Of a DNA stretch of 64,000 nucleotides, positions 1-64,000 are shown piece by piece. Below the pieces are notes generated by a model. The model had not been told where the DNA came from. It searched no databases and was given only the letters and a program-made list of their open reading frames with translations. This DNA is from Williamsia soli (GTDB taxonomy: Bacteria; Actinomycetota; Actinomycetes; Mycobacteriales; Mycobacteriaceae). The stretch spans positions 62,001 to 126,000 of the forward strand of contig NZ_JAFRDR010000014.1 of NCBI RefSeq assembly GCF_017377795.1, read 5' to 3'. The translations under genes and the position numbers were made by a program. How positions within the stretch are numbered: position 1 is the first letter of the stretch; the number at the start of each line of letters is the position of its first letter.

Positions 1-2
1 AT

Positions 3-758
3 CCGGCTGCCCTGGAGCTGTTCCGCCAGCGCGAGGTGGTGCTCGCCGTGGGGACGGCGCCCGCGGACTGCGTCTACGTGATGGACGGAATTGACAACCC
101 CTACGGGTCCGCGTCGGATCCAGATGCGCGCGCCGACCTCATCCGCGAAGGACTTCCGCTGATCGTGGACGAGGCCTACGCGGAACTCGACTTCGAAGGC
201 CGTATTCCTCGCCCGCTCCTCGCGGACGCTCGCGACCGGGTCTGGCACGTCGGGTCGGTGTCCAAGACGTTGTCGCCCGGACTGCGGACGGGGTGGCTCG
301 TCCCGCCCCCGCACTTGGTGGGGCGGGTACGAAGAGCCAAGTTTACGACCGACCTCCAGTCATCGACCATGTCCCAGCTGCTCGTCGAACGGTTCCTCGC
401 GACCGAAGACTACGACGCCCACCTGGTCCGAGCACGCTCGCTTTATGCACGCCGCGCGAGCGTGCTGTCGACCGCCGTCCGGCGCCACCTTCCAGAGTGG
501 AGGTTTCTAGAACCCGCCGGTGGGTTCGCGCTCTTCCTCCAAACCGACCATGTCAGCGAGCATCCGACGGCGGACCAAGAGTGGTTGCGGACCGCGACCC
601 ACCACGGCGTAGCGTTCGACCCCGGCTCGCTCTTTCAGGTGCAGCCGGGATCGGGAACTCTCGCCATGCGCCTGTGCTTCTCGGCGGCCGACGATGAGCA
701 CCTGATCGAAGGAGCCAAACGGCTACGAACCGCCTGGCGTGCGTACCTCAAGGCCTGA
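3..758 (+). CDS. PLP-dependent aminotransferase (class I/II, MocR-like), C-terminal part
   Basis: The reading frame is open to the left edge, so the N-terminus lies outside the window; about 251 residues are visible. The motif DEAYAEL supplies the Asp/Tyr that contact the pyridine ring, and SVSKTLSPGLRTGWL carries the Lys that forms the Schiff base with PLP, followed by the conserved Arg-x-Gly. The C-terminal small domain contains EPAGGFALFL. Such a fold occurs in amino-acid aminotransferases and in MocR regulators, which add an N-terminal GntR helix-turn-helix that cannot be checked here. It lies 170 nt before an NRPS/PKS operon on the same strand, so it may supply or regulate a precursor. 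Family is clear; substrate is unknown. Confidence 0.85.
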   Translation, partial: PAALELFRQREVVLAVGTAPADCVYVMDGIDNPYGSASDPDARADLIREGLPLIVDEAYAELDFEGRIPRPLLADARDRVWHVGSVSKTLSPGLRTGWLVPPPHLVGRVRRAKFTTDLQSSTMSQLLVERFLATEDYDAHLVRARSLYARRASVLSTAVRRHLPEWRFLEPAGGFALFLQTDHVSEHPTADQEWLRTATHHGVAFDPGSLFQVQPGSGTLAMRLCFSAADDEHLIEGAKRLRTAWRAYLKA

Positions 759-927
759 GTCCGTGGCTCGGATTGCACCGGTCTTTCGCGGACGCACGAG
801 CAGACCTTCGGCGTAATCCGAACGTGCGACTCGACAGATCAATCCGCCCCAAATATTCTGATTTCTCCTAGGCGCTTCATCGTCAGGGCGCAGCGCCCTC
901 TCGCTACCGAACGAAGAGAGAATCGCG

Positions 928-1157
928 ATGTCGGTCGGTCCGGACGAGCGGTTTCTTGTCCTCGACGAGCAGGACTGCACTCGATCTGGCTTCCAAAACG
1001 CGCCGTGCCGGCCGGGTGGACGAATGTCTCGGCGGATCCCAAAGCTTTCTGCCTCGACCCCATCGACTCCGTCTACACAGTCTTGTGTTTGCGCAGCCTC
1101 CTCGAGAAAGGTCCCCATGCCCGAGAAGACCGCCGTCATCGAAGTGCCCGCGGGTGA
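928..1157 (+). pseudogene. MbtH-like NRPS accessory protein with a single-base frameshift
   Basis: Starting at ATG 928, with a GAAGAGAG ribosome site just upstream, the frame reads SVGPDERFLVLDEQD. At about 976-978 the homology jumps to another frame reading HSIWLPKRAVPAGWT and then KAFCLD...SVYT...RSLLEK, up to a TGA at 1155-1157. Together these follow the MbtH layout: an N-terminal strand, HSxWP, VPAGW, then a Cys-Leu helix. One missing base, for example a C in TGCAC, would restore a protein of about 76 residues. The usual WTDxRP motif is replaced. MbtH proteins bind and activate NRPS adenylation domains, so its place at the head of the operon is expected. It may be a true mutation or a sequence error. 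Confidence 0.6.
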
Positions 1158-2076
1158 CGCCTCCGGGGCAGTGGAAAGTCGCCGAGCCGAGATTCTTGAG
1201 ACCGTACACTCCATGGGGTCCGTTCTCCTCCGTGGCTTCGATGAGCTCAGCGTCGAAGAGTTCTCTGGGGTGGCCGAGATTCTGCTCGACGACGTCGTCC
1301 GCGAAAACGGCGAGCACGAACCCATCGGGGCGTCGAGTTTTGTGCAGACTCCGGTGCGCTTCAGCCCCGAGCGCAAGCTGCTTTGGCACAACGAGAACTC
1401 TTTTAACCATCGTTGGCCGCTGATCCTATTATTTTGCCCAGTTGTCACGGCCACGAGCGGCGGCCGAACGCCGCTGACCGACGCTCGAGAGCTACTCAGG
1501 GTGCTCGACCCTGCGATCGTCGAGCTGTTCCGTGAGCGTGGCATCACCTATGTGCGCCGCTTCGGTAACGGCATCGGCTTGCCCTGGCAGAAAGTCTTCG
1601 GGACCGATATCCGCTCGAAGCTCGAATCTCGTGCGGCCGCTGAGGGCGTCGCGGTCGAGTGGGGCACTGGCGGCAAATTGACGACCTGGAGCGTCCGTCC
1701 CGCGATGATCTCGCATCCGCTGACCGGCGAGCTGGCGTGGTTCGGTCAGCCGACCCACTGGCACCCCGCGTGCCTGGAAGACGAGACCCGCGAGGCGCTG
1801 ATTGACGTTCTCGGCGTCGACGATCTCCCACGCGACTGCCGCTTCGGCGACGGATCGGTCATCCCTGATTCGGTCATGGTCGAGTTGGTTGCGGCCCACG
1901 AATCGATCGAGAGCTCGTTCGACTGGATCGTAGGGGACGTGCTTATCGTTGACAACGTGCTGTCCGCGCATGCGCGCGATGCATACGAGGGTCCACGCCG
2001 CCTCCTAGTCGCGATGGGCAACGAACACGAGTTCGCCCAGCATGTTGGTACCGACACCCGACGCATCGCACGATGA
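1117..2076 (+). CDS. SyrP/TauD-like Fe(II)/2-oxoglutarate-dependent oxygenase
   Basis: A 319-residue non-haem iron oxygenase of the TauD/clavaminate-synthase superfamily. The iron ligands appear as HNE (WHNENSF, the HxE variant typical of SyrP-type amino-acid beta-hydroxylases) and a distal His in NVLSAHARDAYEG. The Arg of RRLLVAM should hold 2-oxoglutarate. ATG 1117 was chosen over the longer frame from 928 because CGAGAAAGG precedes it and because the upstream part belongs to the MbtH-like gene. The stop overlaps the next NRPS start (ATGA). SyrP-like enzymes hydroxylate a carrier-bound aspartate or related residue, so the neighbouring Asn/Asp-type A domain suggests beta-hydroxylation on the carrier. 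The substrate is inferred. Confidence 0.85.
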   Translation: MPEKTAVIEVPAGDASGAVESRRAEILETVHSMGSVLLRGFDELSVEEFSGVAEILLDDVVRENGEHEPIGASSFVQTPVRFSPERKLLWHNENSFNHRWPLILLFCPVVTATSGGRTPLTDARELLRVLDPAIVELFRERGITYVRRFGNGIGLPWQKVFGTDIRSKLESRAAAEGVAVEWGTGGKLTTWSVRPAMISHPLTGELAWFGQPTHWHPACLEDETREALIDVLGVDDLPRDCRFGDGSVIPDSVMVELVAAHESIESSFDWIVGDVLIVDNVLSAHARDAYEGPRRLLVAMGNEHEFAQHVGTDTRRIAR

Positions 2077-5000
2077 CGACGGTGCGCAGTGCGGTCGCCC
2101 GTGTCGCCGCTTCAGCTGGTGATGTTGTCGCGGTGCACTCTTCGGCCAGCGAGCTGACCTACCGCGAACTTGACGAGCAGGCCAGCCGGGTGACCGGATA
2201 CCTCAGGTCGCGCGGCGTGGGGCATGGCGATCGCGTGGTGGTACGCATGGCTCGGGGCGTGGACCTGTTCCCTGTGCTGCTTGGCGTCCTGGGTGCGGGC
2301 GCCGCGTTCGTACCGATTGAGTCGACATCGACAGTTGAACGGGCCGCTGGGATAGTGCGCAAGTGCGACGCCGCCCTCGTGGTGACTGAGGCGGCGCTCT
2401 TGAGTGACGCGATCCCGAACGAGGCCGTGGTCACTTTGGCCGATATGGTCGGGCACGCGCCGACGCCCGCCGTGCCGGACTCAGACCGCCCAGCGTACGT
2501 AATCTTCACATCTGGCACGACGGGCGAGCCTAAGGGCGTCGTTATAGGAATGACCGCTCTGCATAGGTATCTCGAGTGGGCACGCTCCGAGTACCGGATG
2601 GACGAGGGCAGTGGCGCCCCGCTTTTCTCCTCGATTGCTTTCGACGCCACCCTTACGACGCTGTTCGGTCCACTGTTGGCGGGGGCGACAATTGTCGTCA
2701 TTGGCGACGACCCGATGTTTGAGCTTGCGGAGACCCTTCGGCGGCGCCCTGACTTCTCGTTCGTTAAGGCGACACCGCACCATGTCCGTCTCCTGACTGA
2801 GATGCTCGAGGGCGAATCGCTTGTGGCCGCAATGCGTTATCTCGTCGTCGGCGGGGACGAACTTGACACCGCGACCGTGATGCGATGGATGGCCATCTGC
2901 CCGGTCCCAGTCGTCAACGAGTACGGCCCGACCGAGACGGTCGTGGGCTGCGCCGCCTTCACCGTCTTGCCGGGCGAGCTTTCGGCGCTCGGCGCGACCG
3001 TGCCAATCGGGCGCGCGATCGCTGGAGCGCAGATCCATGTCCTAGACGAGGGGGGCCACAGCTCTGCCACAGACGAGGTGGGCGAGCTTTTCATTGGGGG
3101 TCCATCGGCCGACAACGCTTACTTCGCCCAGCCCGGCATGACTGCGGCGCGCTTCGTGCCGGACCCGTTCAGCGACCGCGGGACCCGGATGTATCGCAGC
3201 GGTGACTTAGCCTCGGTACGCCCCGACGGAATTGTCGAATACCACGGCCGCGCCGATCGCCAGATCAAAGTGCGCGGCTATCGCGTCGAACTCGGCGAGA
3301 TTGAGGCTGCGGTCCGCGCCGCGTCCGGAGTCGTCGATGCTACGGCGTTCGCCGAGCGCAACAACGGCGAGGTAACTACCACCGTCGTGTACACGGGCGA
3401 TGCGGATCCGGGTGCCATCCGCCGCGACCTAACCGCTCGCGTTCCGGCGTGGGTGGTTCCGCACCGCATCCTTCCATCCGATGTACTGCCTACGACCGCG
3501 AATGCCAAGGCAGATGTGGCCGCTCTCGTTGCGTCGATGGCGCCGGTATCCGAACCCGGGAATGAGCCCGACGCCCTCACTGTCGCGCTCGTCGCCGAGT
3601 TCGCCGCGGTGCTGCCGGCCGGGGCTATCGGCTCGGCTTCGGACTTCTACGCCTCGGGTGGGGACTCGATGAGCAGCATCCGGCTCGTCGCGCGCCTACG
3701 GCGCCAAGGCCACGCAGTTACCCTCGCGGATGTACCGGCACATCCGACACCTCAGGCGTTCGCCGCGCTGATCGCCGGTCGCGCGTCCGCCCCGGAGGCC
3801 CTGCCCGCGACCAAGGTCGGACAAGAGATTGCGCTGACCCCCGCGCAGCTCGACTTCTTCTCACTCGAGCTGCCCGACCCCGATCACTGGAATCAGATCA
3901 AGGTGATAGCCGCACCGGCGGGAATCGAAGTGGGCCGGTTAAATGATTCACTCCGCACGATCGTAACCCGGTACGACGTCCTCCAATACCGGTTCCGGGA
4001 CGGGCGGCAGTTTTATACTGGCGGCAATCCCGCGGTGGAACTGCGCGAAGTCGACATTATCGATCGGGCAGCGCTCGAGGAGGCTATCCGCGAGGCCAAC
4101 ATGGGGCTTGGTATCGAGGCCGGCCCGTTGCTCCGCGCAGTCGTCACCCGGACGCCGAACGGCCCCGATCACCTTGTGCTCGTCGCGCACCACCTCATCA
4201 TCGACGAGGTCTCATGGTACGTCCTGCTCGACGACCTGATCGCTGCCTACCGCGACGGCACCGGCTCCGTCGCCGCGGCACCAGCGGGGTTTGCGCAATG
4301 GCGCACCGACCTCGCTCGCTTTGCAGATCGGCCGGAAGTGCAGACTCGGCGGTCGTTCTGGGACGGGGTGCTAGCGTCACCCGCCGGCACTCTGCCGTCG
4401 GATCACGAGGTCGACGACTACCGCCACGAGCATTACTTCCGCGACGCGCTCGACTGCGAATCTACCGCGGACCTGCGGGACGCGGCGACCGCGGCGAAAG
4501 TCGGCGTCCACGAGGTGCTACTCGCGGCGCTCGTCGACGCGGTGAGCGTGACATTTGGCATCGAGCCACCCCGGGTCGATGTCGAGAGCCACGGCCGCAT
4601 AAAAGTCGAGGGCGGCGTGGATCCCAGTCGGACTATTGGATGGTGCACGGCGGTGTTCCCGGTAGTGCTCACGGGTGAGACGGTGGTCGACTTGATCGGC
4701 TCGGCCCACTCGGCGCTCGGCGGACAGCCATGGGACGGGGCGGAGTTCGGGTTGCTGCGGCTTGGCGAGATCGCTCCGTCACGTTCGGCCGAGGTGCTGT
4801 TCAATTACATGGGTGGACGCGACCGCAAGCTCGACGACGCGATCGGCTGGGCTCTCACTGAAGCGCCTGCGGGGGTCCAGTCCCCGCCTGCTGGGCGCCG
4901 CCCGTACGCCCTTGAGTTTCAGTCCCGAATCCTCGACGGCGAGCTCGGCTGGGAGCTGCGGGGCGGCTCACGTCATTCCTCATCGATCGTGCGAGCGCTC

Positions 5001-5147
5001 TCCGCTCGCATCCGCGAAAGCCTGGCGACCGCAATCGCCGAGCTGGCCGACGACTTAACCATCCGTTTCGCGGACAGCGGGCTGAGCGCTTCCGAGCTGT
5101 CAGCGGTGATGGCCCAGCTGTCCGGGCCTGACTGCGGTACCGAATGA
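2073..5147 (+). CDS. Non-ribosomal peptide synthetase, A-T-E
   Basis: 1024 residues with no N-terminal condensation domain, so it looks like a loading module. The adenylation domain (about 15-490) shows FTSGTTGEPKG near 145, NEYGPTE near 282, YRSGDL near 374 and NAKAD near 477, so it has all core motifs and the A10 Lys. The carrier domain has SGGDS with Ser 532. The third domain (about 585-1000) is an epimerization domain: HHLIIDEVSW near 706, SRTIGWCT and FNYMGG. Reading the pocket positions by eye against GrsA gives D-A-T-K-V-G-E-V, close to the asparagine signature as I remember it. A D-configured, possibly beta-hydroxylated Asn-type residue is the inference. It overlaps both neighbours by ATGA. 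Confidence 0.93.
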   Translation: MTTVRSAVARVAASAGDVVAVHSSASELTYRELDEQASRVTGYLRSRGVGHGDRVVVRMARGVDLFPVLLGVLGAGAAFVPIESTSTVERAAGIVRKCDAALVVTEAALLSDAIPNEAVVTLADMVGHAPTPAVPDSDRPAYVIFTSGTTGEPKGVVIGMTALHRYLEWARSEYRMDEGSGAPLFSSIAFDATLTTLFGPLLAGATIVVIGDDPMFELAETLRRRPDFSFVKATPHHVRLLTEMLEGESLVAAMRYLVVGGDELDTATVMRWMAICPVPVVNEYGPTETVVGCAAFTVLPGELSALGATVPIGRAIAGAQIHVLDEGGHSSATDEVGELFIGGPSADNAYFAQPGMTAARFVPDPFSDRGTRMYRSGDLASVRPDGIVEYHGRADRQIKVRGYRVELGEIEAAVRAASGVVDATAFAERNNGEVTTTVVYTGDADPGAIRRDLTARVPAWVVPHRILPSDVLPTTANAKADVAALVASMAPVSEPGNEPDALTVALVAEFAAVLPAGAIGSASDFYASGGDSMSSIRLVARLRRQGHAVTLADVPAHPTPQAFAALIAGRASAPEALPATKVGQEIALTPAQLDFFSLELPDPDHWNQIKVIAAPAGIEVGRLNDSLRTIVTRYDVLQYRFRDGRQFYTGGNPAVELREVDIIDRAALEEAIREANMGLGIEAGPLLRAVVTRTPNGPDHLVLVAHHLIIDEVSWYVLLDDLIAAYRDGTGSVAAAPAGFAQWRTDLARFADRPEVQTRRSFWDGVLASPAGTLPSDHEVDDYRHEHYFRDALDCESTADLRDAATAAKVGVHEVLLAALVDAVSVTFGIEPPRVDVESHGRIKVEGGVDPSRTIGWCTAVFPVVLTGETVVDLIGSAHSALGGQPWDGAEFGLLRLGEIAPSRSAEVLFNYMGGRDRKLDDAIGWALTEAPAGVQSPPAGRRPYALEFQSRILDGELGWELRGGSRHSSSIVRALSARIRESLATAIAELADDLTIRFADSGLSASELSAVMAQLSGPDCGTE

Positions 5148-7687
5148 CCGATCACGTCGCCGACATTTTCCCGCTGACTCCGGCACAGGCGGGCATGCTG
5201 GTCAGCACACTGCGTGAGGCAGAGCCCGGCCTTTACGTCGTGCAGATGCGGTTCGCGCTCTCGGGCCAGGTCGATGTCGCGCGACTGACCGCGGCATGGG
5301 ATGCGCTGGTCACCCGACACGAGATGCTGAGGACGGCAATCATCTGGGACACGACCTCGAGCCCGGTCAACGTGATTTTGACGGACGCGGCGATGCCGGT
5401 CGAGCATGTCGATTTAACACACCTACTGGCGGATCAGCAATTGGCCGCGGTCACCAGGTTTCTCACCCGAGATCGTCGGCGCGGGTTCGAGCTGCAGCGG
5501 GCTCCTCTCTCGCGCGTTACTCTCCTCGACCTCGGGGACGGCGAACAAGAGATGGTGTGGACCCATCACCACCTTATCCTCGATGGCTGGTCTACTGCGC
5601 ATGTAATGGAGGAGCTCTGGCAGCTCTATGTCGGCGGCAGCCTGCCAAATCGGCCGCCAGGCTTCCGCGATTTCGCTGTACGAATTGCGAACGCATCACA
5701 GCGACGGCGCATAGACGCTGATGCCCATTGGGACCACGTCATCTCTGGAGGCGGCGCGCGAATCGACATCGACAATCCGCGGAGCGATCGGCTGGACGAC
5801 CCGTGGACCCAGTGCGTCCTGCCCATCGAGGCGGATCGCCTCTATCTTTGGGATGCTGCGGCACAGCAACACCACACGACCCGTTCGACCTTGGTTCACG
5901 CAGCCTGGGCGATGACATTGCGCGCAGCTGGTCTTGGTCCGGACGAGGTGACGTTCGGCACCGTCGTCGATAGCCGTGGACCGGATGGAGCCGACGTAGT
6001 GGGCCTGTGTGTTGCGTCGACGCCGATGCGGATCGATTTCTCCGACGTGCCTATCGTGCAATGGCTGCGGCAGATCTCGATCGAACGGGCGACCAGTCAA
6101 GAGCTGGCCGGGAACCTCGCGGATCACCGGCGCTGGAGCGTGGACGGCTCCGAGGCGCCATTCCGCTACATCCTTGCTGTGGAGGCATACGCGCATGCCG
6201 GGTTGAGTAACCCGGACGTGGGTGACGAGCTGGCGGTGCGTTACCTCGGGGTGAACGAGTCTACCGAGTTCGCCCTTACGGCAGGACTGCCTGCAGGGGA
6301 TCCTTGCCTCAAACTGACGATCGACACGCGGCGGATCGGGGTAAGCGATGCGGCGGCCTTACTAGACCGTTGGGCCAAGTTCCTCGATGCTCTTGCCACC
6401 GCGCCCACGGCCGGAACCGTCACGAAGGTGACGGCGACAGGACCAGCATTCGTGTGGCACACGCTACCTGAGCGGATCCGCGCGCTGGCCCTCGAGCACC
6501 CCGAGCGGCCGGCGTTTAACGACGGCGCGGGGTTCCTGATGTTAGGTGCACTCGTGCAAGAAGCCGAGGAACTGGCCGCACACCTTTGTGCGCGGGGCGT
6601 CCGCGCGGGCGACCGGGTCGGCATCCTGTCAGACGGCACCGCGGGCGTGCCGATCGCGACGCTCGCGATCCTTGCCGTCGGCGGCGTGGTCGTCCTGCTC
6701 GACCCGAGGCACCCCGCACCGTACCGCAGGGCGGTGATCGCGGAGGCAGGGCTAAGCCGCATTCTGACCCCTCATCCTGACGTCCGGCCCGACTGGGAGG
6801 GGATTGACGTTGACGCTGTCTTCGGCGAGCGCGCCGTTCCACCCGAAGGGCACACGCCCGTCTGCTCGAGTCGTGCGGATACAGCATTCCTCGTCTATGA
6901 CGGCGGATCTGCTCTTCTTCCGCGGGCCGCACGCTACAACCACGCCGACGTCATAAGCGCGGCGGCTGAGTCCGCCGCCTTATTGGGCCTCACAGATGGC
7001 GACGACTGGGTGATCTCGCGGACTGGCAGAGGTGCCCTGTCGCCCTGGGAGATGTGGATCGCTCCGCTCACCGGAGGATGCACGGTCCTCGCGGCCGGTA
7101 CCGACGACGAGGACGGCGACCCAGATGATCGAGAGCGACTACCTCATGCGGGCGTCGCGATCGACGCGACCGATGTTGAGAGCGTGCTCGTCAGCCGCCC
7201 TGGCGTCACATCCTGCGTCGTGCGGCTTGACCGGATTGACCGGCTTGAGGCCGTCGTAACGGCTGCCGCCCCGTGCTCGGTGCGGGAGCTAAACCGTGCG
7301 CTCCGCTCGGCCCTGCCTGAACGGCTGGTGCCGAAAGTAGCGCTTGCACAGGATGGGGGCGCACCTGACGCGAACCGGCAGCTGCAGTGCGAGCAGGACA
7401 TCCGTCACTTGTGGTCGAAGGTTCTTGACGTGCGCGACGTGCCGCTCGACACTCCGTTCTTCGACCTGGGCGGGGATTCGCTGCTGCTTATCTCCGTCCT
7501 CAGTGGACTGCTTAACAAAGGCTGGACCGACGTCACCATGACTGACCTTTTCGCATACCCGACTATTCGATCGCTGAGCAAGCGGCTGTCCCGACCCGCC
7601 CCAGCTGCATTTAGCCCTGCAGCGCGGGAAACCACGAGACCCAGGCGCGACGCTGTCGCCGCCCGACGTGAACGGAGGAACCTGTGA
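5144..7687 (+). CDS. Non-ribosomal peptide synthetase, C-A*-T with degenerate adenylation domain
   Basis: 847 residues. The condensation domain (about 5-430) has an intact HHHLILDGWS near 141. The adenylation-like part (about 440-720) keeps the N-terminal fold (VRAGDRVGIL, AVGGVVVLLDPR) but the A3 phosphate loop is replaced by YDGGSALLPRA. The YGPTE, GELxxxG, YRTGD and GRxDxQxKxRG motifs are missing, and A10 reads GAPDANRQL without the catalytic Lys. The domain is about half the usual 500 residues. The carrier domain is intact (FFDLGGDSLL, Ser about 779). The carrier must therefore be loaded in trans, or the module passes its chain on without adding a residue. It ends in an Arg-rich tail and overlaps the PKS start (GTGA). 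Confidence 0.92.
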   Translation: MTDHVADIFPLTPAQAGMLVSTLREAEPGLYVVQMRFALSGQVDVARLTAAWDALVTRHEMLRTAIIWDTTSSPVNVILTDAAMPVEHVDLTHLLADQQLAAVTRFLTRDRRRGFELQRAPLSRVTLLDLGDGEQEMVWTHHHLILDGWSTAHVMEELWQLYVGGSLPNRPPGFRDFAVRIANASQRRRIDADAHWDHVISGGGARIDIDNPRSDRLDDPWTQCVLPIEADRLYLWDAAAQQHHTTRSTLVHAAWAMTLRAAGLGPDEVTFGTVVDSRGPDGADVVGLCVASTPMRIDFSDVPIVQWLRQISIERATSQELAGNLADHRRWSVDGSEAPFRYILAVEAYAHAGLSNPDVGDELAVRYLGVNESTEFALTAGLPAGDPCLKLTIDTRRIGVSDAAALLDRWAKFLDALATAPTAGTVTKVTATGPAFVWHTLPERIRALALEHPERPAFNDGAGFLMLGALVQEAEELAAHLCARGVRAGDRVGILSDGTAGVPIATLAILAVGGVVVLLDPRHPAPYRRAVIAEAGLSRILTPHPDVRPDWEGIDVDAVFGERAVPPEGHTPVCSSRADTAFLVYDGGSALLPRAARYNHADVISAAAESAALLGLTDGDDWVISRTGRGALSPWEMWIAPLTGGCTVLAAGTDDEDGDPDDRERLPHAGVAIDATDVESVLVSRPGVTSCVVRLDRIDRLEAVVTAAAPCSVRELNRALRSALPERLVPKVALAQDGGAPDANRQLQCEQDIRHLWSKVLDVRDVPLDTPFFDLGGDSLLLISVLSGLLNKGWTDVTMTDLFAYPTIRSLSKRLSRPAPAAFSPAARETTRPRRDAVAARRERRNL

Positions 7688-10629
7688 GCGACTTACCCCC
7701 CGACGACGCCATCGCCATTGTCGGCATGGCCGGGCGATTCGCGGCCGCCGAGAGCGTGCCCGAGTTCTGGCGCGCCATCCTCGACGGACGCGAGCTGATC
7801 ACCTCCTACACGCGCGACGAGCTGCTGACGCGAGGTGTGCCCGAGAGCATGGTCGATCATCCCGACTATGTACCCGCGCGCGGCGCAGTCTCTGACCCCC
7901 TCGGCTTCGACGCGCCGTTCTTTGGCTACAGTCCGCGCGAGGCCCAGCTAATGGACCCGCAGCAGCGCCTCATCCTCGAGACTGCATGGCACATCGCGGA
8001 GGATGCCGGCATTCGGCCCGACGAGATGCACGGCTCCGTCGCGGTGTTCGCCGCGACGGCGCCACCGACGTACATACGGTGGTTTCCGCCGCCCGCGGAA
8101 GTCGACCCACTCGAAGTACAGGTGGGAAACGATGTCGACTTCGCGGCGGCCCGCGTTTCCTACAAGCTCGGACTAGACGGGCCCAGCGTAGGGGTGTCCA
8201 CCGCCTGTGCGTCCGGACTCACCGCCGTGCACCTCGCCTGCCAAAGCCTGCTGAGCGGGGATTCAGACACTGCATTCGCGCTCGCCGCATCAATCCGCTT
8301 TCCCGCCGATCGCGGCCTGATCCGGGTGCCCGGTTCAATCTTGTCCGGGGACGGGCACTGCCGTCCGTTCGCCGCTGACGCCGAAGGAACCGTCGAGGCG
8401 GACGGCGCCGCGGGCGTGTTACTTCGTCGTCTCGAAGATGCTCTCGCCGACGGCGACCGCATCTACGCAACCATCCTCGGTTCGGCAATCGGCAACGATG
8501 GCAGCGGCCGGATCGGTTTCACTGCGCCCGGTGTGGAGGGGCAGCTGAAGATCATCGAGGCGGCGCTGCGCTACGCGCAGGTCGACCCTGCCCAGGTCGG
8601 TTACGTCGAGGCGCACGGCACGGGAACGCGCCTCGGCGATCCCGTCGAGACGCGCGCGCTCGCCGCGATCTACGGGGTGCCCAGCCGTGTGGAGCCAGCG
8701 CGGTTCGGGTCGCTCAAGTCGAACACCGGACACCTTAACCACGTTGCCGGGATCGCCGGGCTCATCAAGGTCGTGCTCAGCCTCGAGTCCGGCCAGATCG
8801 CACCCAGCCTTCATCTCGAATGCGGCGTCAACCCGGACCTTGACTTAGCCGACGGTCGCCTGCGGGCGCAGGACCGGCTCGAGCCCTGGCCTGCATCCTT
8901 CCCACGCCGCATTGCCGCCGTCAGCTCGTTCGGCATGGGCGGCAGCGGCGTTCACATGCTCGTGACCGCGCCATCAGCCGCCCCTGCCCCGGTCGTCGCG
9001 CCGCCCGACGCCCATCAGGTGCTGTTGCGGCTCTCTGCGCGCAGCCCCCAAGCCCTCGCGTCCTCGGTCACCGCGCTTAGGGACTGGTTCGATCAAAATC
9101 CGGACGCCGACCTGCGCGACGTCGGTTACACGTTGTACAAGGGGCGCACTCCGATGCTGTACCGCACGGCTGTACTCGCCGGAACCGTGGAGGGCGCATT
9201 GCGGGCACTGGCCACCGCAGACGTCACGCGTGCGCCCGTCGACATTGCCGGCCACACCGCGGTGATCTTTCCGGGCCAGGGCGCCGAGCACCCTGGAGCG
9301 GCCGCTCGCGCGTACGAGGAAGACGTAGGGTTCCGGCGTCACCTCGACGCGTGTCTCGACGCGCTCCCGACCGGTGAACGGGCAGAAGTTCGGTCCTACC
9401 TTCTCGACTCCGCCCATCCCAAGCTCGGGACCGACCTCGCGCAGCCTGCCCTGTTCGCGATGGAGTACGCGCGGGCGCGGAGTTGGCAGACCGCCGGCCT
9501 CGAATGGACCGCGATGTTCGGCCACAGCGTGGGCGAGTTCGCCGCCGCTTGCCTAGCCGGCGTCTTCTCGATGGAGGATGCGATGCGCGTGGTTGCAGCG
9601 CGTGGCCGTCTAATCTCGACTACCGGTCCAGGTGCAATGCTCGCGGTCCGCCTCGCTCCAAAGGAGCTGCGCAAGCGGTTGGCCGGCGTCGACGGCTGGG
9701 ATCTGGCCGCACACAACGCCGAAGACGAATCGGTGCTCTCGGGCGGTATCCACTCAATCGCGGCAGTCGATGCGAAGCTGCGGTCCTACGGGGTCGGCAC
9801 TCTTCCGGTCGAGGTCACCCACGCGTTCCATTCGCGCCTTGTCGACCCTGTGCTGGAGCAATACAGAGAAGTAATCGCCGGCGTTGCCCGAAACGCACCC
9901 TCGCATCCATACATTTCGTGCGTGACAGGCACGTGGACAACGGCCGAGCAGGCAACATCGGTGGACCACTGGGTTCAACAGGCGCGCGGTACCGTGCTGT
10001 TCGAGCCTGCAGTGCGCACCGCACTCGATGCCGGCACCTCCGTCTTCGTACAGCTCGGCCCAGGCCTGATGGCGGCGTCGAACCTGCGACGCTCCCGCGC
10101 CGCGGCCGTAGTGGTCTCGAGCGACGGGTATGCCACGCTGGAGAGTGTCGGCCACGCGTGGGCGCGCGGGGCGACGATCCAGTACCCGGCGGAGGGTCGT
10201 CGAATCGGACTTCCGGGTTACCCTTTTGAACATCGCGAATATTCTTTCGCCGCTGCAGTCGAGCCCGGTATCAAAGCTCAACCGGTGGTTGCGCCGGAGA
10301 CAATCCCGGGTGCGCAAGCGCCCACCTCATCTCGGGCCCGCCGTTATCCGCGTCCCCCGATGGCGACGCCGTATCGGCCTGCGGCCGATGCACTCGAGGC
10401 CCGGATCATTGAGTTCGTCGAACGCGAACTGAGCACCGATGGGATTGGCGCCGACGACGACTTCTTCGAGCTTGGCTGGGACTCGCTGCTGGTGGTGGGG
10501 CTGACGTCTCAGCTCTCAAGTGACCTCGGCATTAAAGTCGACGCGGACGCGGTTTACGATGCGCCTACCGCGGCACTTCTTGCGACGGAACTTGAGGGCC
10601 TTGGGGCCGAACGCAGAAGCGGTCGATGA
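7684..10629 (+). CDS. Type I modular polyketide synthase, KS-AT-ACP
   Basis: 981 residues, GTG start behind GGAGGAA. The ketosynthase (about 8-425) has STACASGL with Cys 175, EAHGTGTRLGDP and KSNTGHLNHVAG, a full Cys-His-His triad. The acyltransferase (about 530-830) has FPGQGAEHPG, the nucleophile motif GHSVGE near 615, and THAFH, the malonyl-CoA type signature. The acyl carrier protein has FFELGWDSLL near 934. There is no ketoreductase, dehydratase or thioesterase, so one malonate unit would be added without reduction, leaving a beta-keto group. It is the last gene of the operon, and no release enzyme follows. Release may be by a protein encoded left of the window or by spontaneous cyclisation. 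Confidence 0.94.
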   Translation: MSDLPPDDAIAIVGMAGRFAAAESVPEFWRAILDGRELITSYTRDELLTRGVPESMVDHPDYVPARGAVSDPLGFDAPFFGYSPREAQLMDPQQRLILETAWHIAEDAGIRPDEMHGSVAVFAATAPPTYIRWFPPPAEVDPLEVQVGNDVDFAAARVSYKLGLDGPSVGVSTACASGLTAVHLACQSLLSGDSDTAFALAASIRFPADRGLIRVPGSILSGDGHCRPFAADAEGTVEADGAAGVLLRRLEDALADGDRIYATILGSAIGNDGSGRIGFTAPGVEGQLKIIEAALRYAQVDPAQVGYVEAHGTGTRLGDPVETRALAAIYGVPSRVEPARFGSLKSNTGHLNHVAGIAGLIKVVLSLESGQIAPSLHLECGVNPDLDLADGRLRAQDRLEPWPASFPRRIAAVSSFGMGGSGVHMLVTAPSAAPAPVVAPPDAHQVLLRLSARSPQALASSVTALRDWFDQNPDADLRDVGYTLYKGRTPMLYRTAVLAGTVEGALRALATADVTRAPVDIAGHTAVIFPGQGAEHPGAAARAYEEDVGFRRHLDACLDALPTGERAEVRSYLLDSAHPKLGTDLAQPALFAMEYARARSWQTAGLEWTAMFGHSVGEFAAACLAGVFSMEDAMRVVAARGRLISTTGPGAMLAVRLAPKELRKRLAGVDGWDLAAHNAEDESVLSGGIHSIAAVDAKLRSYGVGTLPVEVTHAFHSRLVDPVLEQYREVIAGVARNAPSHPYISCVTGTWTTAEQATSVDHWVQQARGTVLFEPAVRTALDAGTSVFVQLGPGLMAASNLRRSRAAAVVVSSDGYATLESVGHAWARGATIQYPAEGRRIGLPGYPFEHREYSFAAAVEPGIKAQPVVAPETIPGAQAPTSSRARRYPRPPMATPYRPAADALEARIIEFVERELSTDGIGADDDFFELGWDSLLVVGLTSQLSSDLGIKVDADAVYDAPTAALLATELEGLGAERRSGR

Positions 10630-12180
10630 GTGAAGCGCAGATCGGACTATTGAGTTTGAATGCAACCACATCCGCGCGGATTGGCAGCCCCAGTCCGCGT
10701 CGTCGTTAAGCAAGACGCGGCATCCGCAGACATCGAGACCGCGTCCGGATTTGCGTTCGCGAAGGCGGTGGCGACCCAGGACGGGCGGCCCCACCGTGCG
10801 GTCACGCAGAACAACGCTCGAATTCTGCGTGCCGCCCCTTCTTCGGAGCTTAGCACCCCAAGATGGGCAATAATCTCACTGTTATAGCAGGTAGCTCGTA
10901 TGGTGTCCGCGCTAATTGGATTTAGCGCAGTAGTTGTCTCGAGTTCGCGTTGTGACTGTTCCAGATTCCTGACTTCTCAAAGGTCCCCTGAGACGACTTC
11001 AAAATGTCCGTATTTGAGCGACACGAACAATGGCTACTGCCAGGCAGCGTCCCCGACCGTTCGTGCCTAGCATCCAGGTGACCTGTGGAAGCCAGATGCC
11101 GTTAACCATGGTCGCAGTCATAGTGCGCAGACGCGTTCTCGAGCCCGCATCGCTAGCGTGTTTAACGGACTACGGCGAGCACAGATCTCCTGGTCGGGCG
11201 GCCCAGCTACAGGCCGCTTGGCCGTGGAGACGCCGGAACGCGACTATCGTTACCGGCCTCGGTTGCTGGCACTGACAATACGACTGTTGCGGTCGTGCAA
11301 AGGTTGCCTGGACAGCGGATTGCGCCGCGACGCCATCGCTTCGATGGGCACCGTGCGTTGCGTAGTCCAACGCGCGGTCTCCAAGCGCAGCTGACTCGCG
11401 TGCCGTGCGAAACCGTGCCCGACGGGCGGATCATTGACTGTCGGTGCCCGTGGCTTGGCAGTCGTGTTCCGCAGGCTCTTCGCGCGCAACCTCTACCCCG
11501 GGGCCATGGAGCCTTCGCTGTTCTTCCGGAGCGCCATTCCCCCGGTGCGGCATAGCCGTTCTTGGTTTCGTCACAGTACGGTTTGCTTGCCGCACCGTTT
11601 GAACCGATGGATCCGTGGGGGCGCGACCAAGGCGCTGACGGCGCATGCTCTCGAGCGAGTCTGTCAGCCAATCGTTTACGAGCCAGGCGTTAGCTTGTCG
11701 CGATCCAGCTTGGCGCGCAGGACCATCACCCGCGACCGAGTGCCAACACCCTTCGTGCCGCCTCGTATGGCACTTACGGCCCAACAGACCTTCGCGGCGG
11801 GACCTCGAAATTATTCCGCCCGGGCTCAATATCCGCGTCTGCACGCCTTCGGATACCGCGAGATCACATGCTTTGTTGGTTGTCCGTGTCCGAGCCGGTC
11901 CACATCGCCGAAAGTGGTCAGCCGACGGTCTTACTGGCCGATTGCGGCTCCGCACATCCACTTCGCCAGGCACGACCTCAGTCTCACTGAACACCCGAAA
12001 CACCGCCCCCAGAGCGCCGTAAATCAATGAAGCGCACCCACGCGCGCGGACTGAAGACCAGCCGGAAGATCCAAGAGCTCCCGATCGCTTCGCCCAACTG
12101 GCGACTTCGGTCGGCGGCAACCTCTACGCACGGACCGATCTGACCGCACTTTGCTTATTTGAGCTAGCCGCAGACTACCG
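10630..12180. other. Gap without recognisable genes
   Basis: About 1.5 kb after the PKS. Several open frames exist on both strands (for example 11434-12030 and the opposite 11431-12120), but their translations are Arg/Pro/Ser-rich with no known motif, and they lack convincing ribosome sites. I see no transposase remnant. It may be decayed sequence at the join between the biosynthetic cluster and the replication region. Confidence 0.5.
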
Positions 12181-12187
12181 CTGGTAT

Positions 12188-13010
12188 TTAGTGCATGCAT
12201 TAATGCAGGGCTTAATGCGCGCCGTACTGCGTCACACACAGTGTGCCCGCTTGCTCCCGTCGAGCATCCGGTTTGTGCCGAGGGGAACCTGAGCTCATCC
12301 GCCAGATCCACGTCGGTCACTATCTTGCCCCCTGATGGAGCGTTCGAACGGACATGCCGTGACCGATATTGCGAAGGGGACGCTTACGAGGAACGACCCT
12401 TCGGTGCGCTCTGGCGCCGACGACCGCCACACTACCGGCGCGCGACTTTTCTTCGACCCACTCAGAAGATCGCCGCCTCGTGCAACCTACTGCCGCTGCG
12501 TGTGGCGTCGGATTCCTGAGTATGCCACTCCGCGTGCGCCCGTAAGTGCCGCCGCCGCATGTCAGTTGGCCTGTAAAGATCCGCCTCGCAGATGTTGCAA
12601 ATCACCGACCAATGACCATCCTACGGGACTCTGACGAACAGACTTTCTGCCAACGTATCCGTTCCATAATGCCTGTTCAAGACGGTTTAATGCATGCTCT
12701 AGTGCATGCACTAGTGCGCATCGTAGCCTTTGGACTATCGCGCCTCTGATGGCTTGTGACAGATCGACATGTACTGTCCAACCTGTTCAGCGCACTAAAG
12801 CCAGACATATTGTTGCGACTAGTATGCGCTGCGCGGTCTGCAGTGATGTTTACCTTGCGTGGCACATCACCTAACGCAGTCAGATGCGCCCTAGTGCATC
12901 AACTGTTCTTTGCCACACGCAGCGCAACATCCCGCCTCTTGCGCTGGGCTTTAGCTGTAGACACAGGGCCTAAATTAGGTAGAACACTGCGTGTCGCTCT
13001 ACCTAATGCC
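12188..13010. repeat. Field of TTARTGCA/CTAGTGCA half-sites upstream of parA
   Basis: An 8-bp half-site, (C/T)TA(A/G)TGC(A/G), recurs about ten times in both orientations. TTAGTGCATGCATTAA lies at 12188-12203, TTAATGCG near 12212, and TTAATGCATGC at 12687-12697. CTAGTGCATGCACTAG, a perfect 16-bp palindrome, is at 12699-12714, and CTAGTGCGCA at 12711-12720. Looser copies lie at 12871, 12891 and 13003. Such arrays in front of parA usually act as the partition centromere and as the operator of the par operon. The binding protein would be ParA or, more likely, the small protein encoded after it. No gene is convincing in this stretch, although a 113-codon frame (12756-13097) crosses it. Confidence 0.55.
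12974..13007. promoter_or_regulatory. Inverted repeat 100 nt upstream of parA
   Basis: ATTAGGTAGA at 12974-12983 is perfectly complementary to TCTACCTAAT at 12998-13007. The 14-nt loop itself starts with ACAC-tgc-GTGT, so a longer stem could form. It overlaps CCTAAATTAGG (12969-12979), a second palindrome. The position suggests an operator or hairpin of the par leader. Confidence 0.4.
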
Positions 13011-13109
13011 ACGTGGTGGGCCGTACGCTTCGTCACATACTTCGCATTGCACTGTGCCCTATGCCTCGCCGCAGACTGGGCGATGTTCCAAGACTGAAAG
13101 CGGGAAGTC

Positions 13110-14030
13110 ATGCATGAACTAACCCATGAGCTACAGCGTGTAGTCGCGTTCGCCAACGGGAAGGGGGGCGCAGGCAAAACGTCCACATCAGTAAACTGCG
13201 CTGGCCTTGCAGCCGCAGCTGGATGGCGCACGCTGCTCATCGATCTAGACCCTCAGGGCAACGCAGGGGAGGACCTTGGCTACAACCAACAGGGCATTAC
13301 GGACAACGGTCAGCATCTACTCGATGCGATAGGTACTGGCCAAAAGCTTCAGCCTGTAATCCGCGACGTTCGCCCAAATCTGGACGTCATCCCCGGCGGC
13401 GATGCGCTTGATGACCTAGAGTCCATACTCGTCGGCCGCGCGCAGCGCGCAAAGAAGGTTCACTCGATGCTGGCCGAAGCGTTGGCTCCAATCGCCGGCG
13501 ATTACGACCTCATTGTCTTGGACACACCCCCCACGCGACCGAGCTTGCTGCAGGTTGCGCTAGGCGCAACGCGGTGGATTGTTGTGCCGACGAAACCCGA
13601 CCGGGCGAGTATCCTTGGCCTAGGCGCCCTCGCGACGCAACTGAATCACGTTCGCGAGTTTCATTCCGATATCGACGTTCTCGGCGCAGTTCTGTTCGAC
13701 GTCTCTACGTCCGCTAAGGCCGTGCGGCGCAACGCCGTTGCTGACATCACAAATGCGCTCGGCGGTGCAGCTCCACTGTTCGGGTCAGTCATACGCCACA
13801 CCGAGACGTGCGCGGTACAGTCTCGCGAAGAGGGGAAGCTGATCCACGAACTCGCTGAGCAAGTGGAAGACGCCGAGCCATACTGGAAGGCCCTCAAAGA
13901 GGGCCGCAAGCCCACTCGTGTGCCAGGCAGCGCCCCAGCACTCGCAGAGGACTACGTGCTTCTCTGCCAGGAGATCCTGCAGCGAATCGCGCAGCTTGAG
14001 TCCACCGGCGTCGGAGAGGAAGCAGTGTGA
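13110..14030 (+). CDS. parA: ParA-family partition ATPase
   Basis: 306 residues. The deviant Walker A motif KGGAGKTST lies near residue 17, with LLIDLDPQGNA as the A' motif and LIVLDTPPT as Walker B. This is the ParA/Soj family that drives plasmid segregation by ATP-dependent DNA binding, with a centromere-binding partner. The N-terminal extension before the Walker motif is only about 12 residues, so it is the short type without its own helix-turn-helix, as in type Ib systems. ATG 13110 follows GCGGGAAG. The next gene overlaps by GTGA, which is typical for the partner protein, and the half-site array upstream is the likely centromere. Confidence 0.93.
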   Translation: MHELTHELQRVVAFANGKGGAGKTSTSVNCAGLAAAAGWRTLLIDLDPQGNAGEDLGYNQQGITDNGQHLLDAIGTGQKLQPVIRDVRPNLDVIPGGDALDDLESILVGRAQRAKKVHSMLAEALAPIAGDYDLIVLDTPPTRPSLLQVALGATRWIVVPTKPDRASILGLGALATQLNHVREFHSDIDVLGAVLFDVSTSAKAVRRNAVADITNALGGAAPLFGSVIRHTETCAVQSREEGKLIHELAEQVEDAEPYWKALKEGRKPTRVPGSAPALAEDYVLLCQEILQRIAQLESTGVGEEAV

Positions 14031-14584
14031 CGGACAGGACACCTTTAGCCGCAGTCCCGGGTCTCGCCCGCACTAGTTCACTGCCCCCGCCACCGCCGCG
14101 CCGTTCACGACCTGAAGCGAGCGAATCGCCGACGTCCCCTTCGACTGACGCCGTTACTGGGCCCCCGGCCGCCGCCAGAATCCAGCGACAGCCATCTAAG
14201 CCTGAGCGGCAAGCAAAACGAGCTGAGGACCGGACAGCAAATGTGACAGTGCCGGTCACGCTTTCGTTGCCAGTCACGTTGGTGCAGCGCCTCAAAAAGT
14301 ACGCCAAAGCCAACGAGGTTTCGTACGCTAGCGTCGTCATGGATGCGATCGTGGCCAGCCGTGATGAGCTGGCCGTTCTGGTATCCCGGCTCCGGCCGGA
14401 CGAGGAGTCCGATGGGATCTTCGTTAGGACAACACCGCGTAAAGTTGAAGATCGTACTGCGATCTCGTTCCGCACGCGAAAGGCCAATGTTGTCGCGATC
14501 GACGATTTAGCCGCAAGCGATGAGATTATGGCGGAGAACCGGTCTCAGCTTTGCCACGCTGCTCTGGATGCGTTTCTCCCGTAG
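14027..14584 (+). CDS. Putative centromere-binding partner of ParA
   Basis: 185 residues, GTG start overlapping the parA stop. The first 75 residues are Pro/Ser/Arg-rich and probably disordered. From about 76 on, NVTVPVTLSLPVTLVQRLKKYAKANEVSYASVVMDAI is cut here into two parts: a beta-strand (VTVPVTLSLP) followed by two helices (VQRLKKYAKA and YASVVMDAIV). That is the order of a ribbon-helix-helix DNA-binding fold. A second similar pattern, RTAISFRTRK with helices after it, closes the protein. Function as the ParB-equivalent is inferred from position and fold; no standard ParB nuclease-like domain is present. Confidence 0.6.
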   Translation: MTDRTPLAAVPGLARTSSLPPPPPRRSRPEASESPTSPSTDAVTGPPAAARIQRQPSKPERQAKRAEDRTANVTVPVTLSLPVTLVQRLKKYAKANEVSYASVVMDAIVASRDELAVLVSRLRPDEESDGIFVRTTPRKVEDRTAISFRTRKANVVAIDDLAASDEIMAENRSQLCHAALDAFLP

Positions 14585-14598
14585 ATCTATCAGGAAAA

Positions 14599-16380
14599 TC
14601 ACGCCACAACGCGGTACCTTTCATGCAGTTCCACGTGGGCCAGTGCATCGGCATACGCCATTCGCCCACCAGGTCTGGTCGGAAAGCGGCCGTAGCGCAT
14701 CCGGGCCGGCACTGCGATCGGCAGCGATGTCACCTCCGGAGTCGTATCTGCAGCGCGCGGACCGCGCTTGCGCCGCTTCCCTCGCAACCTCCGCCAAGCC
14801 AGCTCTTGCTCCCACCACTCACGAACTAGACGCTCACGACGATGTCGGTGGACCCTATCCAGAATGATCCCGTCCACCCCAAGCACACGGGCGGCGTTCG
14901 TCCACGCCGGTCGCGCGCAGAGCATCCCGAGTCCCTGTAATCGCCTGAGCCAGCCCTTGACAGTCGCTAGACCGTATCCCGTGTCCCCGGCGATTTGGCC
15001 CGCGGTTGTACAGCCGTTCTCCCAGCTCAGGTGAATTAGCTCGGCGCACCCGCCGAGTCCGCCGCCCCAGACCCATACGTCGTGTTGCGCGTGGTTAAGG
15101 CGCGTTTGGAGGTGGTGAAGTAGGGGGCGTGATTCCACTTGTGTTGCAGCTGTATCTAGCGGCGGAGCGTTTAACCTCCAGGTCGCGGCCGACGTACCTG
15201 TGGCTCGATCAACACAGGTGATCCACCCCTCTCCTTCCAAGCGATGTAGGGCGCGTGAGGCCGTGGCGGCGTGGACATTCGCATTCTCTGCAAGGCGTCG
15301 GACGTCTATGTTGATCACCTCATTGTGAGCCGCCGTACAGATGCTAAGAAAGGCGGCGAGCACCCGCTGGGCGCTTGTGTAGCCAGGGCGCACCCAGTGG
15401 CCCGGATGCGCGAACACTGCTTGTGCCGCGCCGGCGATCAGATCAGTGACCGGGTCCTCAACCAGTTGATCAAGTGCGGCTCTCGGCCACGCTGTCCGCG
15501 CAGCCGTCGTTAGAGCTTTATGCCACTGGTTGATCGCGTGGGCTTCGCACCGTTGATGATCCTCGCGCATTCGCGTTAGCCCAGGTTGATCCAGTTGCCT
15601 CGCAACCTCTTTCCAGCACCAGCCGCTGGCCGCCATGCCAAGAATGATGGTCCATGCGACCGCGGAACGGTCTGCCGACGACGGCAACGGCGCCTGGAGG
15701 AGCTTCGTCGTGTGAGGCGACAGCGCTGCTCTGACTCGATTCAGTCGTTGATTAGACCCGGCGCCTATCAACTCGAGCTCCGTCCGTCCAGACGCTGCAG
15801 GGTGCGAGTCGTGTCGAGGTTGCGTCGGGAAGCGAGCGTGAAGCCAGTCTATGAGCTCTGGGGGAGCAGGTTCTCGGTCCATTGCCTGGAGAACACGATC
15901 GAGGTCAGTCCCGGTGAGCAGGGGAGTCGCGCAGCCGTTCATCCGATGAGGCGAACCCGGGATTCGGACGGCCCCTGACTGGGGGTTGCTCAGTGGAGTG
16001 ATGTCGAGCGTCGGTAGATGCGAACGAATCGCGCGCGCCACGCCTGCGACTAGCGGTGCTTCGACGCCCTGGTCGCAGAGCCGCACCCAGACGTGGACTC
16101 CGCCGGCCGGGCCCGATCGGACAACTAGGTGCGGTACGCCGAGCTCATCGAGCACCTTAGCCAGAATCGACCAGTCAACATCGACGGCATCGCTACCGTA
16201 GCGGCCGACATCGAAGTCGAATGCCAGCAAGCGATAGTTGCCGGCGCGATCAGACAGGTAGGAAGCTATCGGAAACTCGGGAAGACTCGTCGGCCACGGT
16301 GTCGACCGGTAGGAATGGGTGCGACCAGAATCAATCCGGGCAGTCTTTCTAGGCGACCAGCGCCGCCACCACGTCAGCAT
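14599..16380 (-). CDS. Primase-polymerase-like plasmid replication protein with C-terminal helix-turn-helix
   Basis: 593 residues. The N-terminal part resembles archaeo-eukaryotic primases found in plasmid Rep proteins. LLAFDFDVG offers a DxD metal-binding pair, VVRSGPAGGVHVWV is the S-x-H-type strand, and AVRIPGSPHR matches the later basic motif. The middle is a helical PriCT-like linker with Trp- and Arg-rich helices. The C-terminal third has winged-helix elements (VNIDVRRLAENANVHAATAS is close to one, then TTAGQIAGDTGYGLATVKGWL as another), and it ends in a basic tail. It is transcribed toward parAB. It probably primes or starts plasmid replication. The weak ribosome site makes the exact start uncertain. 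Confidence 0.65.
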   Translation of the reverse strand: MLTWWRRWSPRKTARIDSGRTHSYRSTPWPTSLPEFPIASYLSDRAGNYRLLAFDFDVGRYGSDAVDVDWSILAKVLDELGVPHLVVRSGPAGGVHVWVRLCDQGVEAPLVAGVARAIRSHLPTLDITPLSNPQSGAVRIPGSPHRMNGCATPLLTGTDLDRVLQAMDREPAPPELIDWLHARFPTQPRHDSHPAASGRTELELIGAGSNQRLNRVRAALSPHTTKLLQAPLPSSADRSAVAWTIILGMAASGWCWKEVARQLDQPGLTRMREDHQRCEAHAINQWHKALTTAARTAWPRAALDQLVEDPVTDLIAGAAQAVFAHPGHWVRPGYTSAQRVLAAFLSICTAAHNEVINIDVRRLAENANVHAATASRALHRLEGEGWITCVDRATGTSAATWRLNAPPLDTAATQVESRPLLHHLQTRLNHAQHDVWVWGGGLGGCAELIHLSWENGCTTAGQIAGDTGYGLATVKGWLRRLQGLGMLCARPAWTNAARVLGVDGIILDRVHRHRRERLVREWWEQELAWRRLRGKRRKRGPRAADTTPEVTSLPIAVPARMRYGRFPTRPGGRMAYADALAHVELHERYRVVA

Positions 16381-16473
16381 CGCTTCGCAATGGGGAGGCG
16401 ATGATCATGGTCAGCACGCGACACGCGGTGTTTAAGGATTGCGAGTGCATCCGCGCACGCAGTATCCTGAGAT

Positions 16474-16589
16474 CTGTCAGGCAAGACAGTCCCTCCGGGG
16501 ATGGCGTGAGTCAAAAGATCGAGCTGTTACTCGATCTGCCAAACGTCAGATCAAGAGCCCTCCGGCTGGTACCCGGGGGGTTCTTTTCG
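16474..16589 (+). ncRNA. Structured RNA 1, antisense to the leader of the primase-like rep gene
   Basis: Four hairpins follow one another. H1 is CTGTC-6 nt-GACAG (16474-16489). H2 is TCCC-TCCG-GGGA (16490-16501). H3 is AGATCGAG-6 nt-CTCGATCT (16516-16537). H4 is a 13-bp stem with U-rich tail (16553-16588). The two G-U pairs in H4 would become A-C mismatches on the other strand, so the + strand is the RNA. A paralogue with the same architecture lies at 18619-18740 beside the second rep gene. A countertranscript RNA that controls copy number is the best guess. The promoter is not identified. Confidence 0.6.
16553..16588 (+). terminator. Rho-independent terminator of structured RNA 1
   Basis: AAGAGCCCTCCGG pairs with CCGGGGGGTTCTT through 13 bp including two G-U pairs, with a 7-nt loop, and runs into TTTTCG. 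Confidence 0.65.
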
Positions 16590-16902
16590 TTTGGGACTCA
16601 CGCTGACTATTGAAGTGTGCGATCAGGCCCTGCTGGAGGACGTGGGTTCCCACCTCTCGTTGGTTGGTCTGGACCTCGTCGATGGCGGCGACGAGATGTC
16701 AGGATTGGCGTTGGGGAGCGCTGGTACTCACTCCCCAGATGTGAATCACATCGATGTAAGTATATTGGCGCACTTTTCGCGCCGATTTAATGACTCGACT
16801 ACAGGCGCGTCAGGTGGCCGAACGGACTGCTCGGCTCCGTTAGCGCAGCTCAAGCGGCATTCACCTACCGGGTTTTCGCGCGATTTATGAGACAATAAAG
16901 AG
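16590..16902. other. Intergenic stretch, no gene supported
   Basis: About 310 bases between structured RNA 1 and the zinc-finger-like gene. A TTG-started frame of 99 codons crosses it but has no ribosome site or motif. The promoter of the next gene should lie here, but I cannot place it. Confidence 0.4.
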
Positions 16903-17370
16903 GTGGAGCGCAAACCTGGAACTCGGCGTGTAGCCGAGGCAGTGCCATCCACACCTACGGTCGAAAACAGCTCCAAGCGCGCCGCAGTTGTTACCGCGTA
17001 CTGCGCACGGCCTCAGTGCCGCAAAGAGTTCCGCCGCACAATGGGTCGAGGGCGACCACGTCATTACTGTTCCGACGACTGCCGGCGCGAGGCCGAGAGC
17101 GATGCTCGGCGCCTGGCCGCCCAACTCGAACATCATCGATCTATGGCCGAAATGTTGACTCGCGACCTGGCGACATACGACATCGACACGCCGCCGGCGG
17201 CGGCGGCTCCGAGCTCTGGGGGGTCCCCGAACATCGAGCTAGCTACTGCGCGCGCGGAAGGCGTTCTCGTCGGGCTCGATGACGGCAGTCCTTTGGCGGC
17301 CGAGTTCCGAAAGCTCCTCGACGCGGTTCTAGGAAGCACCGCTGTGGACCAACAGCACAGGGCGTCTTGA
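16903..17370 (+). CDS. Small zinc-finger-like protein
   Basis: 155 residues. Four cysteines in the pattern C-x4-C-x16-C-x3-C (residues about 34, 39, 56 and 60; CARPQCRKEF then HYCSDDCRRE) suggest a treble-clef or FCS-type zinc site. It is followed by a basic, probably coiled helix (ESDARRLAAQLEHHRSMAEML) of which I quote only part: ARRLAAQLEHHRSM. The C-terminal half is Ala/Pro-rich, then a helix. Proteins of this shape occur on actinobacterial plasmids near rep genes, but I know no function. The GTG at 16903 directly follows AAAGAG, so a later GTG near 16942 may be the true start. Confidence 0.55.
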   Translation: MERKPGTRRVAEAVPSTPTVENSSKRAAVVTAYCARPQCRKEFRRTMGRGRPRHYCSDDCRREAESDARRLAAQLEHHRSMAEMLTRDLATYDIDTPPAAAAPSSGGSPNIELATARAEGVLVGLDDGSPLAAEFRKLLDAVLGSTAVDQQHRAS

Positions 17371-17447
17371 CTGCTCGCAGCGCACCGGACGGCTGAACTG
17401 CCAAACCGGAAGCTCTCACGGCTGCGGTCACGCTCTCGGCCAGGTAT

Positions 17448-18626
17448 TTACTGATGGTCGCATCGCTGAGCCGGCTCGCTATACGGCAACACCCAGCCGT
17501 GCTCGTCGCACTTTGCGCACGTTAAGCCAGTGTCTCGCCACGACTCGTATTCGAGCTGTCTTGCATCATCAGCGGCCGCGGGGCGGTCATCTAGATTCTC
17601 GTGACGGTTGAGGATCCCTGCCAGAAGAAGGATCGGCCGGCTCGGGCTACTAGCAATCCATCGTCCCAACCCAACCTCATCGACGAGTAGCTGGTTCAAG
17701 TCACGGTCTGTCCACCCGTGCGCGGCCGGACCGGCTAGAACGTGAGACCACGCTGATGGTGAGTATCTGTGCGCCCACCGAGGTGTCTGTGGGTTTCTAC
17801 GCCATTTCGCAGCTAGTAACAGGCCATGTCGATCAGGTGCCTTGTATCGCCGGCGGGTGGTGGCGGTTTTAGCGCGCGGAGCGCTCTGTTTTTTCTCTCC
17901 GGCTTTGCCGGTTGAGGTTAGTAAGTTGTTTGGTACAAGAGGTGTGCGCCCTAAAGGGCGCCCTTCGGGGTGGGGTGCCGCAACACTGTTACCTGCGGAC
18001 TTATCCACAACCTGCGGATTGTGAAGTGCGTACACCGAAGTCCACCCGCGGCCTTTGTCACCAACTCGGTGCGAGGCGAGGCGTTCGTCGAGGGTCCGTT
18101 GGCGGCCGCGCAGTATCTCGGTAGCCAAGCCCAGGAGTCGTAGAACCTGGCGCGCACGCTGGATGGTCCTCTCGGAGTACCCGGAGATCGCTGACACCCG
18201 ATTAATACTGGGCCGGCAGTTGCGCCCGGTTCGAAAGTCCGCATGCACTGCGTGAGCGGCCGCGATCTGCGTCAGCACACGCAGTGAAATTCCGTTCTTC
18301 GGGCCACCGAGGATGGGGACGATGTCGGCATAGCGGTGCGCGTACGCGATCGGAATGGCCCAGGTAAGCCAATGGTCGTCGCGATTCCAGCAGGCCACAC
18401 CCGCGTGCGCGAAGTCGCCAGGCTCCAGGGCGATCGCCTGGAGGCCGAAGCAACCCAGTTTGCGCAAGCGGGCCGAAGCGGTCGTAGACCGCCCACGCCT
18501 CGGACGTAGGGGCGTTGATCCGCAATATTCACGCAGGATTAGTGATGCGCCGGATTCTGTTTCCGACACGCGATGTGCAGGGATTGCAGCCGCACAAGGG
18601 TCGACTGTACCCTGGGCTCTGTCCAC
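17448..18626 (-). CDS. Putative plasmid replication initiator (second Rep-like gene)
   Basis: About 392 residues from GTG 18626; a TTG lies one codon earlier, and the start is unsure. The middle carries GYSERTIQRARQVLRLLGL, a helix-turn-helix like those of plasmid initiators, preceded by SLRVLTQIAAAH and an Arg-rich strand. A basic Lys/Arg linker (AKTATTRRRYKAP) follows, then a C-terminal helical domain with WTDRDLNQLL. The end has TCAKCDEHGWV and a further Cys (RCDHQ), suggesting a small metal site C-x2-C...C. Gene order (small DNA-binding gene, structured antisense RNA, then this gene) resembles copy-controlled rep operons. The assignment rests on that context and the HTH. Confidence 0.5.
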   Translation of the reverse strand: MDRAQGTVDPCAAAIPAHRVSETESGASLILREYCGSTPLRPRRGRSTTASARLRKLGCFGLQAIALEPGDFAHAGVACWNRDDHWLTWAIPIAYAHRYADIVPILGGPKNGISLRVLTQIAAAHAVHADFRTGRNCRPSINRVSAISGYSERTIQRARQVLRLLGLATEILRGRQRTLDERLASHRVGDKGRGWTSVYALHNPQVVDKSAGNSVAAPHPEGRPLGRTPLVPNNLLTSTGKAGEKKQSAPRAKTATTRRRYKAPDRHGLLLAAKWRRNPQTPRWAHRYSPSAWSHVLAGPAAHGWTDRDLNQLLVDEVGLGRWIASSPSRPILLLAGILNRHENLDDRPAAADDARQLEYESWRDTGLTCAKCDEHGWVLPYSEPAQRCDHQ

Positions 18627-18740
18627 CAAGACAGTCCCTTCGGGGAATGGGGCGGCCGCAAACCGTCCTGGCTCTCAGTTAGCGCTGAGAGTTCGAAACC
18701 TTACGAAACCCTCTGGCCCGCCAGCCAGGGGGTTTCGTGT
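18619..18740 (+). ncRNA. Structured RNA 2, antisense to the start of the second rep gene
   Basis: Same architecture as the RNA at 16474-16589. H1 is CTGTC-6 nt-GACAG (18619-18634), H2 is TCCC-TTCG-GGGA with a UUCG tetraloop (18635-18646), H3 is CTCTCAG-6 nt-CTGAGAG (18672-18691), and H4 is a 15-bp terminator (18703-18738). H1 and H2 are nearly identical between copies. H3 keeps its length and 6-nt loop but has entirely different, still complementary, arms. It lies between the small regulator and rep on the opposite strand, the position of a countertranscript RNA. Confidence 0.62.
18703..18740 (+). terminator. Terminator of structured RNA 2
   Basis: GAAACCCTCTGGC pairs with GCCAGGGGGTTTC, extended by AC/GT outside. 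One G-U pair favours the + strand as RNA. The tail GTGTATT is only partly U-rich. Confidence 0.5.
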
Positions 18741-18793
18741 ATTCCAGGAGTCGACGAAACCGCGTGTGAAGTTGTGATCGGACTTCCGGGGTC

Positions 18794-18997
18794 TTATCCC
18801 GTTAGCGGCAGCTGCTCCTCCTTCAAAAGATCCGGGCCAACTTTGAGTTCAGGTTGACCGTCCAAGTCGCAAAGCAGGTCAGCGACGTATCTGCTGACCG
18901 TGCTGTAGCCCGCGCGCGCCGCAAGGTCCGGAACGTCAATGGGGGCTGGAACGCGCACCATATGCTCTCTGCGCTTACCGAGATTCGGTTGAGCCAT
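18794..18997 (-). CDS. Small ribbon-helix-helix-like protein, candidate copy-number repressor
   Basis: 67 residues. ATG 18997 was chosen over a longer frame because AAAGGAAG lies 8 nt upstream. The order is a basic N-terminus, a short strand (EHMVRVPAPI), then two helices (VPDLAARAG and TVSRYVADLLCDLDG), as in CopG/Arc-like DNA-binding proteins. It precedes the second rep gene on the same strand, with a structured antisense RNA in between, and two direct repeats lie just upstream. This parallels CopG-rep-antisense RNA control known from pMV158-type plasmids. The functional call is an inference. Confidence 0.5.
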   Translation of the reverse strand: MAQPNLGKRREHMVRVPAPIDVPDLAARAGYSTVSRYVADLLCDLDGQPELKVGPDLLKEEQLPLTG

Positions 18998-19053
18998 CAG
19001 TGAACTTCCTTTCTCGCGGCCGTTCAATGCGAACCTGTCTATCGTGGCGCATG

Positions 19054-19100
19054 CCTGTAACAGGTACAGGTAGCGACACGCCTGAAACAGGTACAGATAA
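19054..19100. repeat. Two 19-bp direct repeats upstream of the small RHH-like gene
   Basis: CCTGTAACAGGTACAGGTA (19054) and CCTGAAACAGGTACAGATA (19081) are 27 nt apart start to start. Each holds an interrupted palindrome CCTGT-ACAGG or a variant. A further AACCTGTC lies at 19032. They could be operators for the RHH-like repressor, or iterons of a replication origin. Confidence 0.45.
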
Positions 19101-19202
19101 CCGCCAACTCAGCTCGGAGACCGAGAACCGGGCGCCGAAAACCCCCTTGGGGGCTAGCAGAGCTGAAATGGCTCGACGCAAGTGGAGGTCGCGGCGACCG
19201 TG

Positions 19203-20210
19203 TCACGGCCCGGGGACCGACGGGGTACTGCGCATAAATGACCCCACGACCAAACCGCTGCCAAGGGCGTCTGGATAGGGCCTGAGAGTCAGGTTGATCG
19301 GTTCATATTCGTTGTCGATGTTGAGTATTCGTATGCTGATGGACTGGCTGTGCTCGGCCGAGTCGAAGTTGTCAGAGTCGACGAAGTCTGCCAGTTTCCC
19401 GAGATCGTCGGGATGAAAGATGCTGACGCCCGCTTGACGGTAGTTGTACTGGACCCAGTCTGGAGGCGGCGTAAGGAACATTGCCAAAGTTCCCTGCTGG
19501 GGAGCAATAACTGCAACATTCAGCCCTAAGCTTTGCGCGCTGTCTAGACCGATTTGGTGCAGGGTAGGTGGCTCCACGGGCCTGACGTCGGTGACGTCCT
19601 CCCAGATCGTGAAGACGCCCGGCGGATGTGCGATGACGTTGACCTGCCAGCGCATGAGACGCCCCTCGGCGTGCGGGACAGTCACAAGGGACTGCGATCG
19701 GTGTCCCGGCTCCGGCGCAAACAATTGCTGCAACACTGGCGCATACTCGTCGTAACGGTCACCCAGGCTCAAGATTCGTGCCAGCGAGACTTCCTCGGTG
19801 TAGACCGATTCTCGCCCTGACATGACATTGCTTTCATAGGGCTGAACGCAGATCTGTCGGTCGAAATCCCAAATGCATCCGGCGATGGATCGAGGAGGCG
19901 GGGGAGTGGCGCCGCTTGGCCCACACCAGAATTGAACGCCGTGGCACAGACCTCGAGGTGTAGGTACGGGTAACGCCACAACACGTGCGCTGCGGCCCCC
20001 GTCACCGGGAACATCAACATCGATCGCCTGCCTACGGGCGGCGACTTCCCGAATCAACCTCTTGATTGGAACAAACGCGGGTGCCCTGCGCTCAACTGAT
20101 TGCCACTCTGCTTGCCTACCGGCCACGCTGACAACCGTCATTCCACCGTCGGTGATCGTTTCCACGACTACCCACCCGTCTTGCGGGTATCCATCTTTAA
20201 CGCGCGCCAC
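19203..20210 (-). CDS. PAS-like sensor/regulatory protein
   Basis: 335 residues, GTG start behind AAGGGGC. I do not recognise an exact family. The second half has features of PAS folds: IAHPPGVFTIWEDVTD (end of one PAS core) and SIFHPDDLGKLADFVDSD (the HPDD helix typical of PAS domains), followed by strands SISIRILN and INLTLRPYP. The first half may be a divergent GAF/PAS. There is no kinase or output domain. It lies 30 nt after the P450 on the same strand, so it is probably co-transcribed and may sense a ligand linked to P450 chemistry. No membrane segment is seen. Confidence 0.5.
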   Translation of the reverse strand: MARVKDGYPQDGWVVVETITDGGMTVVSVAGRQAEWQSVERRAPAFVPIKRLIREVAARRQAIDVDVPGDGGRSARVVALPVPTPRGLCHGVQFWCGPSGATPPPPRSIAGCIWDFDRQICVQPYESNVMSGRESVYTEEVSLARILSLGDRYDEYAPVLQQLFAPEPGHRSQSLVTVPHAEGRLMRWQVNVIAHPPGVFTIWEDVTDVRPVEPPTLHQIGLDSAQSLGLNVAVIAPQQGTLAMFLTPPPDWVQYNYRQAGVSIFHPDDLGKLADFVDSDNFDSAEHSQSISIRILNIDNEYEPINLTLRPYPDALGSGLVVGSFMRSTPSVPGP

Positions 20211-20240
20211 AAACAGCCCCTTCCCCGACCCGTCTGGCCC

Positions 20241-21617
20241 CTAGGCGACCGGCTGCACCCGCACACTGAAACCCTCGGGCTTGAGGGTCAACATTTCATG
20301 CACGTGCAGCTCAGATGAGCCCGCCGTGTTCAGAGTGAACCTACGAGAAAGCTCGGCCACTGCCAAGGTGGCCTCATGAAGGGCAAACATCCGGCCGATA
20401 CACGCCCGTGGCCCAGTGCCGAAAGGTTTGTAGACCCGATTCGGGTTTGACGCCGGTTTTGAGTTCTCCCAGCGCGCCGGGTCGAATGCGTCCGCGTCAT
20501 GTCCCCACGTCCCTTCGTCGCGGTGAACTCCGAGGGTGAGGACGAAGACTACGGTCCCGCGGGGTATTGAGCGGCCCGCAAGTTCCTGGTCGGCCGTGGC
20601 CTTCCGGAAGTATCCGGGAGCGACAGGCCACAAGCGCAGTGTTTCGTCAATGAGTCGGCGTGTGAGCTTCAGTCGAGCGACATCCTCGAACCCGACCGGC
20701 TCTTGACCGCATAGATCCTCGACCTCCGCTCGCACTGCTGCGAAGTACTCGGGCTGCTGTGACATGTAATAGAAGCAGAAGCTGAGCAAGCCAGCGGTCG
20801 TGTCGTTGCCGGCGGCCAAGAAGGTCAGTACCTGGTCAGCAATGTTCTCATCCGGCAGCGCGTTGAGGGCGTCACTTCCGTGAAGCATCATGTCGAGTAG
20901 ATCGTTGCGTCGCTCACCCGTCGCGTGTCGTCGTTCAATCACCTGTTGCGCGAACGCCCGTAGCTCGGTCGTGTCGTGCCGAAACTGCGCCAGACGACTC
21001 CGAAAGATCCACTGAGAGAATGGCAGATCGTTCGCCGAGCGGCTCACGTTTGTAAGTGCGCGGGTCAATGAATCAGTGAATCCGTAGTCGTAGTCGGGCC
21101 GTAGGGCCCCGATCTCGGTGCCAAACCCGGCCTGGCCTATCACCTCGAGGGTGAGTCGACTCATATCGCGCGAGACATCGATTGATTTGGTTTGGTTTGC
21201 CCATAGTTCGGAGAGACCGTTAACGCATTCGCTCATTGCTCCGTGGTAGCGGCGCATAGCCTGGGGTACGAAACCGGGGCGCAGAACTTGGTTCGCGTGA
21301 CCCCACAGCGGGTCGGAATTCGCTGCAGTGAGCAAGCCAGCCCCCGTGAGGTTCTTGCGCATTGAAAGAAACGGACCTGCAACAAGTTTGGACCACGCCT
21401 GCTCGTTGTTGACCTGTTTTGCCAACTCGCCGGAGGTGACTACGAGGAACCTCTGCGTGCCAAACTTCAGCTCGTAGATCGGTCCTAGCTCCTTAGAGAG
21501 CTCAAACTCGGACTGGGTCGGACTCGCCGTTGACACGGCAAGGATGTCGCCCAGGCCGGGAAGTCTACGTCGGGGATGTGGGAATGTTGAGGCTGCACGC
21601 TGGGTGTGGACAGACAT
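20241..21617 (-). CDS. Cytochrome P450
   Basis: 458 residues from ATG 21617. The frame opens at 21752, but the upstream part overlaps the regulator gene and a promoter box. Class-defining motifs are present: the I-helix AGNDTT for oxygen activation, ETLR as the ExxR pair in the K helix, and FGTGPRACIGRMF with the haem-thiolate Cys. The N-terminus (RRLPGLGDIL, then a KELGPIYELKFG strand) is like the haem domain of CYP102-type enzymes rather than short class I bacterial P450s. No fused reductase is present, so it needs separate redox partners. The substrate is unknown. Carried with a dedicated XRE regulator and a PAS-like gene. Confidence 0.93.
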   Translation of the reverse strand: MSVHTQRAASTFPHPRRRLPGLGDILAVSTASPTQSEFELSKELGPIYELKFGTQRFLVVTSGELAKQVNNEQAWSKLVAGPFLSMRKNLTGAGLLTAANSDPLWGHANQVLRPGFVPQAMRRYHGAMSECVNGLSELWANQTKSIDVSRDMSRLTLEVIGQAGFGTEIGALRPDYDYGFTDSLTRALTNVSRSANDLPFSQWIFRSRLAQFRHDTTELRAFAQQVIERRHATGERRNDLLDMMLHGSDALNALPDENIADQVLTFLAAGNDTTAGLLSFCFYYMSQQPEYFAAVRAEVEDLCGQEPVGFEDVARLKLTRRLIDETLRLWPVAPGYFRKATADQELAGRSIPRGTVVFVLTLGVHRDEGTWGHDADAFDPARWENSKPASNPNRVYKPFGTGPRACIGRMFALHEATLAVAELSRRFTLNTAGSSELHVHEMLTLKPEGFSVRVQPVA

Positions 21618-21684
21618 GCGCACTAGTGTGCACGCCACTCGCTTGCGTGCAACCCAACGGGTCGACTCGAACGCGAGCACTACA

Positions 21685-21698
21685 GATGAATACTTGCG
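21685..21698 (-). promoter_or_regulatory. 14-bp box upstream of the P450 gene
   Basis: GATGAATACTTGCG (+ strand reading) in the 85-nt gap between the XRE gene and the P450, about 67 nt before the P450 start. An identical copy lies upstream of the XRE gene, so it is a probable operator of that regulator. Similarity extends into the flanking AATA. Confidence 0.55.
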
Positions 21699-21702
21699 AT
21701 AT

Positions 21703-22179
21703 TTAGCTGCGCGCTCGGCGCGCCGAGAGTCGAGCCACGCGCTGACGTTCACGATCGGCTACCGTCCGCTCCCACGCCTCGACAATGAACTCCTCGTCCA
21801 CCGAGTAGAGGCTGACCATTGAGGCCACCAAGTTCGGGTCGGGTTGTCGACGCCCCCGCTCGATCTCGCTTAGTGCACTTTGTGAGATCCCGAGTTGCTC
21901 AGCCGTTGCGGTCTGAGTCATTCCAGTTCGCACACGCAGGTCAGCAATGTAGAGGTTGGCACTGATACCCGGAGTCAGGTCAGCTGGCGTCAGCTCTAAA
22001 GTCCGGGCGGCTCGGACCAGAGAGCCAGGTGAAGGTGTGGTGACACCGGCCAACCAAGACGACACAGCTTGCCTCGAGATGCCAATTTCGTCGGCGAAAT
22101 CTTCGATCGTCAAAGCATGTCGATCTAGGGCGTTCCTCAGCGCAGCCGGAGAGAATCCGGCAGTACCGCCACGTGGCAC
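21703..22179 (-). CDS. XRE-family regulator with two helix-turn-helix domains
   Basis: 158 residues from GTG 22179, chosen because GGAGAGG lies just upstream; the frame is open to 22284. Two Cro/CI-type HTH domains follow each other. The first has DFADEIGISRQAVSSWLAG (about 20-45), the second TATAEQLGISQSALSEIERG (about 85-105), then a basic C-terminus. Tandem HTH proteins of this kind are DNA-binding repressors. Its own leader and the P450 leader carry the same 14-bp box, so autoregulation and control of the P450 are likely. Confidence 0.85.
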   Translation of the reverse strand: MPRGGTAGFSPAALRNALDRHALTIEDFADEIGISRQAVSSWLAGVTTPSPGSLVRAARTLELTPADLTPGISANLYIADLRVRTGMTQTATAEQLGISQSALSEIERGRRQPDPNLVASMVSLYSVDEEFIVEAWERTVADRERQRVARLSARRARS

Positions 22180-22255
22180 GCGCTCCGCCTCTCCGTTTGT
22201 CCTGTATCTAGCCTCCCATCTTGACCGCGCAGGACAGACTAGACACCGTCGTCTC

Positions 22256-22269
22256 GATGAATACTTGCG
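22256..22269 (-). promoter_or_regulatory. 14-bp box upstream of the XRE gene
   Basis: Second copy of GATGAATACTTGCG, about 76 nt before the preferred start of the regulator. The equal spacing relative to both genes supports an operator. Confidence 0.5.
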
Positions 22270-22489
22270 CTTATTGCTTGCCACGCCGGTCGTGCACGCT
22301 TTAGGCTGTTTCCATGCCGGTCTTTAAACGCCACACTGAGGACAGCGCTTGCACTTCTGTGTCACGTTTGCCTATGCTCACTGAGCACTCCATGAGGAGA
22401 GCTTTCCCGCAGGCTGACTACTCGCCAGCGGACGAATCGAAGCGTTGCTTTGGCGCGCGTAAATCGACCGTCCCTCGGGGGGAGCCTTC

Positions 22490-22597
22490 GTGAGCACCAC
22501 CAGAACTACAACGCGGACGACGCCGTCCACGCCCATGCTCTCCACACGCACCACGAGACCAACTCAGGGTGGTGAAGTCGTGCATTCACCACCCTGA
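22490..22597 (+). CDS. Thr-rich 35-residue leader peptide candidate
   Basis: A GTG at 22490 follows GGGGGGAG at the right distance. The peptide begins VSTTRTTTRTTPSTPML and has 12 threonines in 35 residues. Its stop codon lies inside the right arm of a 17-bp hairpin (22560-22601), so translation would interfere with folding. This is the layout of an attenuator, but no threonine-related gene follows; the next real gene is the cutinase-like protein at 23689. It is not verified as coding. Confidence 0.35.
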   Translation: MSTTRTTTRTTPSTPMLSTRTTRPTQGGEVVHSPP

Positions 22598-22654
22598 GTT
22601 GTGTTGTGCCCAGTGGATTCTCTAGAGATTTGGTCGTCCACGAGAATCCACTGG
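22560..22654 (+). other. Two strong consecutive hairpins
   Basis: The first is a perfect 17-bp stem, AACTCAGGGTGGTGAA with its complement and an 8-nt loop (22560-22601). The second is CCAGTGGATTCTC with GAGAATCCACTGG around a 19-nt loop (22610-22654). No U tract follows, so termination is uncertain. Confidence 0.6.
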
Positions 22655-23330
22655 CAGCCAGCCGCCATGCCGTACGACCACTGTCTCTTCTAAGGGCACT
22701 GGTCGACGTCGTCGACGAAACACAACGGAGGAACCCGAAGTTCGTGTACCCACCCTTGGTTACTCAACGCGGACCCCTCAGGACTGCTCTTATCAAAGCG
22801 CGGATGTATGCCTTGTTGACTCATCACTCATCCGAAGCAACTGGTCTGCGAATGGACTTCCGAGCCTCCGAAGGCGCGAAAGGCGGGCCGAAAGTTGCTG
22901 ACGCCCGGACGTATTCGCATGCCTTCGCCCATCTACACCTCCCAACACAAGCACCTGTTAGAAACACAAACTTAGGCAGTGTTTCTGGGCCCAATTCAAC
23001 CCTGTCGAACCGCGAGGGCGAGGGGGTGGCGACAGTGGCGGCTGCCGTCACCCCCATGGAAAACGACCAACCCGCCAGCAAATCGAAGGAACAAACTCAG
23101 ATGCACACGGACAGGTCGGACCACCTTTCGCCGGGCCGGTACCCGGCGAATGGCCGACTGTTCAACGAGATGAGAAACAGCAACTACTCAGGCGGGGTCA
23201 GCATCTCTGCCCCCGGCCTGAGTGGTTGTTGCCCCACAGGCGGCCGCCTCGGGTGGCGTACGCCAGATCTAGCAAGCAAGGAAAGAGTTGACCACTATGA
23301 CCCAGTACGGGCGGCCGCCGGATAGACCGG
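22655..23330. other. Non-coding stretch with further hairpins
   Basis: A 239-codon frame (22606-23325) spans this region but shows poor codon bias and no motif. Hairpins include AGAAACAC/GTGTTTCT near 22961, GGGGGTG/CACCCCC near 23022, CGCCGGG/CCCGGCG near 23130, and ACTCAGGC/GCCTGAGT near 23188. It looks like a long structured leader of the conjugation operon. An ATG at 23101 behind GAAGGAA opens a 74-codon frame that I cannot exclude. Confidence 0.4.
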
Positions 23331-23333
23331 GGT

Positions 23334-23429
23334 GCCCTGGGAGAGGAGATTTGCCGTCTGGCCTCTCCCAGGGCGGAAAGCACCGAGCGAGTGATCGAGA
23401 TTTGCCGTCTAACCACTCACTTGGCACCA
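23334..23429 (+). ncRNA. Tandem hairpins with TTGCCGTCT loops (locus 1)
   Basis: Hairpin A pairs GCCCTGGGAGAGG (23334-23346) with CCTCTCCCAGGGC (23362-23374). Hairpin B pairs CCGAGCGAGTG with CACTCACTTGG with one mismatch (about 23382-23423). Both loops contain the identical GAGATTTGCCGTCT or its core. A related set precedes the gene at 52393. The element lies about 260 nt before the cutinase-like gene. It may be a regulatory leader. In one frame the repeated core also encodes Leu-Pro-Ser. Confidence 0.5.
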
Positions 23430-23688
23430 GTTGTCCAACCTCTGACCGTGTAGGTACAGCGCCGAACTCTTCCAGTTTAGGTGTTGTGCGGTTCCTTCGT
23501 GGCTCAAGACCGCGTGTTAGTTGCCCGGCCCAGCCGGTCGGGTTCTTCTGCGTGAGCCATCAGCTTGGGCCTGGCCCGACGTGTCCGTTGGGCCACGCGA
23601 TGTACCGCGTTCCGATCAGCGCGGTAAGCACCCTGTCTTCAACGCACTGACGCACCTCCTCTCAACACTTGCCCTGGAAGGCACCACT

Positions 23689-25356
23689 ATGTCCGTGTTC
23701 TGCTGGCGTTCAACAACTTCGCGCCTGACCACCACGTTCGCAGGCTTTGTCGCCGTGTCTGTTATTGCCACGACTTCACAAGTTGCCGGCGTCGGGCCTG
23801 CGCTCGCCGATCAAACAACCGCCGGCGGGTGCCCGACGCTGTATGTGCTGGGCGTTCAGGGGACGGGGGAGTCGTCGGAGGATGCCGCGGTTGACACCGA
23901 TTCGGGGATGCTTGGTTCGGTGATGCGGCCGTTGTTGTCGCTGGCCGGGTCGAAGGTCGCCCGAGCGTATGTGCCCTATCCGGCGGGCTTCGGGGGCGCG
24001 GTCGCCGGCGGCAAGGAGCCGTACGCGGCGTCGGTGACCACGGCGATGGATCGACTCTCGTCGATGATCACCCAGATCGCCACCCAGTGCGAGGACACCG
24101 AATTTGCGTTGACCGGGTACTCGCAAGGCGCACACGCAGCCGCGAATATCGCGAAGCAGATCGGCGCCGGGCAGGGACCGATCGCCGCAGATCGGGTTGC
24201 CGGGGTAGCACTGTTCGGCAACCCCGCGCGTCCGACCGATTCACCGGTCTTTCCAGGCGCCCCGGGCAAATCCACCCCCGACCCTGCTCCGGGAACATCG
24301 GGCAAGTCGTTGGCTCAGGTCCCCGCACCGGAGGCGGTCGCTGTTGCTGGCGGCGGCATCGGCCCTACCGGCGATCAGCAGTCCGGATACGGCGCACTGT
24401 CAGGACGAGTGATGGACCGCTGCGCTCCAGGCGATTTGGCGTGCGCTGCACCAGCTGATGCTCCCGTGGCCCACCTGGTGGCCAACATCGCCGGACAATC
24501 GAGCCTCGACAGCTCCGACCCTGTCGCCGCCCTGACCTCCATCGGGCAGGCACTGGCGGTGACCTCCATCAAAGCAGGTGTCGAAGTCGTCAACGAAGAC
24601 GTACAAGGCACCACGCTCGAAGAGCTGTCGTACACGCCGACCGAGTCGATCTCACAACGCCTGGCGACCGCGTCGGATCCGCGGACACCAATGCCGACCG
24701 TTCCCGAGGCGATCAATGCAGTAGTGAAAGTGGGGACCATCGGCTTCAACGCCGTGACCACAGTCCTGCGCAAGACATTCACCCCCGACACCATCGGAGC
24801 TCTGGCGACTGTCGGCCTGGCGAACCCGCCAGCAGCACTGGGCATTCTCGGCGCGAAACTCGGCGCGGCGATCGTCGATCTGGTGCCTCCGGTCACCGTC
24901 AATCGGTGGGCGGATGAGGCATTCACCGCCGTGGAGCAGAACCTCACCGACAACAAGGAACTGTTCGAGGTCTCCACGATGGTCAACTACTGGAAGACCG
25001 CCGCCGCGCACGGCTCGTACACCAACGACGCCAGCACCTCGTCCGGCGCGAGCTCCACTCTGTTTGTCGCACAGTGGTTCGCAGCACTCGCACACGACCT
25101 GGCCGGCGACACCGTGGCCCCCTACACCGATGACGGCCTGCTGCGCTACGACTCCGGATCCGCTATCTCCGGCGCACCCACCCCGACCGTCGCAGGCACG
25201 ACCAGCTCCAGCGCACCGACCACCCCGTCGACGACATCGTCGTCGCCTGAGCCCGGCACTGCGTCGTCGACGCCGGCCTCGAGCGATCCCTCCGCGCGCG
25301 AGGTGCCGACGACGACCTGGAGCCGTCCGCCGCTCAATACCAACGGCGACTCCTAG
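23689..25356 (+). CDS. Exported cutinase-family serine esterase with long C-terminal extension
   Basis: 555 residues from ATG 23689 (GGAAGG upstream); the upstream frame is not needed. Signal peptide at 1-40 (TTTFAGFVAVSVIATTS, cleavage near ALA-DQ). The cutinase fold follows: LYVLGVQGTGES, the nucleophile in TGYSQGAHA, the acidic residue in DRCAPGDLAC and His in APVAHLV. Ordinary cutinases have about 220 residues; here another 250 residues and a Thr/Ser/Pro tail (about 490-555) are added. It opens the conjugation operon. A role in opening the mycolate-rich envelope or in mating contact is inferred. Confidence 0.82.
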   Translation: MSVFCWRSTTSRLTTTFAGFVAVSVIATTSQVAGVGPALADQTTAGGCPTLYVLGVQGTGESSEDAAVDTDSGMLGSVMRPLLSLAGSKVARAYVPYPAGFGGAVAGGKEPYAASVTTAMDRLSSMITQIATQCEDTEFALTGYSQGAHAAANIAKQIGAGQGPIAADRVAGVALFGNPARPTDSPVFPGAPGKSTPDPAPGTSGKSLAQVPAPEAVAVAGGGIGPTGDQQSGYGALSGRVMDRCAPGDLACAAPADAPVAHLVANIAGQSSLDSSDPVAALTSIGQALAVTSIKAGVEVVNEDVQGTTLEELSYTPTESISQRLATASDPRTPMPTVPEAINAVVKVGTIGFNAVTTVLRKTFTPDTIGALATVGLANPPAALGILGAKLGAAIVDLVPPVTVNRWADEAFTAVEQNLTDNKELFEVSTMVNYWKTAAAHGSYTNDASTSSGASSTLFVAQWFAALAHDLAGDTVAPYTDDGLLRYDSGSAISGAPTPTVAGTTSSSAPTTPSTTSSSPEPGTASSTPASSDPSAREVPTTTWSRPPLNTNGDS

Positions 25357-25424
25357 GCCCGCGCCGCTTTCCTCCCCATCTCGTACGTAGTCAAAGTCGT
25401 TCTCCCGAAAGGAGGAACCAGCTC

Positions 25425-26423
25425 TTGGTGAACACCAACAACCCCACAGGACCCACCGCTGGCGATGGGGGAGGGTGGTTCGACGACTTCGCCCCGCTAA
25501 CTCACCACGCCGACCCCAAGCAGGCCAGCGGCACCGCCGTCGGGGACACCACAGACGATGTCGGTACCCCCGACCCGGCATCGGGCGAGGCACTGGAGGA
25601 GACCGACACCCTCTCCGCGGTCTCCTCCAGTGCACCCACCCCACCCCCGGCCGCTGGGCCGGGGGAAGCCGATACCGACACCTTCGCCGCTCTCGCACCC
25701 GACGCAACGGGCTGGGAGTGGATCGGGGCAGAGCGGCCAGCTAGCTCCGATGCCGACTGGCAGACGGGCCCCACTGATCAGAGCCGTGCAGCGCACCCGG
25801 AGGAGCACTCCGGCACCGATGTCTTTCCATTGTCGGTGGGCGGGCCGCGACCCCTGCCGAGTCGCCGTCGGCGCTCTCTGCGCGGCTACGTGATCGCCGC
25901 GGCACTGTTGGCGGTGGTAGCGGTGGTGGCGGGAGTTGGTGCGTTCGTCGTGTTTTCCGGCGGCAGTAGTTCCGATGCCCCAGTCGCAGCTCAGACCACA
26001 CCCGAAGCACCGGCGACGCAAGCGGTGACTGCGCCCGCTGATCCGGACTGTCCTAATCGCACCGACGGGCCAGTCACCACCGGCCGCGATCCGGGTGGCA
26101 CCACGTCCGGACCGGCGGCGATCAAGGCGTTCGAATACGCGTACTTCGTGGACCGGTCCGGGGAGAAGGCCCGCCAAGTGGTTGCGCCGCTGGCACGTGT
26201 CCCGTCGGCCCAAGAGATCCAAGGCGGCCTCGACACCGGAGTCGCCCCGGGCACCGGTTACTGCCTCACCATCACCGACCGCACGGGCGGGCTGTGGGGG
26301 GTCGAGTTGACGGTCCTGCCCCCAGCGGGGGCCGAACCGCAAGTTCTGCGGCAACTCATCTCCACCGCCGTCGTCGACGGCCGGACTCTCATCACAGCCA
26401 TCACCAAAGACACCACCCAATAG
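25425..26423 (+). CDS. Single-pass membrane protein of the conjugation operon
   Basis: 332 residues, TTG 25425 or GTG 25428 start behind AAAGGAGG. The first 140 residues are acidic and Pro/Ala/Ser-rich, and probably cytoplasmic and disordered. RRRRSLR precedes one transmembrane helix (YVIAAALLAVVAVVAGVGAF, about 152-172). The outside part holds two cysteines (DPDCPN and GTGYCLTI) around an FEYAYFVDRSGEKARQ helix. This mixed fold looks like the NTF2-like accessory domains in actinobacterial type IV secretion operons. Function unknown; it is probably a structural part of the transfer machine. Confidence 0.65.
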   Translation: MVNTNNPTGPTAGDGGGWFDDFAPLTHHADPKQASGTAVGDTTDDVGTPDPASGEALEETDTLSAVSSSAPTPPPAAGPGEADTDTFAALAPDATGWEWIGAERPASSDADWQTGPTDQSRAAHPEEHSGTDVFPLSVGGPRPLPSRRRRSLRGYVIAAALLAVVAVVAGVGAFVVFSGGSSSDAPVAAQTTPEAPATQAVTAPADPDCPNRTDGPVTTGRDPGGTTSGPAAIKAFEYAYFVDRSGEKARQVVAPLARVPSAQEIQGGLDTGVAPGTGYCLTITDRTGGLWGVELTVLPPAGAEPQVLRQLISTAVVDGRTLITAITKDTTQ

Positions 26424-26487
26424 CGAGCCAGCCCACAGATTTCCTCGCTCGAATTGTTTCATCACTAACTGAAAGGCACTGCCCCAC

Positions 26488-27753
26488 ATGCAATCACCAC
26501 GAACGAACCTCACCTCCCACCAGCCGCCATGCGCACCGGTCTCGGCCCACCATCATCACCTGCCGATCCGTGTGCGGGTGGTCGCTGCCGCTGTAGTGGC
26601 GTCCGTGGGCATGGGCGCAGTCATGGCCGGCCCAGCGGTGGCTGATCCCGAGCAGCCAGGCGTCACCGACACCGCCCCCGCCGCACCCGAGCAGCCGGGC
26701 GTCACCGACCCCCAACCCGCCCCGGAGCCAGCACCCGAACCCGCGCCGGTTCCGGACTATCCGCAGGGCGTGCTGCCCTCGCCGCCGCAGGAAGTCGCCC
26801 CCGTGATCTGGGAGGCACCATCCGGTCCACCAGCCACCAGCTACGACCCGGCTCCGTCGGGCCCGATCCACGCACCCGTGCCGGCCGCACCGGTCGCCCC
26901 GAAGATCGTCGAGGACCCGGCCGCGAAGATCCGTATTGGCAACTTCGTGACCGATCGGCCTGCCGAGATCCCGCGCGACTACGCCGTGTCGATCAACGAG
27001 TACTCGGCATACGCCGAGGCGAAAATCGCCCAAGCGTTCCGATCGGTCGGATTCTCCGACGAGGAAGCCGACCGCCGTGCGGCGGCCGCCGTACTGGGTG
27101 GCGTGATCGGCGGCGTCGCCGGCGCGACCGCTGCCGGGGTCCCGGTCACCATCGCCGTCGGACTGTTCACCCTGCCTGCGGGTGCGGCAATCGGCGCGGC
27201 CATCGGGTCGGCCGTTCCGCCGCAGCCGTTCAACATCGGGACGGGCGCACTGATCGGTCTCGGCGCCGGCGCAGCAGTGGCCGGGGGAGCCGGAGCAGTC
27301 GCCGCTGTCATCGGAGGCACCACGGGCGCGATCATCGGCGCCGCGCTCGGATACGCCCTGGGCGCTGGTGATCCCAACGCCAACCCAGCCGCACCGTGGG
27401 AGACCCCGCCGCCCGCACCCGCGCCTGCTCCCGCTCCGCTGCCGAACCCCGGCGCCAATCAGTACGAGCTGGTGCTCGACGCCCCGACCGCGTCCGATGC
27501 CGGACTCCCGGCCGTGGACTACACGGTCAACACCGCTGGGGACGTGAACTTCTCGGCCAACATCGCCGGCATCCCACATGTGGAGGCCGGGTGGACCGCC
27601 GAACAGGCTGCGCAGCCGTATGAGGTCTTGGGCCCGTGGGCCGAGCCCACGAAACAGGCGGTGGCCTCGGTGACCAAGCAGGTCAGCGACGGCCTCACCT
27701 CGATGGTCGACGGGCTGCACATCGCCTATCCGCAGACCGTGCCTGCGCTGTAA
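26488..27753 (+). CDS. Secreted or membrane-inserting Gly/Ala-rich protein
   Basis: 421 residues. A signal peptide runs to about residue 52 (VVAAAVVASVGMGAVMAGPA, cleavage near AVA-DP). Two near-identical EQPGVTD repeats and a Pro/Glu-rich linker follow. The middle (about 195-290) is a series of Gly- and Ala-rich hydrophobic segments such as LGGVIGGVAGATAAGV and GAAIGAAIGSAV, a glycine-zipper pattern seen in proteins that insert into membranes or form oligomers. The C-terminus is hydrophilic. It follows the previous gene by 65 nt. I know no named family; an envelope-spanning part of the mating channel is a possibility. Confidence 0.55.
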   Translation: MQSPRTNLTSHQPPCAPVSAHHHHLPIRVRVVAAAVVASVGMGAVMAGPAVADPEQPGVTDTAPAAPEQPGVTDPQPAPEPAPEPAPVPDYPQGVLPSPPQEVAPVIWEAPSGPPATSYDPAPSGPIHAPVPAAPVAPKIVEDPAAKIRIGNFVTDRPAEIPRDYAVSINEYSAYAEAKIAQAFRSVGFSDEEADRRAAAAVLGGVIGGVAGATAAGVPVTIAVGLFTLPAGAAIGAAIGSAVPPQPFNIGTGALIGLGAGAAVAGGAGAVAAVIGGTTGAIIGAALGYALGAGDPNANPAAPWETPPPAPAPAPAPLPNPGANQYELVLDAPTASDAGLPAVDYTVNTAGDVNFSANIAGIPHVEAGWTAEQAAQPYEVLGPWAEPTKQAVASVTKQVSDGLTSMVDGLHIAYPQTVPAL

Positions 27754-27798
27754 CCAGCTGACAACTGCGGCAATTCAGACGACCAAGGGAGGGACCCG

Positions 27799-28542
27799 AT
27801 GAGTACACCAGCAGCATCGAACCGATGGGGCTGGCTCGACGCATCCACCGATGATCGGCCCGCAGCACCAGTGGTGGCGCTGCCACCGCGGCGTCGGCCG
27901 GCTCGCACCGTGGTGGTGGTCGGCGCGGCGGGCGGTGCCGGTACCAGTGTCCTGTCCGTCCTGGCCGCCGATGCCCGAGCAGCGGCAGGTCAGCACGCGG
28001 TCTGGATTGATCGCTCGGCCACTGGTGACGCGGCCAACCGGATCACTACACCTGACGGATCAGACGCTGGGGTGCGTAGCGTCTCTGGCGCAGAGTTGCT
28101 CACCGGTGAGCGCGGCTCGCTCTCAGAGGTCGTCGAGACCGCACCGGTAGGGGCGTCGATCGTTCTCGACGCCGGCGTTCTCGACGACCCGGCGCGGTGG
28201 CCGGGCGAGGTATCGGTGGTGCTGATCATCGCTGCCCGCCCAGACACCGCCAACCGATCCAAGGCTGCTCTGGCCGCGCTCGATGTCGCCGGACTCCTCG
28301 AGCACGCCACCGTAGTGGTGTCGTGCCTGGACCCGTGGGCAGCGCATCTGGTGGGCCACCGGCTCACCGATGCGCTGTCGCGCCGCGCCGGACGAGTCCT
28401 GCTGTGGGACTACGACCCACACCTGGGATCGGGAGGCCCGATCGATCCGGCCCAGTTGGCGTCCTCGACAACTCTGCTGCTCTCACGGCTGGAGCAGCCC
28501 CATCTCGACGATGCCGGGTCCGTCACGGGGGAGCAGTCATGA
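27799..28542 (+). CDS. MinD/ParA-like P-loop protein with degenerate Walker A
   Basis: 247 residues. VVVVGAAGGAGTSVLSVL (about 37-54) sits where a ParA/MinD P-loop should be, but the Gly-Lys-Thr is replaced by Gly-Thr-Ser, so the key Lys is missing. Later strands keep the fold: HAVWIDRSATGD, ASIVLDAGVLDD and EVSVVLIIAARPD. ATP hydrolysis is doubtful. The stop overlaps the next gene (ATGA), which encodes a second such protein, so the two probably form a heteromer. Paired MinD-like proteins occur in actinobacterial secretion loci. Confidence 0.6.
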   Translation: MSTPAASNRWGWLDASTDDRPAAPVVALPPRRRPARTVVVVGAAGGAGTSVLSVLAADARAAAGQHAVWIDRSATGDAANRITTPDGSDAGVRSVSGAELLTGERGSLSEVVETAPVGASIVLDAGVLDDPARWPGEVSVVLIIAARPDTANRSKAALAALDVAGLLEHATVVVSCLDPWAAHLVGHRLTDALSRRAGRVLLWDYDPHLGSGGPIDPAQLASSTTLLLSRLEQPHLDDAGSVTGEQS

Positions 28543-29129
28543 GTGCCGCCTACGACCACTACCCTGAGCAATCCGCCAGCGGCGAAACCCGATGGCGGCG
28601 TGAGCCCTTGCCGGTCACCGGGCCGTACCCGCCGTTGTTTGCGGTGCTGGGTGCCCACGGTTTCGCCGGCACCACCACCGTGGCCCAGATGTGGGCACCA
28701 GCCGCCGACACCGGACAGAGCTGGCCCGCTCATCCCGGGACCACACAACTGGTGCTGGTATGCGCGCGAGCGAACATGGCCGGGTTGCGGCGGGCCGCGG
28801 CCGTGCTGCGCGCCGTCGACCAAGCACCGCCGGGTGTGCAGGTGTGCGGACTAATCCTGACCGCCGCCCGGCCAGGCAAAACACCCAAAGACATTGCCCG
28901 CTACGCCGGGACGGTCGCCGAACTCGTCCCACACCGCTACGACCTGGATTGGTTCGAGCCGCTGATGTGCCACGCAGACACCCACCGGCTCCCTCAGTGG
29001 TCGCCCGCCGACCCACCACCGGCCAAGAAAGACGTCTGGCCCCAGTTGGTGCCACCTCAAATAGCCGAAGTCGGGCAGCAGATCTGCACCGACCTGCGCA
29101 CCGACCACCACCCCCACACCACCGCTTAA
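28539..29129 (+). CDS. Second P-loop-like protein of the conjugation operon
   Basis: 196 residues from ATG 28539 (GGGGGAG upstream). LFAVLGAHGFAGTTTVAQMW (about 33-52) imitates a deviant Walker A, again without the Lys. TQLVLVCARANMAGLRRAAAVL is the strand-helix pair after it (quoted in part: LVLVCARANMAGL), and VCGLILTAARPGKTP fits the third strand. The C-terminus (YDLDWFEPLMC) is acidic/aromatic. It overlaps the preceding MinD-like gene, so it is probably its partner. Confidence 0.55.
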   Translation: MSAAYDHYPEQSASGETRWRREPLPVTGPYPPLFAVLGAHGFAGTTTVAQMWAPAADTGQSWPAHPGTTQLVLVCARANMAGLRRAAAVLRAVDQAPPGVQVCGLILTAARPGKTPKDIARYAGTVAELVPHRYDLDWFEPLMCHADTHRLPQWSPADPPPAKKDVWPQLVPPQIAEVGQQICTDLRTDHHPHTTA

Positions 29130-29155
29130 CCAACAACAGGAAAGAGGAACCACCC

Positions 29156-29455
29156 ATGAACAGTGTTCTTACCCAGGTCAATACACACCTGATGATCGTC
29201 ATCGCCGATGGACCGACTCAACCCCAACCCGCACCGCCGCCCGGGTCCGACAAGTTCCTGACCATCGTGTCGTGGGTGGGGTGGGGCGCGATGCTCGTCG
29301 CGATCCTGGCGCTGGTCGTCGCCGGTGCGAGGTTCGGGTTCCAGAAGTCGCACGGCGGCGCCACCAATGAAGAGGCCGGCAAGGTCGGCTGGACCCTGGT
29401 CGGTTGCGTGCTCATCGCTATCGCCGGGTCCCTCGTCGGTGCTCTCGTCGGATAA
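29156..29455 (+). CDS. VirB2/TrbC-like pilin subunit
   Basis: 99 residues from ATG 29156 (GGAAAGAGG upstream). After a short N-terminus and a Pro-rich linker there are two transmembrane helices: FLTIVSWVGWGAMLVAILAL (about 46-65) and VGWTLVGCVLIAIAGSLVGA (about 78-97). They are joined by a short charged loop RFGFQKSHGG. Size, two helices and position match the major pilin subunit of type IV secretion systems in Gram-positive bacteria. It sits before further small membrane proteins and the VirB6-like channel. Confidence 0.65.
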   Translation: MNSVLTQVNTHLMIVIADGPTQPQPAPPPGSDKFLTIVSWVGWGAMLVAILALVVAGARFGFQKSHGGATNEEAGKVGWTLVGCVLIAIAGSLVGALVG

Positions 29456-29491
29456 CCCCTATCACCATCAAGAGAAGGGAAGGGGCAATGG

Positions 29492-29737
29492 ATGACGACA
29501 AGCGTTGTGGCCGAGGGAATCACCGTAAGCGATCTGGCGGAGTTTTGGACCGCAGCGTCGTGGCTGGTGTGGTTCGGGTGTCTGATCGCGATCCTGCGGA
29601 TCGTCTGGCTCGGCGGACTGCTGTACGAAGCCCGCAAGAGCGGCAACTCCGATGGCATCGAAGGAATCGTCGCCCAACTGATCGGGATCTGCCTCATGAC
29701 CAGCGCCGCGGGTATCGCCACCGCGTTGCTGTCGTAG
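29492..29737 (+). CDS. Small two-helix membrane protein of the conjugation operon
   Basis: 81 residues, ATG 29492 behind GAAGGGAAGGGG. Two hydrophobic helices: FWTAASWLVWFGCLIAILRI (about 18-37) and IVAQLIGICLMTSAAGIATA (about 58-77). The loop between carries EARKSGNSDG. It could be a second pilin-like or channel subunit. It overlaps the upstream part of the lipoprotein frame. Confidence 0.6.
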   Translation: MTTSVVAEGITVSDLAEFWTAASWLVWFGCLIAILRIVWLGGLLYEARKSGNSDGIEGIVAQLIGICLMTSAAGIATALLS

Positions 29738-30354
29738 TAGGTCTTGCCGTCGCGGCCCTGGTACTCGCTACCGGCTGCGGCGAGGCCACCGACGACGCGC
29801 CGGCCAGCACGTCGGCGATGCAGGTCGATCCGAGGACGCCGCCGACGAACGTGCAGTGGACCACCTACGCGGGCATGTCCATTCCGCAGGCCGATCAAGG
29901 ACCCCAGGCGAGCCAGCAGACCGTGTCACCGACCGGCTATCAGCACAACGGACCTGGGGCGGGTCTGGCCGCGATCTCGGCGACCATCCGCATGTCGGTG
30001 GCGCCCGATCAGGAGTGGGCGCAGATCGCCGGTGCGCTCGCTGCTCCCGGACCGGGCCGCGACAGTTGGTCTTTGGAGCGAACGCAAATCTCCATCACCA
30101 GCGCAGTCCCCGACGGGCAGGCACCTCAGGTACTCGGCTACCTCGTCGACGACTACACCCCAGAGCGGGCCGTCATCTCAATCATCACCTCCAATCCCGA
30201 CCGGTCGCTGACCTCAACGACCACGACCGTGGCCTGGTCTCCGCCCGGCGATTGGCGGCGGGTGTTACCGGATCCGAACGCACCCAACCCGGTCAATCCG
30301 GTGAAGGCGCTCGATGCGGTTCCGCCGCAGATGATTCCGCTCACTGCCCCCTAA
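29578..30354 (+). CDS. Lipoprotein of the conjugation operon, start unclear
   Basis: The useful part begins near 29725 with VAVVVGLAVAALVLATGCGE, a lipoprotein signal with lipobox LATGC. About 200 residues follow the Cys, with strands such as LAAISATIRMSV, the helix DQEWAQIAGALAAPG, and AVISIITSNPDRS. No ATG, GTG or TTG lies close to the signal in this frame. The nearest GTG (29578) would add about 50 Arg-rich residues inside the previous gene. A sequence error, an unusual start or a minus-one frameshift from the previous gene are options. It is probably an extracellular-face part of the transfer complex. Confidence 0.55.
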   Translation: MSDRDPADRLARRTAVRSPQERQLRWHRRNRRPTDRDLPHDQRRGYRHRVAVVVGLAVAALVLATGCGEATDDAPASTSAMQVDPRTPPTNVQWTTYAGMSIPQADQGPQASQQTVSPTGYQHNGPGAGLAAISATIRMSVAPDQEWAQIAGALAAPGPGRDSWSLERTQISITSAVPDGQAPQVLGYLVDDYTPERAVISIITSNPDRSLTSTTTTVAWSPPGDWRRVLPDPNAPNPVNPVKALDAVPPQMIPLTAP

Positions 30355-30381
30355 CACCATCACCTCAAAGGAGAAACGACG

Positions 30382-31209
30382 ATGGGCACACCCCTGGCCG
30401 CCATGCCACCGGAGGACGATCAGCAGCGCTGGTACCGGCGCCCGCTCTGGCTGATCCTGCTCACAGCGATTGTGGTCGCGGCGCTGGTCGCTGCCGTCGT
30501 TGCAATCACCGGCGGCGACAATGACGACGCCGCACCTCCGCCTGCCACTGCCCCGTCGACTCCATCGGCCAGCAACGGGCAGGACGGGTACCTCCCCGAC
30601 ACCGTCGACAGGTTCGGGCAGCAGATCCGGGTGCCGCGTGACCCGGCCGGACTTGCGTTGCCGCAACGCCCGGTCACCTCGCAGCGAGGGCTCAACGATG
30701 CCGCTGTTGGCCTTCAGTGGCAGCGGCTGTACGGCTTTGGTGCCGCCGTCTTTTCGACGTCGGACGGGCCTCGCAGTATCAGTCCGGATGGCCTGGCCGA
30801 AGGCATTGCCCAGACTCCGCAGGGGTCCGTGATTGCCGCCAGTCAGATCATGGCCCGCGCCTATTACGGGCCGCCTGAGGTCAGGATGCGAGTGCTGGCC
30901 CAGCAGGTTATCGGGCCCGAGTCGGCCAAGCAGATGATCCGTGACCTCACCATGCCCGACCGGCAATACGCACTCGATCGGTTCGTCAAGATCGACGAGC
31001 AATATTCCGACACCTTTTCCCGGATCTCCTTGGCCACCGGCCCGAAACCGAACAGCGACTACCCCTCCGGCCAGTACTACGGCGTATCCACCTTCGTCAT
31101 GGTCTGGGACGACGGTCAGTGGAAATGGCGTATCCCCGACGATGGTTTCACCACCGCGACGGGCGACACCCGAACCGAATCGGTAGCGGGGTGGACCCAG
31201 TGGCAATGA
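30382..31209 (+). CDS. Single-pass membrane protein, conjugation accessory
   Basis: 275 residues, ATG 30382 behind AAAGGAGAAACG. A short cytoplasmic part (RWYRRPLW) is followed by one helix, LILLTAIVVAALVAAVVAIT (about 24-43), then a Pro/Ser linker and an outside domain of about 200 residues rich in Gln and aromatic residues (QRLYGFGAAVFSTSDGP, GQYYGVSTFVMVWDDGQWKW). A VirB8-like or TraH-like periplasm-equivalent scaffold is one possibility. The stop overlaps the next start (ATGA). Confidence 0.6.
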   Translation: MGTPLAAMPPEDDQQRWYRRPLWLILLTAIVVAALVAAVVAITGGDNDDAAPPPATAPSTPSASNGQDGYLPDTVDRFGQQIRVPRDPAGLALPQRPVTSQRGLNDAAVGLQWQRLYGFGAAVFSTSDGPRSISPDGLAEGIAQTPQGSVIAASQIMARAYYGPPEVRMRVLAQQVIGPESAKQMIRDLTMPDRQYALDRFVKIDEQYSDTFSRISLATGPKPNSDYPSGQYYGVSTFVMVWDDGQWKWRIPDDGFTTATGDTRTESVAGWTQWQ

Positions 31210-32771
31210 CGGCCGTCGCGCCATCTCAAGGCCGCACCTCTGCGTCCTGGCTACGGCGCCTGGCGCTGGTCGCGATCGCGGCACTGGCTCTGGTCGTAGT
31301 TGCCCCGGCACTGCCGACTCCGCTAACCGGTGCCGGTACCGCGCGGGCGGTCGACGCCTGCGACGTGGTCGGAGCTGTTGTAGGCGCCGTGGTACCAGGT
31401 GCCGGCGACGAAACGTGCGATGCCGTAGGCGATGTGGCAGGTGCGGTCACTGACCCGGGCGGGACGATTAAGGAAGCCGCCAACGATGGCTTCAAGTCGA
31501 TGACTGAGTCGTTGCTCACCGGGTTCTCGACGATGCTGCAGAAGTCGTTGACCTGGTTCATCGAACTGCCGACGCCAAAGGCCCAGCAGTGGGAACCGGT
31601 GCAGAAGATCCAGGAATGGACACTGCAGATCCAGATTCTCGGGCTGGTGATTTCCATCATCGCCGGGGGTATCCGGTTGCAGCTGGCCCGCAAACAGCAG
31701 ATCTACGCCGAGGGCGAGGAGCTGTTCCATTCGCTGATGCGGGCCGTGTTCGGTGCCTGGATGTTTGGGGCGATGATGATCGGCCTCACCGCCGGCGTCG
31801 ACCGCATCTCGACCAAACTCCTCGAGTTGGGGGCCTCCGGCGAGGCCCCCGTGAACATGGCCAAAAACATGTTCCAAACCGGGCCGATGCTAGGTCAGCT
31901 CGGGGTGGGTTTAATGTTTGTGATCGCGATCATCGGCATCCTGGGTGCCGTCCTGCAGGCGATCATTCTCGTTGCCCGCCAATCGATGCTGATCGTGGTC
32001 GTGTCGATTCTGCCGATCATCGGGGCGGCGTCCGGAACGAAGATCGGCAAGAACGCGTTCTCGAAGACGATCTCTTGGACCATTGCCTTGCTGCTGTGGA
32101 AACCGGTGGCGGCGTTGACCTATGCGGTCGCGTTCCAACTGGCCGGAACCGGCTCTGAAGATGGCACCCAGATCTTGTACGGAGTACTGCTGCTCTCGCT
32201 GGCAGCGGCGGTGCTGCCGATGCTGACCAAACTGGTCTCCGGCGGCATGGCGATGTCCGGCGGCTCCGGGTTGCAAGCAGCCGCAATGACGATGGGCGTG
32301 GTCGCTGCCGTCGGCGGCCTGGCCGCCACCGGCGGCGCGAGCGCCGGAGCAGGCGCAGGAGCTGGTGCCGGTACGGGTGTCGGCGCGGGTGGTCCGACCG
32401 CCGGGCAGGCAGGCGCGGGCGGCGGATCCACCGGTGGCGGCGGGGTGACCCGCGGCGGCGGCGACTCCGGCGGCGGAGGCGGCGGAGGCGGTGGTGGTGG
32501 CGCTCCCGACGGCGGTCAGGGCGGTCCGCCCGCTGGCGGCCGCAGCACCCCGCCACCCCCATCAGCGACCTCGGGCAGCGGCACAGAAGCCTCACCCGCC
32601 GGCGGCGGCAATTCCAGCGGCAGCACCAGTAGTGGCGGTCCCGGCGGGGGCGGGGGCGGGTCGACGGTCTCTGAGGCGATGAGCACCGTCTCGTCCTCGA
32701 TGCAAATGTCCCAAGCCGCGGAGGACTTCTTCAACGAAGAGGCCCCCGCCATGGCTGGCGATCCCCGATGA
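31206..32771 (+). CDS. VirB6/TrbL-like polytopic membrane channel protein
   Basis: 521 residues from ATG 31206. A signal-like helix (LALVAIAALALVVVAPAL) is followed by an amphipathic region and then about six hydrophobic segments between 140 and 370, for example ILGLVISIIAGGI, LMRAVFGAWMFGAMMIGLTA, LMFVIAIIGILGAVLQAIIL, MLIVVVSILPIIGAASG and ILYGVLLLSLAAAVLP. The C-terminal 140 residues are almost entirely Gly, Ala, Ser and Pro with long Gly runs. This is the shape of the inner-membrane channel (VirB6/TrbL) in actinobacterial type IV secretion systems. Confidence 0.75.
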   Translation: MTAVAPSQGRTSASWLRRLALVAIAALALVVVAPALPTPLTGAGTARAVDACDVVGAVVGAVVPGAGDETCDAVGDVAGAVTDPGGTIKEAANDGFKSMTESLLTGFSTMLQKSLTWFIELPTPKAQQWEPVQKIQEWTLQIQILGLVISIIAGGIRLQLARKQQIYAEGEELFHSLMRAVFGAWMFGAMMIGLTAGVDRISTKLLELGASGEAPVNMAKNMFQTGPMLGQLGVGLMFVIAIIGILGAVLQAIILVARQSMLIVVVSILPIIGAASGTKIGKNAFSKTISWTIALLLWKPVAALTYAVAFQLAGTGSEDGTQILYGVLLLSLAAAVLPMLTKLVSGGMAMSGGSGLQAAAMTMGVVAAVGGLAATGGASAGAGAGAGAGTGVGAGGPTAGQAGAGGGSTGGGGVTRGGGDSGGGGGGGGGGGAPDGGQGGPPAGGRSTPPPPSATSGSGTEASPAGGGNSSGSTSSGGPGGGGGGSTVSEAMSTVSSSMQMSQAAEDFFNEEAPAMAGDPR

Positions 32772-32992
32772 AGCAACCACCGATGGGCATAGGTAAGGCC
32801 CTGCACATCACAGCCACTCCGCTGCGCGTGGCCGCCGCGATCGCGACGGTTCTGCTCCTGATCGCGGGTTTTGCACCCCTGCCTGCGGCACTGGTGCTCG
32901 CGCTCTACGCAGCTGCACTGCTCGTCGCCGGGGCCGGTATGGCGGCGCAGCGCTACCGCAACAGCACTGACATCGAAGGGACGGACCAATGA
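32768..32992 (+). CDS. Small two-helix membrane protein
   Basis: 74 residues, overlapping both neighbours by ATGA. Two helices, VAAAIATVLLLIAGFAPLPA and LVLALYAAALLVAGAGMAAQ, in a tight hairpin, then a short charged tail. A protein of this size directly before SCO6880 resembles the PrgI-type component of Gram-positive type IV secretion systems. Confidence 0.6.
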   Translation: MKQPPMGIGKALHITATPLRVAAAIATVLLLIAGFAPLPAALVLALYAAALLVAGAGMAAQRYRNSTDIEGTDQ

Positions 32993-34482
32993 GCGAGGTA
33001 CACGCCAACAACGCGCTGATTCTGTACGGGCGGTGGGAGAAACCCCGAACCACCGGCCTCTACGGAATGACCTGGGGTGTCACCGTTTTCGCCGGGATCC
33101 TAGTGATTCTCAATATCGGGGTGTTCTGGTTTACCCGGTCGCTGCCTGCGACCGGCATCTTGCTGGCGGCCTCAGCGCTGCTGGTCGGTCCGATGGTCAT
33201 CACGATCGGTGGCCGCACAGGGTGGGAGTTGATGATTTTGCGTACCCAGTTCCAGTGGTCGAAATGGCGCGGGGAAACCCTCTTCCGAGGGGGAGCGTTC
33301 GGCGCAGTCCCCGGGATCGGGCGGATGCCTGGCATCGCCGGAGATACCCGCCTCTACGAATACGAACTCCGCAACGGCGAGCGGTTCGGTCTGGTGCACC
33401 TGAAAGCGAAAAACCACTTCGCGGTGTCCTTTTCGATCCAGTCACGCGGCCAAGAACGCGTCGACCAGCATCAGATCAACGACTGGGTGCTCGGATGGGG
33501 CGACTTTCTGGCCCAGCTCGGCAGCTCCCGGGGCGCGGTCGGGGCGTGCGTAGTCGTCGAATCAGTCCCCGACAACCGCACCCGCATCTCCGCTGAAGTC
33601 AAACGCATCACCCACCCGTCGGCGCCGGCCTACGCCAAGCAGGTGATGGCAGAAACAGCCATGCACTCCTCATCGGCCGTCGTACGCTCAGAGGTTCGTC
33701 TGACCCTGACCTTCGGGCGTCTGCGCGAGGCTGCGGGCAAAGAGGTCGCCGACCAGGCCGCCGAGATCGGGCGGCGAATGTCGACGCTGATGGCCGCGGC
33801 AGCACGGGCCGGCCTGGAGGCCACGCCGATGACGCCGGGGGAGTGGTGTGTGGCCCCGACCCGGGCCTACAACCCGCAGCTGACCGAGGACCTCGAAGCG
33901 ATCGCCGGGACCGGCAGCGAAGACCAGCTGCATTGGGAAGCCGCAGGTCCGGTTACTGCGGTCAACAAGTGGGATCACTGGGTGCACAACGGGTACCGGT
34001 CGATCACCTGGGAAATGGCGACCGCCCCCGCCGGACAGGTCCCGGCGCACGTGCTGCGCCCACTGCTGATTCCCCGGGCCGACGTGCGCCGCAAGCGGAT
34101 CGCCATCATCTACCGCGTCCACAACACCGCCGAAGCGGTCAAGCTCGTCGACTCCGACTACCGCGAGGCCCTCGCCGCCGAACAGTCGAAAAAGGGTGTG
34201 GTGTCCGCGGCCGCGACCGTACGGGTGGAAAACACCAACGCCGCCCGCCGCGAACAGGCCACCGGCGCTGGGCTGACCCGGTTCGGAATGCTCGTGACCG
34301 CCACCGTCGCACCCGATGAGGACCTGCCCTCGATCCGTGCCGAGATCGAAGGCATGGCCGACGGCGCCCACATCGGATTGCGCCGCTGCTACGGCTACCA
34401 GGACGCCGCCTTCGCTGGCGCTCTAGGGATCGGGATCATCCTGCCCGAATACGCCTCGACCAGCTCCAAAGTCTCCGCCTAG
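32989..34482 (+). CDS. SCO6880-family type IV secretion protein
   Basis: 497 residues. Two or three hydrophobic helices lie near the N-terminus (WGVTVFAGILVILNIGVFW, TGILLAASALLVGPMVIT). A soluble domain follows with FGLVHLKAKNHFAVSFSIQS and helices such as KEVADQAAEIGRRMSTLMAA. The C-terminus has LIPRADVRRKRIAIIYRVHN and MLVTATVAPDEDL. This layout fits the SCO6880 family of Streptomyces and relatives, which act together with the VirB4-like ATPase encoded next and correspond to its N-terminal half plus a membrane anchor. The gap to VirB4 is 38 nt. Confidence 0.8.
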   Translation: MSEVHANNALILYGRWEKPRTTGLYGMTWGVTVFAGILVILNIGVFWFTRSLPATGILLAASALLVGPMVITIGGRTGWELMILRTQFQWSKWRGETLFRGGAFGAVPGIGRMPGIAGDTRLYEYELRNGERFGLVHLKAKNHFAVSFSIQSRGQERVDQHQINDWVLGWGDFLAQLGSSRGAVGACVVVESVPDNRTRISAEVKRITHPSAPAYAKQVMAETAMHSSSAVVRSEVRLTLTFGRLREAAGKEVADQAAEIGRRMSTLMAAAARAGLEATPMTPGEWCVAPTRAYNPQLTEDLEAIAGTGSEDQLHWEAAGPVTAVNKWDHWVHNGYRSITWEMATAPAGQVPAHVLRPLLIPRADVRRKRIAIIYRVHNTAEAVKLVDSDYREALAAEQSKKGVVSAAATVRVENTNAARREQATGAGLTRFGMLVTATVAPDEDLPSIRAEIEGMADGAHIGLRRCYGYQDAAFAGALGIGIILPEYASTSSKVSA

Positions 34483-34520
34483 ACACCGTTGCTGTTTCTC
34501 GCGAGAAAGAAGGCTCACCA

Positions 34521-36452
34521 GTGACTCTCACCGGCCGCCACCACATCGACGCCCCGCCCGCACAGGCCGGGCCCGGGGTCTCTTCGGCCACCGAACACGA
34601 CCCCGATCCCGACGTGTTCACCGACAGCGATGTCCAGGCGATTCTCGACGATGGCGGCGCGAGCGACGTGGAGTTCGTGCGGATCGGCGGCATCAAGATC
34701 CGCACCGCCCGCGCCTGGCATGAGCTCAACGCCGCCGCGCAGGCCCCGGGGTGGCGGGGACGACGCGCTCGGCGTCTGCTGCGCCGAGAGCACCGACTGC
34801 GTAAGGCCTCGATCGAGCGAGTCGTCGACTACGGCGGATTCGACCGCCCTATCCCGATGTCGGGGGGCCGAGGGTTCTCCGGCCGGGGCGGGGGCCGGAT
34901 GCGGTCGGTGGCGCGCCTGCCCGAATGGCGAGCCACCACCACTCAGGCCGGCGGCGGGTTCTGGCCGTTCTCCATCGGCGCCTCCGCCCCCATGCTCGGC
35001 ACCCCGCTCGGCTCGCACGCCATCACCGGCGCCGACTGCGGGTTCGACCCGATTGTCTGGTTCGATGCCGGCGGCCTAATCAACGCCCCCATCACCTTTG
35101 TGTTGGCGCTCAACGGGTTCGGCAAGTCCTCGCTGGTACGCCGGATGGCGACCGGGATCATGGCCCAAAACCACACGAGCCTGTTCATGGGCGACACCAA
35201 AAGCGAATACTCCGACCTGACCGCCCACGTCGGCGGGCAGCACATTGGCTTGTCTTACAGCCGTGGCACGGTCAACCCGCTCGCAGCCGGCGGGCTGGGA
35301 GCGGTGATCGGTCGCCTGCAGGCCGCGGCCCGCGCCGCCGACGACGTCGAGCCGCCGCTGGCCTGGGATCCGAACCGGCGCGCTGAACTCGAGGCCTTGA
35401 TCGTGGGCGTCGGTGAGCAGGTCCGGGCCCGCCAGGTGCAGATGATCAACGGACTTCTGCAGCTGGTGCGCTCGAGCCCGATCGAGGACTTCGAGGAAAC
35501 GCTGGTCCGGGTCGCCCTCGACCAGCTCTACGACCCCGCCGCCGGCGGGTTCACCTACGACCACCCTCCGATCCTGTCGGACCTGTATGCAGCGATCGAT
35601 GGCAGCGATGAGCGGTTGTGGCCCAAGGTCGGAGCCGACAACCGCGAGCAATACCGGCTCATCACCCGCAAACTGCGCCAGTCCCTCAACGCCCTGATCG
35701 ACGGCAACTTCGGTCGGGTCTTCAACGCTCAGACCTCACACCCCATCGACATCGACGCCCCGGCGATCTGCGTCGACGTCTCGGGCATCGACGAGTCCGA
35801 CGGCAAACTCCTCGCCGCAGTGCTGATGGTGTGCTGGTCCGACGGGTTCGGGGCCGTGGAGGCCGCGCACACCCTCGCCGACGCCGGCCTTGCCCCCCAC
35901 CGCAACTTCCTCGTCGTCATGGACGAGTTGTGGCGCGTCCTGGGCGCCGGCGCCGGGATGGTCGACCGGGTCAACGCACTGACCCGCCTGAACCGGACCA
36001 TCGGCACCGCGCTGATCATGATCACCCACACCATGAAGGACCTCGGGGCCTTCGACTCAGCCGCCGACGTCAACAACGCTCAGGGGTTCATCGAACGCGC
36101 CCCGGCGAAGATCATCGGCCCGGTCGGGCCCGATGAGATCGCACGACTCAAAGCGGTCACCAAGTTCACCGCCACCGAAGAGCACTGGCTGACCTCGCTG
36201 GCCTCCACACCACCGCCCTCGCCCGCCACGATCCGAAAGATCAAACAAGGTCAGCGCCAAAAGCCCACCGGCCTAGGCTGTTTCCTGCTCAAGTACGGCA
36301 CCTCCGATGAACAGATCGGGATGCCTTTCCAGACCACGTTCACTCCAACCGAAACCGGGGCGGGCGTGCACAACACCAACTCCCGCTGGAGCAGCGGAGC
36401 ACAAGACACCCCGAAAGCCTACGCAGCAGCGGGACAGGGGCATCGGCCGTGA
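34521..36452 (+). CDS. VirB4-like conjugation ATPase
   Basis: 643 residues, GTG start behind GAAAGAAGG. Walker A is NGFGKSS (about 198-204) and Walker B is FLVVMDELWRVL near 470. The typical VirB4 motif with DTKSEYSDL follows Walker A, and RLNRTIGTALIMITHTM fits the sensor strand. It energises pilus assembly and substrate transport from the cytoplasmic side. The N-terminal 150 residues are basic, with a Gly/Arg patch. It overlaps the next gene (GTGATG). Confidence 0.88.
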   Translation: MTLTGRHHIDAPPAQAGPGVSSATEHDPDPDVFTDSDVQAILDDGGASDVEFVRIGGIKIRTARAWHELNAAAQAPGWRGRRARRLLRREHRLRKASIERVVDYGGFDRPIPMSGGRGFSGRGGGRMRSVARLPEWRATTTQAGGGFWPFSIGASAPMLGTPLGSHAITGADCGFDPIVWFDAGGLINAPITFVLALNGFGKSSLVRRMATGIMAQNHTSLFMGDTKSEYSDLTAHVGGQHIGLSYSRGTVNPLAAGGLGAVIGRLQAAARAADDVEPPLAWDPNRRAELEALIVGVGEQVRARQVQMINGLLQLVRSSPIEDFEETLVRVALDQLYDPAAGGFTYDHPPILSDLYAAIDGSDERLWPKVGADNREQYRLITRKLRQSLNALIDGNFGRVFNAQTSHPIDIDAPAICVDVSGIDESDGKLLAAVLMVCWSDGFGAVEAAHTLADAGLAPHRNFLVVMDELWRVLGAGAGMVDRVNALTRLNRTIGTALIMITHTMKDLGAFDSAADVNNAQGFIERAPAKIIGPVGPDEIARLKAVTKFTATEEHWLTSLASTPPPSPATIRKIKQGQRQKPTGLGCFLLKYGTSDEQIGMPFQTTFTPTETGAGVHNTNSRWSSGAQDTPKAYAAAGQGHRP

Positions 36453-36745
36453 TGAGTTCGCAGCGTTACCGCTGGATCACCGACGAGACCCGCCGCCAGG
36501 CGGTCAAACAGGTCACCGAGCTACTGCCACACACCGCCTCTGTCGCCCAGGCGGTACGGGTTGTGGCGGAGCGCTTTTCGGTGTCACCGAACTCGATCCG
36601 CAACTGGATGGCCAATGCTGGCATCGACCCCACCCAGACCCTGGCCGAGCAACGCCTAGCTGCGGCGCAGGCGCAGATCGCGCGGCTCACCGAACTCAAC
36701 GAAGCCCTCGCCGCTGGCCGCACACCGCCCCCAGGGGCCGAGTAA
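36449..36745 (+). CDS. IS3 OrfA-like helix-turn-helix protein inside the conjugation operon
   Basis: 98 residues. DETRRQAVKQVTELL and SVAQAVRVVAERFSVSPNSI followed by RNWMANAG form the HTH of IS3/IS911 OrfA transposase subunits, and the C-terminal AEQRLAAAQAQIARLTELNE is a leucine-zipper-like coiled coil as in OrfA. There is no OrfB, no inverted repeats, and it overlaps virB4 by 4 nt and lies 4 nt before the hydrolase. It is therefore a domesticated DNA-binding protein rather than an insertion element. It may regulate the operon. Confidence 0.7.
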   Translation: MMSSQRYRWITDETRRQAVKQVTELLPHTASVAQAVRVVAERFSVSPNSIRNWMANAGIDPTQTLAEQRLAAAQAQIARLTELNEALAAGRTPPPGAE

Positions 36746-36749
36746 AACG

Positions 36750-38810
36750 ATGGACGAGCAGTCCGGGGGCGCCGGGAAGCTGATCGCGGCCGCCATAGCG
36801 TTGGTCGTGGCCATTCCCATGGTCATCGCCCTGGCCTTCAGCGGCAGCGGATCGGACTGCGCTGTCCCCACCGCCGCACCCAGCGGGAGCACGCTGGCGC
36901 CCGGCTCCAAGGTGTCACCGATGAAAACGGGCACCTACCAGCTCACCTCCCCGTTCGGGCCACGCGCGGGCACCATGCACCAGGGGCAGGACTACGGGTC
37001 CACACCCGATCAACCGATCTACGCTGCCGCCGACGGCACGGTCGCCAAAGCTGGTGAAGCAAGCGGGTTCGGGCAATGGATCGTCCTCGATCACAACATC
37101 GGCGGCACAGTCTTCTCCACCGTGTACGGGCACATGTTCCCCAACGGTGTGCTGGTCAAGGAAGGTGACACCGTCACCGCCGGTCAGCACATCGCCAATG
37201 TCGGCTACAACGGCCAGGTCGACCCGAGCGGCCCAGGCGGAGCGCACCTGCACTTCGAGGTGTGGGACGGCGGCCGATTCGGGGGCTCGGCGATCGACCC
37301 GATGCCGTGGCTCGCTGGAGCAGTCGAACCCGGACAACCCGCCCCACCGCCCGGTGGCGGAGGCGGCGATGCCCCGGTAGCGCCGGGGGTGGTGTCGGTG
37401 GCCGATTGGGACAAGATCGCCGAACACGAAGCGGGCGGAAACTGGGCCATCAACACCGGCAACGGGTTCTACGGCGGCTTGCAGTTCACCGAGCAAACCT
37501 GGAATGGGTTCGGCGGCGGCAAGCACGCACCGACCGCCGACAAGGCCACCAAGGGCCAGCAGATGGAAGTCGCGAACTCTGTTCTCGCCGGCCAAGGCTG
37601 GGACGCCTGGCCCACCACCTCCGTGCAGGCAGGTGTGCGCGATAAAAAGCCCGCTCCCGCTGGGACATTCGCCACCGCCGCCGATCCGGCAGCGCCGAAG
37701 CAGCTGGCGGCCCCCGCACCCGCCCAGCCACGCGCACCACCGGTCGCCGGTGCCCCCGACACCGCCGGCGGCGACCTCAACAAGCCGATGGACGCGGCCA
37801 AGGGCTCCGAGGAGCACTGGCAGACCGACACCATTCGTCTGGCGCGGGCTGTCGCACTGAAGTTCCCGCAGGTACAGACCATCGGCGGCTGGCGACCGGT
37901 CGACTCCTATCCCGATCACCCGTCGGGCCGTGCCGCCGACATCATGATCCCCAACTTCGAGAGCGCCGAAGGCAAAGCTCTCGGAGACGCGATCAACACC
38001 TACGTCCTGGACAACAAAGATTTCTTCGCCGTCGAGTACACCATCTGGCGCCAGCACTACAACCCCGCCGACGGCGAGGGCAACGAGATGGAGGACCGCG
38101 GCAGCCCCACCCAAAACCACTTCGACCACGTCCACGTCACCACCATCGGTCACGGGTTCCCTGCGCCTGGAACTGATTTCGGCAAGGCGCCCGAAGGCGG
38201 CAGCACCGCAGGCGGCAGTAGCGACGACTGCAAGCAACCGGAAGACACCCATGGTGGGGAAGACAACCTCGCGGCCGGGACAGTCCCGCCGGAGTTCGAG
38301 CCCTGGTACCGCAAAGCCGGCACCTTATGCCGTCCGATCTCGTCGGCGTTCCTCGCCTCCCAAGGGCACCAGGAGTCGGGATTCAACCCCCGCGCGACCT
38401 CACCCGACGGTGCGATGGGCCCGGGGCAGTTCATGCCGGGGACCTGGCCGGCCTACGGGAAAGACGACGACGGCAACGGCAGAGTCGACCCGTATGACAT
38501 CGGTGACGGGGTGATGGCCCAAGGCCGGTACATGTGCGCGATCGCGGCCACCATCGACGGCTGGATCGCGGACGGATCGGTCAGCGATGACACCCCCGGC
38601 GGCCGCGAAGCCCTCTACCTCGCGGCCTACAACGCCGGCGAAGGCGCGGTGCAACGCAACCACGGATTCCCCACCGACGGAGCCGATTACATCACCCAGA
38701 CCCGCCCCTACGCCGACATCATCCTGGCGAACAAACCGACCTACGAAGCTCAACTCGCCGCCGCACCCGTCCCACGTTCGTCGTCGGCTGCCCCGGCTCC
38801 GGCCCGATAA
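36750..38810 (+). CDS. Multidomain peptidoglycan hydrolase of the conjugation system
   Basis: 686 residues with an N-terminal membrane anchor (LIAAAIALVVAIPMVIALAF). Four wall-active domains follow. First, an M23 LytM-type endopeptidase (about 60-190; HQGQDYG and HLHFEVW hold the zinc ligands). Second, an Rpf-like transglycosylase (about 215-300; DWDKIAEHEAGGNW, YGGLQFTEQTW). Third, an ARB-07466-type domain (about 365-475; DHPSGRAADIM, IWRQHYNP, HFDHVH). Fourth, a GH23 soluble-lytic-transglycosylase domain (about 520-660; SQGHQESGFNP, GPGQFMPGTW, YLAAYNAGEG). Pro-rich linkers separate them. It probably opens the wall locally for the mating channel. Confidence 0.88.
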   Translation: MDEQSGGAGKLIAAAIALVVAIPMVIALAFSGSGSDCAVPTAAPSGSTLAPGSKVSPMKTGTYQLTSPFGPRAGTMHQGQDYGSTPDQPIYAAADGTVAKAGEASGFGQWIVLDHNIGGTVFSTVYGHMFPNGVLVKEGDTVTAGQHIANVGYNGQVDPSGPGGAHLHFEVWDGGRFGGSAIDPMPWLAGAVEPGQPAPPPGGGGGDAPVAPGVVSVADWDKIAEHEAGGNWAINTGNGFYGGLQFTEQTWNGFGGGKHAPTADKATKGQQMEVANSVLAGQGWDAWPTTSVQAGVRDKKPAPAGTFATAADPAAPKQLAAPAPAQPRAPPVAGAPDTAGGDLNKPMDAAKGSEEHWQTDTIRLARAVALKFPQVQTIGGWRPVDSYPDHPSGRAADIMIPNFESAEGKALGDAINTYVLDNKDFFAVEYTIWRQHYNPADGEGNEMEDRGSPTQNHFDHVHVTTIGHGFPAPGTDFGKAPEGGSTAGGSSDDCKQPEDTHGGEDNLAAGTVPPEFEPWYRKAGTLCRPISSAFLASQGHQESGFNPRATSPDGAMGPGQFMPGTWPAYGKDDDGNGRVDPYDIGDGVMAQGRYMCAIAATIDGWIADGSVSDDTPGGREALYLAAYNAGEGAVQRNHGFPTDGADYITQTRPYADIILANKPTYEAQLAAAPVPRSSSAAPAPAR

Positions 38811-38822
38811 AGGAGAACATTC

Positions 38823-39320
38823 ATGCTGCCCATAACCTCCCGCACAGCGGGTTCGATCGCCGCCCTCGCCGTAGCGGTAGCGCTCGGCGGGTGCACCAGT
38901 GCCGAACCGATCAGTGAACCGCCTATCTCGGCGAGCGTTAGTCCCGAGCAGATCATCAGCGGTGACCGGGCCATCGTCGAGCTGGCCCAGGACCTCACCG
39001 CGACCTTCGGCCCGCTTGAGTTCAGCAGCATGCGCCCGAACGACCCGTACCCCGAACGCCGCCAGGGCCTGGCCCTGGACGTGATGATCCCCGGCTGGGA
39101 CACCCCCGCCGGTCAGCAACTGGGGGACCAGATCGCAACCTGGGTGAGCGAGCACGCCCAGGACTACCGGGTGCGCTACCTCATCTGGCGCCAGCACTAC
39201 CGGCCGTTCCCCGTCGACCGGTACCACGGCGCACCGATGCAGGACCGGGGCTCGCCCACCCAGAACCACCTCGACCACCTCGACATCACCGTCCACCCGG
39301 CAGGTGACGGCCATGTCTGA
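38823..39320 (+). CDS. Lipoprotein with ARB-07466-like domain
   Basis: 165 residues, ATG behind AAAGGAG. Lipoprotein signal with lipobox ALGGC at about residue 25. The rest matches the third domain of the preceding hydrolase: PNDPYPERRQGLALDVMIPG, YLIWRQHYRPF, and SPTQNHLDHLDITV, where the second metal-binding His of HFDHVH is kept as HLDHLD. It looks like a duplicated, membrane-anchored copy. Presumably it acts on, or binds, peptidoglycan outside the membrane. Confidence 0.75.
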   Translation: MLPITSRTAGSIAALAVAVALGGCTSAEPISEPPISASVSPEQIISGDRAIVELAQDLTATFGPLEFSSMRPNDPYPERRQGLALDVMIPGWDTPAGQQLGDQIATWVSEHAQDYRVRYLIWRQHYRPFPVDRYHGAPMQDRGSPTQNHLDHLDITVHPAGDGHV

Positions 39321-39903
39321 CCATGACGCCGCCCGCGGGCCAGTAGCTGCCGTCATCGCTGCACTGGCCGCTCTCCTGGTGATCCTCCTGGCCGGGTGCG
39401 GCGGCGCCACCGGCCCGGACCAGCCCTCCCCGGGACCGTCAGCCGGACACGATCATGACCACGAGCTGCCCGGTGCGCCGGATGCGCCGGACCCGGCCAC
39501 CGCCGGACCCGATGTGGTCGCGGCCCAGGCGTTGTCGATGATGTTCACCTGGCAGCCGGTCACCGACCCCAGTTCCGGGGCGGCCCTGCGACGGGCAGCG
39601 CCGTGGCTCGGCGGAGATCTCGCGGCCGCCGCGTCCTCGACCCAGACCGCCACACCCGAGCGGCCCGATTCGCGGTGGGCATCGTGGCGACGCAGCGGCG
39701 ATGTGGTGACCGCGACCGCCGACGTCGACGCCGGACACATCCCCGACACCCCCACCACGGCCGTGCGCCTGGTCACCGTCCGCCAACAAACCCTGCACTC
39801 GGGCGGCGACACCACACCCCTGACCCCGATGCGCATCGAAGCCACCCTCTCGCACACCGACACCGGCTGGCGGCTCACCGTATTCACCGTCACCGCCGGA
39901 TAA
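39313..39903 (+). CDS. Lipoprotein of the conjugation operon
   Basis: 196 residues from ATG 39313; a GTG at 39304 is an alternative. Signal peptide with lipobox LLAGC near 33, then a His/Asp/Pro-rich linker (HDHDHELPG). The body (about 70-196) has a helix VVAAQALSMMFTWQPV and strands VVTATADVDAGHI, AVRLVTVRQQTL, MRIEATLSHTD and WRLTVFTVTAG. This is an NTF2/VirB8-like pattern. It overlaps the previous gene. No named family is certain. Confidence 0.65.
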   Translation: MSDHDAARGPVAAVIAALAALLVILLAGCGGATGPDQPSPGPSAGHDHDHELPGAPDAPDPATAGPDVVAAQALSMMFTWQPVTDPSSGAALRRAAPWLGGDLAAAASSTQTATPERPDSRWASWRRSGDVVTATADVDAGHIPDTPTTAVRLVTVRQQTLHSGGDTTPLTPMRIEATLSHTDTGWRLTVFTVTAG

Positions 39904-39960
39904 CCCACCGACCGCAACAGAAGTCACCACACGCATAACCCGATGAAGGAGTGAACGACC

Positions 39961-40614
39961 ATGACACAGACCCAGGACTGGGACACCGCAGAACAAGCCG
40001 TCACCGACGGCGCCGAGCAGCTCATCACAGCCAAAGATCATCGCCAGATCCGGGCGTGGGCCGTTGACGCGGGCGTGGCCACGAAGAACCTGTGGCCGAA
40101 AGTGAAAACCGAGCTCCGCAAACAACTCGACATCGACTACGACCAAATCCGCGCTGACGCGATCGCCGCCGAAGCCGCCCACATCGAGGCAGCAGCGAAG
40201 GATGCACCGGTCATCGAATTGTTCTGCGCCGGTGACGATGAAGTCGCCTCGTATGCAGTCTGCGCGGTCGCTGACGATCACGAATCGTGGTACGGCGAGT
40301 TCCACGCCAAAGACGTCATCTACCGAGCAGGGGACGAACTGTCGGCTGAGCGCTCAGCCGCCGACAAAGCGATCTACCTCGCCGGCAAAGCCCGCGAGAA
40401 AGCCGGCCTCGACACCGTGCGGCTAATCGTGCATACCAGCCACCACGACCTCACTGCCGAAGACCTCTCCGCCACCGCATCACGGCACCGGGTAGCGGTC
40501 AGCATCGAACTGACCGACCAGAACCCGGCGATCGCGCTGTGTCGGGCCCCGGGTTACCGAACCTGGCGCGAAATCCGACTCGACAGCCTCTTCACCCCTG
40601 CAACGGCGTCATGA
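39961..40614 (+). CDS. Hypothetical protein
   Basis: 217 residues, ATG behind AAGGAG. The N-terminal third is helical (IRAWAVDAGVATKNLWPKV). From about 82, IELFCAGDDEVASYAVCAV, WYGEFHAKDVIY and VRLIVHTSHHDL form alternating strands and helices with several acidic residues, weakly like an RNase H fold, but I cannot confirm active-site residues. No signal peptide, so it is cytoplasmic. It lies 57 nt after a lipoprotein gene in the same operon. Confidence 0.55.
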   Translation: MTQTQDWDTAEQAVTDGAEQLITAKDHRQIRAWAVDAGVATKNLWPKVKTELRKQLDIDYDQIRADAIAAEAAHIEAAAKDAPVIELFCAGDDEVASYAVCAVADDHESWYGEFHAKDVIYRAGDELSAERSAADKAIYLAGKAREKAGLDTVRLIVHTSHHDLTAEDLSATASRHRVAVSIELTDQNPAIALCRAPGYRTWREIRLDSLFTPATAS

Positions 40615-40734
40615 CGCCCGCACCGCCAACCAACCCGCGACCTGTTTCGGCTGAAAGGAGCTGCCGCACAGCCAAATAAGGCGTTTCACGCCAATCCAGA
40701 TTTCGTTAGAACACAACACACAAGGAGACTCATC

Positions 40735-40977
40735 ATGAAGAACACGATGCGCACGAAGATCGCCTCAGTCGTCGTCACCGGCGCAGCCACCGCGGCCGTA
40801 CTGACCGGGGCGGGAGCGGCCAACGCCGATGATCCGGCCTGGCCCAACTATCGCGTCGGCCCCTACAGCTCCCAGCAGGAGTGCGAGAACGCACCGAGCC
40901 CTTTCATCCAGGTCTCACCGTGCTTCTGGGTCCCCACCCCGGTCAACGCTTGGTACTTCTGGGGCGAAACCATCTGA
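40735..40977 (+). CDS. Small secreted protein with one disulfide
   Basis: 80 residues, ATG behind AAGGAGAC. A Sec signal peptide (IASVVVTGAATAAVLTGAG, cleavage near ANA-DD) leaves about 48 residues with two cysteines (QQECENA and SPCFWVP), so one disulfide, and many aromatics. Small secreted cysteine pairs of this type are common in actinomycetes. A perfect hairpin follows its stop. Function unknown. Confidence 0.7.
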   Translation: MKNTMRTKIASVVVTGAATAAVLTGAGAANADDPAWPNYRVGPYSSQQECENAPSPFIQVSPCFWVPTPVNAWYFWGETI

Positions 40978-40985
40978 CGACCAGA

Positions 40986-41013
40986 GCCGCTGACACCCCT
41001 CGGTGTCAGCGGC
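40986..41013 (+). terminator. Strong hairpin after the small secreted protein
   Basis: GCCGCTGACACC pairs perfectly with GGTGTCAGCGGC around the loop CCTC. No U tract, as is common for actinobacterial terminators. Confidence 0.65.
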
Positions 41014-41043
41014 CCTGTCCCCTTCCAACAGCAAGGACACCGA

Positions 41044-41304
41044 ATGGTGGGGATTCCCAATGACCCCGTAGCACTGCTCTCCGATGCGCACGCTGCTCTG
41101 ATCGACGCAGGCAACGAACCTGACAACTCCGTTCGCCGACGCTGCTGCGCACACCATGCCGCCACCCAGGCGGCCGACGTTCTCGTTCGCCCTGAATCAA
41201 CTGATAGCCAGCGAGTTCAGGCGATGTCCTACCTACAGCAGGCGCTCACCTGGCAATCACGTTCCACCAGTCCCAACTCTCACAACCAAGGAGCACTCCG
41301 ATGA
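41044..41304 (+). CDS. Small hypothetical protein
   Basis: 86 residues, ATG behind AAGGACACC. Mostly helical (VALLSDAHAALIDAG, RVQAMSYLQQALTWQ) with a Cys pair (RRRCCAHHAATQ). The stop overlaps a 16-codon frame leading into virD4 (ATGA). No known family. Its place after a terminator suggests it starts the virD4 transcription unit. Confidence 0.45.
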   Translation: MVGIPNDPVALLSDAHAALIDAGNEPDNSVRRRCCAHHAATQAADVLVRPESTDSQRVQAMSYLQQALTWQSRSTSPNSHNQGALR

Positions 41305-41351
41305 CCGATACACCTCCCGCGCTCGTCCCTCTCCCGGCCCGGCAGGTCTGA
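41301..41351 (+). CDS. 16-residue peptide between the small protein gene and virD4
   Basis: ATG 41301 follows AAGGAG and encodes MTDTPPALVPLPARQV before TGA at 41349. virD4 starts one base later. It may exist to couple translation of virD4 to the upstream gene. Expression is unproven. Confidence 0.3.
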   Translation: MTDTPPALVPLPARQV

Positions 41352-41352
41352 G

Positions 41353-43167
41353 ATGCCCACAACGCCGGGAAAGATACGCGATCCGAAAAGTTCCGAAGCG
41401 TCGCTGATCTTCGGCGGCCTCGGGTTGTTAGCTGCTGTTGTCATGGTCGGTTGGGCGGCGCTGCAGTTGGCCGGTGGCCAGAGTGTGCCGAGCAATCCGA
41501 TCACTGCGGCCGGGCAAGTGGCGCGCGGGGAGCTTCTGTGGCCGACCACCGCCACTGTGTTGGCGGTGGGACTGCTCGCGGTGATCACCGTAATCGGTGT
41601 CGTCGGCGCTGTGCTGTGGACCCGGCATCGGGGACCACGAGTCCGTGTCGACGCCGCCGCACCACTGTTGGGGCGTGGCCGCGACATCGCCTCGATCACC
41701 CGGCCGGCGGTGGCGGCCAAAGCCGCCAGCATCGGGGTGGTGATGCCCGATCCGAGCACCTGCCCACACGCGAGCCCTGGGGTTCCCATCGGCAGCGCCC
41801 TGACCGGACGACCCGCGCTGTTCGGATCGTTCGAGGACATGCACCTCGACATCTGGGGGCCTCGCCAGGGCAAGTCCACCTCCCGGGTCATTCCCGCCAT
41901 CTGCGAAGCCCCGGGAGCGGTCCTGGCGACGGAGAACAAACGCGGCAACCTCGATCACACCCGGCACGTCCGTGAACAGATGGGCCGGAGGGTGTGGGTG
42001 TTCGATCCCCAGCGCGTCGCCAACTCCGAACCGGAGTTCTACTGGAATCCCTTGTCCTACGTCACCGACGAAGACAAAGCGCAATCGTTGGCTGAGCAGT
42101 TCGCTGACGGCGACGACGGTCAGGCGTCGAAGAAGGACCCGTATTTTGATCCCGAAGGCCAGGACCTCGTCGCGAACCTACTGCTCGCCTCCGCCTTGGC
42201 CCGCGAACCGATCACCGCCGTCTACGACCGCCTGACCCGGCGTGACCGATGCGCCGAAGCGGTCAAGATCCTGCGTGAGCACCATTACGACCAGATCGCC
42301 GCCACCCTCGAGGCACGGCTCCGGCTGGCCGCCAAACAGCAGGACGGCATCTTCGGTACCGCCCTGAAAATGGTGCACTGCCTGCGCTCTCGGCAGATCG
42401 CACCATGGATCACCACCAACCGCGGCGACCTGCGCCCGCACCTGGATCTGCACCAGCTCGTGCGCGGGGGAGAGACCCTGTACTGCCTGTCCCGCGAAGG
42501 GGTCGGCTCCGCTGGACCCTTGATCGCGGCATTGACGGTCGCGACGTGTGAGGCAGCCGAAGAGATCGCCACCGCCTCACCAGGTGGGCGGCTCCCGACC
42601 CCGATGCTCTGCGCCCTCGACGAAGCGGCCAATGTCGTCCGCTGGCGGCGTCTGCCAGATCTGTACAGCCACTACGGTTCTCGCGGTATCAACATCATGA
42701 CTGTGCTGCAGAACTGGTCCCAAGGGGTCCGGGTGTGGGGCAAAGAAGGAATGCAGCAACTGATGGGCGCGGCCAACGTGTTCGTCTACGGCGGCAACGT
42801 CAAAGAAGACGACTTCCTCGAGCACCTGTCCAAGCTGGTCGGCGACTACGACCGCGACATCGCCACCGTCTCCCGCTCACGGGGCAACGACTCGGTCTCC
42901 CGGCATATCTCCCGCGAACGGATCTTCACCGTCTCGGACCTGCAAGCGTGGCCACGCGGGCGAGCTCTGGTGTTCTCCGCCGGCAACCCTGCCACCATCG
43001 CCAAAACGGTGCCCTGGATGGTCAAGCCGTACGCCGGACTCATCAAAGAATCTCTGCGCCTGCACTCACCGGAAGTCGGTACAGCCCCTGAACCTGTCCG
43101 TCCCAAACACACCGCAACAGCTGCGATCCCACACCACTTCGGAGGTAACGCGCGCCATGACTACTGA
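41353..43167 (+). CDS. VirD4/TraG-type coupling protein
   Basis: 604 residues. Two N-terminal membrane helices (IFGGLGLLAAVVMVGWAAL and TVLAVGLLAVITVIGVVGAV) anchor the protein. Walker A is WGPRQGKST (about 168-176), followed by GAVLATENKRG. Walker B is LCALDEAANV, with RGINIMTVLQNWSQ typical of TraG/TraM-recognition domains. The protein brings the relaxosome to the secretion channel and powers DNA transfer. The C-terminus overlaps the DUF4913 gene by 11 nt. Confidence 0.9.
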   Translation: MPTTPGKIRDPKSSEASLIFGGLGLLAAVVMVGWAALQLAGGQSVPSNPITAAGQVARGELLWPTTATVLAVGLLAVITVIGVVGAVLWTRHRGPRVRVDAAAPLLGRGRDIASITRPAVAAKAASIGVVMPDPSTCPHASPGVPIGSALTGRPALFGSFEDMHLDIWGPRQGKSTSRVIPAICEAPGAVLATENKRGNLDHTRHVREQMGRRVWVFDPQRVANSEPEFYWNPLSYVTDEDKAQSLAEQFADGDDGQASKKDPYFDPEGQDLVANLLLASALAREPITAVYDRLTRRDRCAEAVKILREHHYDQIAATLEARLRLAAKQQDGIFGTALKMVHCLRSRQIAPWITTNRGDLRPHLDLHQLVRGGETLYCLSREGVGSAGPLIAALTVATCEAAEEIATASPGGRLPTPMLCALDEAANVVRWRRLPDLYSHYGSRGINIMTVLQNWSQGVRVWGKEGMQQLMGAANVFVYGGNVKEDDFLEHLSKLVGDYDRDIATVSRSRGNDSVSRHISRERIFTVSDLQAWPRGRALVFSAGNPATIAKTVPWMVKPYAGLIKESLRLHSPEVGTAPEPVRPKHTATAAIPHHFGGNARHDY

Positions 43168-43642
43168 CTACGAGGACGACGAGTCCTGGCTCGACAACGA
43201 CGCCGCCGAACCAGCGGCCGCAGCACCTGCTGATGCCCCGACGACACCTCCCGAAGCCGAGGCGCCACCCGAGCTGCGGTTCGCGTCGGTCTACGACTTC
43301 GTCGAACAGCACCTCGTCTACATCTATGCCCGCGACGTGAACAAGCCCGGACGGCAGTGGTGCCGGCAATGGTGGGCGCACGCCGAAGCGATGAGTCGCC
43401 TCGAATCGCTCTGGCGTGCCTACGAGCAACTACGCCTCGATCCTGGCACCGGCATGGACGTGTGGTGGCTCGATCACGCCGACCGCCAAATGGCGGTCTT
43501 GCTTGATACCGAGGGTCCGTTCGACGGTTGCTCGGCGGAGTTCGATCGTCACGACCCGGCCGCCGAAGTTCTCCCCGTCGCACTGATGGAAGAAGACGTA
43601 CTGCGACAAATCATGGCCGGTCAACTCACAGAGGGGAATTGA
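43157..43642 (+). CDS. DUF4913-family protein
   Basis: 161 residues. After an acidic Ala/Pro-rich N-terminus, the DUF4913 core covers about 45-150: SVYDFVEQHLVYIYARDV, QWCRQWWAHAEAMSRLESLW and MDVWWLDHADRQMAVL. Genes of this family are found directly after coupling-protein genes on actinobacterial plasmids. The protein may be an adaptor between relaxosome and VirD4, but that is only inferred. It overlaps virD4 and the next gene. Confidence 0.75.
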   Translation: MTTDYEDDESWLDNDAAEPAAAAPADAPTTPPEAEAPPELRFASVYDFVEQHLVYIYARDVNKPGRQWCRQWWAHAEAMSRLESLWRAYEQLRLDPGTGMDVWWLDHADRQMAVLLDTEGPFDGCSAEFDRHDPAAEVLPVALMEEDVLRQIMAGQLTEGN

Positions 43643-44544
43643 TGATGGAAGACCACGAGAACGAGGAACGCGAACTCACCACCGGGATGGAAAGAGCGCT
43701 CGCCAGCGCGATCGCCACCCTTGCCTCACTCGTCGAAGCCCACCACCGCCGTCGTGCACGCCAATCGCGCGATGGCGAGCAAGCCGACCCCCAACAAGTT
43801 GTGAAAGAGCAGGTCGACATCCAGCAAGAAGCGCGATCCGAACTCGCGACGAATCGCGACGACGGCGAGCTGTGGCGCAGTGCCCCCTACGAGATGCTCA
43901 ACGACCAGGTCCTGCGCGAACACGGTATCGACCCCCGACGGGTAGGGGAGGCCGGCGCCGACAAACAGTGGATCACCCGCGCCCCCGGCAGCGAAGTCCT
44001 CGCCGCCTACGACGCCGCAGACCGGTGGGCTGGCCGCTCCGACGTCGCACGGTCACTGCGCGAGAACATCGCCGACGAGCTGGCGTCCTACGGACTGGAC
44101 CTCAACGAGCTGCTCCATCAGCCGCGAGGCGCAGCCGCCGAACAGCTTGAAACCGCCCGCGCCCAGCACTGGGCCGAACGCGGTTTCGATCCCGAAGGTA
44201 CCAGCTCCGAACGAGCCGACGCCGACCGCGACGGAGAACATGTCGAACAGCTCCTCGACCAAGCCAACGGCGGCGACCAGACCTTCCGCGAAAGCGACGA
44301 CCGGTCTGCCGACCTCAACTCGCACGGCGACGCGATAGCTCAGACCGCACCAGAGACGGTCGGCGCAAACCGATCGGATCTCGCCGCCGAACACAGTGGT
44401 TCCAGAGCTGGCAGAGCCGCCGCCGTGGCCGCCACCGATCACCCCACCCGCCCGCGCGATGCGGTCGCCACCGCCAACAAGAAACGACCGAAAGTCAAAC
44501 CCTCACGCTCACAACCAAACCCCGAACGTGGCCTCGGGCGCTAA
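43642..44544 (+). CDS. Hypothetical charged protein of the conjugation operon
   Basis: 300 residues, ATG 43642 overlapping the previous stop by one base (TGATG), with GAGGGG upstream. Helical and very charged: ALASAIATLASLVEAHHRRR at the N-terminus, then a central segment with YEMLNDQVLREHGIDPRRVG and VLAAYDAADRWAGRSDVARS, and a disordered basic C-terminus (KKRPKVKPSRSQPN). The shape suggests a nucleic-acid-binding or relaxosome accessory protein. No known domain is recognised. Confidence 0.6.
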   Translation: MMEDHENEERELTTGMERALASAIATLASLVEAHHRRRARQSRDGEQADPQQVVKEQVDIQQEARSELATNRDDGELWRSAPYEMLNDQVLREHGIDPRRVGEAGADKQWITRAPGSEVLAAYDAADRWAGRSDVARSLRENIADELASYGLDLNELLHQPRGAAAEQLETARAQHWAERGFDPEGTSSERADADRDGEHVEQLLDQANGGDQTFRESDDRSADLNSHGDAIAQTAPETVGANRSDLAAEHSGSRAGRAAAVAATDHPTRPRDAVATANKKRPKVKPSRSQPNPERGLGR

Positions 44545-44548
44545 CGTG

Positions 44549-44842
44549 ATGTACCAGGACGGGGACTGTACTGCCGACGGAGACGTCCGGCAGTCAGTCA
44601 TCGTCCACATCGCCTTCCCTGTGGATATCACTGCTGAGCAGTGCGAACGTGCTGTGCGTGCGCAATTACCCGATGTGGCGGTCGAGATCCTGGGCAGCGG
44701 TACGCCGGGCGATGGCTATTTGTTGCTGACTCCCGGCGCGGGCAGTGACTCGCGCGTCGCGCATGCCGCGGCCGAGCAGATGGTCGCCGCACCCCATCAT
44801 TGCGGGCTTATCGAAGCGACTCATACGTGGCAGCCCGACTAG
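44549..44842 (+). CDS. Small hypothetical protein, last gene of the conjugation operon
   Basis: 97 residues from ATG 44549 (GTG one codon earlier). Strands and helices alternate: QSVIVHIAFPVDI, ITAEQCERAVRAQL, DVAVEILG, and SRVAHAAAEQMVA. It is probably a compact alpha/beta domain. The next gene is convergent, 24 nt away. No family recognised. Confidence 0.55.
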   Translation: MYQDGDCTADGDVRQSVIVHIAFPVDITAEQCERAVRAQLPDVAVEILGSGTPGDGYLLLTPGAGSDSRVAHAAAEQMVAAPHHCGLIEATHTWQPD

Positions 44843-44866
44843 TCCCGCGACGGCTCGAACCGAGGA

Positions 44867-45868
44867 TCAGTGCAGGAGACCAAGTAGCACCGTGTGCAGT
44901 GACCCGATCTCCTTCATACTCACCAATGAAGTGGCGTAGGTCGTGTCCGTGCCGGTTCGGCGCAGCGTATCCACCCAGTGGTTCTCTGTGACTACGACAT
45001 CGCAGTACGGGACTGCGACCCCCAGGGCCGTAAAGTCATGGAGGTCGTTCTCTTTCCACTTCGTTTGACGTTGAACATGTTGGCGGAACATCATCTTCTG
45101 TACGACATGCCTGCTCGGTAAAAGTTCAAGAGCCCTGCGCGGATGGGTTATGCACCAATCCATTACAGAGTCTGGCGACACTCCGTATCTCAGCGCACTC
45201 GCCATGATTTCGTCCTTTATCTCAAGCAGCACGTAACTAACCAGTACGTCGTCCAGTTGCGTGTTGTCGATGCCCAGGCCCGCTATCTTCGCTGCTACGT
45301 CGGTCTGACCGTCTGAGAATCTTCGGTCGATCTCTCGCAGGTGTTCAGCGAACGCCGCGAGATCGCCCTCCACGTACCCCTGCGGTCCGGCGAGTAGAAG
45401 AAGTTGGTCGGCGACGCCGCGATGGGCATTCAAAAGCTCGGCGAGCCGGGCACTTTCCGTGAGATGTGTTGCGTCAACCTCCGCCGGTATCGCCAACTTC
45501 TCAAGAGCCTGCGGACCCAGAAGGTCAAACAGCCCGCGACCGAAAACGTTCACTCGTGGCTCCTGCTCGTTGAGCATCATCGCCACCAGGTGATCAACCT
45601 CTTGGGGAACGATCACCTTTGGGTGGACGATGGTCTCGAACTTCGAGAGTTCGGCCATTGTTTCGACTATGTCGAGTCGGCTGTCCCAGCCCCGTTTCTG
45701 CGTTTCGTATAGGTGCGTCAGCGACAAGACAAACGAGACGTCGCCTCTCCGTGCTGCTTCTCGGACGAAGTCGAAAACGTCTCGAGATCCCCGGGGCGCG
45801 TCGGGGCGCCCTAGTTTCGCTTTCGCGAGCGCTATCCACGCATTTTGGTCGAGATACACCCGTTGCAT
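44867..45868 (-). CDS. PIN-like nuclease domain protein
   Basis: 333 residues from ATG 45868 (GAAGGTG upstream; GTG one codon earlier). YLDQNAWIALAKAKLG gives the first acidic residue of PIN-like nucleases. VSFVLSLTHLYETQKRG holds the conserved Glu, and VPYCDVVVTENHWVDTLRR near the C-terminus carries the last Asp strand. A helical insertion fills the middle. PIN domains usually cleave RNA. It is the fourth gene of the mobC-relaxase operon, after a PD-(D/E)XK-like gene. Function in defence, host take-over or transfer control is not known. Confidence 0.65.
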   Translation of the reverse strand: MQRVYLDQNAWIALAKAKLGRPDAPRGSRDVFDFVREAARRGDVSFVLSLTHLYETQKRGWDSRLDIVETMAELSKFETIVHPKVIVPQEVDHLVAMMLNEQEPRVNVFGRGLFDLLGPQALEKLAIPAEVDATHLTESARLAELLNAHRGVADQLLLLAGPQGYVEGDLAAFAEHLREIDRRFSDGQTDVAAKIAGLGIDNTQLDDVLVSYVLLEIKDEIMASALRYGVSPDSVMDWCITHPRRALELLPSRHVVQKMMFRQHVQRQTKWKENDLHDFTALGVAVPYCDVVVTENHWVDTLRRTGTDTTYATSLVSMKEIGSLHTVLLGLLH

Positions 45869-45936
45869 CACGTCACCTTCAGAAGTGGTCAGAGCGATCG
45901 GCCGGCACCTTTAGATGATGCTACGGGCGAGGAAAC

Positions 45937-46770
45937 TTAGATCACGATGCGCTGCCATACTGCAGTGGCGCTGCTGTAGCGAAAGGTGATTGCCCCAGCG
46001 ATGACCCAGAGCGAGTCGATCTCGTCTGGTAGTTCTAGGCGGGCGTCAGGAATATAGCTGTCACCGTGTTCCTCGGCCGCATCGACTTCCGCCACCGTCC
46101 TACGGTCGAGAACGATTACGGCGTGATGCTCCCCGGGCTCATCACGGAGTGAGTCGCGCAGGTTTGTGCCTCTGCGGCTTAGCCAGCGGTTCAGCAACCC
46201 CACTAGGGAGTTGGGGTCCGGTGACCGCACGTATCCGATCGCGCTCGCCGCCCCCATCACTCCTGGCCCGAATTCGCCAATCGGTTCTCCCGCCGAGCAT
46301 GTTCCGTTTCGCACGAGGGTCGCGACCGCAGCGCATGCTGCCCGCACAGCCGGGTCTCTACTGAACCACTGTGCGGTGCGATAGTCCTGAATCCCGGCGG
46401 CTTCGAGTACCAACAGATGCGGACGCAGCTGTTTCGCCAGCTTCTTTAGGTACGGCTGGTCAGGTGCCGCGCCCCAATGCCGATCAAGCTCCTCCTCCGC
46501 ATTGCGCGCGACGATAATGATCATCCACAACTTAGTGAGTCCCGGGACAGCTGTGTGCAGACGCTCTGCCTCTCTGTCGGCCGCCCGCGAAAGAGACTTA
46601 TAGTCCTCGCTCGTCAACTCTTTGACTTCGACAGCCATAGCTGGCCGCACGCATCGAAAGTCCGGTGAGGCCTGACCACCGGCTCCGGGATCGACCCGAC
46701 CAAGCGGCACGCCCAAAACGGTCTCCAGCACAAGCCGCGCGCGCTTCTCAGTAGCATTCTCGCCGCTCAT
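45937..46770 (-). CDS. PD-(D/E)XK-like nuclease candidate
   Basis: 277 residues, starting three bases after the relaxase stop. SPDFRCVRPAMAVEVKELTS near residue 35 matches the PD-(x)n-ExK core of restriction-endonuclease-like folds (Pro-Asp, then Glu-Val-Lys), preceded by a helix (LVLETVLGVPLGRVDPG). Later parts are LTKLWMIIIVARNAEEELD, PHLLVLEAAGIQDY and HHAVIVLDRRTVAEVD, plain alpha/beta elements. It is followed after 66 nt by the PIN-like gene. A two-nuclease module tied to the relaxase is suggested; activity is not shown. Confidence 0.55.
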   Translation of the reverse strand: MSGENATEKRARLVLETVLGVPLGRVDPGAGGQASPDFRCVRPAMAVEVKELTSEDYKSLSRAADREAERLHTAVPGLTKLWMIIIVARNAEEELDRHWGAAPDQPYLKKLAKQLRPHLLVLEAAGIQDYRTAQWFSRDPAVRAACAAVATLVRNGTCSAGEPIGEFGPGVMGAASAIGYVRSPDPNSLVGLLNRWLSRRGTNLRDSLRDEPGEHHAVIVLDRRTVAEVDAAEEHGDSYIPDARLELPDEIDSLWVIAGAITFRYSSATAVWQRIVI

Positions 46771-46773
46771 CGT

Positions 46774-48885
46774 TTAGCGTCCGAGATCGTCGTCGCGGGA
46801 GGAGGGCTGGCCCGGGGCGGACCGAACTGTGGTTGCATTCCGGCCCGGTCCGGGTGCTCCTGCCCGCTGTGGCGCTGTCGTCCTGGCGATACGCAGTCCA
46901 TCGCCACGAGCGCTGTCAGCGATCGTTTCGTAGCGGCCCGAGGCCGCTACAGTGGCCGCACGTAGCTCCTGAGCCCGCCTCCCTTGTCCTTGTGTCTCTA
47001 ATGCATCACTAATAGCTCGGGCGGTGGCTGCGAGTTGCGCAAACATAGCCATCCACGCATAGCGCGGATCGTCGTGGCTCGCGGCCAGGATCATCGCGGC
47101 AGATCGCCGCATCATGCTCGCGGCGTGCTTGCCGTCAGCATGTCGTGGCCGGCGTTCTCCGCTGGATGTGGCGAGCGCGTCGGCCATCCGAGATAGTTCA
47201 GCTGGCCGGTTGCCTTCGGCGGTGATGGCCCACGCCGACATGACGCCTGCGGTCTCGCGGGCAGCGCGTGTCCAGGCGCGGTCCGATCCGCCAGTGTCGT
47301 TGAGGCCGTTCACTCGGTCACGCCACTCGCGTGCGGTGCGGTGCGCGTCGAAGTACTCCGACCCGGCCGTAGTCGAGGTACTCGCTCCGACACGTTCAGC
47401 GTCTTGGGCGCGCCCGGCTGCGCGCTGCCACGCGTGGCCCGCCATTTGCTCCTGCACGCCCGTGCGCGGCCATCTCTTTCGCAGAGCTGTCAGCGAGAGC
47501 GTGTTGTCGAGTTTCCCGCCGCCGTGCCACATCGGCTTGCCGTCAGCAGCGGCATAAACGCTGGGACGTAGGGCAACTGAGTAGCCGACAACCTTGTCGG
47601 TGCTGCCGGCGGCGAACCGAGGGCGGATCAGTAGATCTGGATGGGTGTAGGCGGCGCTGACGAACGCATCTTCGGTCGGTGACGCAGTTGCGACTTTTGC
47701 GACCGCTGCGCGCAGCCGTTCCTTGGCTTGTGCGGCGTTGAGTCGACGCGGTGGGGAAGCTGCACGCTTATCCGTTCCGGCCGCCGGGGACGAGGCGGGG
47801 GAGCGGTGGGGGTCGATCTGCTCTCGGTGATTGTGCGCCCAGGCGCTCACTGCGTCGGCGCGTGCGCCGTCATCGGGCGCTGCCCAGTGTTCGCGAAGGC
47901 GAGGCAGTGTCAGGTCGACACCCAGTTTGCCGCCACCGTGCCAGACCGGTCGACCGTCGCGGGTGGCATAGTTGTCAGTCGGGAGTGCGACTGAGTAACC
48001 GACAACATCCGTCTTCGACCCTGCGGCATAGCGCGGTCGGACCAGGAGCCCGTTCGCTCGTGCCATGCGCACGAACTCCGCTTCAGAATCGGCGGCCGCG
48101 GCGACGCCACGGACGCGGCGGGCCAGTGTTTGTTTCGCTGGTTCTGCCCGGCCGGTGCGGTCGGCAATGTTCTGTTGTGCGGGTGAAGTCCCTTTGCTTG
48201 GGTAGCTTTTTGCGCGGCCAGCAGTGATCCGCAGGCCGTGTTCCTCCTCGAGTGCGACACACACATTCTGGGCGCGCCATTTGTCTCCGCGCGGCCGGTC
48301 TTCGCCCGGTTCGGGGAACCACAGCTTGACCACACTGCCGTCGTCGCGCACACGCGACGCGGCAATGTGGATGTGATCGCCGCCGGCCTTGGTCAGTCCG
48401 TGGCGGACGGCTACCCACCGGGCCGGTGCATCGCCGTCGCTGTCGAATCCCATCCGCGCCATGAACTGCTCGGAGATCTTCTGCCACTGCGCGTCCGACA
48501 ACCCCTGCTCGCTGGCTCCTTCGCCTGTGAGTGCCTCGGTTTCTTCGGGGGAGAGCGACAGCGAGCAGTGCCACACGTTTTCGTCTTTAGTGGCCTCGGC
48601 GATCGCTGCCGAGCCGCGCAGACCGCGCTCTTGTGCGGCGGCAAGTGCGCCTTTGTCGCGACGGCTCACTTCGGTTCCGAACACCAGGCGTGCCGCGTCG
48701 AGTTCGCCGGCCAACTCCAGCGCGGTGTCGTGGCTTAGCTCCACACCTGCGCCGCCGACCAAACTCAGCGACGGGGTACTGGCGGCCACGATGTGGGGGT
48801 TAGCGTGCTCGTTCGCCCGCCCTGGGCCGGCGAGGTACATGACGAGGCCGGTCATCTTCGCGCCGGTCTCGATGTTCGGAATCAT
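46774..48885 (-). CDS. Conjugative relaxase (mobilisation nuclease)
   Basis: 703 residues. The N-terminal 230 residues hold the relaxase core: MTGLVMYLAGPG with a candidate Tyr, and GGDHIHIAASRV (about 168-179), the His-x-His metal site of MOBP-like relaxases. It would nick oriT and lead the strand into the recipient. Two related segments of about 85 residues follow (about 250-335 and 386-473); both contain a (L/I)RPR(Y/F)AAGS...VVGYSVAL...WHGGGKL pattern. The rest is a helical region. The start overlaps mobC by 4 nt. Confidence 0.85.
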   Translation of the reverse strand: MIPNIETGAKMTGLVMYLAGPGRANEHANPHIVAASTPSLSLVGGAGVELSHDTALELAGELDAARLVFGTEVSRRDKGALAAAQERGLRGSAAIAEATKDENVWHCSLSLSPEETEALTGEGASEQGLSDAQWQKISEQFMARMGFDSDGDAPARWVAVRHGLTKAGGDHIHIAASRVRDDGSVVKLWFPEPGEDRPRGDKWRAQNVCVALEEEHGLRITAGRAKSYPSKGTSPAQQNIADRTGRAEPAKQTLARRVRGVAAAADSEAEFVRMARANGLLVRPRYAAGSKTDVVGYSVALPTDNYATRDGRPVWHGGGKLGVDLTLPRLREHWAAPDDGARADAVSAWAHNHREQIDPHRSPASSPAAGTDKRAASPPRRLNAAQAKERLRAAVAKVATASPTEDAFVSAAYTHPDLLIRPRFAAGSTDKVVGYSVALRPSVYAAADGKPMWHGGGKLDNTLSLTALRKRWPRTGVQEQMAGHAWQRAAGRAQDAERVGASTSTTAGSEYFDAHRTAREWRDRVNGLNDTGGSDRAWTRAARETAGVMSAWAITAEGNRPAELSRMADALATSSGERRPRHADGKHAASMMRRSAAMILAASHDDPRYAWMAMFAQLAATARAISDALETQGQGRRAQELRAATVAASGRYETIADSARGDGLRIARTTAPQRAGAPGPGRNATTVRSAPGQPSSRDDDLGR

Positions 48886-49322
48886 CCGCGCTGGCCCTCG
48901 AACCCGAACGTTTCACCGAAAGCATCGAACACCCGTCGGTGCGCACGCATCACAGCGTCGACCGCCGCCCCGAAATCCTCAGGGATCTGCTCGTCACTAT
49001 TGGCCTGGCGGGCGATCTGGTTCATGTTGTTGCCGATCGCAGCGATGAGGTTGCGTAGCTCGCACGCCTGCTCCCACGCCTGCTTCCGTTCGATGTAATC
49101 CACACGCGGAGCGTTGTTCTGACCGAGCGCCGAGGTCACCATTAACCGCTGCGACGACATGTTCATCAGCTTGCCGCGAGCCCGCAGCAACTCTTTCTCT
49201 TCCGCGGTGACCTTCACTTCGATCTTCTCGTCGCGCCCACCAGGAACGTTGGCCCGCCGACGCCGGATTATCGACCGGGACGGACGCGATGCTTGCTCCT
49301 CATCAGCCGCTTCGTCGGCCAT
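48882..49322 (-). CDS. mobC: MobC-type relaxosome accessory protein
   Basis: 146 residues. An RRRRANVPGG basic stretch is followed by a strand (DEKIEVKVTAEEKELL, ribbon-helix-helix-like). The family signature LIAAIGNNMNQIARQANSD lies near 100. MobC proteins bind oriT and help strand opening for the relaxase, whose gene overlaps the stop codon. Inverted repeats upstream are the probable binding region. Confidence 0.87.
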   Translation of the reverse strand: MADEAADEEQASRPSRSIIRRRRANVPGGRDEKIEVKVTAEEKELLRARGKLMNMSSQRLMVTSALGQNNAPRVDYIERKQAWEQACELRNLIAAIGNNMNQIARQANSDEQIPEDFGAAVDAVMRAHRRVFDAFGETFGFEGQRG

Positions 49323-49386
49323 CGCGATCCCTCCCTTCCGCTCGTCACTCTGTCGGCTCAGCGCAGCGAACCCACCCGTGGGGACT

Positions 49387-49540
49387 CATCCACCAACACC
49401 GTTGATGGATGCACCGTACCGCGACCCAGGAACGGAAACAAGCGTTTAGGCATGCCTAAACGACAGCTTGCTCCGCTGCTCCACCGCAGCAACTGCTCCA
49501 CCGCAGCAACTGCCTGCGCATCGTCCCCTCGGGTGATGCC
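49387..49540. other. oriT: Candidate origin of transfer upstream of mobC
   Basis: This non-coding stretch starts 65 nt upstream of mobC. It holds an imperfect hairpin CATCCA-c-CAAC-acc-GTTG-a-TGGATG (49387-49411), a perfect 20-bp palindrome CGTTTAGGCATGCCTAAACG (49443-49462), two tandem 17-bp repeats CTGCTCCACCGCAGCAA (49476-49509), and a further hairpin near 49518-49538. Such a set next to mobC-relaxase is typical for oriT. The nick site is not identified. Confidence 0.55.
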
Positions 49541-49868
49541 GCTTGTCGGCGCGCAAACGCCAACCCGAAACATCCGCTGCTCTAGATGCACAGCACAGCT
49601 ACTTCGGGGTTGCGGTCATGAAAGACGGCTTAGGACAGCGGGCGGCTAGGCATCGGGCACCGATGACCTCCGGCCCACGCGAGGGCTTCTCAAAACAATC
49701 GAAGATGAATACTGCTGCGTACTAACTACATTTGCGCTTAGCTCATCCACCGTTCGCAAGGACTGATTGCGCGAAGGGCACTACAGTCGGTGCCATCAAG
49801 CCAATGCCCCGAAGCGCCATTGTTTGTCAGCACGACGGACGCTTCTACGGTGCGAACGGAAGGCGACC

Positions 49869-51035
49869 ATGACCCCTCCCGCAGCCGATGGCAAAGGCAA
49901 TCCGAAAGCGCAACAGGAAACCTCTGCGGGCTCAGGAGAGAACACAACGGGGGCAGCAATTACCGACGCTGCGCGCATGGCCATTCCGCTCGGGACAGCC
50001 GTCGTGGTCGGCATCCTTCTCACACTCGGCTTAGAAGGCGACGCACGGTCTCGCTTTATCCGCGACGAACCGTTCCGCGTCTTCACGCCACTTGCGTTGG
50101 TCATTATCGGCGTGACACTTCCTGCGGTGTTCGCGGCGGTCCGCGCACAGCAAGCGCGGAACAGGGAGGCCAGCAAAGACAAGTCTGAACTATCTGACCC
50201 TGACAAGGCCCTGGTCGCGTTCGTGTTCGGCATAGGGTTTCTTCTACTCGGGCGTCTATGGGCGGACGACTTCAACTGGCCGGATTCCGTGGCATTTGGC
50301 TTTGAAATCGCCGGCCTAGCACTCGCAGTGCTTGCCTTCGCGTTGTTACTAGTGCCGAGGTTCACCCACCGTCTTCTCACAGACATTCAGACCATTGGCC
50401 CGGAGGTAGCCGGGTCGGTACTTGTGCTGTTCGGCGCCCTGCTAGTTGCGTACTGGGGTACGCAAGCGATTGCTCAACGAGAACAGCCGGACATCGTTGT
50501 GTCGGCCCAACAGGATTCGGTGAACGACCAACTCGTGAACATTCAGGTGTCGGGGTCAGGCCTTTCTCTTCGAAGCCGAGACAAGATGCTGGTTCGCGTA
50601 ATGGCCGTAAAATCCAATGTCCCGAGCACGATCCAAGAGGCGTGCAGAAACCCCCGAAAGCCCGGGCCCGCAGTAGTCGTCAAAGACGGAGTATTAAAAA
50701 CCATCGACGACGCCCCCGGCGCGAAGCCCGTGATGCTCACAGAAGATGCAACGACCCGCACGCTCTACTGGGGTGAGACCGGGCCAACATCAACGGGATC
50801 GACCGACATGACCGTTGCGCTGCAAGTGTCCCGCGTGGACTACCAATGGGTCTGCGTCTACGCGGCTTTGAGTGCAGAAGAGTTCGTCGGCCCTGCAGAT
50901 GCAACGAGCAGCACGCCTCGTCTCGGACTGACCATCATCGATCTAGATAACGCCGGCCCTGCGTCCCCGCCGACGTCATCAGCTCCTTCGACTTCCGATG
51001 AATCCGAGACCACTGGACCGGCAGCTGATGAGTAG
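49869..51035 (+). CDS. Membrane protein with four helices and an exported domain
   Basis: 388 residues from ATG 49869 (GGAAGG upstream). Hydrophobic segments: MAIPLGTAVVVGILLTLGL, VFTPLALVIIGVTLPAVFAA, VAFVFGIGFLLLGRLW, FGFEIAGLALAVLAFALLLV and GSVLVLFGALLVAYWGT, so four or five helices. A beta-rich domain of about 180 residues follows (DKMLVRVMAVKS, DMTVALQVSRV) with two Cys, then a Thr/Ser tail. It converges on the next gene with 28 nt between. No family recognised; it could be a small accessory or defence-like membrane protein. Confidence 0.6.
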   Translation: MTPPAADGKGNPKAQQETSAGSGENTTGAAITDAARMAIPLGTAVVVGILLTLGLEGDARSRFIRDEPFRVFTPLALVIIGVTLPAVFAAVRAQQARNREASKDKSELSDPDKALVAFVFGIGFLLLGRLWADDFNWPDSVAFGFEIAGLALAVLAFALLLVPRFTHRLLTDIQTIGPEVAGSVLVLFGALLVAYWGTQAIAQREQPDIVVSAQQDSVNDQLVNIQVSGSGLSLRSRDKMLVRVMAVKSNVPSTIQEACRNPRKPGPAVVVKDGVLKTIDDAPGAKPVMLTEDATTRTLYWGETGPTSTGSTDMTVALQVSRVDYQWVCVYAALSAEEFVGPADATSSTPRLGLTIIDLDNAGPASPPTSSAPSTSDESETTGPAADE

Positions 51036-51063
51036 CCGCCGCTCGGAGGAAAGCGGGGCGATG

Positions 51064-52173
51064 CTACTCGCTGCCCTTGCCGCCGCCTTTGATCAGGTCC
51101 AGAGCTTTGCCCAGCAGAGCTGTGAGTTCGGCTTGCGCCGGGTTGAGGGAATCCCTGCCGGCATCGGCCGGGGTAGGGGAGGAGAAGGCCTGCCTACCTA
51201 GAATCATGCGAAGCTCCGAGCGTTGATCCTCCAACAGAGGTTCGATGTACGCGCCGACAGCTCGAAGCTGCACCGCCAGTATCCGAAAGTGCCTTGCGAG
51301 AGTTCGGTGCTCTCCGGCCACGTGTGCGCAGTACGCCGCAAGGCCATATAGGGGCAACCCGACGAGAGCCTTAAAGATTAGGCCCCAACCCCCGTCGAGA
51401 GAGCCGAGCAAATCGTTCTCAAAGTGCACGACCGCTAGCGTTCCTGCGAGCCCCAGAAGCACCAGGACTACGACCGCCGCCGTCCACCACTTTGCAGAGG
51501 CTGCTTCGGTGTCAGCCGCAGTTCCGAACGTTTGTCCGATGACTTCTTGTCCTGTTTCGCCCGCTGCTTCTTGGACTGCCTTCTTACCCGCCTCAGACTC
51601 CTGTACGTTGCGAGCGAGACGCTGAGCGAGCCTGCTGAATAGCGCTTGCTGCGTGCGCGGACTAGCGACGACCTGAATACCGTTTGCCTGAACGTCGGCA
51701 AGCTGATCGAGTACAGCTGGATACTGCGCATCCCTCCACGTCGTGAACGAATCTGGTATCGATTTTCGTTGCTCGACGCGCGCAGCTAAATCATGTGCCC
51801 GACCCTCCCACCGGAGTTGCAGAGCATCCGTAAGCGATGCGAGCTCTTTCGTCGGGATCAGATGCCCCAGACGAAATTTGATCTCGGCCGATCGCGGAGG
51901 ATGAAACTCGACTGGGTCAACCAGGTCCGTGCGAAGTTCGCCTAGGAACTCAAGAACCACCGTCGACTCGCGCACCAAGTCAGAATCTGCCGCCGCTTCT
52001 CGTAGCGCCTTCAGGTCGCGCTCGACGTCCGCAATGCTATTGGTCAGTGCCGCGCTCGCTTCGTCCATCGCGACTGTCATCCCTCGGCTTACGTCGCCCA
52101 TCCGAACGATCGCTTCTGCAGGTGTCTCGCCCACTACGGACTCTTGCGTGAACTCATTTGGCGGCACAGTCAC
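51064..52173 (-). CDS. Coiled-coil membrane protein
   Basis: 369 residues. The first 220 are helical and probably coiled coil (AALTNSIADVERDLKALREA, QQALFSRLAQRLARNVQESE). Two membrane helices follow, WWTAAVVVLVLLGLAGTLAV (about 226-245) and LIFKALVGLPLYGLAAYCAH (about 262-281), then a helical C-terminus. Both large soluble parts are probably on the inside. It faces the previous membrane gene tail to tail, and both lie between the mob and Fic regions. Function unknown. Confidence 0.6.
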   Translation of the reverse strand: MTVPPNEFTQESVVGETPAEAIVRMGDVSRGMTVAMDEASAALTNSIADVERDLKALREAAADSDLVRESTVVLEFLGELRTDLVDPVEFHPPRSAEIKFRLGHLIPTKELASLTDALQLRWEGRAHDLAARVEQRKSIPDSFTTWRDAQYPAVLDQLADVQANGIQVVASPRTQQALFSRLAQRLARNVQESEAGKKAVQEAAGETGQEVIGQTFGTAADTEAASAKWWTAAVVVLVLLGLAGTLAVVHFENDLLGSLDGGWGLIFKALVGLPLYGLAAYCAHVAGEHRTLARHFRILAVQLRAVGAYIEPLLEDQRSELRMILGRQAFSSPTPADAGRDSLNPAQAELTALLGKALDLIKGGGKGSE

Positions 52174-52266
52174 TGCGCGAGCGTACCGAGCAATTGCACG
52201 CTCAGGGCGAATGACCTACGCGATAGAGATCGTCCCTGACCGTTAGCGCGGTGTGGCGTTACGATG

Positions 52267-52375
52267 GCACCGAGGCACCGTTGGGTTCCTCGGTGCGTGA
52301 ACGCATATTGCCGTCTGTGTTCACGCGCTGCAGTACGCGGAAGGATTTGCCTTCCGTCTCCGTTTTGCCGTCAAC
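52267..52375 (+). ncRNA. Structured leader with TTGCCGTC-displaying hairpins (locus 2)
   Basis: Hairpins: GCACCGAGG/CCTCGGTGC (52267-52296), then GTGAAC/GTTCAC with loop ATTGCCGTCT (52297-52324). Then CGGAAGG/CCTTCCG (about 52338-52356), and CGTT/AACG with loop TTGCCGTC (about 52361-52376). The gene starts at 52393. The loop sequence is shared with the tandem hairpins at 23334-23429. A frame over it reads ILPSV, DLPSV and VLPST, so a peptide-level repeat is an alternative. Confidence 0.5.
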
Positions 52376-52392
52376 GAGAGAGAACACACGTC

Positions 52393-52809
52393 ATGACATC
52401 TGTCGATTTTCAGTCGCTAGAAGCGCAGGTCCGCGCTGAAGCTGACCACAAGGTGCAGGTGCTCCGGGAGATCGTCGAGACCCACACCGCTCTGACCAAT
52501 ACCCGCGATGAGTTCCTGGTCGCCGACGCCGAACGCGTCCGCCGACTCAACACTCTGGTGTCCGAAGCGCGGTCCGCCGGGTTCGACACCAAGACACTCA
52601 AACCGTTCACCGTCGAGCACTTGTCCGCGTCGCGGCCGCCGGCCGCTAAGGCCGGCGGAACGCGGCGGCGTCGCCGGACCAAGAAGGACGAGCCCCAACA
52701 GGTGTCGACTCCCACAGCGGTGCCGGACAACCACGCTGCGCACAGAAATCCGGGTGAACAGTTCGCCGCGCCGGCAGACGCTGCGGATCGCACTGCGATC
52801 TCGGCCTGA
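52393..52809 (+). CDS. Hypothetical coiled-coil protein with basic tail
   Basis: 138 residues from ATG 52393. A long helix covers the first 70 residues (LEAQVRAEADHKVQVLREIV and ERVRRLNTLVSEARSAG), followed by a basic patch (AGGTRRRRRTKKDEP) and a disordered tail. The ribosome site is weak, and a structured leader precedes it, so translation may be controlled by the RNA. A terminator-like hairpin follows about 90 nt after the stop. Possibly a small DNA-binding protein; no family recognised. Confidence 0.55.
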   Translation: MTSVDFQSLEAQVRAEADHKVQVLREIVETHTALTNTRDEFLVADAERVRRLNTLVSEARSAGFDTKTLKPFTVEHLSASRPPAAKAGGTRRRRRTKKDEPQQVSTPTAVPDNHAAHRNPGEQFAAPADAADRTAISA

Positions 52810-52896
52810 CCGTTCTCGGTCAGCCGCGCTGACTTCCATGTGACCCCGGGTTCGCTGGGGTGGCCCGCGGTGCATCTACGCATCGCGTGCGCTTGG

Positions 52897-52926
52897 GCCC
52901 TGACGGGTGGCTAGACCCGCCAGGGC
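52897..52926 (+). terminator. Terminator-like hairpin
   Basis: GCCCTGaCGGGT pairs with ACCCGcCAGGGC with one internal mismatch around a 6-nt loop. A smaller hairpin, TGACCG/CGGTCA, lies at the stop of the preceding gene. Confidence 0.55.
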
Positions 52927-52983
52927 TAAGCGATCAAGAACCCTCTAACCAGTGATGCGGCGCCGCTGCCCACCGTCAGTCAG

Positions 52984-53325
52984 GTGGCTCTCGATCTCAG
53001 CGCCGAGTCGGCGATAGAGCTGACCTATCTTGTCTATCCCGGCGACCGCGAAGCTCCGCTTGCCCTGTGGGGGTTCCCTGACACTCACCCTGCCGCCTGG
53101 CTGTCGGCGCTGGCCGGCGATCACGCACTGCTGGTGGTCGGGGATAGCGCCGTCATCTCGCAGGCAAAGACACCGGCGGCGACCACGCGTGCGCTGACCG
53201 ACGTGTGGGCGGGCATCATCGGATGCAGTGACACCTGCGTGGTCCGAGCCGCTGCTCCCCACAAGGCCTGTCGGCGCCATTGTCTACGCCAAAGCCCTTC
53301 GTGGTCAGTCGTATCCGGCCTCTGA
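52984..53325 (+). CDS. Small hypothetical protein
   Basis: 113 residues from GTG 52984 with GTCAGG upstream. SAIELTYLVYPGDREAPLA and DHALLVVGDSAVISQAK look like strands of a small alpha/beta domain; the last 25 residues are Arg/Cys-rich and overlap the convergent fic gene by 21 nt. The start may lie further upstream. Not recognised. Confidence 0.4.
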   Translation: MALDLSAESAIELTYLVYPGDREAPLALWGFPDTHPAAWLSALAGDHALLVVGDSAVISQAKTPAATTRALTDVWAGIIGCSDTCVVRAAAPHKACRRHCLRQSPSWSVVSGL

Positions 53326-54237
53326 GGTGTTGTCGCGGCCGGGATCTCGCCGGTAGTGCGCGGGCCTTCGGTTGGGGTTCGCCTGCTGCGTGGGATCTGT
53401 GGTGGGCCGCGCGGCGGCTTCTCGGGCGGCGGTGGGGTGGTCGCGGCCGGCCAGCCGCGCCGCACGCAGGGCCGCTGAGGTCACCGCGGAGCTCGTTCCC
53501 GGTGGGTCCGGTCGTGGCGACGGCGGCGCGGACTGAAATGACGATGCGGGTAGACCGGCTCGTTTGTGAACTTTCATCGCTTCGAACAGTTGCACTGCAG
53601 TTCGGGTATCGCGGTGCCCTTCGGTCCTCGACAGCGTCAATGCCGGTGCTGTGCCAAAGGGGACAACACCGGGGCGTAGCTCGGCCGCGAGAAAGGTCGA
53701 ATCTGTGGTCGCCATGGCTATGTGGCGCGCTGCGTGGACGGCGGAGGCGTTGACCTGTGTCCAGTCGATGTCCCACCCGGCGTCGGCTAGGTACTGGTTG
53801 AAGAACACGCGTTGGCTGCGTGAGTTGCCGTCACGGAAGGGATGGACTGCGGTCAGCTCGCCCCAGTGCTCGGCCACCGTCGCTGTGGCCAGGTCGGGGT
53901 CTGCCGGTGTGGGGCGGTGTCGTTCGATAGCACCGAACACCACGCCGAGCTGGTTGGGGATGAACTGCGGGCGGCAGTGCGCCAAGCCCATGGCGGTGGT
54001 GTCCTGGGTGGCCGATCGGATGTGGCCGGCCCACGGGTAGACGTCTTGCAGGATGTAGGCGTGGATCCTTTGCAGGTGAGCGAAGTCGAAATCACCGCCG
54101 GCCAGGCCCGGGTCCACTTCCAGCTGCCAGATACGGGCAGCGGCCATACGGCGTTCAAAGTGGGCCAGCTCCGCCGGATCAGTAAGGCCGGGCAGATTCG
54201 GAAGAACCTGCCCGGCCTCATCGTCTGATGTAGCCAC
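53305..54237 (-). CDS. fic: Fic-family AMP-transferase toxin
   Basis: 310 residues. The Fic core covers about 50-180: FAHLQRIHAYILQDVYPWAG and the active-site motif HPFRDGNSR (His about 132). Fic enzymes attach AMP or similar groups to hydroxyl side chains of target proteins such as gyrase. No inhibitory alpha-helix motif is seen in the protein itself, so it is a class that needs a separate antitoxin. A small gene 11 nt upstream supplies that. The C-terminal 100 residues are Arg/Pro-rich and disordered. Confidence 0.9.
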   Translation of the reverse strand: MATSDDEAGQVLPNLPGLTDPAELAHFERRMAAARIWQLEVDPGLAGGDFDFAHLQRIHAYILQDVYPWAGHIRSATQDTTAMGLAHCRPQFIPNQLGVVFGAIERHRPTPADPDLATATVAEHWGELTAVHPFRDGNSRSQRVFFNQYLADAGWDIDWTQVNASAVHAARHIAMATTDSTFLAAELRPGVVPFGTAPALTLSRTEGHRDTRTAVQLFEAMKVHKRAGLPASSFQSAPPSPRPDPPGTSSAVTSAALRAARLAGRDHPTAAREAAARPTTDPTQQANPNRRPAHYRRDPGRDNTSEAGYD

Positions 54238-54248
54238 GAACGGGGTGG

Positions 54249-54431
54249 CTAGGTGCGGGCCGCCTTGATCTCGGCGAGCACCCGGTCACGTTCCTGCTCG
54301 ACCGTGCTCTCACCCCGCGACAGACGCCGCAAAGCAGCAACATCGCCGTCAGTCAGTGGCATGCCGGCCATCTCATGCCCGGCAGCGACAGCGGCCAAGA
54401 TCTGCTCTTCGGTACGGGTCGTTGTTGCCAT
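54249..54431 (-). CDS. VbhA-like antitoxin of the Fic toxin
   Basis: 60 residues from ATG 54431 (GAGGAG upstream). It has the VbhA layout: a first helix (EQILAAVAAGHEMAGMPL) that should block the ATP site of Fic through the Glu in AGHEMAG, a turn with LTDGDVAAL, and a C-terminal helix STVEQERDRVLAEI after RGE. The usual S/T-x-x-x-E motif has Ala at the first position. Eleven nt before the fic gene, so a toxin-antitoxin operon is clear. Confidence 0.78.
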   Translation of the reverse strand: MATTTRTEEQILAAVAAGHEMAGMPLTDGDVAALRRLSRGESTVEQERDRVLAEIKAART

Positions 54432-54484
54432 GAATTCAGGGCTCCTCACGGGTCTCTATCAGCAAGTCTACCGGCCGGGACTGC

Positions 54485-54694
54485 TCAAAACAGGGTGTGT
54501 TGGGCCTCGGCGGCGCTCTGGTCGGTGAGCTGCTGGTACAGCGCCGCCATGCGTTCGACGGCAGCCAAGGGTTCCTCCAGCTCGTCGGCGATGTGCGCCC
54601 AGCTCAAGCCCTGGTGGTGGTGCATCTGCCATGCCATCCGGTGCAGGTCGTCCACGCTCAGGACCGGCCCACCCGGCTGGTGCTCCGGCGTCAT
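54485..54694 (-). CDS. Small helix-turn-helix-like protein
   Basis: 69 residues, overlapping the DnaB-N-like gene by ATGA. DDLHRMAWQMHHHQGLSWAH followed by IADELEEPLAAVERMAALY suggests a small HTH of the sigma-70 region 4 or Trp-repressor type. It lies between a DnaB-N-like gene and the Fic module. A DNA-binding role is inferred only from the fold. Confidence 0.5.
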   Translation of the reverse strand: MTPEHQPGGPVLSVDDLHRMAWQMHHHQGLSWAHIADELEEPLAAVERMAALYQQLTDQSAAEAQHTLF

Positions 54695-55311
54695 AGCCGA
54701 GCCAACTTGTCACGCTTGGTGAGCCAGAGTTCTTCGGCTCGTTGCTGGTGGCCGGTGAGGTTTTCCCAGTGCCCAGCCAACTCTTCGACGCTGACGCTCT
54801 CGCGGATCTGCGACATCCGGGCCAGCAGGCCGGCGTAGCCGCGGCGGTACCACTGGTCGACGACTTTGGCGGCCAGGTGCGGCAGGTCAGCACCACCGAC
54901 CGTCGGGCCACGCGAAGGGGAGATGATCGCCAGCAGTTCAGCTTCGACGCGCTGCAATCGTCCGGTCTCGAACAACTGCGCCTGGACCAGGGTGGGGTTG
55001 GGGGGCGCGCCGCCATCGAGGACCGCGCAGATGGCCAGAAAGATCTCACGATGCGCACCCTTCCAGAACGGATCCCACCGATCGCCGGTGTCCATGATGT
55101 GTCGGACTTCGCGGGCCATGTCGGCCGGCGCCCACATCAGTGCGGTGAGTAAAGCGGCTTCGACGCCGGTGGTGACGGTGTTCTCGGTGTCGAGGTCGGC
55201 TCCCAGTCCGCCCGGAAACTCCTCGGAGGACAGGCCCGCTTCGTCGAGCTGGTCGTCGACGGCAGGGGCAGTGTCGGTGTCGGTGTCCATGTCACTGGCG
55301 GTGATGGTCAT
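54691..55311 (-). CDS. DnaB N-terminal-domain-like protein
   Basis: 206 residues from ATG 55311 (AGGAGGAA upstream). After an acidic N-terminus, residues about 50-150 match the helical N-terminal domain of replicative DnaB helicase: TGVEAALLTALMWAPADMAR, WDPFWKGAHREIFLAICAVL, PPNPTLVQAQLFETGRLQ. No RecA-type helicase domain is attached. Stand-alone DnaB-N proteins could act as adaptors or decoys for the host helicase or primase during plasmid replication; that is an inference. Confidence 0.75.
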   Translation of the reverse strand: MTITASDMDTDTDTAPAVDDQLDEAGLSSEEFPGGLGADLDTENTVTTGVEAALLTALMWAPADMAREVRHIMDTGDRWDPFWKGAHREIFLAICAVLDGGAPPNPTLVQAQLFETGRLQRVEAELLAIISPSRGPTVGGADLPHLAAKVVDQWYRRGYAGLLARMSQIRESVSVEELAGHWENLTGHQQRAEELWLTKRDKLARL

Positions 55312-55351
55312 CGGTTCCTCCTGGTCGGCGGGTCTAGGTGTGGGGTCGTGC

Positions 55352-55618
55352 TCAGGCGGTGGCATAGGACAAATCCGCGTAGAGGCAGTCCGGCTGATGG
55401 GGGTCACTCACGTGCTCGGAGCATTCGGCGCAGCAGTCGTCGTTGTCGTAGCGCAGGTCGTCGGCGCGCAGCCAGGGGCGCATCCGGTGCGCCTGTTCTG
55501 CTCGCTCGGCCAGTTCCTCGAGGCGGCCGGCATGCCGGGGGTCGCCGGCGTCATGGGCGCGCTGCGCCTGCTCGCGATAGTGCGCGGCGCGGTCGGCGTA
55601 GTTGTTGCGGATACTCAT
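55352..55618 (-). CDS. Small plasmid protein with Cys/His cluster
   Basis: 88 residues from ATG 55618 (GAGGGGAACG upstream). The N-terminal helix is charged (DRAAHYREQAQRAHDAG, LEELAERAEQAHRM). The C-terminus has DDCCAECSEHVSDPHQPDC, a likely zinc-binding set of Cys and His. The gap to nrdH is only 14 nt. Function unknown. Confidence 0.55.
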   Translation of the reverse strand: MSIRNNYADRAAHYREQAQRAHDAGDPRHAGRLEELAERAEQAHRMRPWLRADDLRYDNDDCCAECSEHVSDPHQPDCLYADLSYATA

Positions 55619-55632
55619 CTGCGTTCCCCTCT

Positions 55633-55878
55633 TCATGCCGCCGCGGTGGCAGCGAGTGACTTCACTCGGTCTGGACGGAAACCGGACCAGTGTTGTTCTC
55701 CCGCAACGACAACGGGTGCCTGCAGGTAGCCCAGACTCATCACGTAGTCCCGCGCTTCGTCGTTGGTGGTGATGTCGACGGTCTCGTAGGCCAGGCCGGC
55801 CTTGTCCAGCGCTTTGTAGGTGGCGTTGCACTGCACGCACGCAAGCTTGGTGTAGACGGTGATCGTGGTGTCAGTCAT
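55633..55878 (-). CDS. nrdH: NrdH-like glutaredoxin
   Basis: 81 residues from ATG 55878. Thioredoxin fold: ITVYTKLACVQCNATYKALD with the CVQC redox pair, GYLQAPVVVAG with the cis-Pro, and WSGFRPDRVKSL, the NrdH-specific C-terminal segment. NrdH gives electrons to ribonucleotide reductase and is common on actinobacterial plasmids and phages. The first gene of a minus-strand unit, 139 nt downstream of palindromic element A. Confidence 0.88.
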   Translation of the reverse strand: MTDTTITVYTKLACVQCNATYKALDKAGLAYETVDITTNDEARDYVMSLGYLQAPVVVAGEQHWSGFRPDRVKSLAATAAA

Positions 55879-56017
55879 GATGATGGCCTCCGCTGGTTTC
55901 GTGCGACTGTGTCTCGATGTCAATAGGTCTATTGTATTCTATTACCTGTTGTGCTGCAACGGTTTTGGGTAACTATTGGGTCACTTGTTGGACGGTTCTG
56001 TGGTAGTGAGAAGGGTG

Positions 56018-56179
56018 TCATTTCCTGATAATCCGCCGCTCTCGTGGTCGGGGTGTCAGAGTCCAGTGGTGGCGGCGGGAAAGTCCCGCGAAATAAGCGC
56101 AGCGCGTGGGGCTTTGGTGCCAGAGCCACTTGACGCTGGCAGCTCGGCTGTTCGAGATACTCCAGCGGGTCAGGCAATG
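56018..56179. repeat. Palindromic leader element A
   Basis: 162 bp, an imperfect inverted repeat. The outer arm begins GTCATTTCCTGATA and ends in a related complement (TCAGGCAATG). The core stem AAAGTCCC...GGGGCTTT surrounds GCGAAATAAGCGCAGCG. Homologous to elements B (57394) and C (60838). It lies between the nrdH unit and the gene at 56209-56703. Confidence 0.6.
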
Positions 56180-56208
56180 CCACCAGACATGCCCGCCGCC
56201 CCGGCGAC

Positions 56209-56703
56209 TCAGGCGGTCCGGCGCCGGTGCTCGGCCAAGCTCTCTGTGCTTGGGGTGATCTCCCAGGTACTGGCGTCGTTGTAGCCGGGGAGCTGGCGGA
56301 TCATGGCTTCGCGCAGGTGGTAGCAGTAGCGGTACGCCTCGCTGGTGTCCCAGCCGGGATCGGACCAGTTCTCGAAGTCATAGCCGTCGATCGCTTTGAG
56401 GATTTCGATCGGCTCGAACACGCGCGCAGGGGGTTGGTAGTCGTAGACGTAGGTTCCGTTCTCGCCGAATTGGGTGTTGACGCTGGCGGCGTGGGCGTCC
56501 AGGAGCAGCTGCCCGACCGCGCTGGCCGATTCCGGGCGCAGGGCGCGTCGCCGCTGCGGGCGGGCGTCGCTCAGCCCGTTAGCGGGGGTGGGGTCGGCGT
56601 CATCGGTGCTCGGCCAGCTGATGATTCCCTGCCGGCCGGACAGTCCGGCGTATACGAGAACGTGGATGTGTTCGGCGTCGACGAGGTAGCGGGCGCTCAA
56701 CAT
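56209..56703 (-). CDS. Hypothetical plasmid protein
   Basis: 164 residues from ATG 56703 (AAAGGAC upstream). LSARYLVDAEHIHVLVYAGL opens a beta-rich domain; GTYVYDYQPPARVFEPIEIL and SDPGWDTSEAYRYCYHLREA follow. No signal, no membrane segment and no family that I recognise. It forms a minus-strand unit with the LPD29 gene upstream, 44 nt apart. Confidence 0.55.
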   Translation of the reverse strand: MLSARYLVDAEHIHVLVYAGLSGRQGIISWPSTDDADPTPANGLSDARPQRRRALRPESASAVGQLLLDAHAASVNTQFGENGTYVYDYQPPARVFEPIEILKAIDGYDFENWSDPGWDTSEAYRYCYHLREAMIRQLPGYNDASTWEITPSTESLAEHRRRTA

Positions 56704-56747
56704 TGGTGGGTGTCCTTTCACACAAGTGGGCAGGTCCGAGCGCAGGT

Positions 56748-57332
56748 TCAGTACTCGACCCGGGTGGGTTGGCCGGTGGTGGTGTAGTCGGTGATGTTCA
56801 GAGCCGAACTGATGGCGGTTCCCATGTCGTAGGGCTGGCCAGGGAGTGGTTCGCCGAGGTAGGACAGCCAGCGGTCGGGGTCGATGGTGAGCATGGCCAC
56901 CGATCGGTGCAGGGTGTTGGCGGTCAGCGCGTCCGGGTCGATGCCTTCGACGGTGAACGCTGCTGCCATCTCACGGTTCTCGGTGAGCATCTGACGGGCG
57001 GCGGCCTGCACTGCCTCGTCGGAGAATCCGCGAGCTCCGTTGATGCCGTCGCAGTGGTACTCGCGGATCTCGGGCAACTCGGCGGTGTCGGTGCACACCA
57101 GTGTCGGGTCTATCAGGTCGTAGCTGTCGGTCATGCCGTTGAACTGCGCACCCTGAAACTGCGACCACTCGGCGCGGGCCTGGGTGTAAGTCGGTCCGTC
57201 GGTCCAGGCGACACCGATCCAGGCTGAGGCGGTGCCTCGGTTGCAGCGCACCGAGAACTTCACGTCGGGCCACACCCGGCGCAGGTGCTTACGCAGTTCG
57301 GCGGCGGTCTCTTTGGTGCTGTAGCTGGTCAT
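56748..57332 (-). CDS. LPD29-domain protein
   Basis: 194 residues from ATG 57332 (GGGAGA upstream). The N-terminus KETAAELRKHLRRVWPDVKF, then SVRCNRGTASAWIGVAWTDG, is the LPD29 pattern: helix, then a beta-hairpin ending in WTDGPT. LPD29 is found fused to large polyvalent proteins or alone on plasmids and phages. The rest has NREMAAAFTVEGIDPDALTA and a C-terminal strand. It lies 61 nt from palindromic element B. Confidence 0.7.
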   Translation of the reverse strand: MTSYSTKETAAELRKHLRRVWPDVKFSVRCNRGTASAWIGVAWTDGPTYTQARAEWSQFQGAQFNGMTDSYDLIDPTLVCTDTAELPEIREYHCDGINGARGFSDEAVQAAARQMLTENREMAAAFTVEGIDPDALTANTLHRSVAMLTIDPDRWLSYLGEPLPGQPYDMGTAISSALNITDYTTTGQPTRVEY

Positions 57333-57393
57333 CTCTGGTGTCTCCCTCTGCCGGTGGCGGGGACTTGGCCCGGTCGACCGTGACCGGAGGCCC

Positions 57394-57555
57394 CTCATTT
57401 CCTGATAACTGGCCGCATTCAGCAGACGGGCCGGAGGACCAAGAAGCGGAGACAGGAAAGTCCCGCGAAATAAGCGGAGCGCGTGGGACTTTGGTGGTGG
57501 AGTCTCTTGGTCCGCAGGCTCGGCTGTGGAAAGAATCGGCCTATCAGGGAATGAG
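57394..57555. repeat. Palindromic leader element B
   Basis: 162 bp. Arms CTCATTTCCTGATA and TATCAGGGAATGAG close an imperfect stem of about 70 bp; the core is AAAGTCCC...GGGACTTT around GCGAAATAAGCGGAGCG. About 90 bp to its right are also shared with element C, including AGGTGACCGCGCAGCGGGCA. It lies 61 nt upstream of the LPD29 gene. Confidence 0.7.
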
Positions 57556-57808
57556 AACCTCCCCTGTAGTTGGGAGGAGGCGTTTGTGCGCCGCAGGCGC
57601 ATCCGCTCAGGTGACCGCGCAGCGGGCAGACATGGCCGCGGAGCGGACCCACGAAAGGCCGGCACCACCTGGATCAGTGGCCGACCTTCGGGTTGGTGCG
57701 TGGCTCCAACGCGTCGACGCTGGGAGATGCTTGTGCGGGAGCTGCGCTAGTCGCGGTAGGGCTTGGTGCCGCGGTAGCTCTGGGTTTGGTTCGCTACAGC
57801 AGAGTCTT

Positions 57809-59572
57809 ATGAGCAGTGATACTTGGTCTATGAGTCGTATCGAATGGTCGCGGAAGACAGCGGACGAGGTTGAGGAGGCGATTTCGATGTTTTTGTGTCG
57901 GATGAACCCCGCTGCCTTTCGGGTTCGCCCTTCGCAGGGTGATGGTGGCATTGATGTGTGCGTGCCTACGGGTGTGAACCGATTCGAGGTCTATCAGGTC
58001 AAGAAGTTCGCCAGCAATTTGACCAGTAGCCAGAAGACGCAGGTAGAGAAGTCCCATGCCCGGCTCCGCGACTTCGCCGGTGAGCGCGGTTGGACGATCG
58101 ACAACTGGTACTTGACGTTGCCGCTCGATCCAACGACGGAGAACCTGAGTTGGCTCGCCGAGATTGCTGCTACGGGTCCGTTCCCGTGTGATTGGCGGGG
58201 GCTGTCGCATGTCGATGGGTGGGCTTCGAACTACAAGGACGTGGTGGACTACTACTTCAATGATGGACGTGAGCGGTTGATGGAGGACCTCGCCCGCTTC
58301 ACCGCCATTTCGGGTATCCCCATGTCGCCCGGTGTTCTTCCAAGTGTCGAGTCTTTTCCGACGCTCGCACCGAGTGATGTGCTCAATGGTCTTGTGCGAC
58401 TGCGTGAAACTCTGAATGCGCGTGATCCTCACTATTCGTACGACTTCTCGGTCTCCGGGCAACCCCCTCCTCGGCCTGTTAGCGGCGACTATCCGTCTAC
58501 GCTTGCAGCTCGCACGGCGCAGCAGGTGGGCGACAGCTACGTCACTTTCGATGTTCATGCCAGATGCGCTGAGTCGTTGAAGGAACGGCCCATCAAGGTC
58601 ACGATGACGTGGATGGCGCAGCGGGGCAGCGTTGAGCATCGAGAGCTAGAGGAATTCTTCACTTACGGTCGCACACCGGAACATCCGATCCAGGCGCGAG
58701 ATGTCACCGTCGAGATGCCCGGTGGCCTCGGTGGCGAGAGCGCCCTGGCGCAGGTGCTGATGTCAGAGGCTGGCGAGCCGGGCGAGCCCTTCGAGCGTCG
58801 GCTGAGCATCCTGTCGCCCGAGGACGAGGTGCTGGCCACGATCGAGCTGACTATGTATCCGCCGGTGAGCAATCACGATGGAACTGGTCAGTCGAACCGG
58901 GGGCGCGACCGGTCGGGATTCTTCGAGCTGGAGACGTTGGTGCTTGCTGGACCGCCAAAGCAGATGACACTACGGCTGCGCACAGAAGATCCGGTCGGGC
59001 TGCGTCCAGACCAGCTCGAACCGGCGCTAGCGGTGGTCGATTCATTTCGGCTTCCAAACCAGATACGGCTTGAGGCCACCCGCGGGCCTGCACGATCGAC
59101 AACTCACCCAGTCCCCGCCTCTGATGCCAGCGATGACTCACGAGCCACCAACAGGGCACTGCTCGCGTACGTCCGCGCGCTGATCGTCATACAACGACAC
59201 ACGCCGGTCGAGCTAAAGTTTCCCGAGTTCGAACGTCTCAGTGAACTGAACATTGCCGAAGCTACAGCGACAGCCAAGCTTTTGAACGGTGAAACCCTCA
59301 AGCGCACGTGGAACACCTTGCAGTTTCATCTGAATCCGGAGGCCGCCGCGACCGATGAGCCGCGTCTTTTTGTGGCTGATCAGGTTCCGCTCTCGTTTAA
59401 TGTCGGAGGTGACCACATCGAGTTAGGTCGTGTGCGGCATATTTTTGAATCAGCAAGAATCGTGAGCACCGAGGCAGCGGAGGACGGGCAGCTTTTGGCT
59501 ACCCTCCAGCCTGGTCCCGGCAACGACACAGTGCTTTCTGCATGGCATGGGGAAGCGTCGATCGATCATTGA
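57809..59572 (+). CDS. Nuclease-domain fusion protein (QxK, Mrr-like N-terminus), defence candidate
   Basis: 587 residues from ATG 57809; the frame is open further upstream but only through element B. EWSRKTADEVEEAISMFLCR is the first helix, and GDGGIDVCVPTGVNRFEVYQ followed by VKKF gives the Asp and Gln-x-Lys of Mrr-type nucleases (about residues 46-70). The remaining 450 residues form a beta-rich region (VTMTWMAQRGSVEHRELEEF, MTLRLRTEDPVGL) and a helical C-terminus (NRALLAYVRALIVIQRHTPV). Its codon use is less GC-rich than that of its neighbours, and it stands alone on the + strand among minus-strand plasmid genes, as a cargo gene would. Confidence 0.65.
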   Translation: MSSDTWSMSRIEWSRKTADEVEEAISMFLCRMNPAAFRVRPSQGDGGIDVCVPTGVNRFEVYQVKKFASNLTSSQKTQVEKSHARLRDFAGERGWTIDNWYLTLPLDPTTENLSWLAEIAATGPFPCDWRGLSHVDGWASNYKDVVDYYFNDGRERLMEDLARFTAISGIPMSPGVLPSVESFPTLAPSDVLNGLVRLRETLNARDPHYSYDFSVSGQPPPRPVSGDYPSTLAARTAQQVGDSYVTFDVHARCAESLKERPIKVTMTWMAQRGSVEHRELEEFFTYGRTPEHPIQARDVTVEMPGGLGGESALAQVLMSEAGEPGEPFERRLSILSPEDEVLATIELTMYPPVSNHDGTGQSNRGRDRSGFFELETLVLAGPPKQMTLRLRTEDPVGLRPDQLEPALAVVDSFRLPNQIRLEATRGPARSTTHPVPASDASDDSRATNRALLAYVRALIVIQRHTPVELKFPEFERLSELNIAEATATAKLLNGETLKRTWNTLQFHLNPEAAATDEPRLFVADQVPLSFNVGGDHIELGRVRHIFESARIVSTEAAEDGQLLATLQPGPGNDTVLSAWHGEASIDH

Positions 59573-59633
59573 GGCAGGTCGTCGTAAGACGAGACACGCA
59601 CCCACAGCCCTGTCCCGTGCGGCATGCTCACGG

Positions 59634-59948
59634 TTACCACGGGGTGGTGGCCGGTGCGTGTGCCTGGCCGGTGTCGCGGACGTGGGCGGCCGCGGCCTTG
59701 AGTGAGGCGTGGTCGACGGTGCCGTGGTCGTCTTTGCTGGCGCAGGCCAGCAGGAGTGGTTCGTCGTCGATGCTGATGGTGAGGAAGGGGACGGCGTGGG
59801 GTTGTTCGCCGGCGAGGTGGTCGAGCGCAGCGAGTGCCGCGTCGCCGGCGGCGCGGTGGGCCTCGGTGTAGGTGGTGGCGGCGTTGGCGTCGGCGAGGAT
59901 GTCGTCGGGTTCGGTTGCGGTGTAGGCGGTGATGCTCCAGCAGATCAT
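59634..59948 (-). CDS. Small hypothetical plasmid protein
   Basis: 104 residues from ATG 59948 (AAGGACACC upstream). SITAYTATEPDDILADANAA and AAGDAALAALDHLAGEQPHA are helices, then PFLTISIDDEPLLLACASKD gives strands. Compact alpha/beta with no recognised family. Between it and the upstream gene there are two strong hairpins. Confidence 0.5.
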   Translation of the reverse strand: MICWSITAYTATEPDDILADANAATTYTEAHRAAGDAALAALDHLAGEQPHAVPFLTISIDDEPLLLACASKDDHGTVDHASLKAAAAHVRDTGQAHAPATTPW

Positions 59949-59994
59949 GGTGGGGTGTCCTTGTCGGTGAGTGGTTGCCTGTGGTGACAAGGAT

Positions 59995-60069
59995 GCCGCG
60001 CGGCCCCTCGGGCCGCGCGGCATATGGGGTCCCCAGACCCGTTTCTGTGGATAGATTTTGGGTCTGGGG
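59995..60069. terminator. Two perfect hairpins between minus-strand genes
   Basis: GCCGCGCGGCCC pairs with GGGCCGCGCGGC around CTC (59995-60021). TCCCCAGACCC pairs with GGGTCTGGGGA around 19 nt (60030-60070). They follow the stop of the gene at 60079-60747. Confidence 0.6.
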
Positions 60070-60078
60070 ATAACCGGG

Positions 60079-60747
60079 TTAGCGGTTGCCGTTGCCGGGG
60101 GTGGGGCCGTTGGTGATCCAGCCGGTGCCGGTGATCTTGAAGCGGTGTTGGGCGCGGGGTCGCCAGCTGTCGGCGGCTGAGTTCTTGGCGTAGGTGTCGC
60201 CGTCGTCGAACAGCGCAACGGCCAGCTCGTGGGCCTTTTTCATGGTGGCGAGCATGGTTTCGATGGCGGTGGTGTCCATCAGGGCGAACGTCAACGGCGG
60301 CATCCGCAAGGTGACGTAGGGGGACACTTTGCGGGTGACGGGGTGGGTGAACTGGTCGCGGTGGGCGGCTCCGTTCGGCGGCCGGGTCCACATCATGGTG
60401 GTCTGCACTCCGACGTTGCTCTCGCTCATGATGCCGGGGAGCTGGTGCATCCGGGCCATGCCCATGCGGGCCTGGCGGGCGATGGCGAACAGTCCGAGTG
60501 TCAGTTGCACTTGCTCGCAGTTGGTGAATTGCATGGTGATGCCGGTGAATTCGATCTGCAGGACCGGGGTCCCGGTGCCTGGGGCGATGGTGGTGATGCG
60601 GCCGTGCTGCTCTCCGCAGACGGTGATGTTGACGTTGCTGACGACGCCGTTGGTCCGCAGGGGCAGTGGGGTGGGGGTATGTTCGGGGCGGCTGCCCTCG
60701 ATGCGGCGCGCTTCGGTGTTGGGGGCTTTTGCTTTGCCTTTGGCCAT
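60079..60747 (-). CDS. Hypothetical plasmid protein
   Basis: 222 residues, ATG 60747. Basic N-terminus (AKGKAKAPNTEARRIEG), then strands NVNITVCGEQHGRITTIA, PVLQIEFTGITMQFTNCEQV and MWTRPPNGAAHRDQF, and a C-terminal helix MLATMKKAHELAVALFDDG. No family recognised. It is the first gene after palindromic element C (90 nt). Possibly a structural or single-strand-binding protein, but I have no firm motif. Confidence 0.55.
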   Translation of the reverse strand: MAKGKAKAPNTEARRIEGSRPEHTPTPLPLRTNGVVSNVNITVCGEQHGRITTIAPGTGTPVLQIEFTGITMQFTNCEQVQLTLGLFAIARQARMGMARMHQLPGIMSESNVGVQTTMMWTRPPNGAAHRDQFTHPVTRKVSPYVTLRMPPLTFALMDTTAIETMLATMKKAHELAVALFDDGDTYAKNSAADSWRPRAQHRFKITGTGWITNGPTPGNGNR

Positions 60748-60837
60748 GGCGGGCGTCTCCTGGTCTCACTGGTCGCGGGCCGGGTGCTCGGCGACCTGAC
60801 GTGAGGCGGGGTGCTGGTCGTTGGTGACCAGGGGCAC

Positions 60838-61055
60838 CTCATTTCCTCATAACTGGCCGCATTCAGCAGACGGGCCGGAGGACCAAGAAGCGGAGACAAA
60901 AAAGTGGCGCGAAATAAGCTCCCGGCGGAGAGGGAATTGATCGAGCCCGGCCGAAGGCCGGCCAATTCTCCGGCGGGGGCGCGTGCCACTTATTTGGCGG
61001 AGTCTCTTGGTCCGCAGGTTCGGCTGTGGAAAGAATCGGCCTATGAGGGAATGAG
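60838..61055. repeat. Palindromic leader element C with extra inner palindrome
   Basis: 218 bp. Outer arms CTCATTTCCTCATA and TATGAGGGAATGAG and most of the stem match element B. The core stem is AAAGTGGC...GCCACTT, where B has AAAGTCCC...GGGACTTT: both arms changed together. The loop holds an insert of about 56 bp that is itself a palindrome (CCGGCGGAGA...TTCTCCGGCGG). Confidence 0.7.
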
Positions 61056-61338
61056 ACCTCCGAAGGAGGAATGCAGTTGCGCCGTAGGCGTATCCGAGTA
61101 GGTGACCGCGCAGCGGGCAGACATGGCCGCGCAGCGGGCACCGGGTGAGGGGTGAGCCTGGCCAGCATTCGACTGGGGGGTCATGCGCTGCAACCGGTTG
61201 GGTGGTTGCCTCGTGCTGGCCAGGTTCGGTGGGCGACGTTAGCACCGCCTGGCGGGTGGTGTCGCGGCGAGAGACCCGGCCTGCCTCCCCTCGCAAGTGT
61301 TCGCTATCGTAATGATCAACTTTAGGGAGGGAATGTTG

Positions 61339-61749
61339 ATGAGTGGTCGTTTCAAGCGTTTTGTTGCCGGTGTTGCGGTCGCGACGGCAGTCGCGGTGAG
61401 CGGTGGGCTTGCTGTCGCAGCAGCGCCGGCCTCGGCCGCGACGGTGCGGGAAACGCAGGGGGTCTGGGTCATCACGCTCACCCATGAGGAAACGGTGGCT
61501 GCTGCCCAGGTCGGTGCTGGCAACGTCATCAATGCGATCCTCGGCAACGATCACTGGCGGGTCACGTTGGACAGCGATTCAAAGTACAAGGGCGGTAGTT
61601 ACTACCGACCCGACAAGGGCCGCACCTGGAGCAATGTCACCGGACAGCAGGTGATTGCCGAGGCCGCCGCGCACCGGGGCGGGTATGTGGTGCTCGGGGT
61701 GTTCCCCGACAACCCGGACATGCCGTTGTGGGTGGCCCAAGCCTGGTAG
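61339..61749 (+). CDS. Small secreted protein
   Basis: 136 residues from ATG 61339 (GGGAGGG upstream; a TTG lies one codon before). Signal peptide FVAGVAVATAVAVSGGLAVA with cleavage near ASA-AT. The mature part has HEETVAAAQVGAGNVINAIL, DSKYKGGSYYRPDKGRTW and GGYVVLGVFPDNPDMPLWVA. Reminiscent of small exported proteins with a helix-strand pattern, and no cysteines. Alone on the + strand, with a strong bidirectional terminator after it. Possibly an immunity or envelope factor; unknown. Confidence 0.65.
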   Translation: MSGRFKRFVAGVAVATAVAVSGGLAVAAAPASAATVRETQGVWVITLTHEETVAAAQVGAGNVINAILGNDHWRVTLDSDSKYKGGSYYRPDKGRTWSNVTGQQVIAEAAAHRGGYVVLGVFPDNPDMPLWVAQAW

Positions 61750-61780
61750 TCGCCACTCTCGCGTTCGTCATTCACGCACG

Positions 61781-61820
61781 ACAAGGGGCCCACCTCCGGC
61801 TGTGGAGGTGGGCCCCTTGT
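61781..61820. terminator. Bidirectional terminator between convergent genes
   Basis: ACAAGGGGCCCACCTCC pairs perfectly over 17 bp with GGAGGTGGGCCCCTTGT, 6-nt loop. T- and A-rich ends are on both sides of the GC stem. Confidence 0.75.
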
Positions 61821-61827
61821 GCTGTCT

Positions 61828-62043
61828 CTAGTCGGTGTCGAGGGTTTGGATGCCGATGGCTTCCTCGAGGTAGGACCGGGCTTTGTTCAGGTCCCGGCTG
61901 TTGGCGGTGAAGTCCAGGAGGACGGTGTTGGCCAGGCTCTGGGCGTGGTGGGCAGCTGATCGTTGCTGCTCGCTGCCGTTCTCGGCGGCGACGGCCTGGT
62001 GGATGGCTTGCCGGGTGTCTTCGAGGATCTGGGAGATGGTCAT
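61828..62043 (-). CDS. Small helical plasmid protein
   Basis: 71 residues from ATG 62043 (AAGGACTC upstream). Almost all helix: ISQILEDTRQAIHQAVAAEN, EQQRSAAHHAQSLANTVLLD, NKARSYLEEAIGIQTL. The second helix resembles the small protein at 41044-41304 (RCCAHHAATQ...MSYLQQALT), so they may be distant relatives. It lies 45 nt from palindromic element D. Function unknown. Confidence 0.55.
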   Translation of the reverse strand: MTISQILEDTRQAIHQAVAAENGSEQQRSAAHHAQSLANTVLLDFTANSRDLNKARSYLEEAIGIQTLDTD

Positions 62044-62088
62044 GGGGTGAGTCCTTCGTGGTTGGTGGCGCTTGACGCCTTGCGTTCG

Positions 62089-62258
62089 CGCTGGCCGGGG
62101 TGGGCTGTCAACCCCGAAGAGTCCCGGCGGCCGGAGACGAATTTCATGCGAGCGCAGCGAGTGCGTGATGAAAATCGTTGGAGCGCACGGGCGCAGCGCA
62201 GCGGAGAACGGGCGAGAGCGCTGGGGCGTGGGTTGACTGGTCGGGCCCCCGGCCAGCG
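62089..62258. repeat. Palindromic leader element D, unrelated in sequence
   Basis: 170 bp. CGCTGGCCGGGG at 62089-62100 pairs with CCCCGGCCAGCG at 62247-62258. Inside, GTCAACCC pairs with GGGTTGAC, and ATTTCATGC with a near-complement. Same size and position (just upstream of a minus-strand gene) as elements A-C. Nothing coding is seen from 62259 to 62604. Confidence 0.5.
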
Positions 62259-62604
62259 ACACTTCAAAAGGCGCGCGCCCCCTATGGTGACCACAAGAGC
62301 GAAGCTCGGGCCGCAGGTCCGACAACGCCCGGCCCGGTATGGCTGGGGAAGTCAGCGGGTAGCCCCGCCAGCAGGTCGGGGTGCTTATGAGCGTTGACCC
62401 CGGCTTAGGTGCTGCCGGTTCACAACCGAGCCGGGGCACCGCCCCCACAGGCGGAAGAAATAGAGGAGCCTGGCCAGCTTCAATCGGGGGGATTGGTCCG
62501 GGGGGACTGCTGGCCAGGCTCGGCGTTGACGATAGCAGCGGCATCGGACAGGGCCGCTGCCGTGCGGGGCAGATCGTGGTGTGATCTGCCCCGCACGGGG
62601 TTGG

Positions 62605-63635
62605 TCAGTCCAGGGGGACCTGGTCGGCGGTGGCCTGGCCGCTGATCACCTCTTCGACATCGGAAAGGGTGTAGCCGAACACCGAGACCAGCATCTGCAG
62701 GTAGCTGGCGCGGTGGGCGGTGTAGCTGCGATCCGTCTCGCGCCAGGCACTTTTGGGCATGTCGGCCTCGTGCGCGCCGATCGCGATGGCCAGATTCACG
62801 ATGTGACGCCGCTCCGCGCTCGCACCGGCCATCGCCTCGATGGGGTCGGTGCCGCCTAGGAACTGACGGGTCAGGGCCTTGGCGTTGCCGTCCTGGCGGT
62901 TGTAGCCGAACAGGTCGTGGTTGTTTCACATCGTGGACGCGAGGAACTCGGCCACCGCACCAACAGCACCTTTCGGCAACGTCTTGCGCGAGAGGTACTC
63001 GCCGATCTTCTCGCGCCGGACTTTCAGTGCCGCGTCGGCTTTCTTGTTGAGCGCGATCGTCTGCCGCCGCGCCTGGCGGTCGGCTTCCTTCTGCGCGTCG
63101 ATCTCGGCGTCGGTGGGCATCGGATCGGCTCCGGCCGAGCGGTACCCGTAGGTCCGGACTGCCAACCCGGCGGCCTCGGGATCGGTGACGTACCAGCTGG
63201 TGTCGGTGTCGATGAGCGTGCGCGGGGTCGATCAGCCCTTCACCGACGGTCGCGGCGGGATCGTCGTCGCCGTCGAGGGACCAGTCGATCAGCTCCTCGT
63301 CCACCAGGATGCCGTCGGTGTCGGCCCAGCGTTCGTGGAGTCGGCCCGCACGTACGCCAGCCGGTAGGCGGCGTCGACCTGCTCGATGTCGGTGACCGCA
63401 TTGCCGTTCCGTCGACGAGCCGGTGCAACTCGGTGGCGTCGCTGCTGTAGTCGGGCCGATTGCCCGTGGCCGCGATGCCCTGCTCGAGGTAGCCGTCCAC
63501 GACCGTGGCTGCCAAGCTCTTTCTCTGCGGCAGCAATCGCATCGTAAACAGGTTGAAGTCGGCCATCTCTAATGCAAGATCCGGTCCCACCGGGGTCTTC
63601 CATACATCGATCCTACTGTCGACGAGGGCGGCCAT
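62605..63635 (-). pseudogene. Broken ParB-like partition protein gene
   Basis: Read 5' to 3' on the minus strand, homologous segments follow in different frames. The first ends in HRLVDGTA (63400 region), the next reads VTDIEQVDAAYRLAYVRADS, then VDEELIDWSLDGDDDPAATV, then RTLIDTDTSWYVTDPEAAGL. Three single-base shifts join them, followed by an in-frame TGA near 62926 between ASTM and NNHDLFGYNR. The helix RREKIGEYLSRKTLPKGAVG resembles the C-terminal region of plasmid ParB proteins. A ParB N-terminal nuclease-like domain is not seen. Either a decaying gene or a region of sequence errors. Confidence 0.45.
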
Positions 63636-63812
63636 CGCGTACCCACCCGGCGATGCGGATTGGCGCGGACTGCTGGTGATTTCTCGAAGAGCCGAGCGCC
63701 CGGCAGCGTTTGCCGAACCAAGATGATCATACGCGGCGACCGGCGGGCATTCGTACGAGCTTGACGCATTGAGGGAATTGAGGGAGGAGCCTGGTGGTGG
63801 CGCGGTGCCAGC

Positions 63813-64000
63813 TCAAATATGCTGGCCGATCCGGGTCACGTAGTTGCGATACAAAATTACCTTGCGCTCTTCTGAATTGGCGCAAGGCTCCTCTGCGCCG
63901 AAGGCATGATCAACAATGGAGTCAAGCTCAGTGTGCGCCTCACGTAGTTCAGTAGGCATGGTCGACGTCCCGTACAGCTGAAATAGTGTGGCTCCGGGCT
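63813..64000 (-). CDS. C-terminal end of an MmeI-like DNA methyltransferase/restriction protein
   Basis: Partial at the right edge; about 61 residues, stop at 63813-63815. FQLYGTSTMPTELREAHTEL followed by DSIVDHAFGAEEP and SEERKVILYRNYV resembles the end of MmeI-type (type IIL) restriction-modification proteins, where a (T/L)MP..L..AH..LD..VD.A(Y/F) pattern and an ERV..L(F/Y) helix close the chain. The catalytic domains lie outside the window. The call rests on the memory of this tail pattern. Confidence 0.5.
   Translation of the reverse strand, partial: PGATLFQLYGTSTMPTELREAHTELDSIVDHAFGAEEPCANSEERKVILYRNYVTRIGQHI

Follow-up and report, generated by a model that had tools for sequence, protein, structure and literature searches.

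Predicted countertranscribed RNAs opposite the replication initiator starts of plasmids in Mycobacteriales

Described control systems and the Williamsia locus

To our knowledge, copy-number and incompatibility control has been little described for the large plasmids of Mycobacterium, Rhodococcus, Gordonia and Williamsia. Among known systems, ctRNA_pGA1 (Rfam RF00236) is a countertranscribed RNA in the rep leader of a corynebacterial plasmid, and the Inc RNA and repY-repZ system of ColIb-P9 combines leader peptide coupling, a UUGGCG loop motif and an activating pseudoknot. The pMV158 system comprises the ribbon-helix-helix (RHH) protein CopG, the antisense RNAII and RepB, in which RNAII, a 48 nt RNA of one hairpin that is located ahead of the start signals and lacks U-turn loops, blocks rep translation (PMC4485353, PMC5717011), and that of R1/IncFII comprises CopB, CopA and tap-repA (PMC5717011). 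In loop-loop antisense systems, YUNR is found in the recognition loop of one or other strand (PMC4485353). For the pMSC262 family (pVT2, pJAZ38, pCLP), conserved sequences upstream of rep were described as an origin signature (PMC4379921, PMC4378964).

The window analyzed here, a 64,000-nt stretch of Williamsia soli DNA, contains two elements, copy 1 and copy 2, that lie in plasmid-like DNA opposite the starts of minus-strand replication genes. Their features are as follows, in window coordinates.

14599..16380, minus strand: rep1, 593 aa, with a weak AEP/prim-pol-like match and a winged helix (Pfam)
16374..16484, minus strand: rep1 leader ORF, 36 codons, with a TTG start in the H1 loop and the Shine-Dalgarno GGAGGGA at 16490-16496
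16439..16468, plus strand: predicted antisense promoter of copy 1, -35 TTGCGA at 16439-16444, 18-nt spacer, -10 TATCCT at 16463-16468
16474-16593, plus strand: predicted antisense RNA copy 1, about 115-120 nt, covariance model match E 9.5e-23 (seed of the model)
16474-16489, 16490-16501, 16516-16537 and 16553-16585, plus strand: H1, H2, H3 and terminator of copy 1
16759..16764, minus strand: candidate -10 TATACT of a sense promoter for the rep1 leader mRNA, read from the sequence, speculative and with no consensus-scan match
17448..18629, minus strand: rep2, 393 aa, with an HTH_36-like winged helix (Pfam)
18629-18627, minus strand: TTG start of rep2, in the H1 loop, with the Shine-Dalgarno GAAGGGA at 18635-18641
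18584..18613, plus strand: predicted antisense promoter of copy 2, -35 TTGCAG at 18584-18589, 18-nt spacer, -10 TACCCT at 18608-18613
18619-18745, plus strand: predicted antisense RNA copy 2, covariance model match E 6.9e-20 (seed of the model)
18619-18634, 18635-18646, 18672-18691 and 18703-18738, plus strand: H1, H2, H3 and terminator stem of copy 2
18650-18668, plus strand: extra stem of copy 2, between H2 and H3
18794..19027, minus strand: RHH (CopG/Arc-like) gene upstream of rep2, with relatives upstream of 47/70 elements
19050..19099, no strand assigned: two direct repeats with the near-palindromes CCTGTAACAGG and CCTGAAACAGG (CCTGtAACAGG-type), upstream of the RHH gene

The preliminary description had given both elements the same order of H1, H2, H3 and a terminator stem, and all four parts were located where it had placed them, copy 2 carrying its extra stem in addition. 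Compared with shuffles, the plus-strand folds had z values of -3.5 for copy 1 and -5.5 for copy 2. The copy 1 terminator was recovered by an independent consensus scan; the same scan gave no match at copy 2, and the consensus promoter scan gave none at either copy. Homologues of rep1 were found in 253 plasmid records by tblastn, and on this sequence similarity Rep1 is assigned to the initiator family of many actinobacterial plasmids. Rep2 homologues occurred in 172 plasmid records, with the N-terminus MxDR(S/A)QG(T/S) kept in 20 relatives; a Foldseek search with the Rep2 model returned no useful match. A likeness to the pMSC262 family was seen for Rep2, which shares 45% identity with pVT2 Rep over 79% of the query, and pVT2 carries a short-form element (L090).

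Similar to pMV158, copy 2 and 47 of the 70 elements, but not copy 1, show an RHH gene, then a backward-read antisense RNA gene in the intergenic region, and then rep. In contrast to RNAII, however, the predicted RNA has 105-130 nt and 3-5 hairpins, extends over both the Shine-Dalgarno and the start codon, begins within the rep frame and carries YUNR in H3 loops; further, its Reps are not RepB-like, as Pfam identified winged-helix and weak AEP/prim-pol matches and no rolling-circle Rep model. A likeness to R1 was found for copy 1 only, in which the antisense lies over the start of a leader frame and rep translation appears coupled by overlap (ATGCTGA). It differs from R1 in that the copy 1 leader resembles a split-off Rep N-terminus and that copy 1 has no upstream repressor gene; R1 CopB was not RHH-related by any test made, and no IncFII-type RepA or CopB was matched by Pfam or NCBIfam among the proteins scanned. 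The element is thus not a member of the pMV158 or R1 family, as the RNA structure, target site and Reps differ. The ColIb-P9 motif UUGGCG recurs in H3 loops (TTGGCG or CGCCAA), which provides a lead, but ColIb-P9 belongs to other bacteria and has other Reps, and the resemblance is likely convergent.

Like ctRNA_pGA1, the element would encode a countertranscribed RNA in the rep leader of a plasmid from actinobacteria, but no Rfam countertranscript matched either copy; Rfam 15 gave zero matches in the window at the gathering threshold and none relevant at E up to 10. Antisense RNA at rep is not mentioned in the openly readable literature on related mycobacterial plasmids and prophages (including PMC4379921 and PMC4378964), and the core sequence was absent from the openly readable literature searched. 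Countertranscript RNAs are a known kind, but this sequence family is recorded neither in Rfam nor in the openly readable literature searched. The earlier proposal of an undescribed countertranscript RNA family on actinobacterial plasmids is supported by the homologues and their compensatory changes described below.

Distribution and covariation of the family

Homologues were searched for with the strict pattern CTGTCN{4,8}GACAGTCCCTNCGGGGA, which leaves the H1 loop free, and the reversed pattern was used as control. The strict pattern was present in 34 of 301 genomes of the bacterial family, with zero for the reversed control, and a scan of the GTDB-wide contig collection gave 58 stretches, nearly all from Mycobacterium, Mycolicibacterium, Rhodococcus, Williamsia, Gordonia and Skermania. 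A second pattern, with the -10 and H2 fixed and H1 free, was found in 47 of the 301 genomes, and 72 elements were left once near-duplicates were removed. The family amounts to 70-80 non-identical copies in Mycobacteriales, mostly beside rep genes. These homologues across genomes exclude chance as an explanation for the two elements, and the pair also occurs together in Williamsia sp. 1135 and W. muralis.

A covariance model built on 20 sequences aligned 77 matches, for which the covariation score was 0.433, vs. 0.145 in shuffled and ≤0.112 in slid alignments; 20 of the 27 pairs were altered on both sides, and 92.7% of the cells pair. H2 was invariant across the alignment, as expected for a Shine-Dalgarno hairpin. 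The check suggested at the outset, a covariance-model search for further homologues with compensatory changes, thus yielded both. Since the aligned sequences share ancestry and the structure itself guided their alignment, these covariation figures lean towards structure; this bias is a minor worry because the gap to both controls is large and the H1 result presented below is independent.

Further matches extended the range of the family. An element with a GTG loop was found in another family of the order (L150, model E 5e-9), and the model also matched the plasmids pWB1, pGKT3, pG135, R. erythropolis D310-1, pMYCCH.01 and Dietzia pDK2035-53, its candidate matches L154 and L155 lacking the H2 core. 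A similar layout (-10 inside the rep start, hairpin, terminator) was seen by eye, without model support, in Arthrobacter pA58H3 and a Citricoccus plasmid. The sole further match in a class-level sample of 198 genomes, L160, was false, being a terminator behind an unrelated gene. The only IMG/VR match, L123, carries a MobF relaxase, an RHH gene and rep, and looks like a plasmid rather than a phage.

Rep start signals, RNA strand and the H3 hairpin

Inspection of the opposite strand showed that H1 and H2 together are complementary to the site where rep translation starts, with the start codon in the H1 loop and the Shine-Dalgarno in H2, which on that strand reads UCCC-CGAA-GGGA and forms a hairpin containing the Shine-Dalgarno. 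In the set found by the first pattern, where the H1 loop was unconstrained, a start codon (ATG, GTG or TTG) was located in the H1 loop 5-8 nt past GGGA in all 64 elements; it opened a long opposite-strand frame in 58, and the remaining six had leaders of 36-76 codons, with the long rep frame following or overlapping. When H1 as a whole was unconstrained, the start codon was kept in 71 of 72 elements (59 TTG, 11 GTG and 1 ATG), the sole exception being L123, with CTG at that place. The H1 stems, on the other hand, differed between groups yet still paired: CTGTC/GACAG, TACC/GGTA, CACTC/GAGTG, CAGAC/GTCTG, TGAC/GTCA and TGCC/GGCA. As the stem swaps wholly while the start codon is constant, it is the start codon that fixes the loop and base pairing that holds the stem. 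The conservation of H1 and H2 is due mainly to their complementarity to the start codon and Shine-Dalgarno. For the R. equi plasmid pRErm46 the GenBank rep start is exactly the H1-loop TTG, while that of pVT2 is mis-annotated 49 codons too late; the conserved start, often TTG, is prone to such mis-annotation, and the element can be used to correct rep gene starts.

As in countertranscribed RNAs of plasmid rep genes, the predicted RNA lies opposite the rep 5′ region and is fully complementary to the mRNA. The two RNAs had been described as antisense to rep leaders and head-to-head with rep; the opposite strands and the position opposite the 5′ region were borne out, but the RNA also covers the ribosome-binding site and start codon, and it begins inside the rep frame (copy 2) or the coupled leader ORF (copy 1).

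Copy 2 is directed at the start of rep2 itself. For copy 1, the leader ORF encodes the peptide MPDRSQDTACADALAILKHRVSRADHDHRLPIAKRC, and its TGA overlaps the rep1 ATG (ATGCTGA). The peptide resembles the first Rep2 residues (MVDRAQGTVDPCAAAIPAHRVS), with DRxQxT...HRVS shared by both N-termini. In W. muralis (L055) the leader frame continues in frame into rep, giving 607 aa, while the layout in Williamsia sp. 1135 (L049) is as in copy 1, and comparable leaders were found in L003, L051, L065, L070, L102 and L146. Based on the resemblance to the Rep2 start and the fused frame of W. muralis, the copy 1 leader probably represents a Rep N-terminus that was split off by a frame shift and has been retained through translational coupling.

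The start codon and Shine-Dalgarno held in H1 and H2, and the H1 stem covarying around a constant start codon, would also fit a structured translation-initiation region of the rep mRNA only, that is, an autonomous or host-responsive switch with no antisense RNA. Two lines of evidence on the opposite strand make this improbable. Firstly, a sigma-70-like promoter is kept there, generally within the ~16 codons that open the target frame (the leader frame for copy 1, the rep2 codons for copy 2). In the alignment of 64 elements, the -10 TAcCsT at -11 to -6 before H1 had T, A and the final T each in 62, and the -35 had T in 59 and G in 49, at a spacing of 17-18 nt. The codon under -10 position 2 was NNT in 63 of 65 cases (GGT 55, GAT 7 and GCT 1), GGT making up 425 of 2084 Gly codons (20%) elsewhere in the same rep genes, and the -35 triplet spanned 25 different amino-acid pairs; this synonymous bias and the varied amino acids indicate that nucleotides, not amino acids, are conserved. 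Secondly, the distal stems are terminator-like for the plus strand, on which they contain 90 G-U vs. 11 A-C pairs when chosen symmetrically (the same count for H3 was uninformative, as the stem finder paired loop bases). The T tract at the 3′ end is modest, with 3.7 T in 8 nt. Promoter conservation and the G-U bias together indicate the plus strand as the RNA strand, as had been proposed from the G-U pairs of the two copies, and point to a predicted RNA of about 105-130 nt. Consistently with countertranscribed RNAs, a promoter and terminator of its own are suggested by the sequence conservation, the G-U bias and the copy 1 terminator scan.

A plus-strand RNA overlapping the rep leader could also act by transcription attenuation of the rep mRNA, as RNAIII of pIP501 does. 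We consider this still less probable, because the Shine-Dalgarno and the start codon are themselves within the region covered by the antisense, and the consensus scan found no terminator-like site on the rep strand in either region. Some mycobacteriophages need a noncoding RNA near parABS in order to replicate (PMC7157519), and, as has been proposed for non-RepA mycobacterial prophages, the predicted RNA could serve as an initiator or primer for the plasmid origin and be antisense only incidentally. This is the least probable reading, because nearly all relatives have a Rep gene starting at the element, the RNA is placed on the ribosome-binding site of that gene, and no phage record was matched by Rep2 in tblastn.

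The completely different but complementary H3 arms noted for the two copies were confirmed in the family, where the arms vary freely with pairing kept, and the loops are short and alike, the commonest being CGCCAA (9), TTGGCG (6), CTGGTAA (6) and TTGGCC (5). YUNR was present in the H3 loop of the antisense or sense strand in 62 of 77 matches, vs. 24.9 in shuffled loops, as in the loop-loop systems introduced above, suggesting that H3 is likely the recognition hairpin. The short pVT2 element (L090) has no H3, so that any kissing through H3 cannot be universal.

Proposed control of Rep synthesis and its cassette

With these observations, each element is in all likelihood a cis-encoded antisense RNA gene that limits replication initiator synthesis. 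The most economical reading, and the most likely, is that the RNA pairs directly with the rep mRNA, making contact first through H3, and so prevents translation from starting. Copy 2 would then act in the manner of CopG and RNAII of pMV158, and copy 1 in that of CopA over Tap of R1 (PMC4485353, PMC5717011). From the anatomy, conservation, covariation, strand bias and gene order, we infer transcription, kissing, repression and a copy-number effect; an inhibition of translation is suggested by the position of the RNA. In detail, RNA polymerase would start on the plus strand from the promoter embedded at the beginning of the target frame (first ~16 codons), and the product of ~105-130 nt, complementary to the start codon, Shine-Dalgarno and 5′ leader, would run to a terminator of its own. 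The H3 loop, usually with YUNR on one of the two strands, would make the first kissing contact with the complement in the rep mRNA, from which pairing would spread to H2 and H1 and cover the Shine-Dalgarno and start codon, so that ribosomes could not start. For copy 2, rep2 would be stopped directly, while for copy 1 it would be the 36-codon leader ORF, whose translation would be needed to start rep1 at the overlapping ATG. More plasmid copies would give more antisense RNA and less Rep, thereby holding the copy number.

A second component may be the RHH protein, encoded upstream in the rep transcript, which probably represses this transcript and would buffer fluctuations. RHH genes were found at 47 of the 70 elements on the rep strand, 79-188 nt before H2 and encoding 67-130 aa, and in all larger Rep groups. 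Four of 21 RHH members matched Pfam RHH_1 (copG family; best E 9.4e-5), others matching RHH_5, RHH_10 or Arc; PDB profile matches of the RHH protein were weak and included Arc, NikR, MazE7 and Mnt. Its single-chain model showed two helices, as expected, but Foldseek with this model gave no structural match, and the RHH identity rests on sequence. The repeats at 19050-19099 are a plausible operator candidate, and the RHH protein is a probable transcriptional co-repressor of the rep transcript. No RHH gene was found at the other 23 elements, one of which has only 96 nt of sequence, and no RHH homologue was found upstream of copy 1. The suggested parallel with the CopG and antisense RNA arrangement therefore stands for copy 2 and the 47 elements, but does not extend to copy 1.

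When Reps were compared with their first 50 residues removed, they fell into two large groups of 42 and 24 proteins, with no similarity detected between them, plus a group of three and two singles; the control region, however, was common to all groups. This region was either transferred from one initiator to another, or retained by initiators of great age as they diverged. We lean slightly to a transferable cassette in which an RHH gene and an antisense RNA are combined with a common rep start, whose start codon lies in a hairpin loop and whose codons ~4-16 contain the antisense promoter; the cassette would have become attached to two or more unrelated types of initiator and dispersed among the plasmids of Mycobacteriales.

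If the cassette reading is true, the hairpin sequences would set incompatibility groups, and plasmid compatibility would be predictable from sequence. For vector building, the element would mark the stretch governing copy number and compatibility, provided that the proposed control is true. Members include a plasmid of medical interest, pRErm46 of Rhodococcus equi, which by its name we take to be an erm46 plasmid, as well as M. avium pVT2. Overall, the family is very probably a copy-number brake for a large group of actinobacterial plasmids, and it gives one candidate copy-number mechanism for the large plasmids of these genera, together with a sequence model to find its members.

Other cargo of the window
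Beyond the replication region, two gene groups were recognized in the window:
2073-10629, large NRPS/PKS-like genes, located immediately upstream of the replication region and of the ParA-like gene
32989-48885, conjugation-like genes (ATPase, TraG/VirD4-like, lytic transglycosylase-like and relaxase-like)
Given the location of the former, the plasmid may carry a natural-product cluster; the latter gene set suggests that it is self-transmissible.

Contigs and plasmids carrying the antisense element
Two further regions contain the element together with rep:
L123 (IMGVR_UViG_2802429055_000007), 10560-10900, MobF relaxase, RHH gene, antisense element and rep gene on the same contig
L090 (M. avium pVT2), 721-930, antisense element and rep start region
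Although classed as viral, L123 looks like a plasmid, and its H1 loop appears to have CTG at the start-codon place. The pVT2 element retains H1, H2 and the terminator but is devoid of H3; a conserved TTG lies at 774, with the annotated Rep start (921) 49 codons downstream. Between plasmid pWB1 (L164) and the L015 genome, the element, RHH gene and rep start are nearly identical, pointing to a recent transfer. Antisense elements were also present on NZ_JNYV01000012, NZ_JNYV01000017 and NZ_JNYV01000015 (L040, L041 and L083), two of the element-bearing contigs of this assembly being 120506 bp and 19305 bp; its label, Kitasatospora arboriphila NRRL B-24581, is probably wrong.

Divergent relatives in Micrococcales
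Divergent relatives were observed upstream of rep in pA58H3 (L161) and Citricoccus (L163), with an opposite-strand -10 (TATAGT and TATGAT) directly inside the rep start. The hairpin that forms part of this layout carries GTCGCCAAACTTTCGAC or a similar sequence, and the terminator is strong. Relatives of this type would allow a second model, for Micrococcales.

Follow-up and report, generated by a model that had tools for sequence, protein, structure and literature searches.

Homologous hairpin-forming palindromes of actinobacterial conjugative plasmids as likely single-strand promoters of the leading region

Single-strand promoters are documented in a few enterobacterial plasmids, and none from Actinobacteria was found in the open-access literature that we searched. 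In Frpo1 and Frpo2 of F and in ssi of ColIb-P9, which lie in the leading region in several copies per plasmid, the transferred strand forms a long, imperfect hairpin whose stem carries the −35 and −10 boxes (PMC9849209, PMC11541004). EGeRS1 of the Bacillus plasmid pLS20 comprises repeated structured elements before establishment genes; there, its authors report, the strand that is transferred does not serve as template, and the fold contains no promoter that they could find (PMC8708921). In ICEBs1 and in rolling-circle plasmids, the sso is a hairpin on the transferred single strand and is known as a priming site (ICEBs1: PMC4595007).

The window analyzed here is a stretch of 64,000 nucleotides from Williamsia soli, for which three homologous long palindromes heading minus-strand units had been predicted. 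A repeat search of the window showed that the three palindromes (A, B and C; Table 1) are real and mutually homologous: B and C share 89% identity across 104 and 81 nt, and A and B share 61% across 104 nt and 84% across 62 nt. Element limits were set by the conserved ends CATTTCC...GGNAATG, and the predicted lengths of 162, 162 and 218 bp proved to be only a few nucleotides off. A count of the core GCGAAATAAGC across the 6.07 Mb genome gave exactly three occurrences, all in this region and on the plus strand. The core stem reads AAAGTCCC/GGGACTTT in B and AAAGTGGC/GCCACTT in C, so that both sides have changed together, and the loop of C contains a nested palindrome. The next minus-strand start codon follows after about 140 nt for A (nrdH), 63 nt for B (LPD29) and 92 nt for C (the gene starting at 60747). 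The original prediction thus held on the simultaneous change of both stem sides, on the extra palindrome in C and on a position shortly upstream (61–139 nt) of each unit.

All three palindromes belong to a conjugative element of Williamsia and lie past the 5΄ end of its relaxase gene. The candidate oriT shows 87% identity with two other genomes (G008 and G005:C10) across 124 nt; its inverted repeat (49387–49411) is CATCCACCAAC-ACC-GTTGATGGATG, followed by an invariant CACCGTACCGCGAC. A nic site was sought within this candidate (49354–49476), and its strand could not be fixed.

Table 1. Positions of the hairpins, their cores and putative promoter boxes, and neighbouring features in the window
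Feature	Position	Strand	Remarks
Hairpin A	56019–56179	+	161 nt; upstream of nrdH; R1 68.9 bits (A part of model)
Core of A	GCGAAATAAGC 56088–56098; GCGCGTG 56102–56108	+	
Boxes of A	TTGACG 56130–56135, spacer 20, GATACT 56156–56161	+ (3΄ arm)	score 6.59; 0/100 shuffles as high
Hairpin B	57396–57553	+	158 nt; upstream of LPD29 gene; R1 80.6 bits (B part of model)
Core of B	57465–57475 and 57479–57485	+	
Boxes of B	TTGGTC 57507–57512, spacer 18, AAGAAT 57531–57536	+	score 5.45; 24/100 shuffles as high
Hairpin C	60840–61053	+	214 nt; upstream of gene 60079–60747; R1 70 bits (C part of model)
Core of C	60909–60919 and 60979–60985	+	
Boxes of C	TTGGTC 61007–61012, spacer 18, AAGAAT 61031–61036	+	score 5.45; 43/100 shuffles as high
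nrdH (glutaredoxin-like protein NrdH)	55633–55878	−	first gene after A; TIGR02194 108.1 bits (cut-off 85.75); PF00462
DnaB N-terminal-like domain protein	54691–55407	−	nrdH unit; PF00772 24.2 bits (cut-off 23)
LPD29 protein	56748–57332	−	first gene after B; PF18847 91.9 bits
Small protein	56209–56706	−	second gene after B; no family match
First gene after C	60079–60747	−	product without family match
Relaxase (MobA/VirD2-like, MOBP)	46774–48885	−	PF03432 40 bits (cut-off 24.6)
Coupling protein (TraG/VirD4)	41353–43167	+	PF12696, PF02534
Candidate oriT	49354–49476	+	conserved non-coding block

We compared the folding of the elements with chance expectation. Folding was above chance for B (z from −4.0 to −5.4) and C (z −5.4), the complementary strand of A folded more weakly (z −1.8), and over 60 copies the hairpin strand had an average z of −4.6. 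Because other sites in the window (22561, 62461 and 59941) fold equally strongly, folding alone cannot single out the palindromes. What sets them apart from the rest of the window is their homology together with covariation. In alignment A2, both sides had changed in 82 cells, compared with 28.1 after shuffling (score 0.678 versus 0.184), and in alignment A3 the corresponding numbers were 196 and 60.6. These strong compensatory changes demonstrate that stem pairing is conserved, and they support the earlier claim of selection on a fold.

The strand that folds could also be determined. With both RNA and DNA parameters, the hairpin strand folded better than its complement in all 60 copies. Shuffled sequences reproduced −13.2 of the −20.3 kcal/mol strand difference, about two thirds, and after this composition control 51 of the 60 copies still had the lower z on their hairpin strand. 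Wobbles in the stem cells of alignment A1 comprised 54 G-U and only 2 A-C, and those of alignment A3, with a fixed G-U pair left out, 45 G-U and 7 A-C. Since G-T wobbles far outnumber A-C on the hairpin strand, the transferred strand is the one that folds; which strand is transferred is itself inferred.

A search for further copies with a structure-aware model, as the original prediction had proposed, was run with the covariance model R1. Of the 401 genomes of the family, 35 contained copies; these lay on 41 contigs, 9 of which carried more than one. In the phylum sample, only 1 of 396 genomes was positive, namely that of W. soli itself; the class is therefore rare or undetected outside the family. 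R1 had no match in 10 of 11 plasmid regions picked by relaxase; of the four R1-negative plasmid regions that were folded, three had another hairpin class at such sites, and related plasmids carry hairpins with other cores. One match of 28.4 bits (L168 in G191) is chance-like, being chromosomal in a genome where no relaxase was found. It was left out of the folding and composition analyses (60 copies) and of the unpaired fractions, and still counts among the 61 copies of the box scoring and of the gene-strand count and among the 41 contigs. Weak 28-bit matches in G201 and G399 (L169 and L170) were retained.

Using blastn, the L147 hairpin matched five Dietzia plasmids; no match was obtained for a Gordonia hairpin or the L155 hairpin against plasmids, or for hairpin C against phages. 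A pattern scan of all genome contigs returned 49 stretches, of which those in Proteobacteria, Nitrospira, Bacteroidales and similar had neither end motif and were set aside as chance. In viral contigs, the class I pattern was absent (0 stretches); a second core pattern gave 38 unrelated stretches, 37 of them one conserved sequence (contigs of 43–51% G+C) and one from an odd contig.

The copies occupy a consistent place relative to the relaxase gene. A PF03432 or TrwC relaxase (MOBP or MOBF) was present on 29 of the 41 contigs, and the hairpin strand was opposite to the relaxase gene on all 29, with the same orientation for both families. On 25 of these, at least one copy lay 4.8–24.2 kb upstream of the relaxase on the linear contig; the upstream position requires a circular join on three of the 29, and one copy was 84 kb distant. 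This strand and position fit a leading region in which the transferred strand is the template. Outside Mycobacteriales, 2 of 7 copies on five relaxase contigs shared the relaxase strand (Nocardioides, and one of two in Knoellia), and this Knoellia copy (L078) is without a downstream gene to drive.

We further scored −35/−10 pairs in the hairpin arms. Over 61 copies, one of them doubtful, the best score in the 3΄ arm was 6.21, compared with 4.94 for shuffled sequences, 4.93 for the reverse complement and 4.88 for the reversed sequence; the 5΄ arm, read as its complement, scored 5.19. Spacers ranged from 15 to 20. The unpaired fraction was 0.15 for the −35 box, 0.52 for the −10 box and 0.26 for the rest. 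For example, the GATACT box of A is mostly unpaired in the predicted fold, and RNA from the boxes of A would run towards lower coordinates. Taken singly, the boxes of B and of C are weak and no better than shuffles. In the class as a whole, the 3΄ arm holds promoter-like boxes, the −35 paired and the −10 for the most part unpaired, that are oriented towards the next gene; polymerase binding is inferred. As to whether copies precede genes, a question raised with the original prediction, the first downstream gene was on the predicted strand for 53 of 58 copies. Products encoded after the hairpins include NrdH (the commonest), DnaB_N, LPD29, ArdcN, ParB_N and DUF2786; a homologue of the 60079–60747 product likewise lies behind a hairpin in G006:C99, and another is found on G001:C21.

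We consider it likely that, on conjugative plasmids of Actinobacteria, the elements serve as single-strand promoters of the leading region, although transcription from single-stranded DNA is inferred from sequence alone, without experiment. Covariation, the strand and location of the copies with respect to the relaxase, the boxes of the 3΄ arm and the orientation of the next gene all support the suggestion of a Frpo-type promoter used at plasmid entry. The transferred strand (plus in the window) would enter the recipient with its 5΄ end leading, starting at an oriT near 49.4 kb, and each palindrome on it would fold into an imperfect hairpin of 160–215 nt. Pairing of the two arms would restore the −35 box as duplex DNA and leave the −10 box partly melted. 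The RNA polymerase of the host would then bind and transcribe from the apex side to the base and onwards through the 5΄ flank, so that the minus-strand genes (nrdH-DnaB_N, LPD29 and 60747) are read while the second strand is still missing. On conversion to double-stranded DNA the hairpin would be lost and expression should drop; the hairpin RNA may additionally prime second-strand synthesis. The timing and the priming are, like the binding, inferred.

The same elements could serve for priming alone (ssi/sso), with second-strand synthesis starting at the hairpin of the transferred strand and no gene expression. Such sites would need the same strand and region, several copies per plasmid are compatible with them, the invariance of the apex core suggests that the site is recognised, and the Knoellia copy on the relaxase strand lacks a downstream gene to drive. 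However, this reading leaves unexplained both the −35/−10 pair and the location directly ahead of genes, which have the right strand in 53 of 58 cases, and we regard it as unlikely. Still less probable is a double-stranded or cruciform operator, bound by a plasmid regulator or partition protein ahead of leading units. The elements are palindromic, are repeated ahead of several units and have an invariant core, but the pairing constraint favours one strand (G-U over A-C), and the stem sequence is free to change while pairing is kept, unlike in an operator. The cruciform option of the original prediction is neither required nor excluded.

A structured leader at the 5΄ end of the minus-strand mRNA, such as an attenuator or riboswitch, would agree with the position 60–140 nt upstream of start codons. 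We judge it very improbable as well: the mRNA is the worse-folding strand in 60 of 60 copies, the wobbles would be A-C mismatches in the mRNA, and a search of Rfam gave 0 matches at the gathering score. The folded-RNA variant of the original prediction, if mRNA was meant, is not supported, since the wobble pairs (54 G-U, 2 A-C) sit on the other strand. A MITE or passive repeat can be virtually ruled out. Several copies per plasmid (9 of 41 contigs with more than one) would suit it, but only three copies exist in 6.07 Mb, none outside the conjugative element, strand and place are fixed on 29 contigs, and no flanking direct repeats were seen by eye at the ends of A, B and C. Many dispersed copies with target-site duplications, the mark of a MITE, were thus not seen. 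Neither randomly placed MITE-like copies nor a lack of structural conservation, either of which would have refuted the original prediction, was what we found; place and strand are fixed on the 29 contigs and covariation is strong.

Under the preferred reading of single-strand promoters, a recognisable element would let sequence reveal leading regions, the direction of transfer and the first-expressed establishment genes in Gordonia, Williamsia, Dietzia, Corynebacterium and other genera, and it offers a direct test of whether actinobacterial RNA polymerase can initiate on folded single-stranded DNA. A bolder reading, which we consider less likely than not, is that the elements form an actinobacterial class of their own, unrelated in sequence to Frpo and spread across MOBP and MOBF plasmids. 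In it, the invariant apex core, whose role is inferred, would be read by a conserved factor and double as a priming site, and NrdH, the commonest first product, would feed ribonucleotide reductase and thereby have dNTPs ready for the second strand.

Compared with known systems, the elements are by sequence not Frpo homologues: neither blastn of hairpin B against 72,556 plasmids nor R1 on the F leading region gave a match. The F region upstream of ssb, folded for comparison, has an A/T-rich stem at its apex, whereas these elements have a GC-rich invariant core; these hairpins are about half as long as that of Frpo, and they are followed more often by NrdH and DnaB_N than by SSB or PsiB. The leading genes of F are oriented like traM and traJ. 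Like EGeRS1, the elements are repeated and structured and precede establishment genes; unlike EGeRS1, they have boxes, and the transferred strand would be the template, as inferred from the relaxase. With sso they share a hairpin on the transferred single strand. With Frpo and ssi they share a long imperfect hairpin on the transferred strand, several copies per plasmid, a leading-region location where the template is, by inference, the transferred strand, and −35/−10 boxes in the stem facing the genes, weak as these are in B and C alone.

The window is a portion of a conjugative element, with a coupling protein, a relaxase and a conserved non-coding block that probably represents the oriT (see the table). 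Palindromes A, B and C are located 7–12 kb past this block, each 60–140 nt ahead of a minus-strand gene. An exact match to their core, GCGAAATAAGC, is found at only three sites in the 6.07 Mb genome, namely A, B and C.

Features of the window, with coordinates, strand and basis of assignment
Feature	Position	Strand	Basis or remark
Palindrome A, imperfect, homologous to B and C	56019-56179		repeat comparison
Palindrome B, imperfect, homologous to A and C	57396-57553		repeat comparison
Palindrome C, imperfect, homologous to A and B	60840-61053		repeat comparison
Coupling protein	41353-43167		part of conjugative element
Relaxase	46774-48885	minus	PF03432
Inverted repeat within conserved non-coding block	49387-49411		block is the likely oriT
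Gene after A, nrdH	55633-55878	minus	TIGR02194
Gene after B, LPD29 protein		minus	
Gene after C (gene 60747)		minus	no family match
Gene between B and C	57818-59572	plus	weak LmuA similarity (PADLOC, 23.2 bits); no match in Pfam search
Fic protein, leading region	53305-54237	minus	PF02661
Separate 30–60 nt repeat (with GGTGACCGCGCAGCGGGCA) after B	57587-57646		
Same repeat after C	61078-61137		
Other strong hairpin	62461-62640		nested palindrome
Other strong hairpin	59993-60023		terminator-like in appearance
Other strong hairpin	61781-61820		terminator-like in appearance
Other strong hairpin region	22520-22680		two near-perfect inverted repeats adjoining each other
Large ORFs left of plasmid functions	928-10629		resemble non-ribosomal peptide/polyketide synthase cluster (by eye, no family search)

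The gene between B and C could conceivably be a defence nuclease inserted into the leading region, and Gordonia relatives carry a VbhA-family antitoxin and Fic at a place comparable to that of the Fic protein. The GGTGACCGCGCAGCGGGCA-bearing repeat was also found without a hairpin, with further instances in two other loci (L027 and L030).

A search with B across nine genomes of the genus found copies in six, counting its own genome. Using R1, a covariance model of the hairpin class built on 25 sequences, we obtained 55 matches on 41 contigs of 35 genomes among 401 genomes of the family; in a phylum sample of 396 genomes, only the own genome was positive. A pattern scan added copies from Knoellia, Janibacter, Arsenicicoccus, Propionicicella, Nocardioides and one actinomycete MAG; core conservation in these copies is built in by the search pattern, and their stems and boxes are free of that bias. 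Two records filed as Kitasatospora arboriphila NRRL B-24581, NZ_JNYV01000012 (L063) and NZ_JNYV01000010 (L102), match contigs of a Williamsia genome, G005, in length, and the assembly is likely misnamed or mixed. Near the relaxase, contig G005:C10 is 99.9% identical to another genome, G008.

In the alignment A2 (25 sequences), pairing was present in 95.4% of cells, 9 of 13 pairs had changes on both sides, and 82 cells were changed on both sides, compared with 28.1 in shuffles and 19–43 in slid controls. In A3, whose 60 distinct rows were aligned by fitting them to the model, the corresponding count was 196 versus 60.6 in shuffles. The original prediction, made from the sequence alone, had proposed selection for the fold with a compensatory change in the core stem; this change held, as one among the double-sided changes counted here. 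In 51 of the 60 rows, a pair adjoining the core was G-U. A further alignment, A1, had 54 G-U and 2 A-C in its stem cells, and A3, with the fixed G-U pair left out, had 45 and 7, a count somewhat biased because the columns derive from a fold permitting G-U. The hairpin strand folded better than the other strand in all 60 copies, with same-dinucleotide shuffles accounting for –13.2 of the –20.3 kcal/mol strand difference; fold z values were –4.6 and –3.2, respectively, and the hairpin strand was lower in 51/60. The excess of G-U over A-C, together with better folding and lower z on the hairpin strand, therefore indicates that the constrained strand is the plus strand of the window. The alternative of a folded RNA, also raised in the original prediction, is not supported when that RNA is taken as the mRNA of the following genes: the constraint does not fall on that mRNA.

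A MOBP (PF03432) or MOBF (TrwC) relaxase was present on 29 of the 41 R1-positive contigs, and the hairpin strand was opposite to the relaxase gene in all 29; no contig of the 41 had copies on both strands. Among the 12 contigs without such a relaxase, 8 were shorter than 20 kb. At least one copy lay 4.8–24.2 kb upstream of the relaxase in 25/29 contigs. The exceptions were G061:C24, G117:C67 and G271:C4, where an upstream position needs a circular join, and G265:C3, with a copy 84 kb upstream. The relaxase typically sits in the last-entering part of a plasmid (PMC11541004). We extended the orientation test to seven further genomes, from outside Mycobacteriales plus C. variabile. Five had a relaxase on the hairpin contig (in three, the upstream position requires a circular join), and of the seven copies there, five were on the opposite strand and two on the same strand. 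The latter, the Nocardioides copy and one of the two Knoellia copies, lie 1–2 kb from the relaxase and weigh against a strict orientation rule. Both same-strand copies (L070:5120-5207 and L078:5374-5469) point away from the relaxase, which is unexplained.

The 3΄ arm contains a –35/–10 pair directed at the hairpin base and the next gene. For 61 copies, the mean best score was 6.21, whereas shuffles gave 4.94 and reversed controls 4.9; scores of B and C taken singly were not above shuffles. TTG was found at a position suitable for the –35 box in 58/60 copies; the commonest –35 start was TTGAC, and the best –10 boxes were GATAAT, TATAAT and TACAAT. The –35 box was mostly paired (unpaired fraction, 0.15) and the –10 box mostly unpaired (0.52), versus 0.26 for the remaining arm, with the choice of A/T-rich hexamers contributing to the high –10 value.

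The first downstream gene, called by a simple gene caller using codon-position G+C, was on the predicted strand in 53/58 copies. We scanned 59 first or second downstream products of 104 called: 28 matched Glutaredoxin, 7 DnaB_N, and one each ArdcN, ParB_N, LPD29, DUF2786 and DUF4192. On the Dietzia plasmid pDK313-83, all three R1 matches fell within unannotated gaps, and the units behind them carry annotated ParB, ArdC-like and NrdH genes. In the window and its relatives, NrdH was the commonest first gene, often followed by a DnaB N-terminal-like protein. NrdH donates electrons to class Ib ribonucleotide reductase, and these products may serve early support of DNA synthesis.

We also applied R1 to 11 plasmid regions chosen by relaxase similarity (H1, H2, H4, H5, H6, H8, H9, H10, H13, H17 and H18). 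Ten had no match; the sole match was pGKT1 of Gordonia sp. KTR9, which we take to be G293:C3, already among the earlier R1 contigs. Gaps were folded in four of the ten negative regions and six were left unfolded; R1 was not applied to loci L187 and L188. Leading genes in pCP113, pCP86 and p2 of G. hongkongensis are preceded by a different hairpin (GCGAAAAAGT ... AGTTTTTCGC), which occupies the opposite strand from the relaxase gene; no hairpin was recognisable in three gaps folded from G. pseudamarae p1. In Gordonia leading regions, this second class, with core GCGAAAAAGT/AGTTTTTCGC, comprises nine copies on six contigs (L175, L178, L187, L145, L149 and L150), sharing one strand within each contig. 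On G094:C16, G130:C16 and G141:C35, the second core adjoins R1 copies on the same strand. In the relaxase-bearing Williamsia genome G001, which gave no R1 match, a further hairpin precedes the homologue of gene 60747.

Taken together, the evidence makes it likely that the A/B/C class consists of single-strand promoters working like Frpo, the hairpin promoter of the plasmid F leading region (PMC9849209, PMC11541004); transcription from single-stranded DNA is inferred. Priming of second-strand synthesis is possible as a second role, and the role of the invariant core is left open within the single-strand-promoter reading. The class does not belong to the Frpo sequence family, and R1 gave no match in the plasmid F leading region. 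In the fold of that region the apex precedes the promoter, as in this class, and the leading genes of plasmid F are oriented relative to the transfer genes as the hairpin genes are here. In EGeRS1 of pLS20 (PMC8708921), unlike what is inferred for this class, the transferred strand is the non-template strand.
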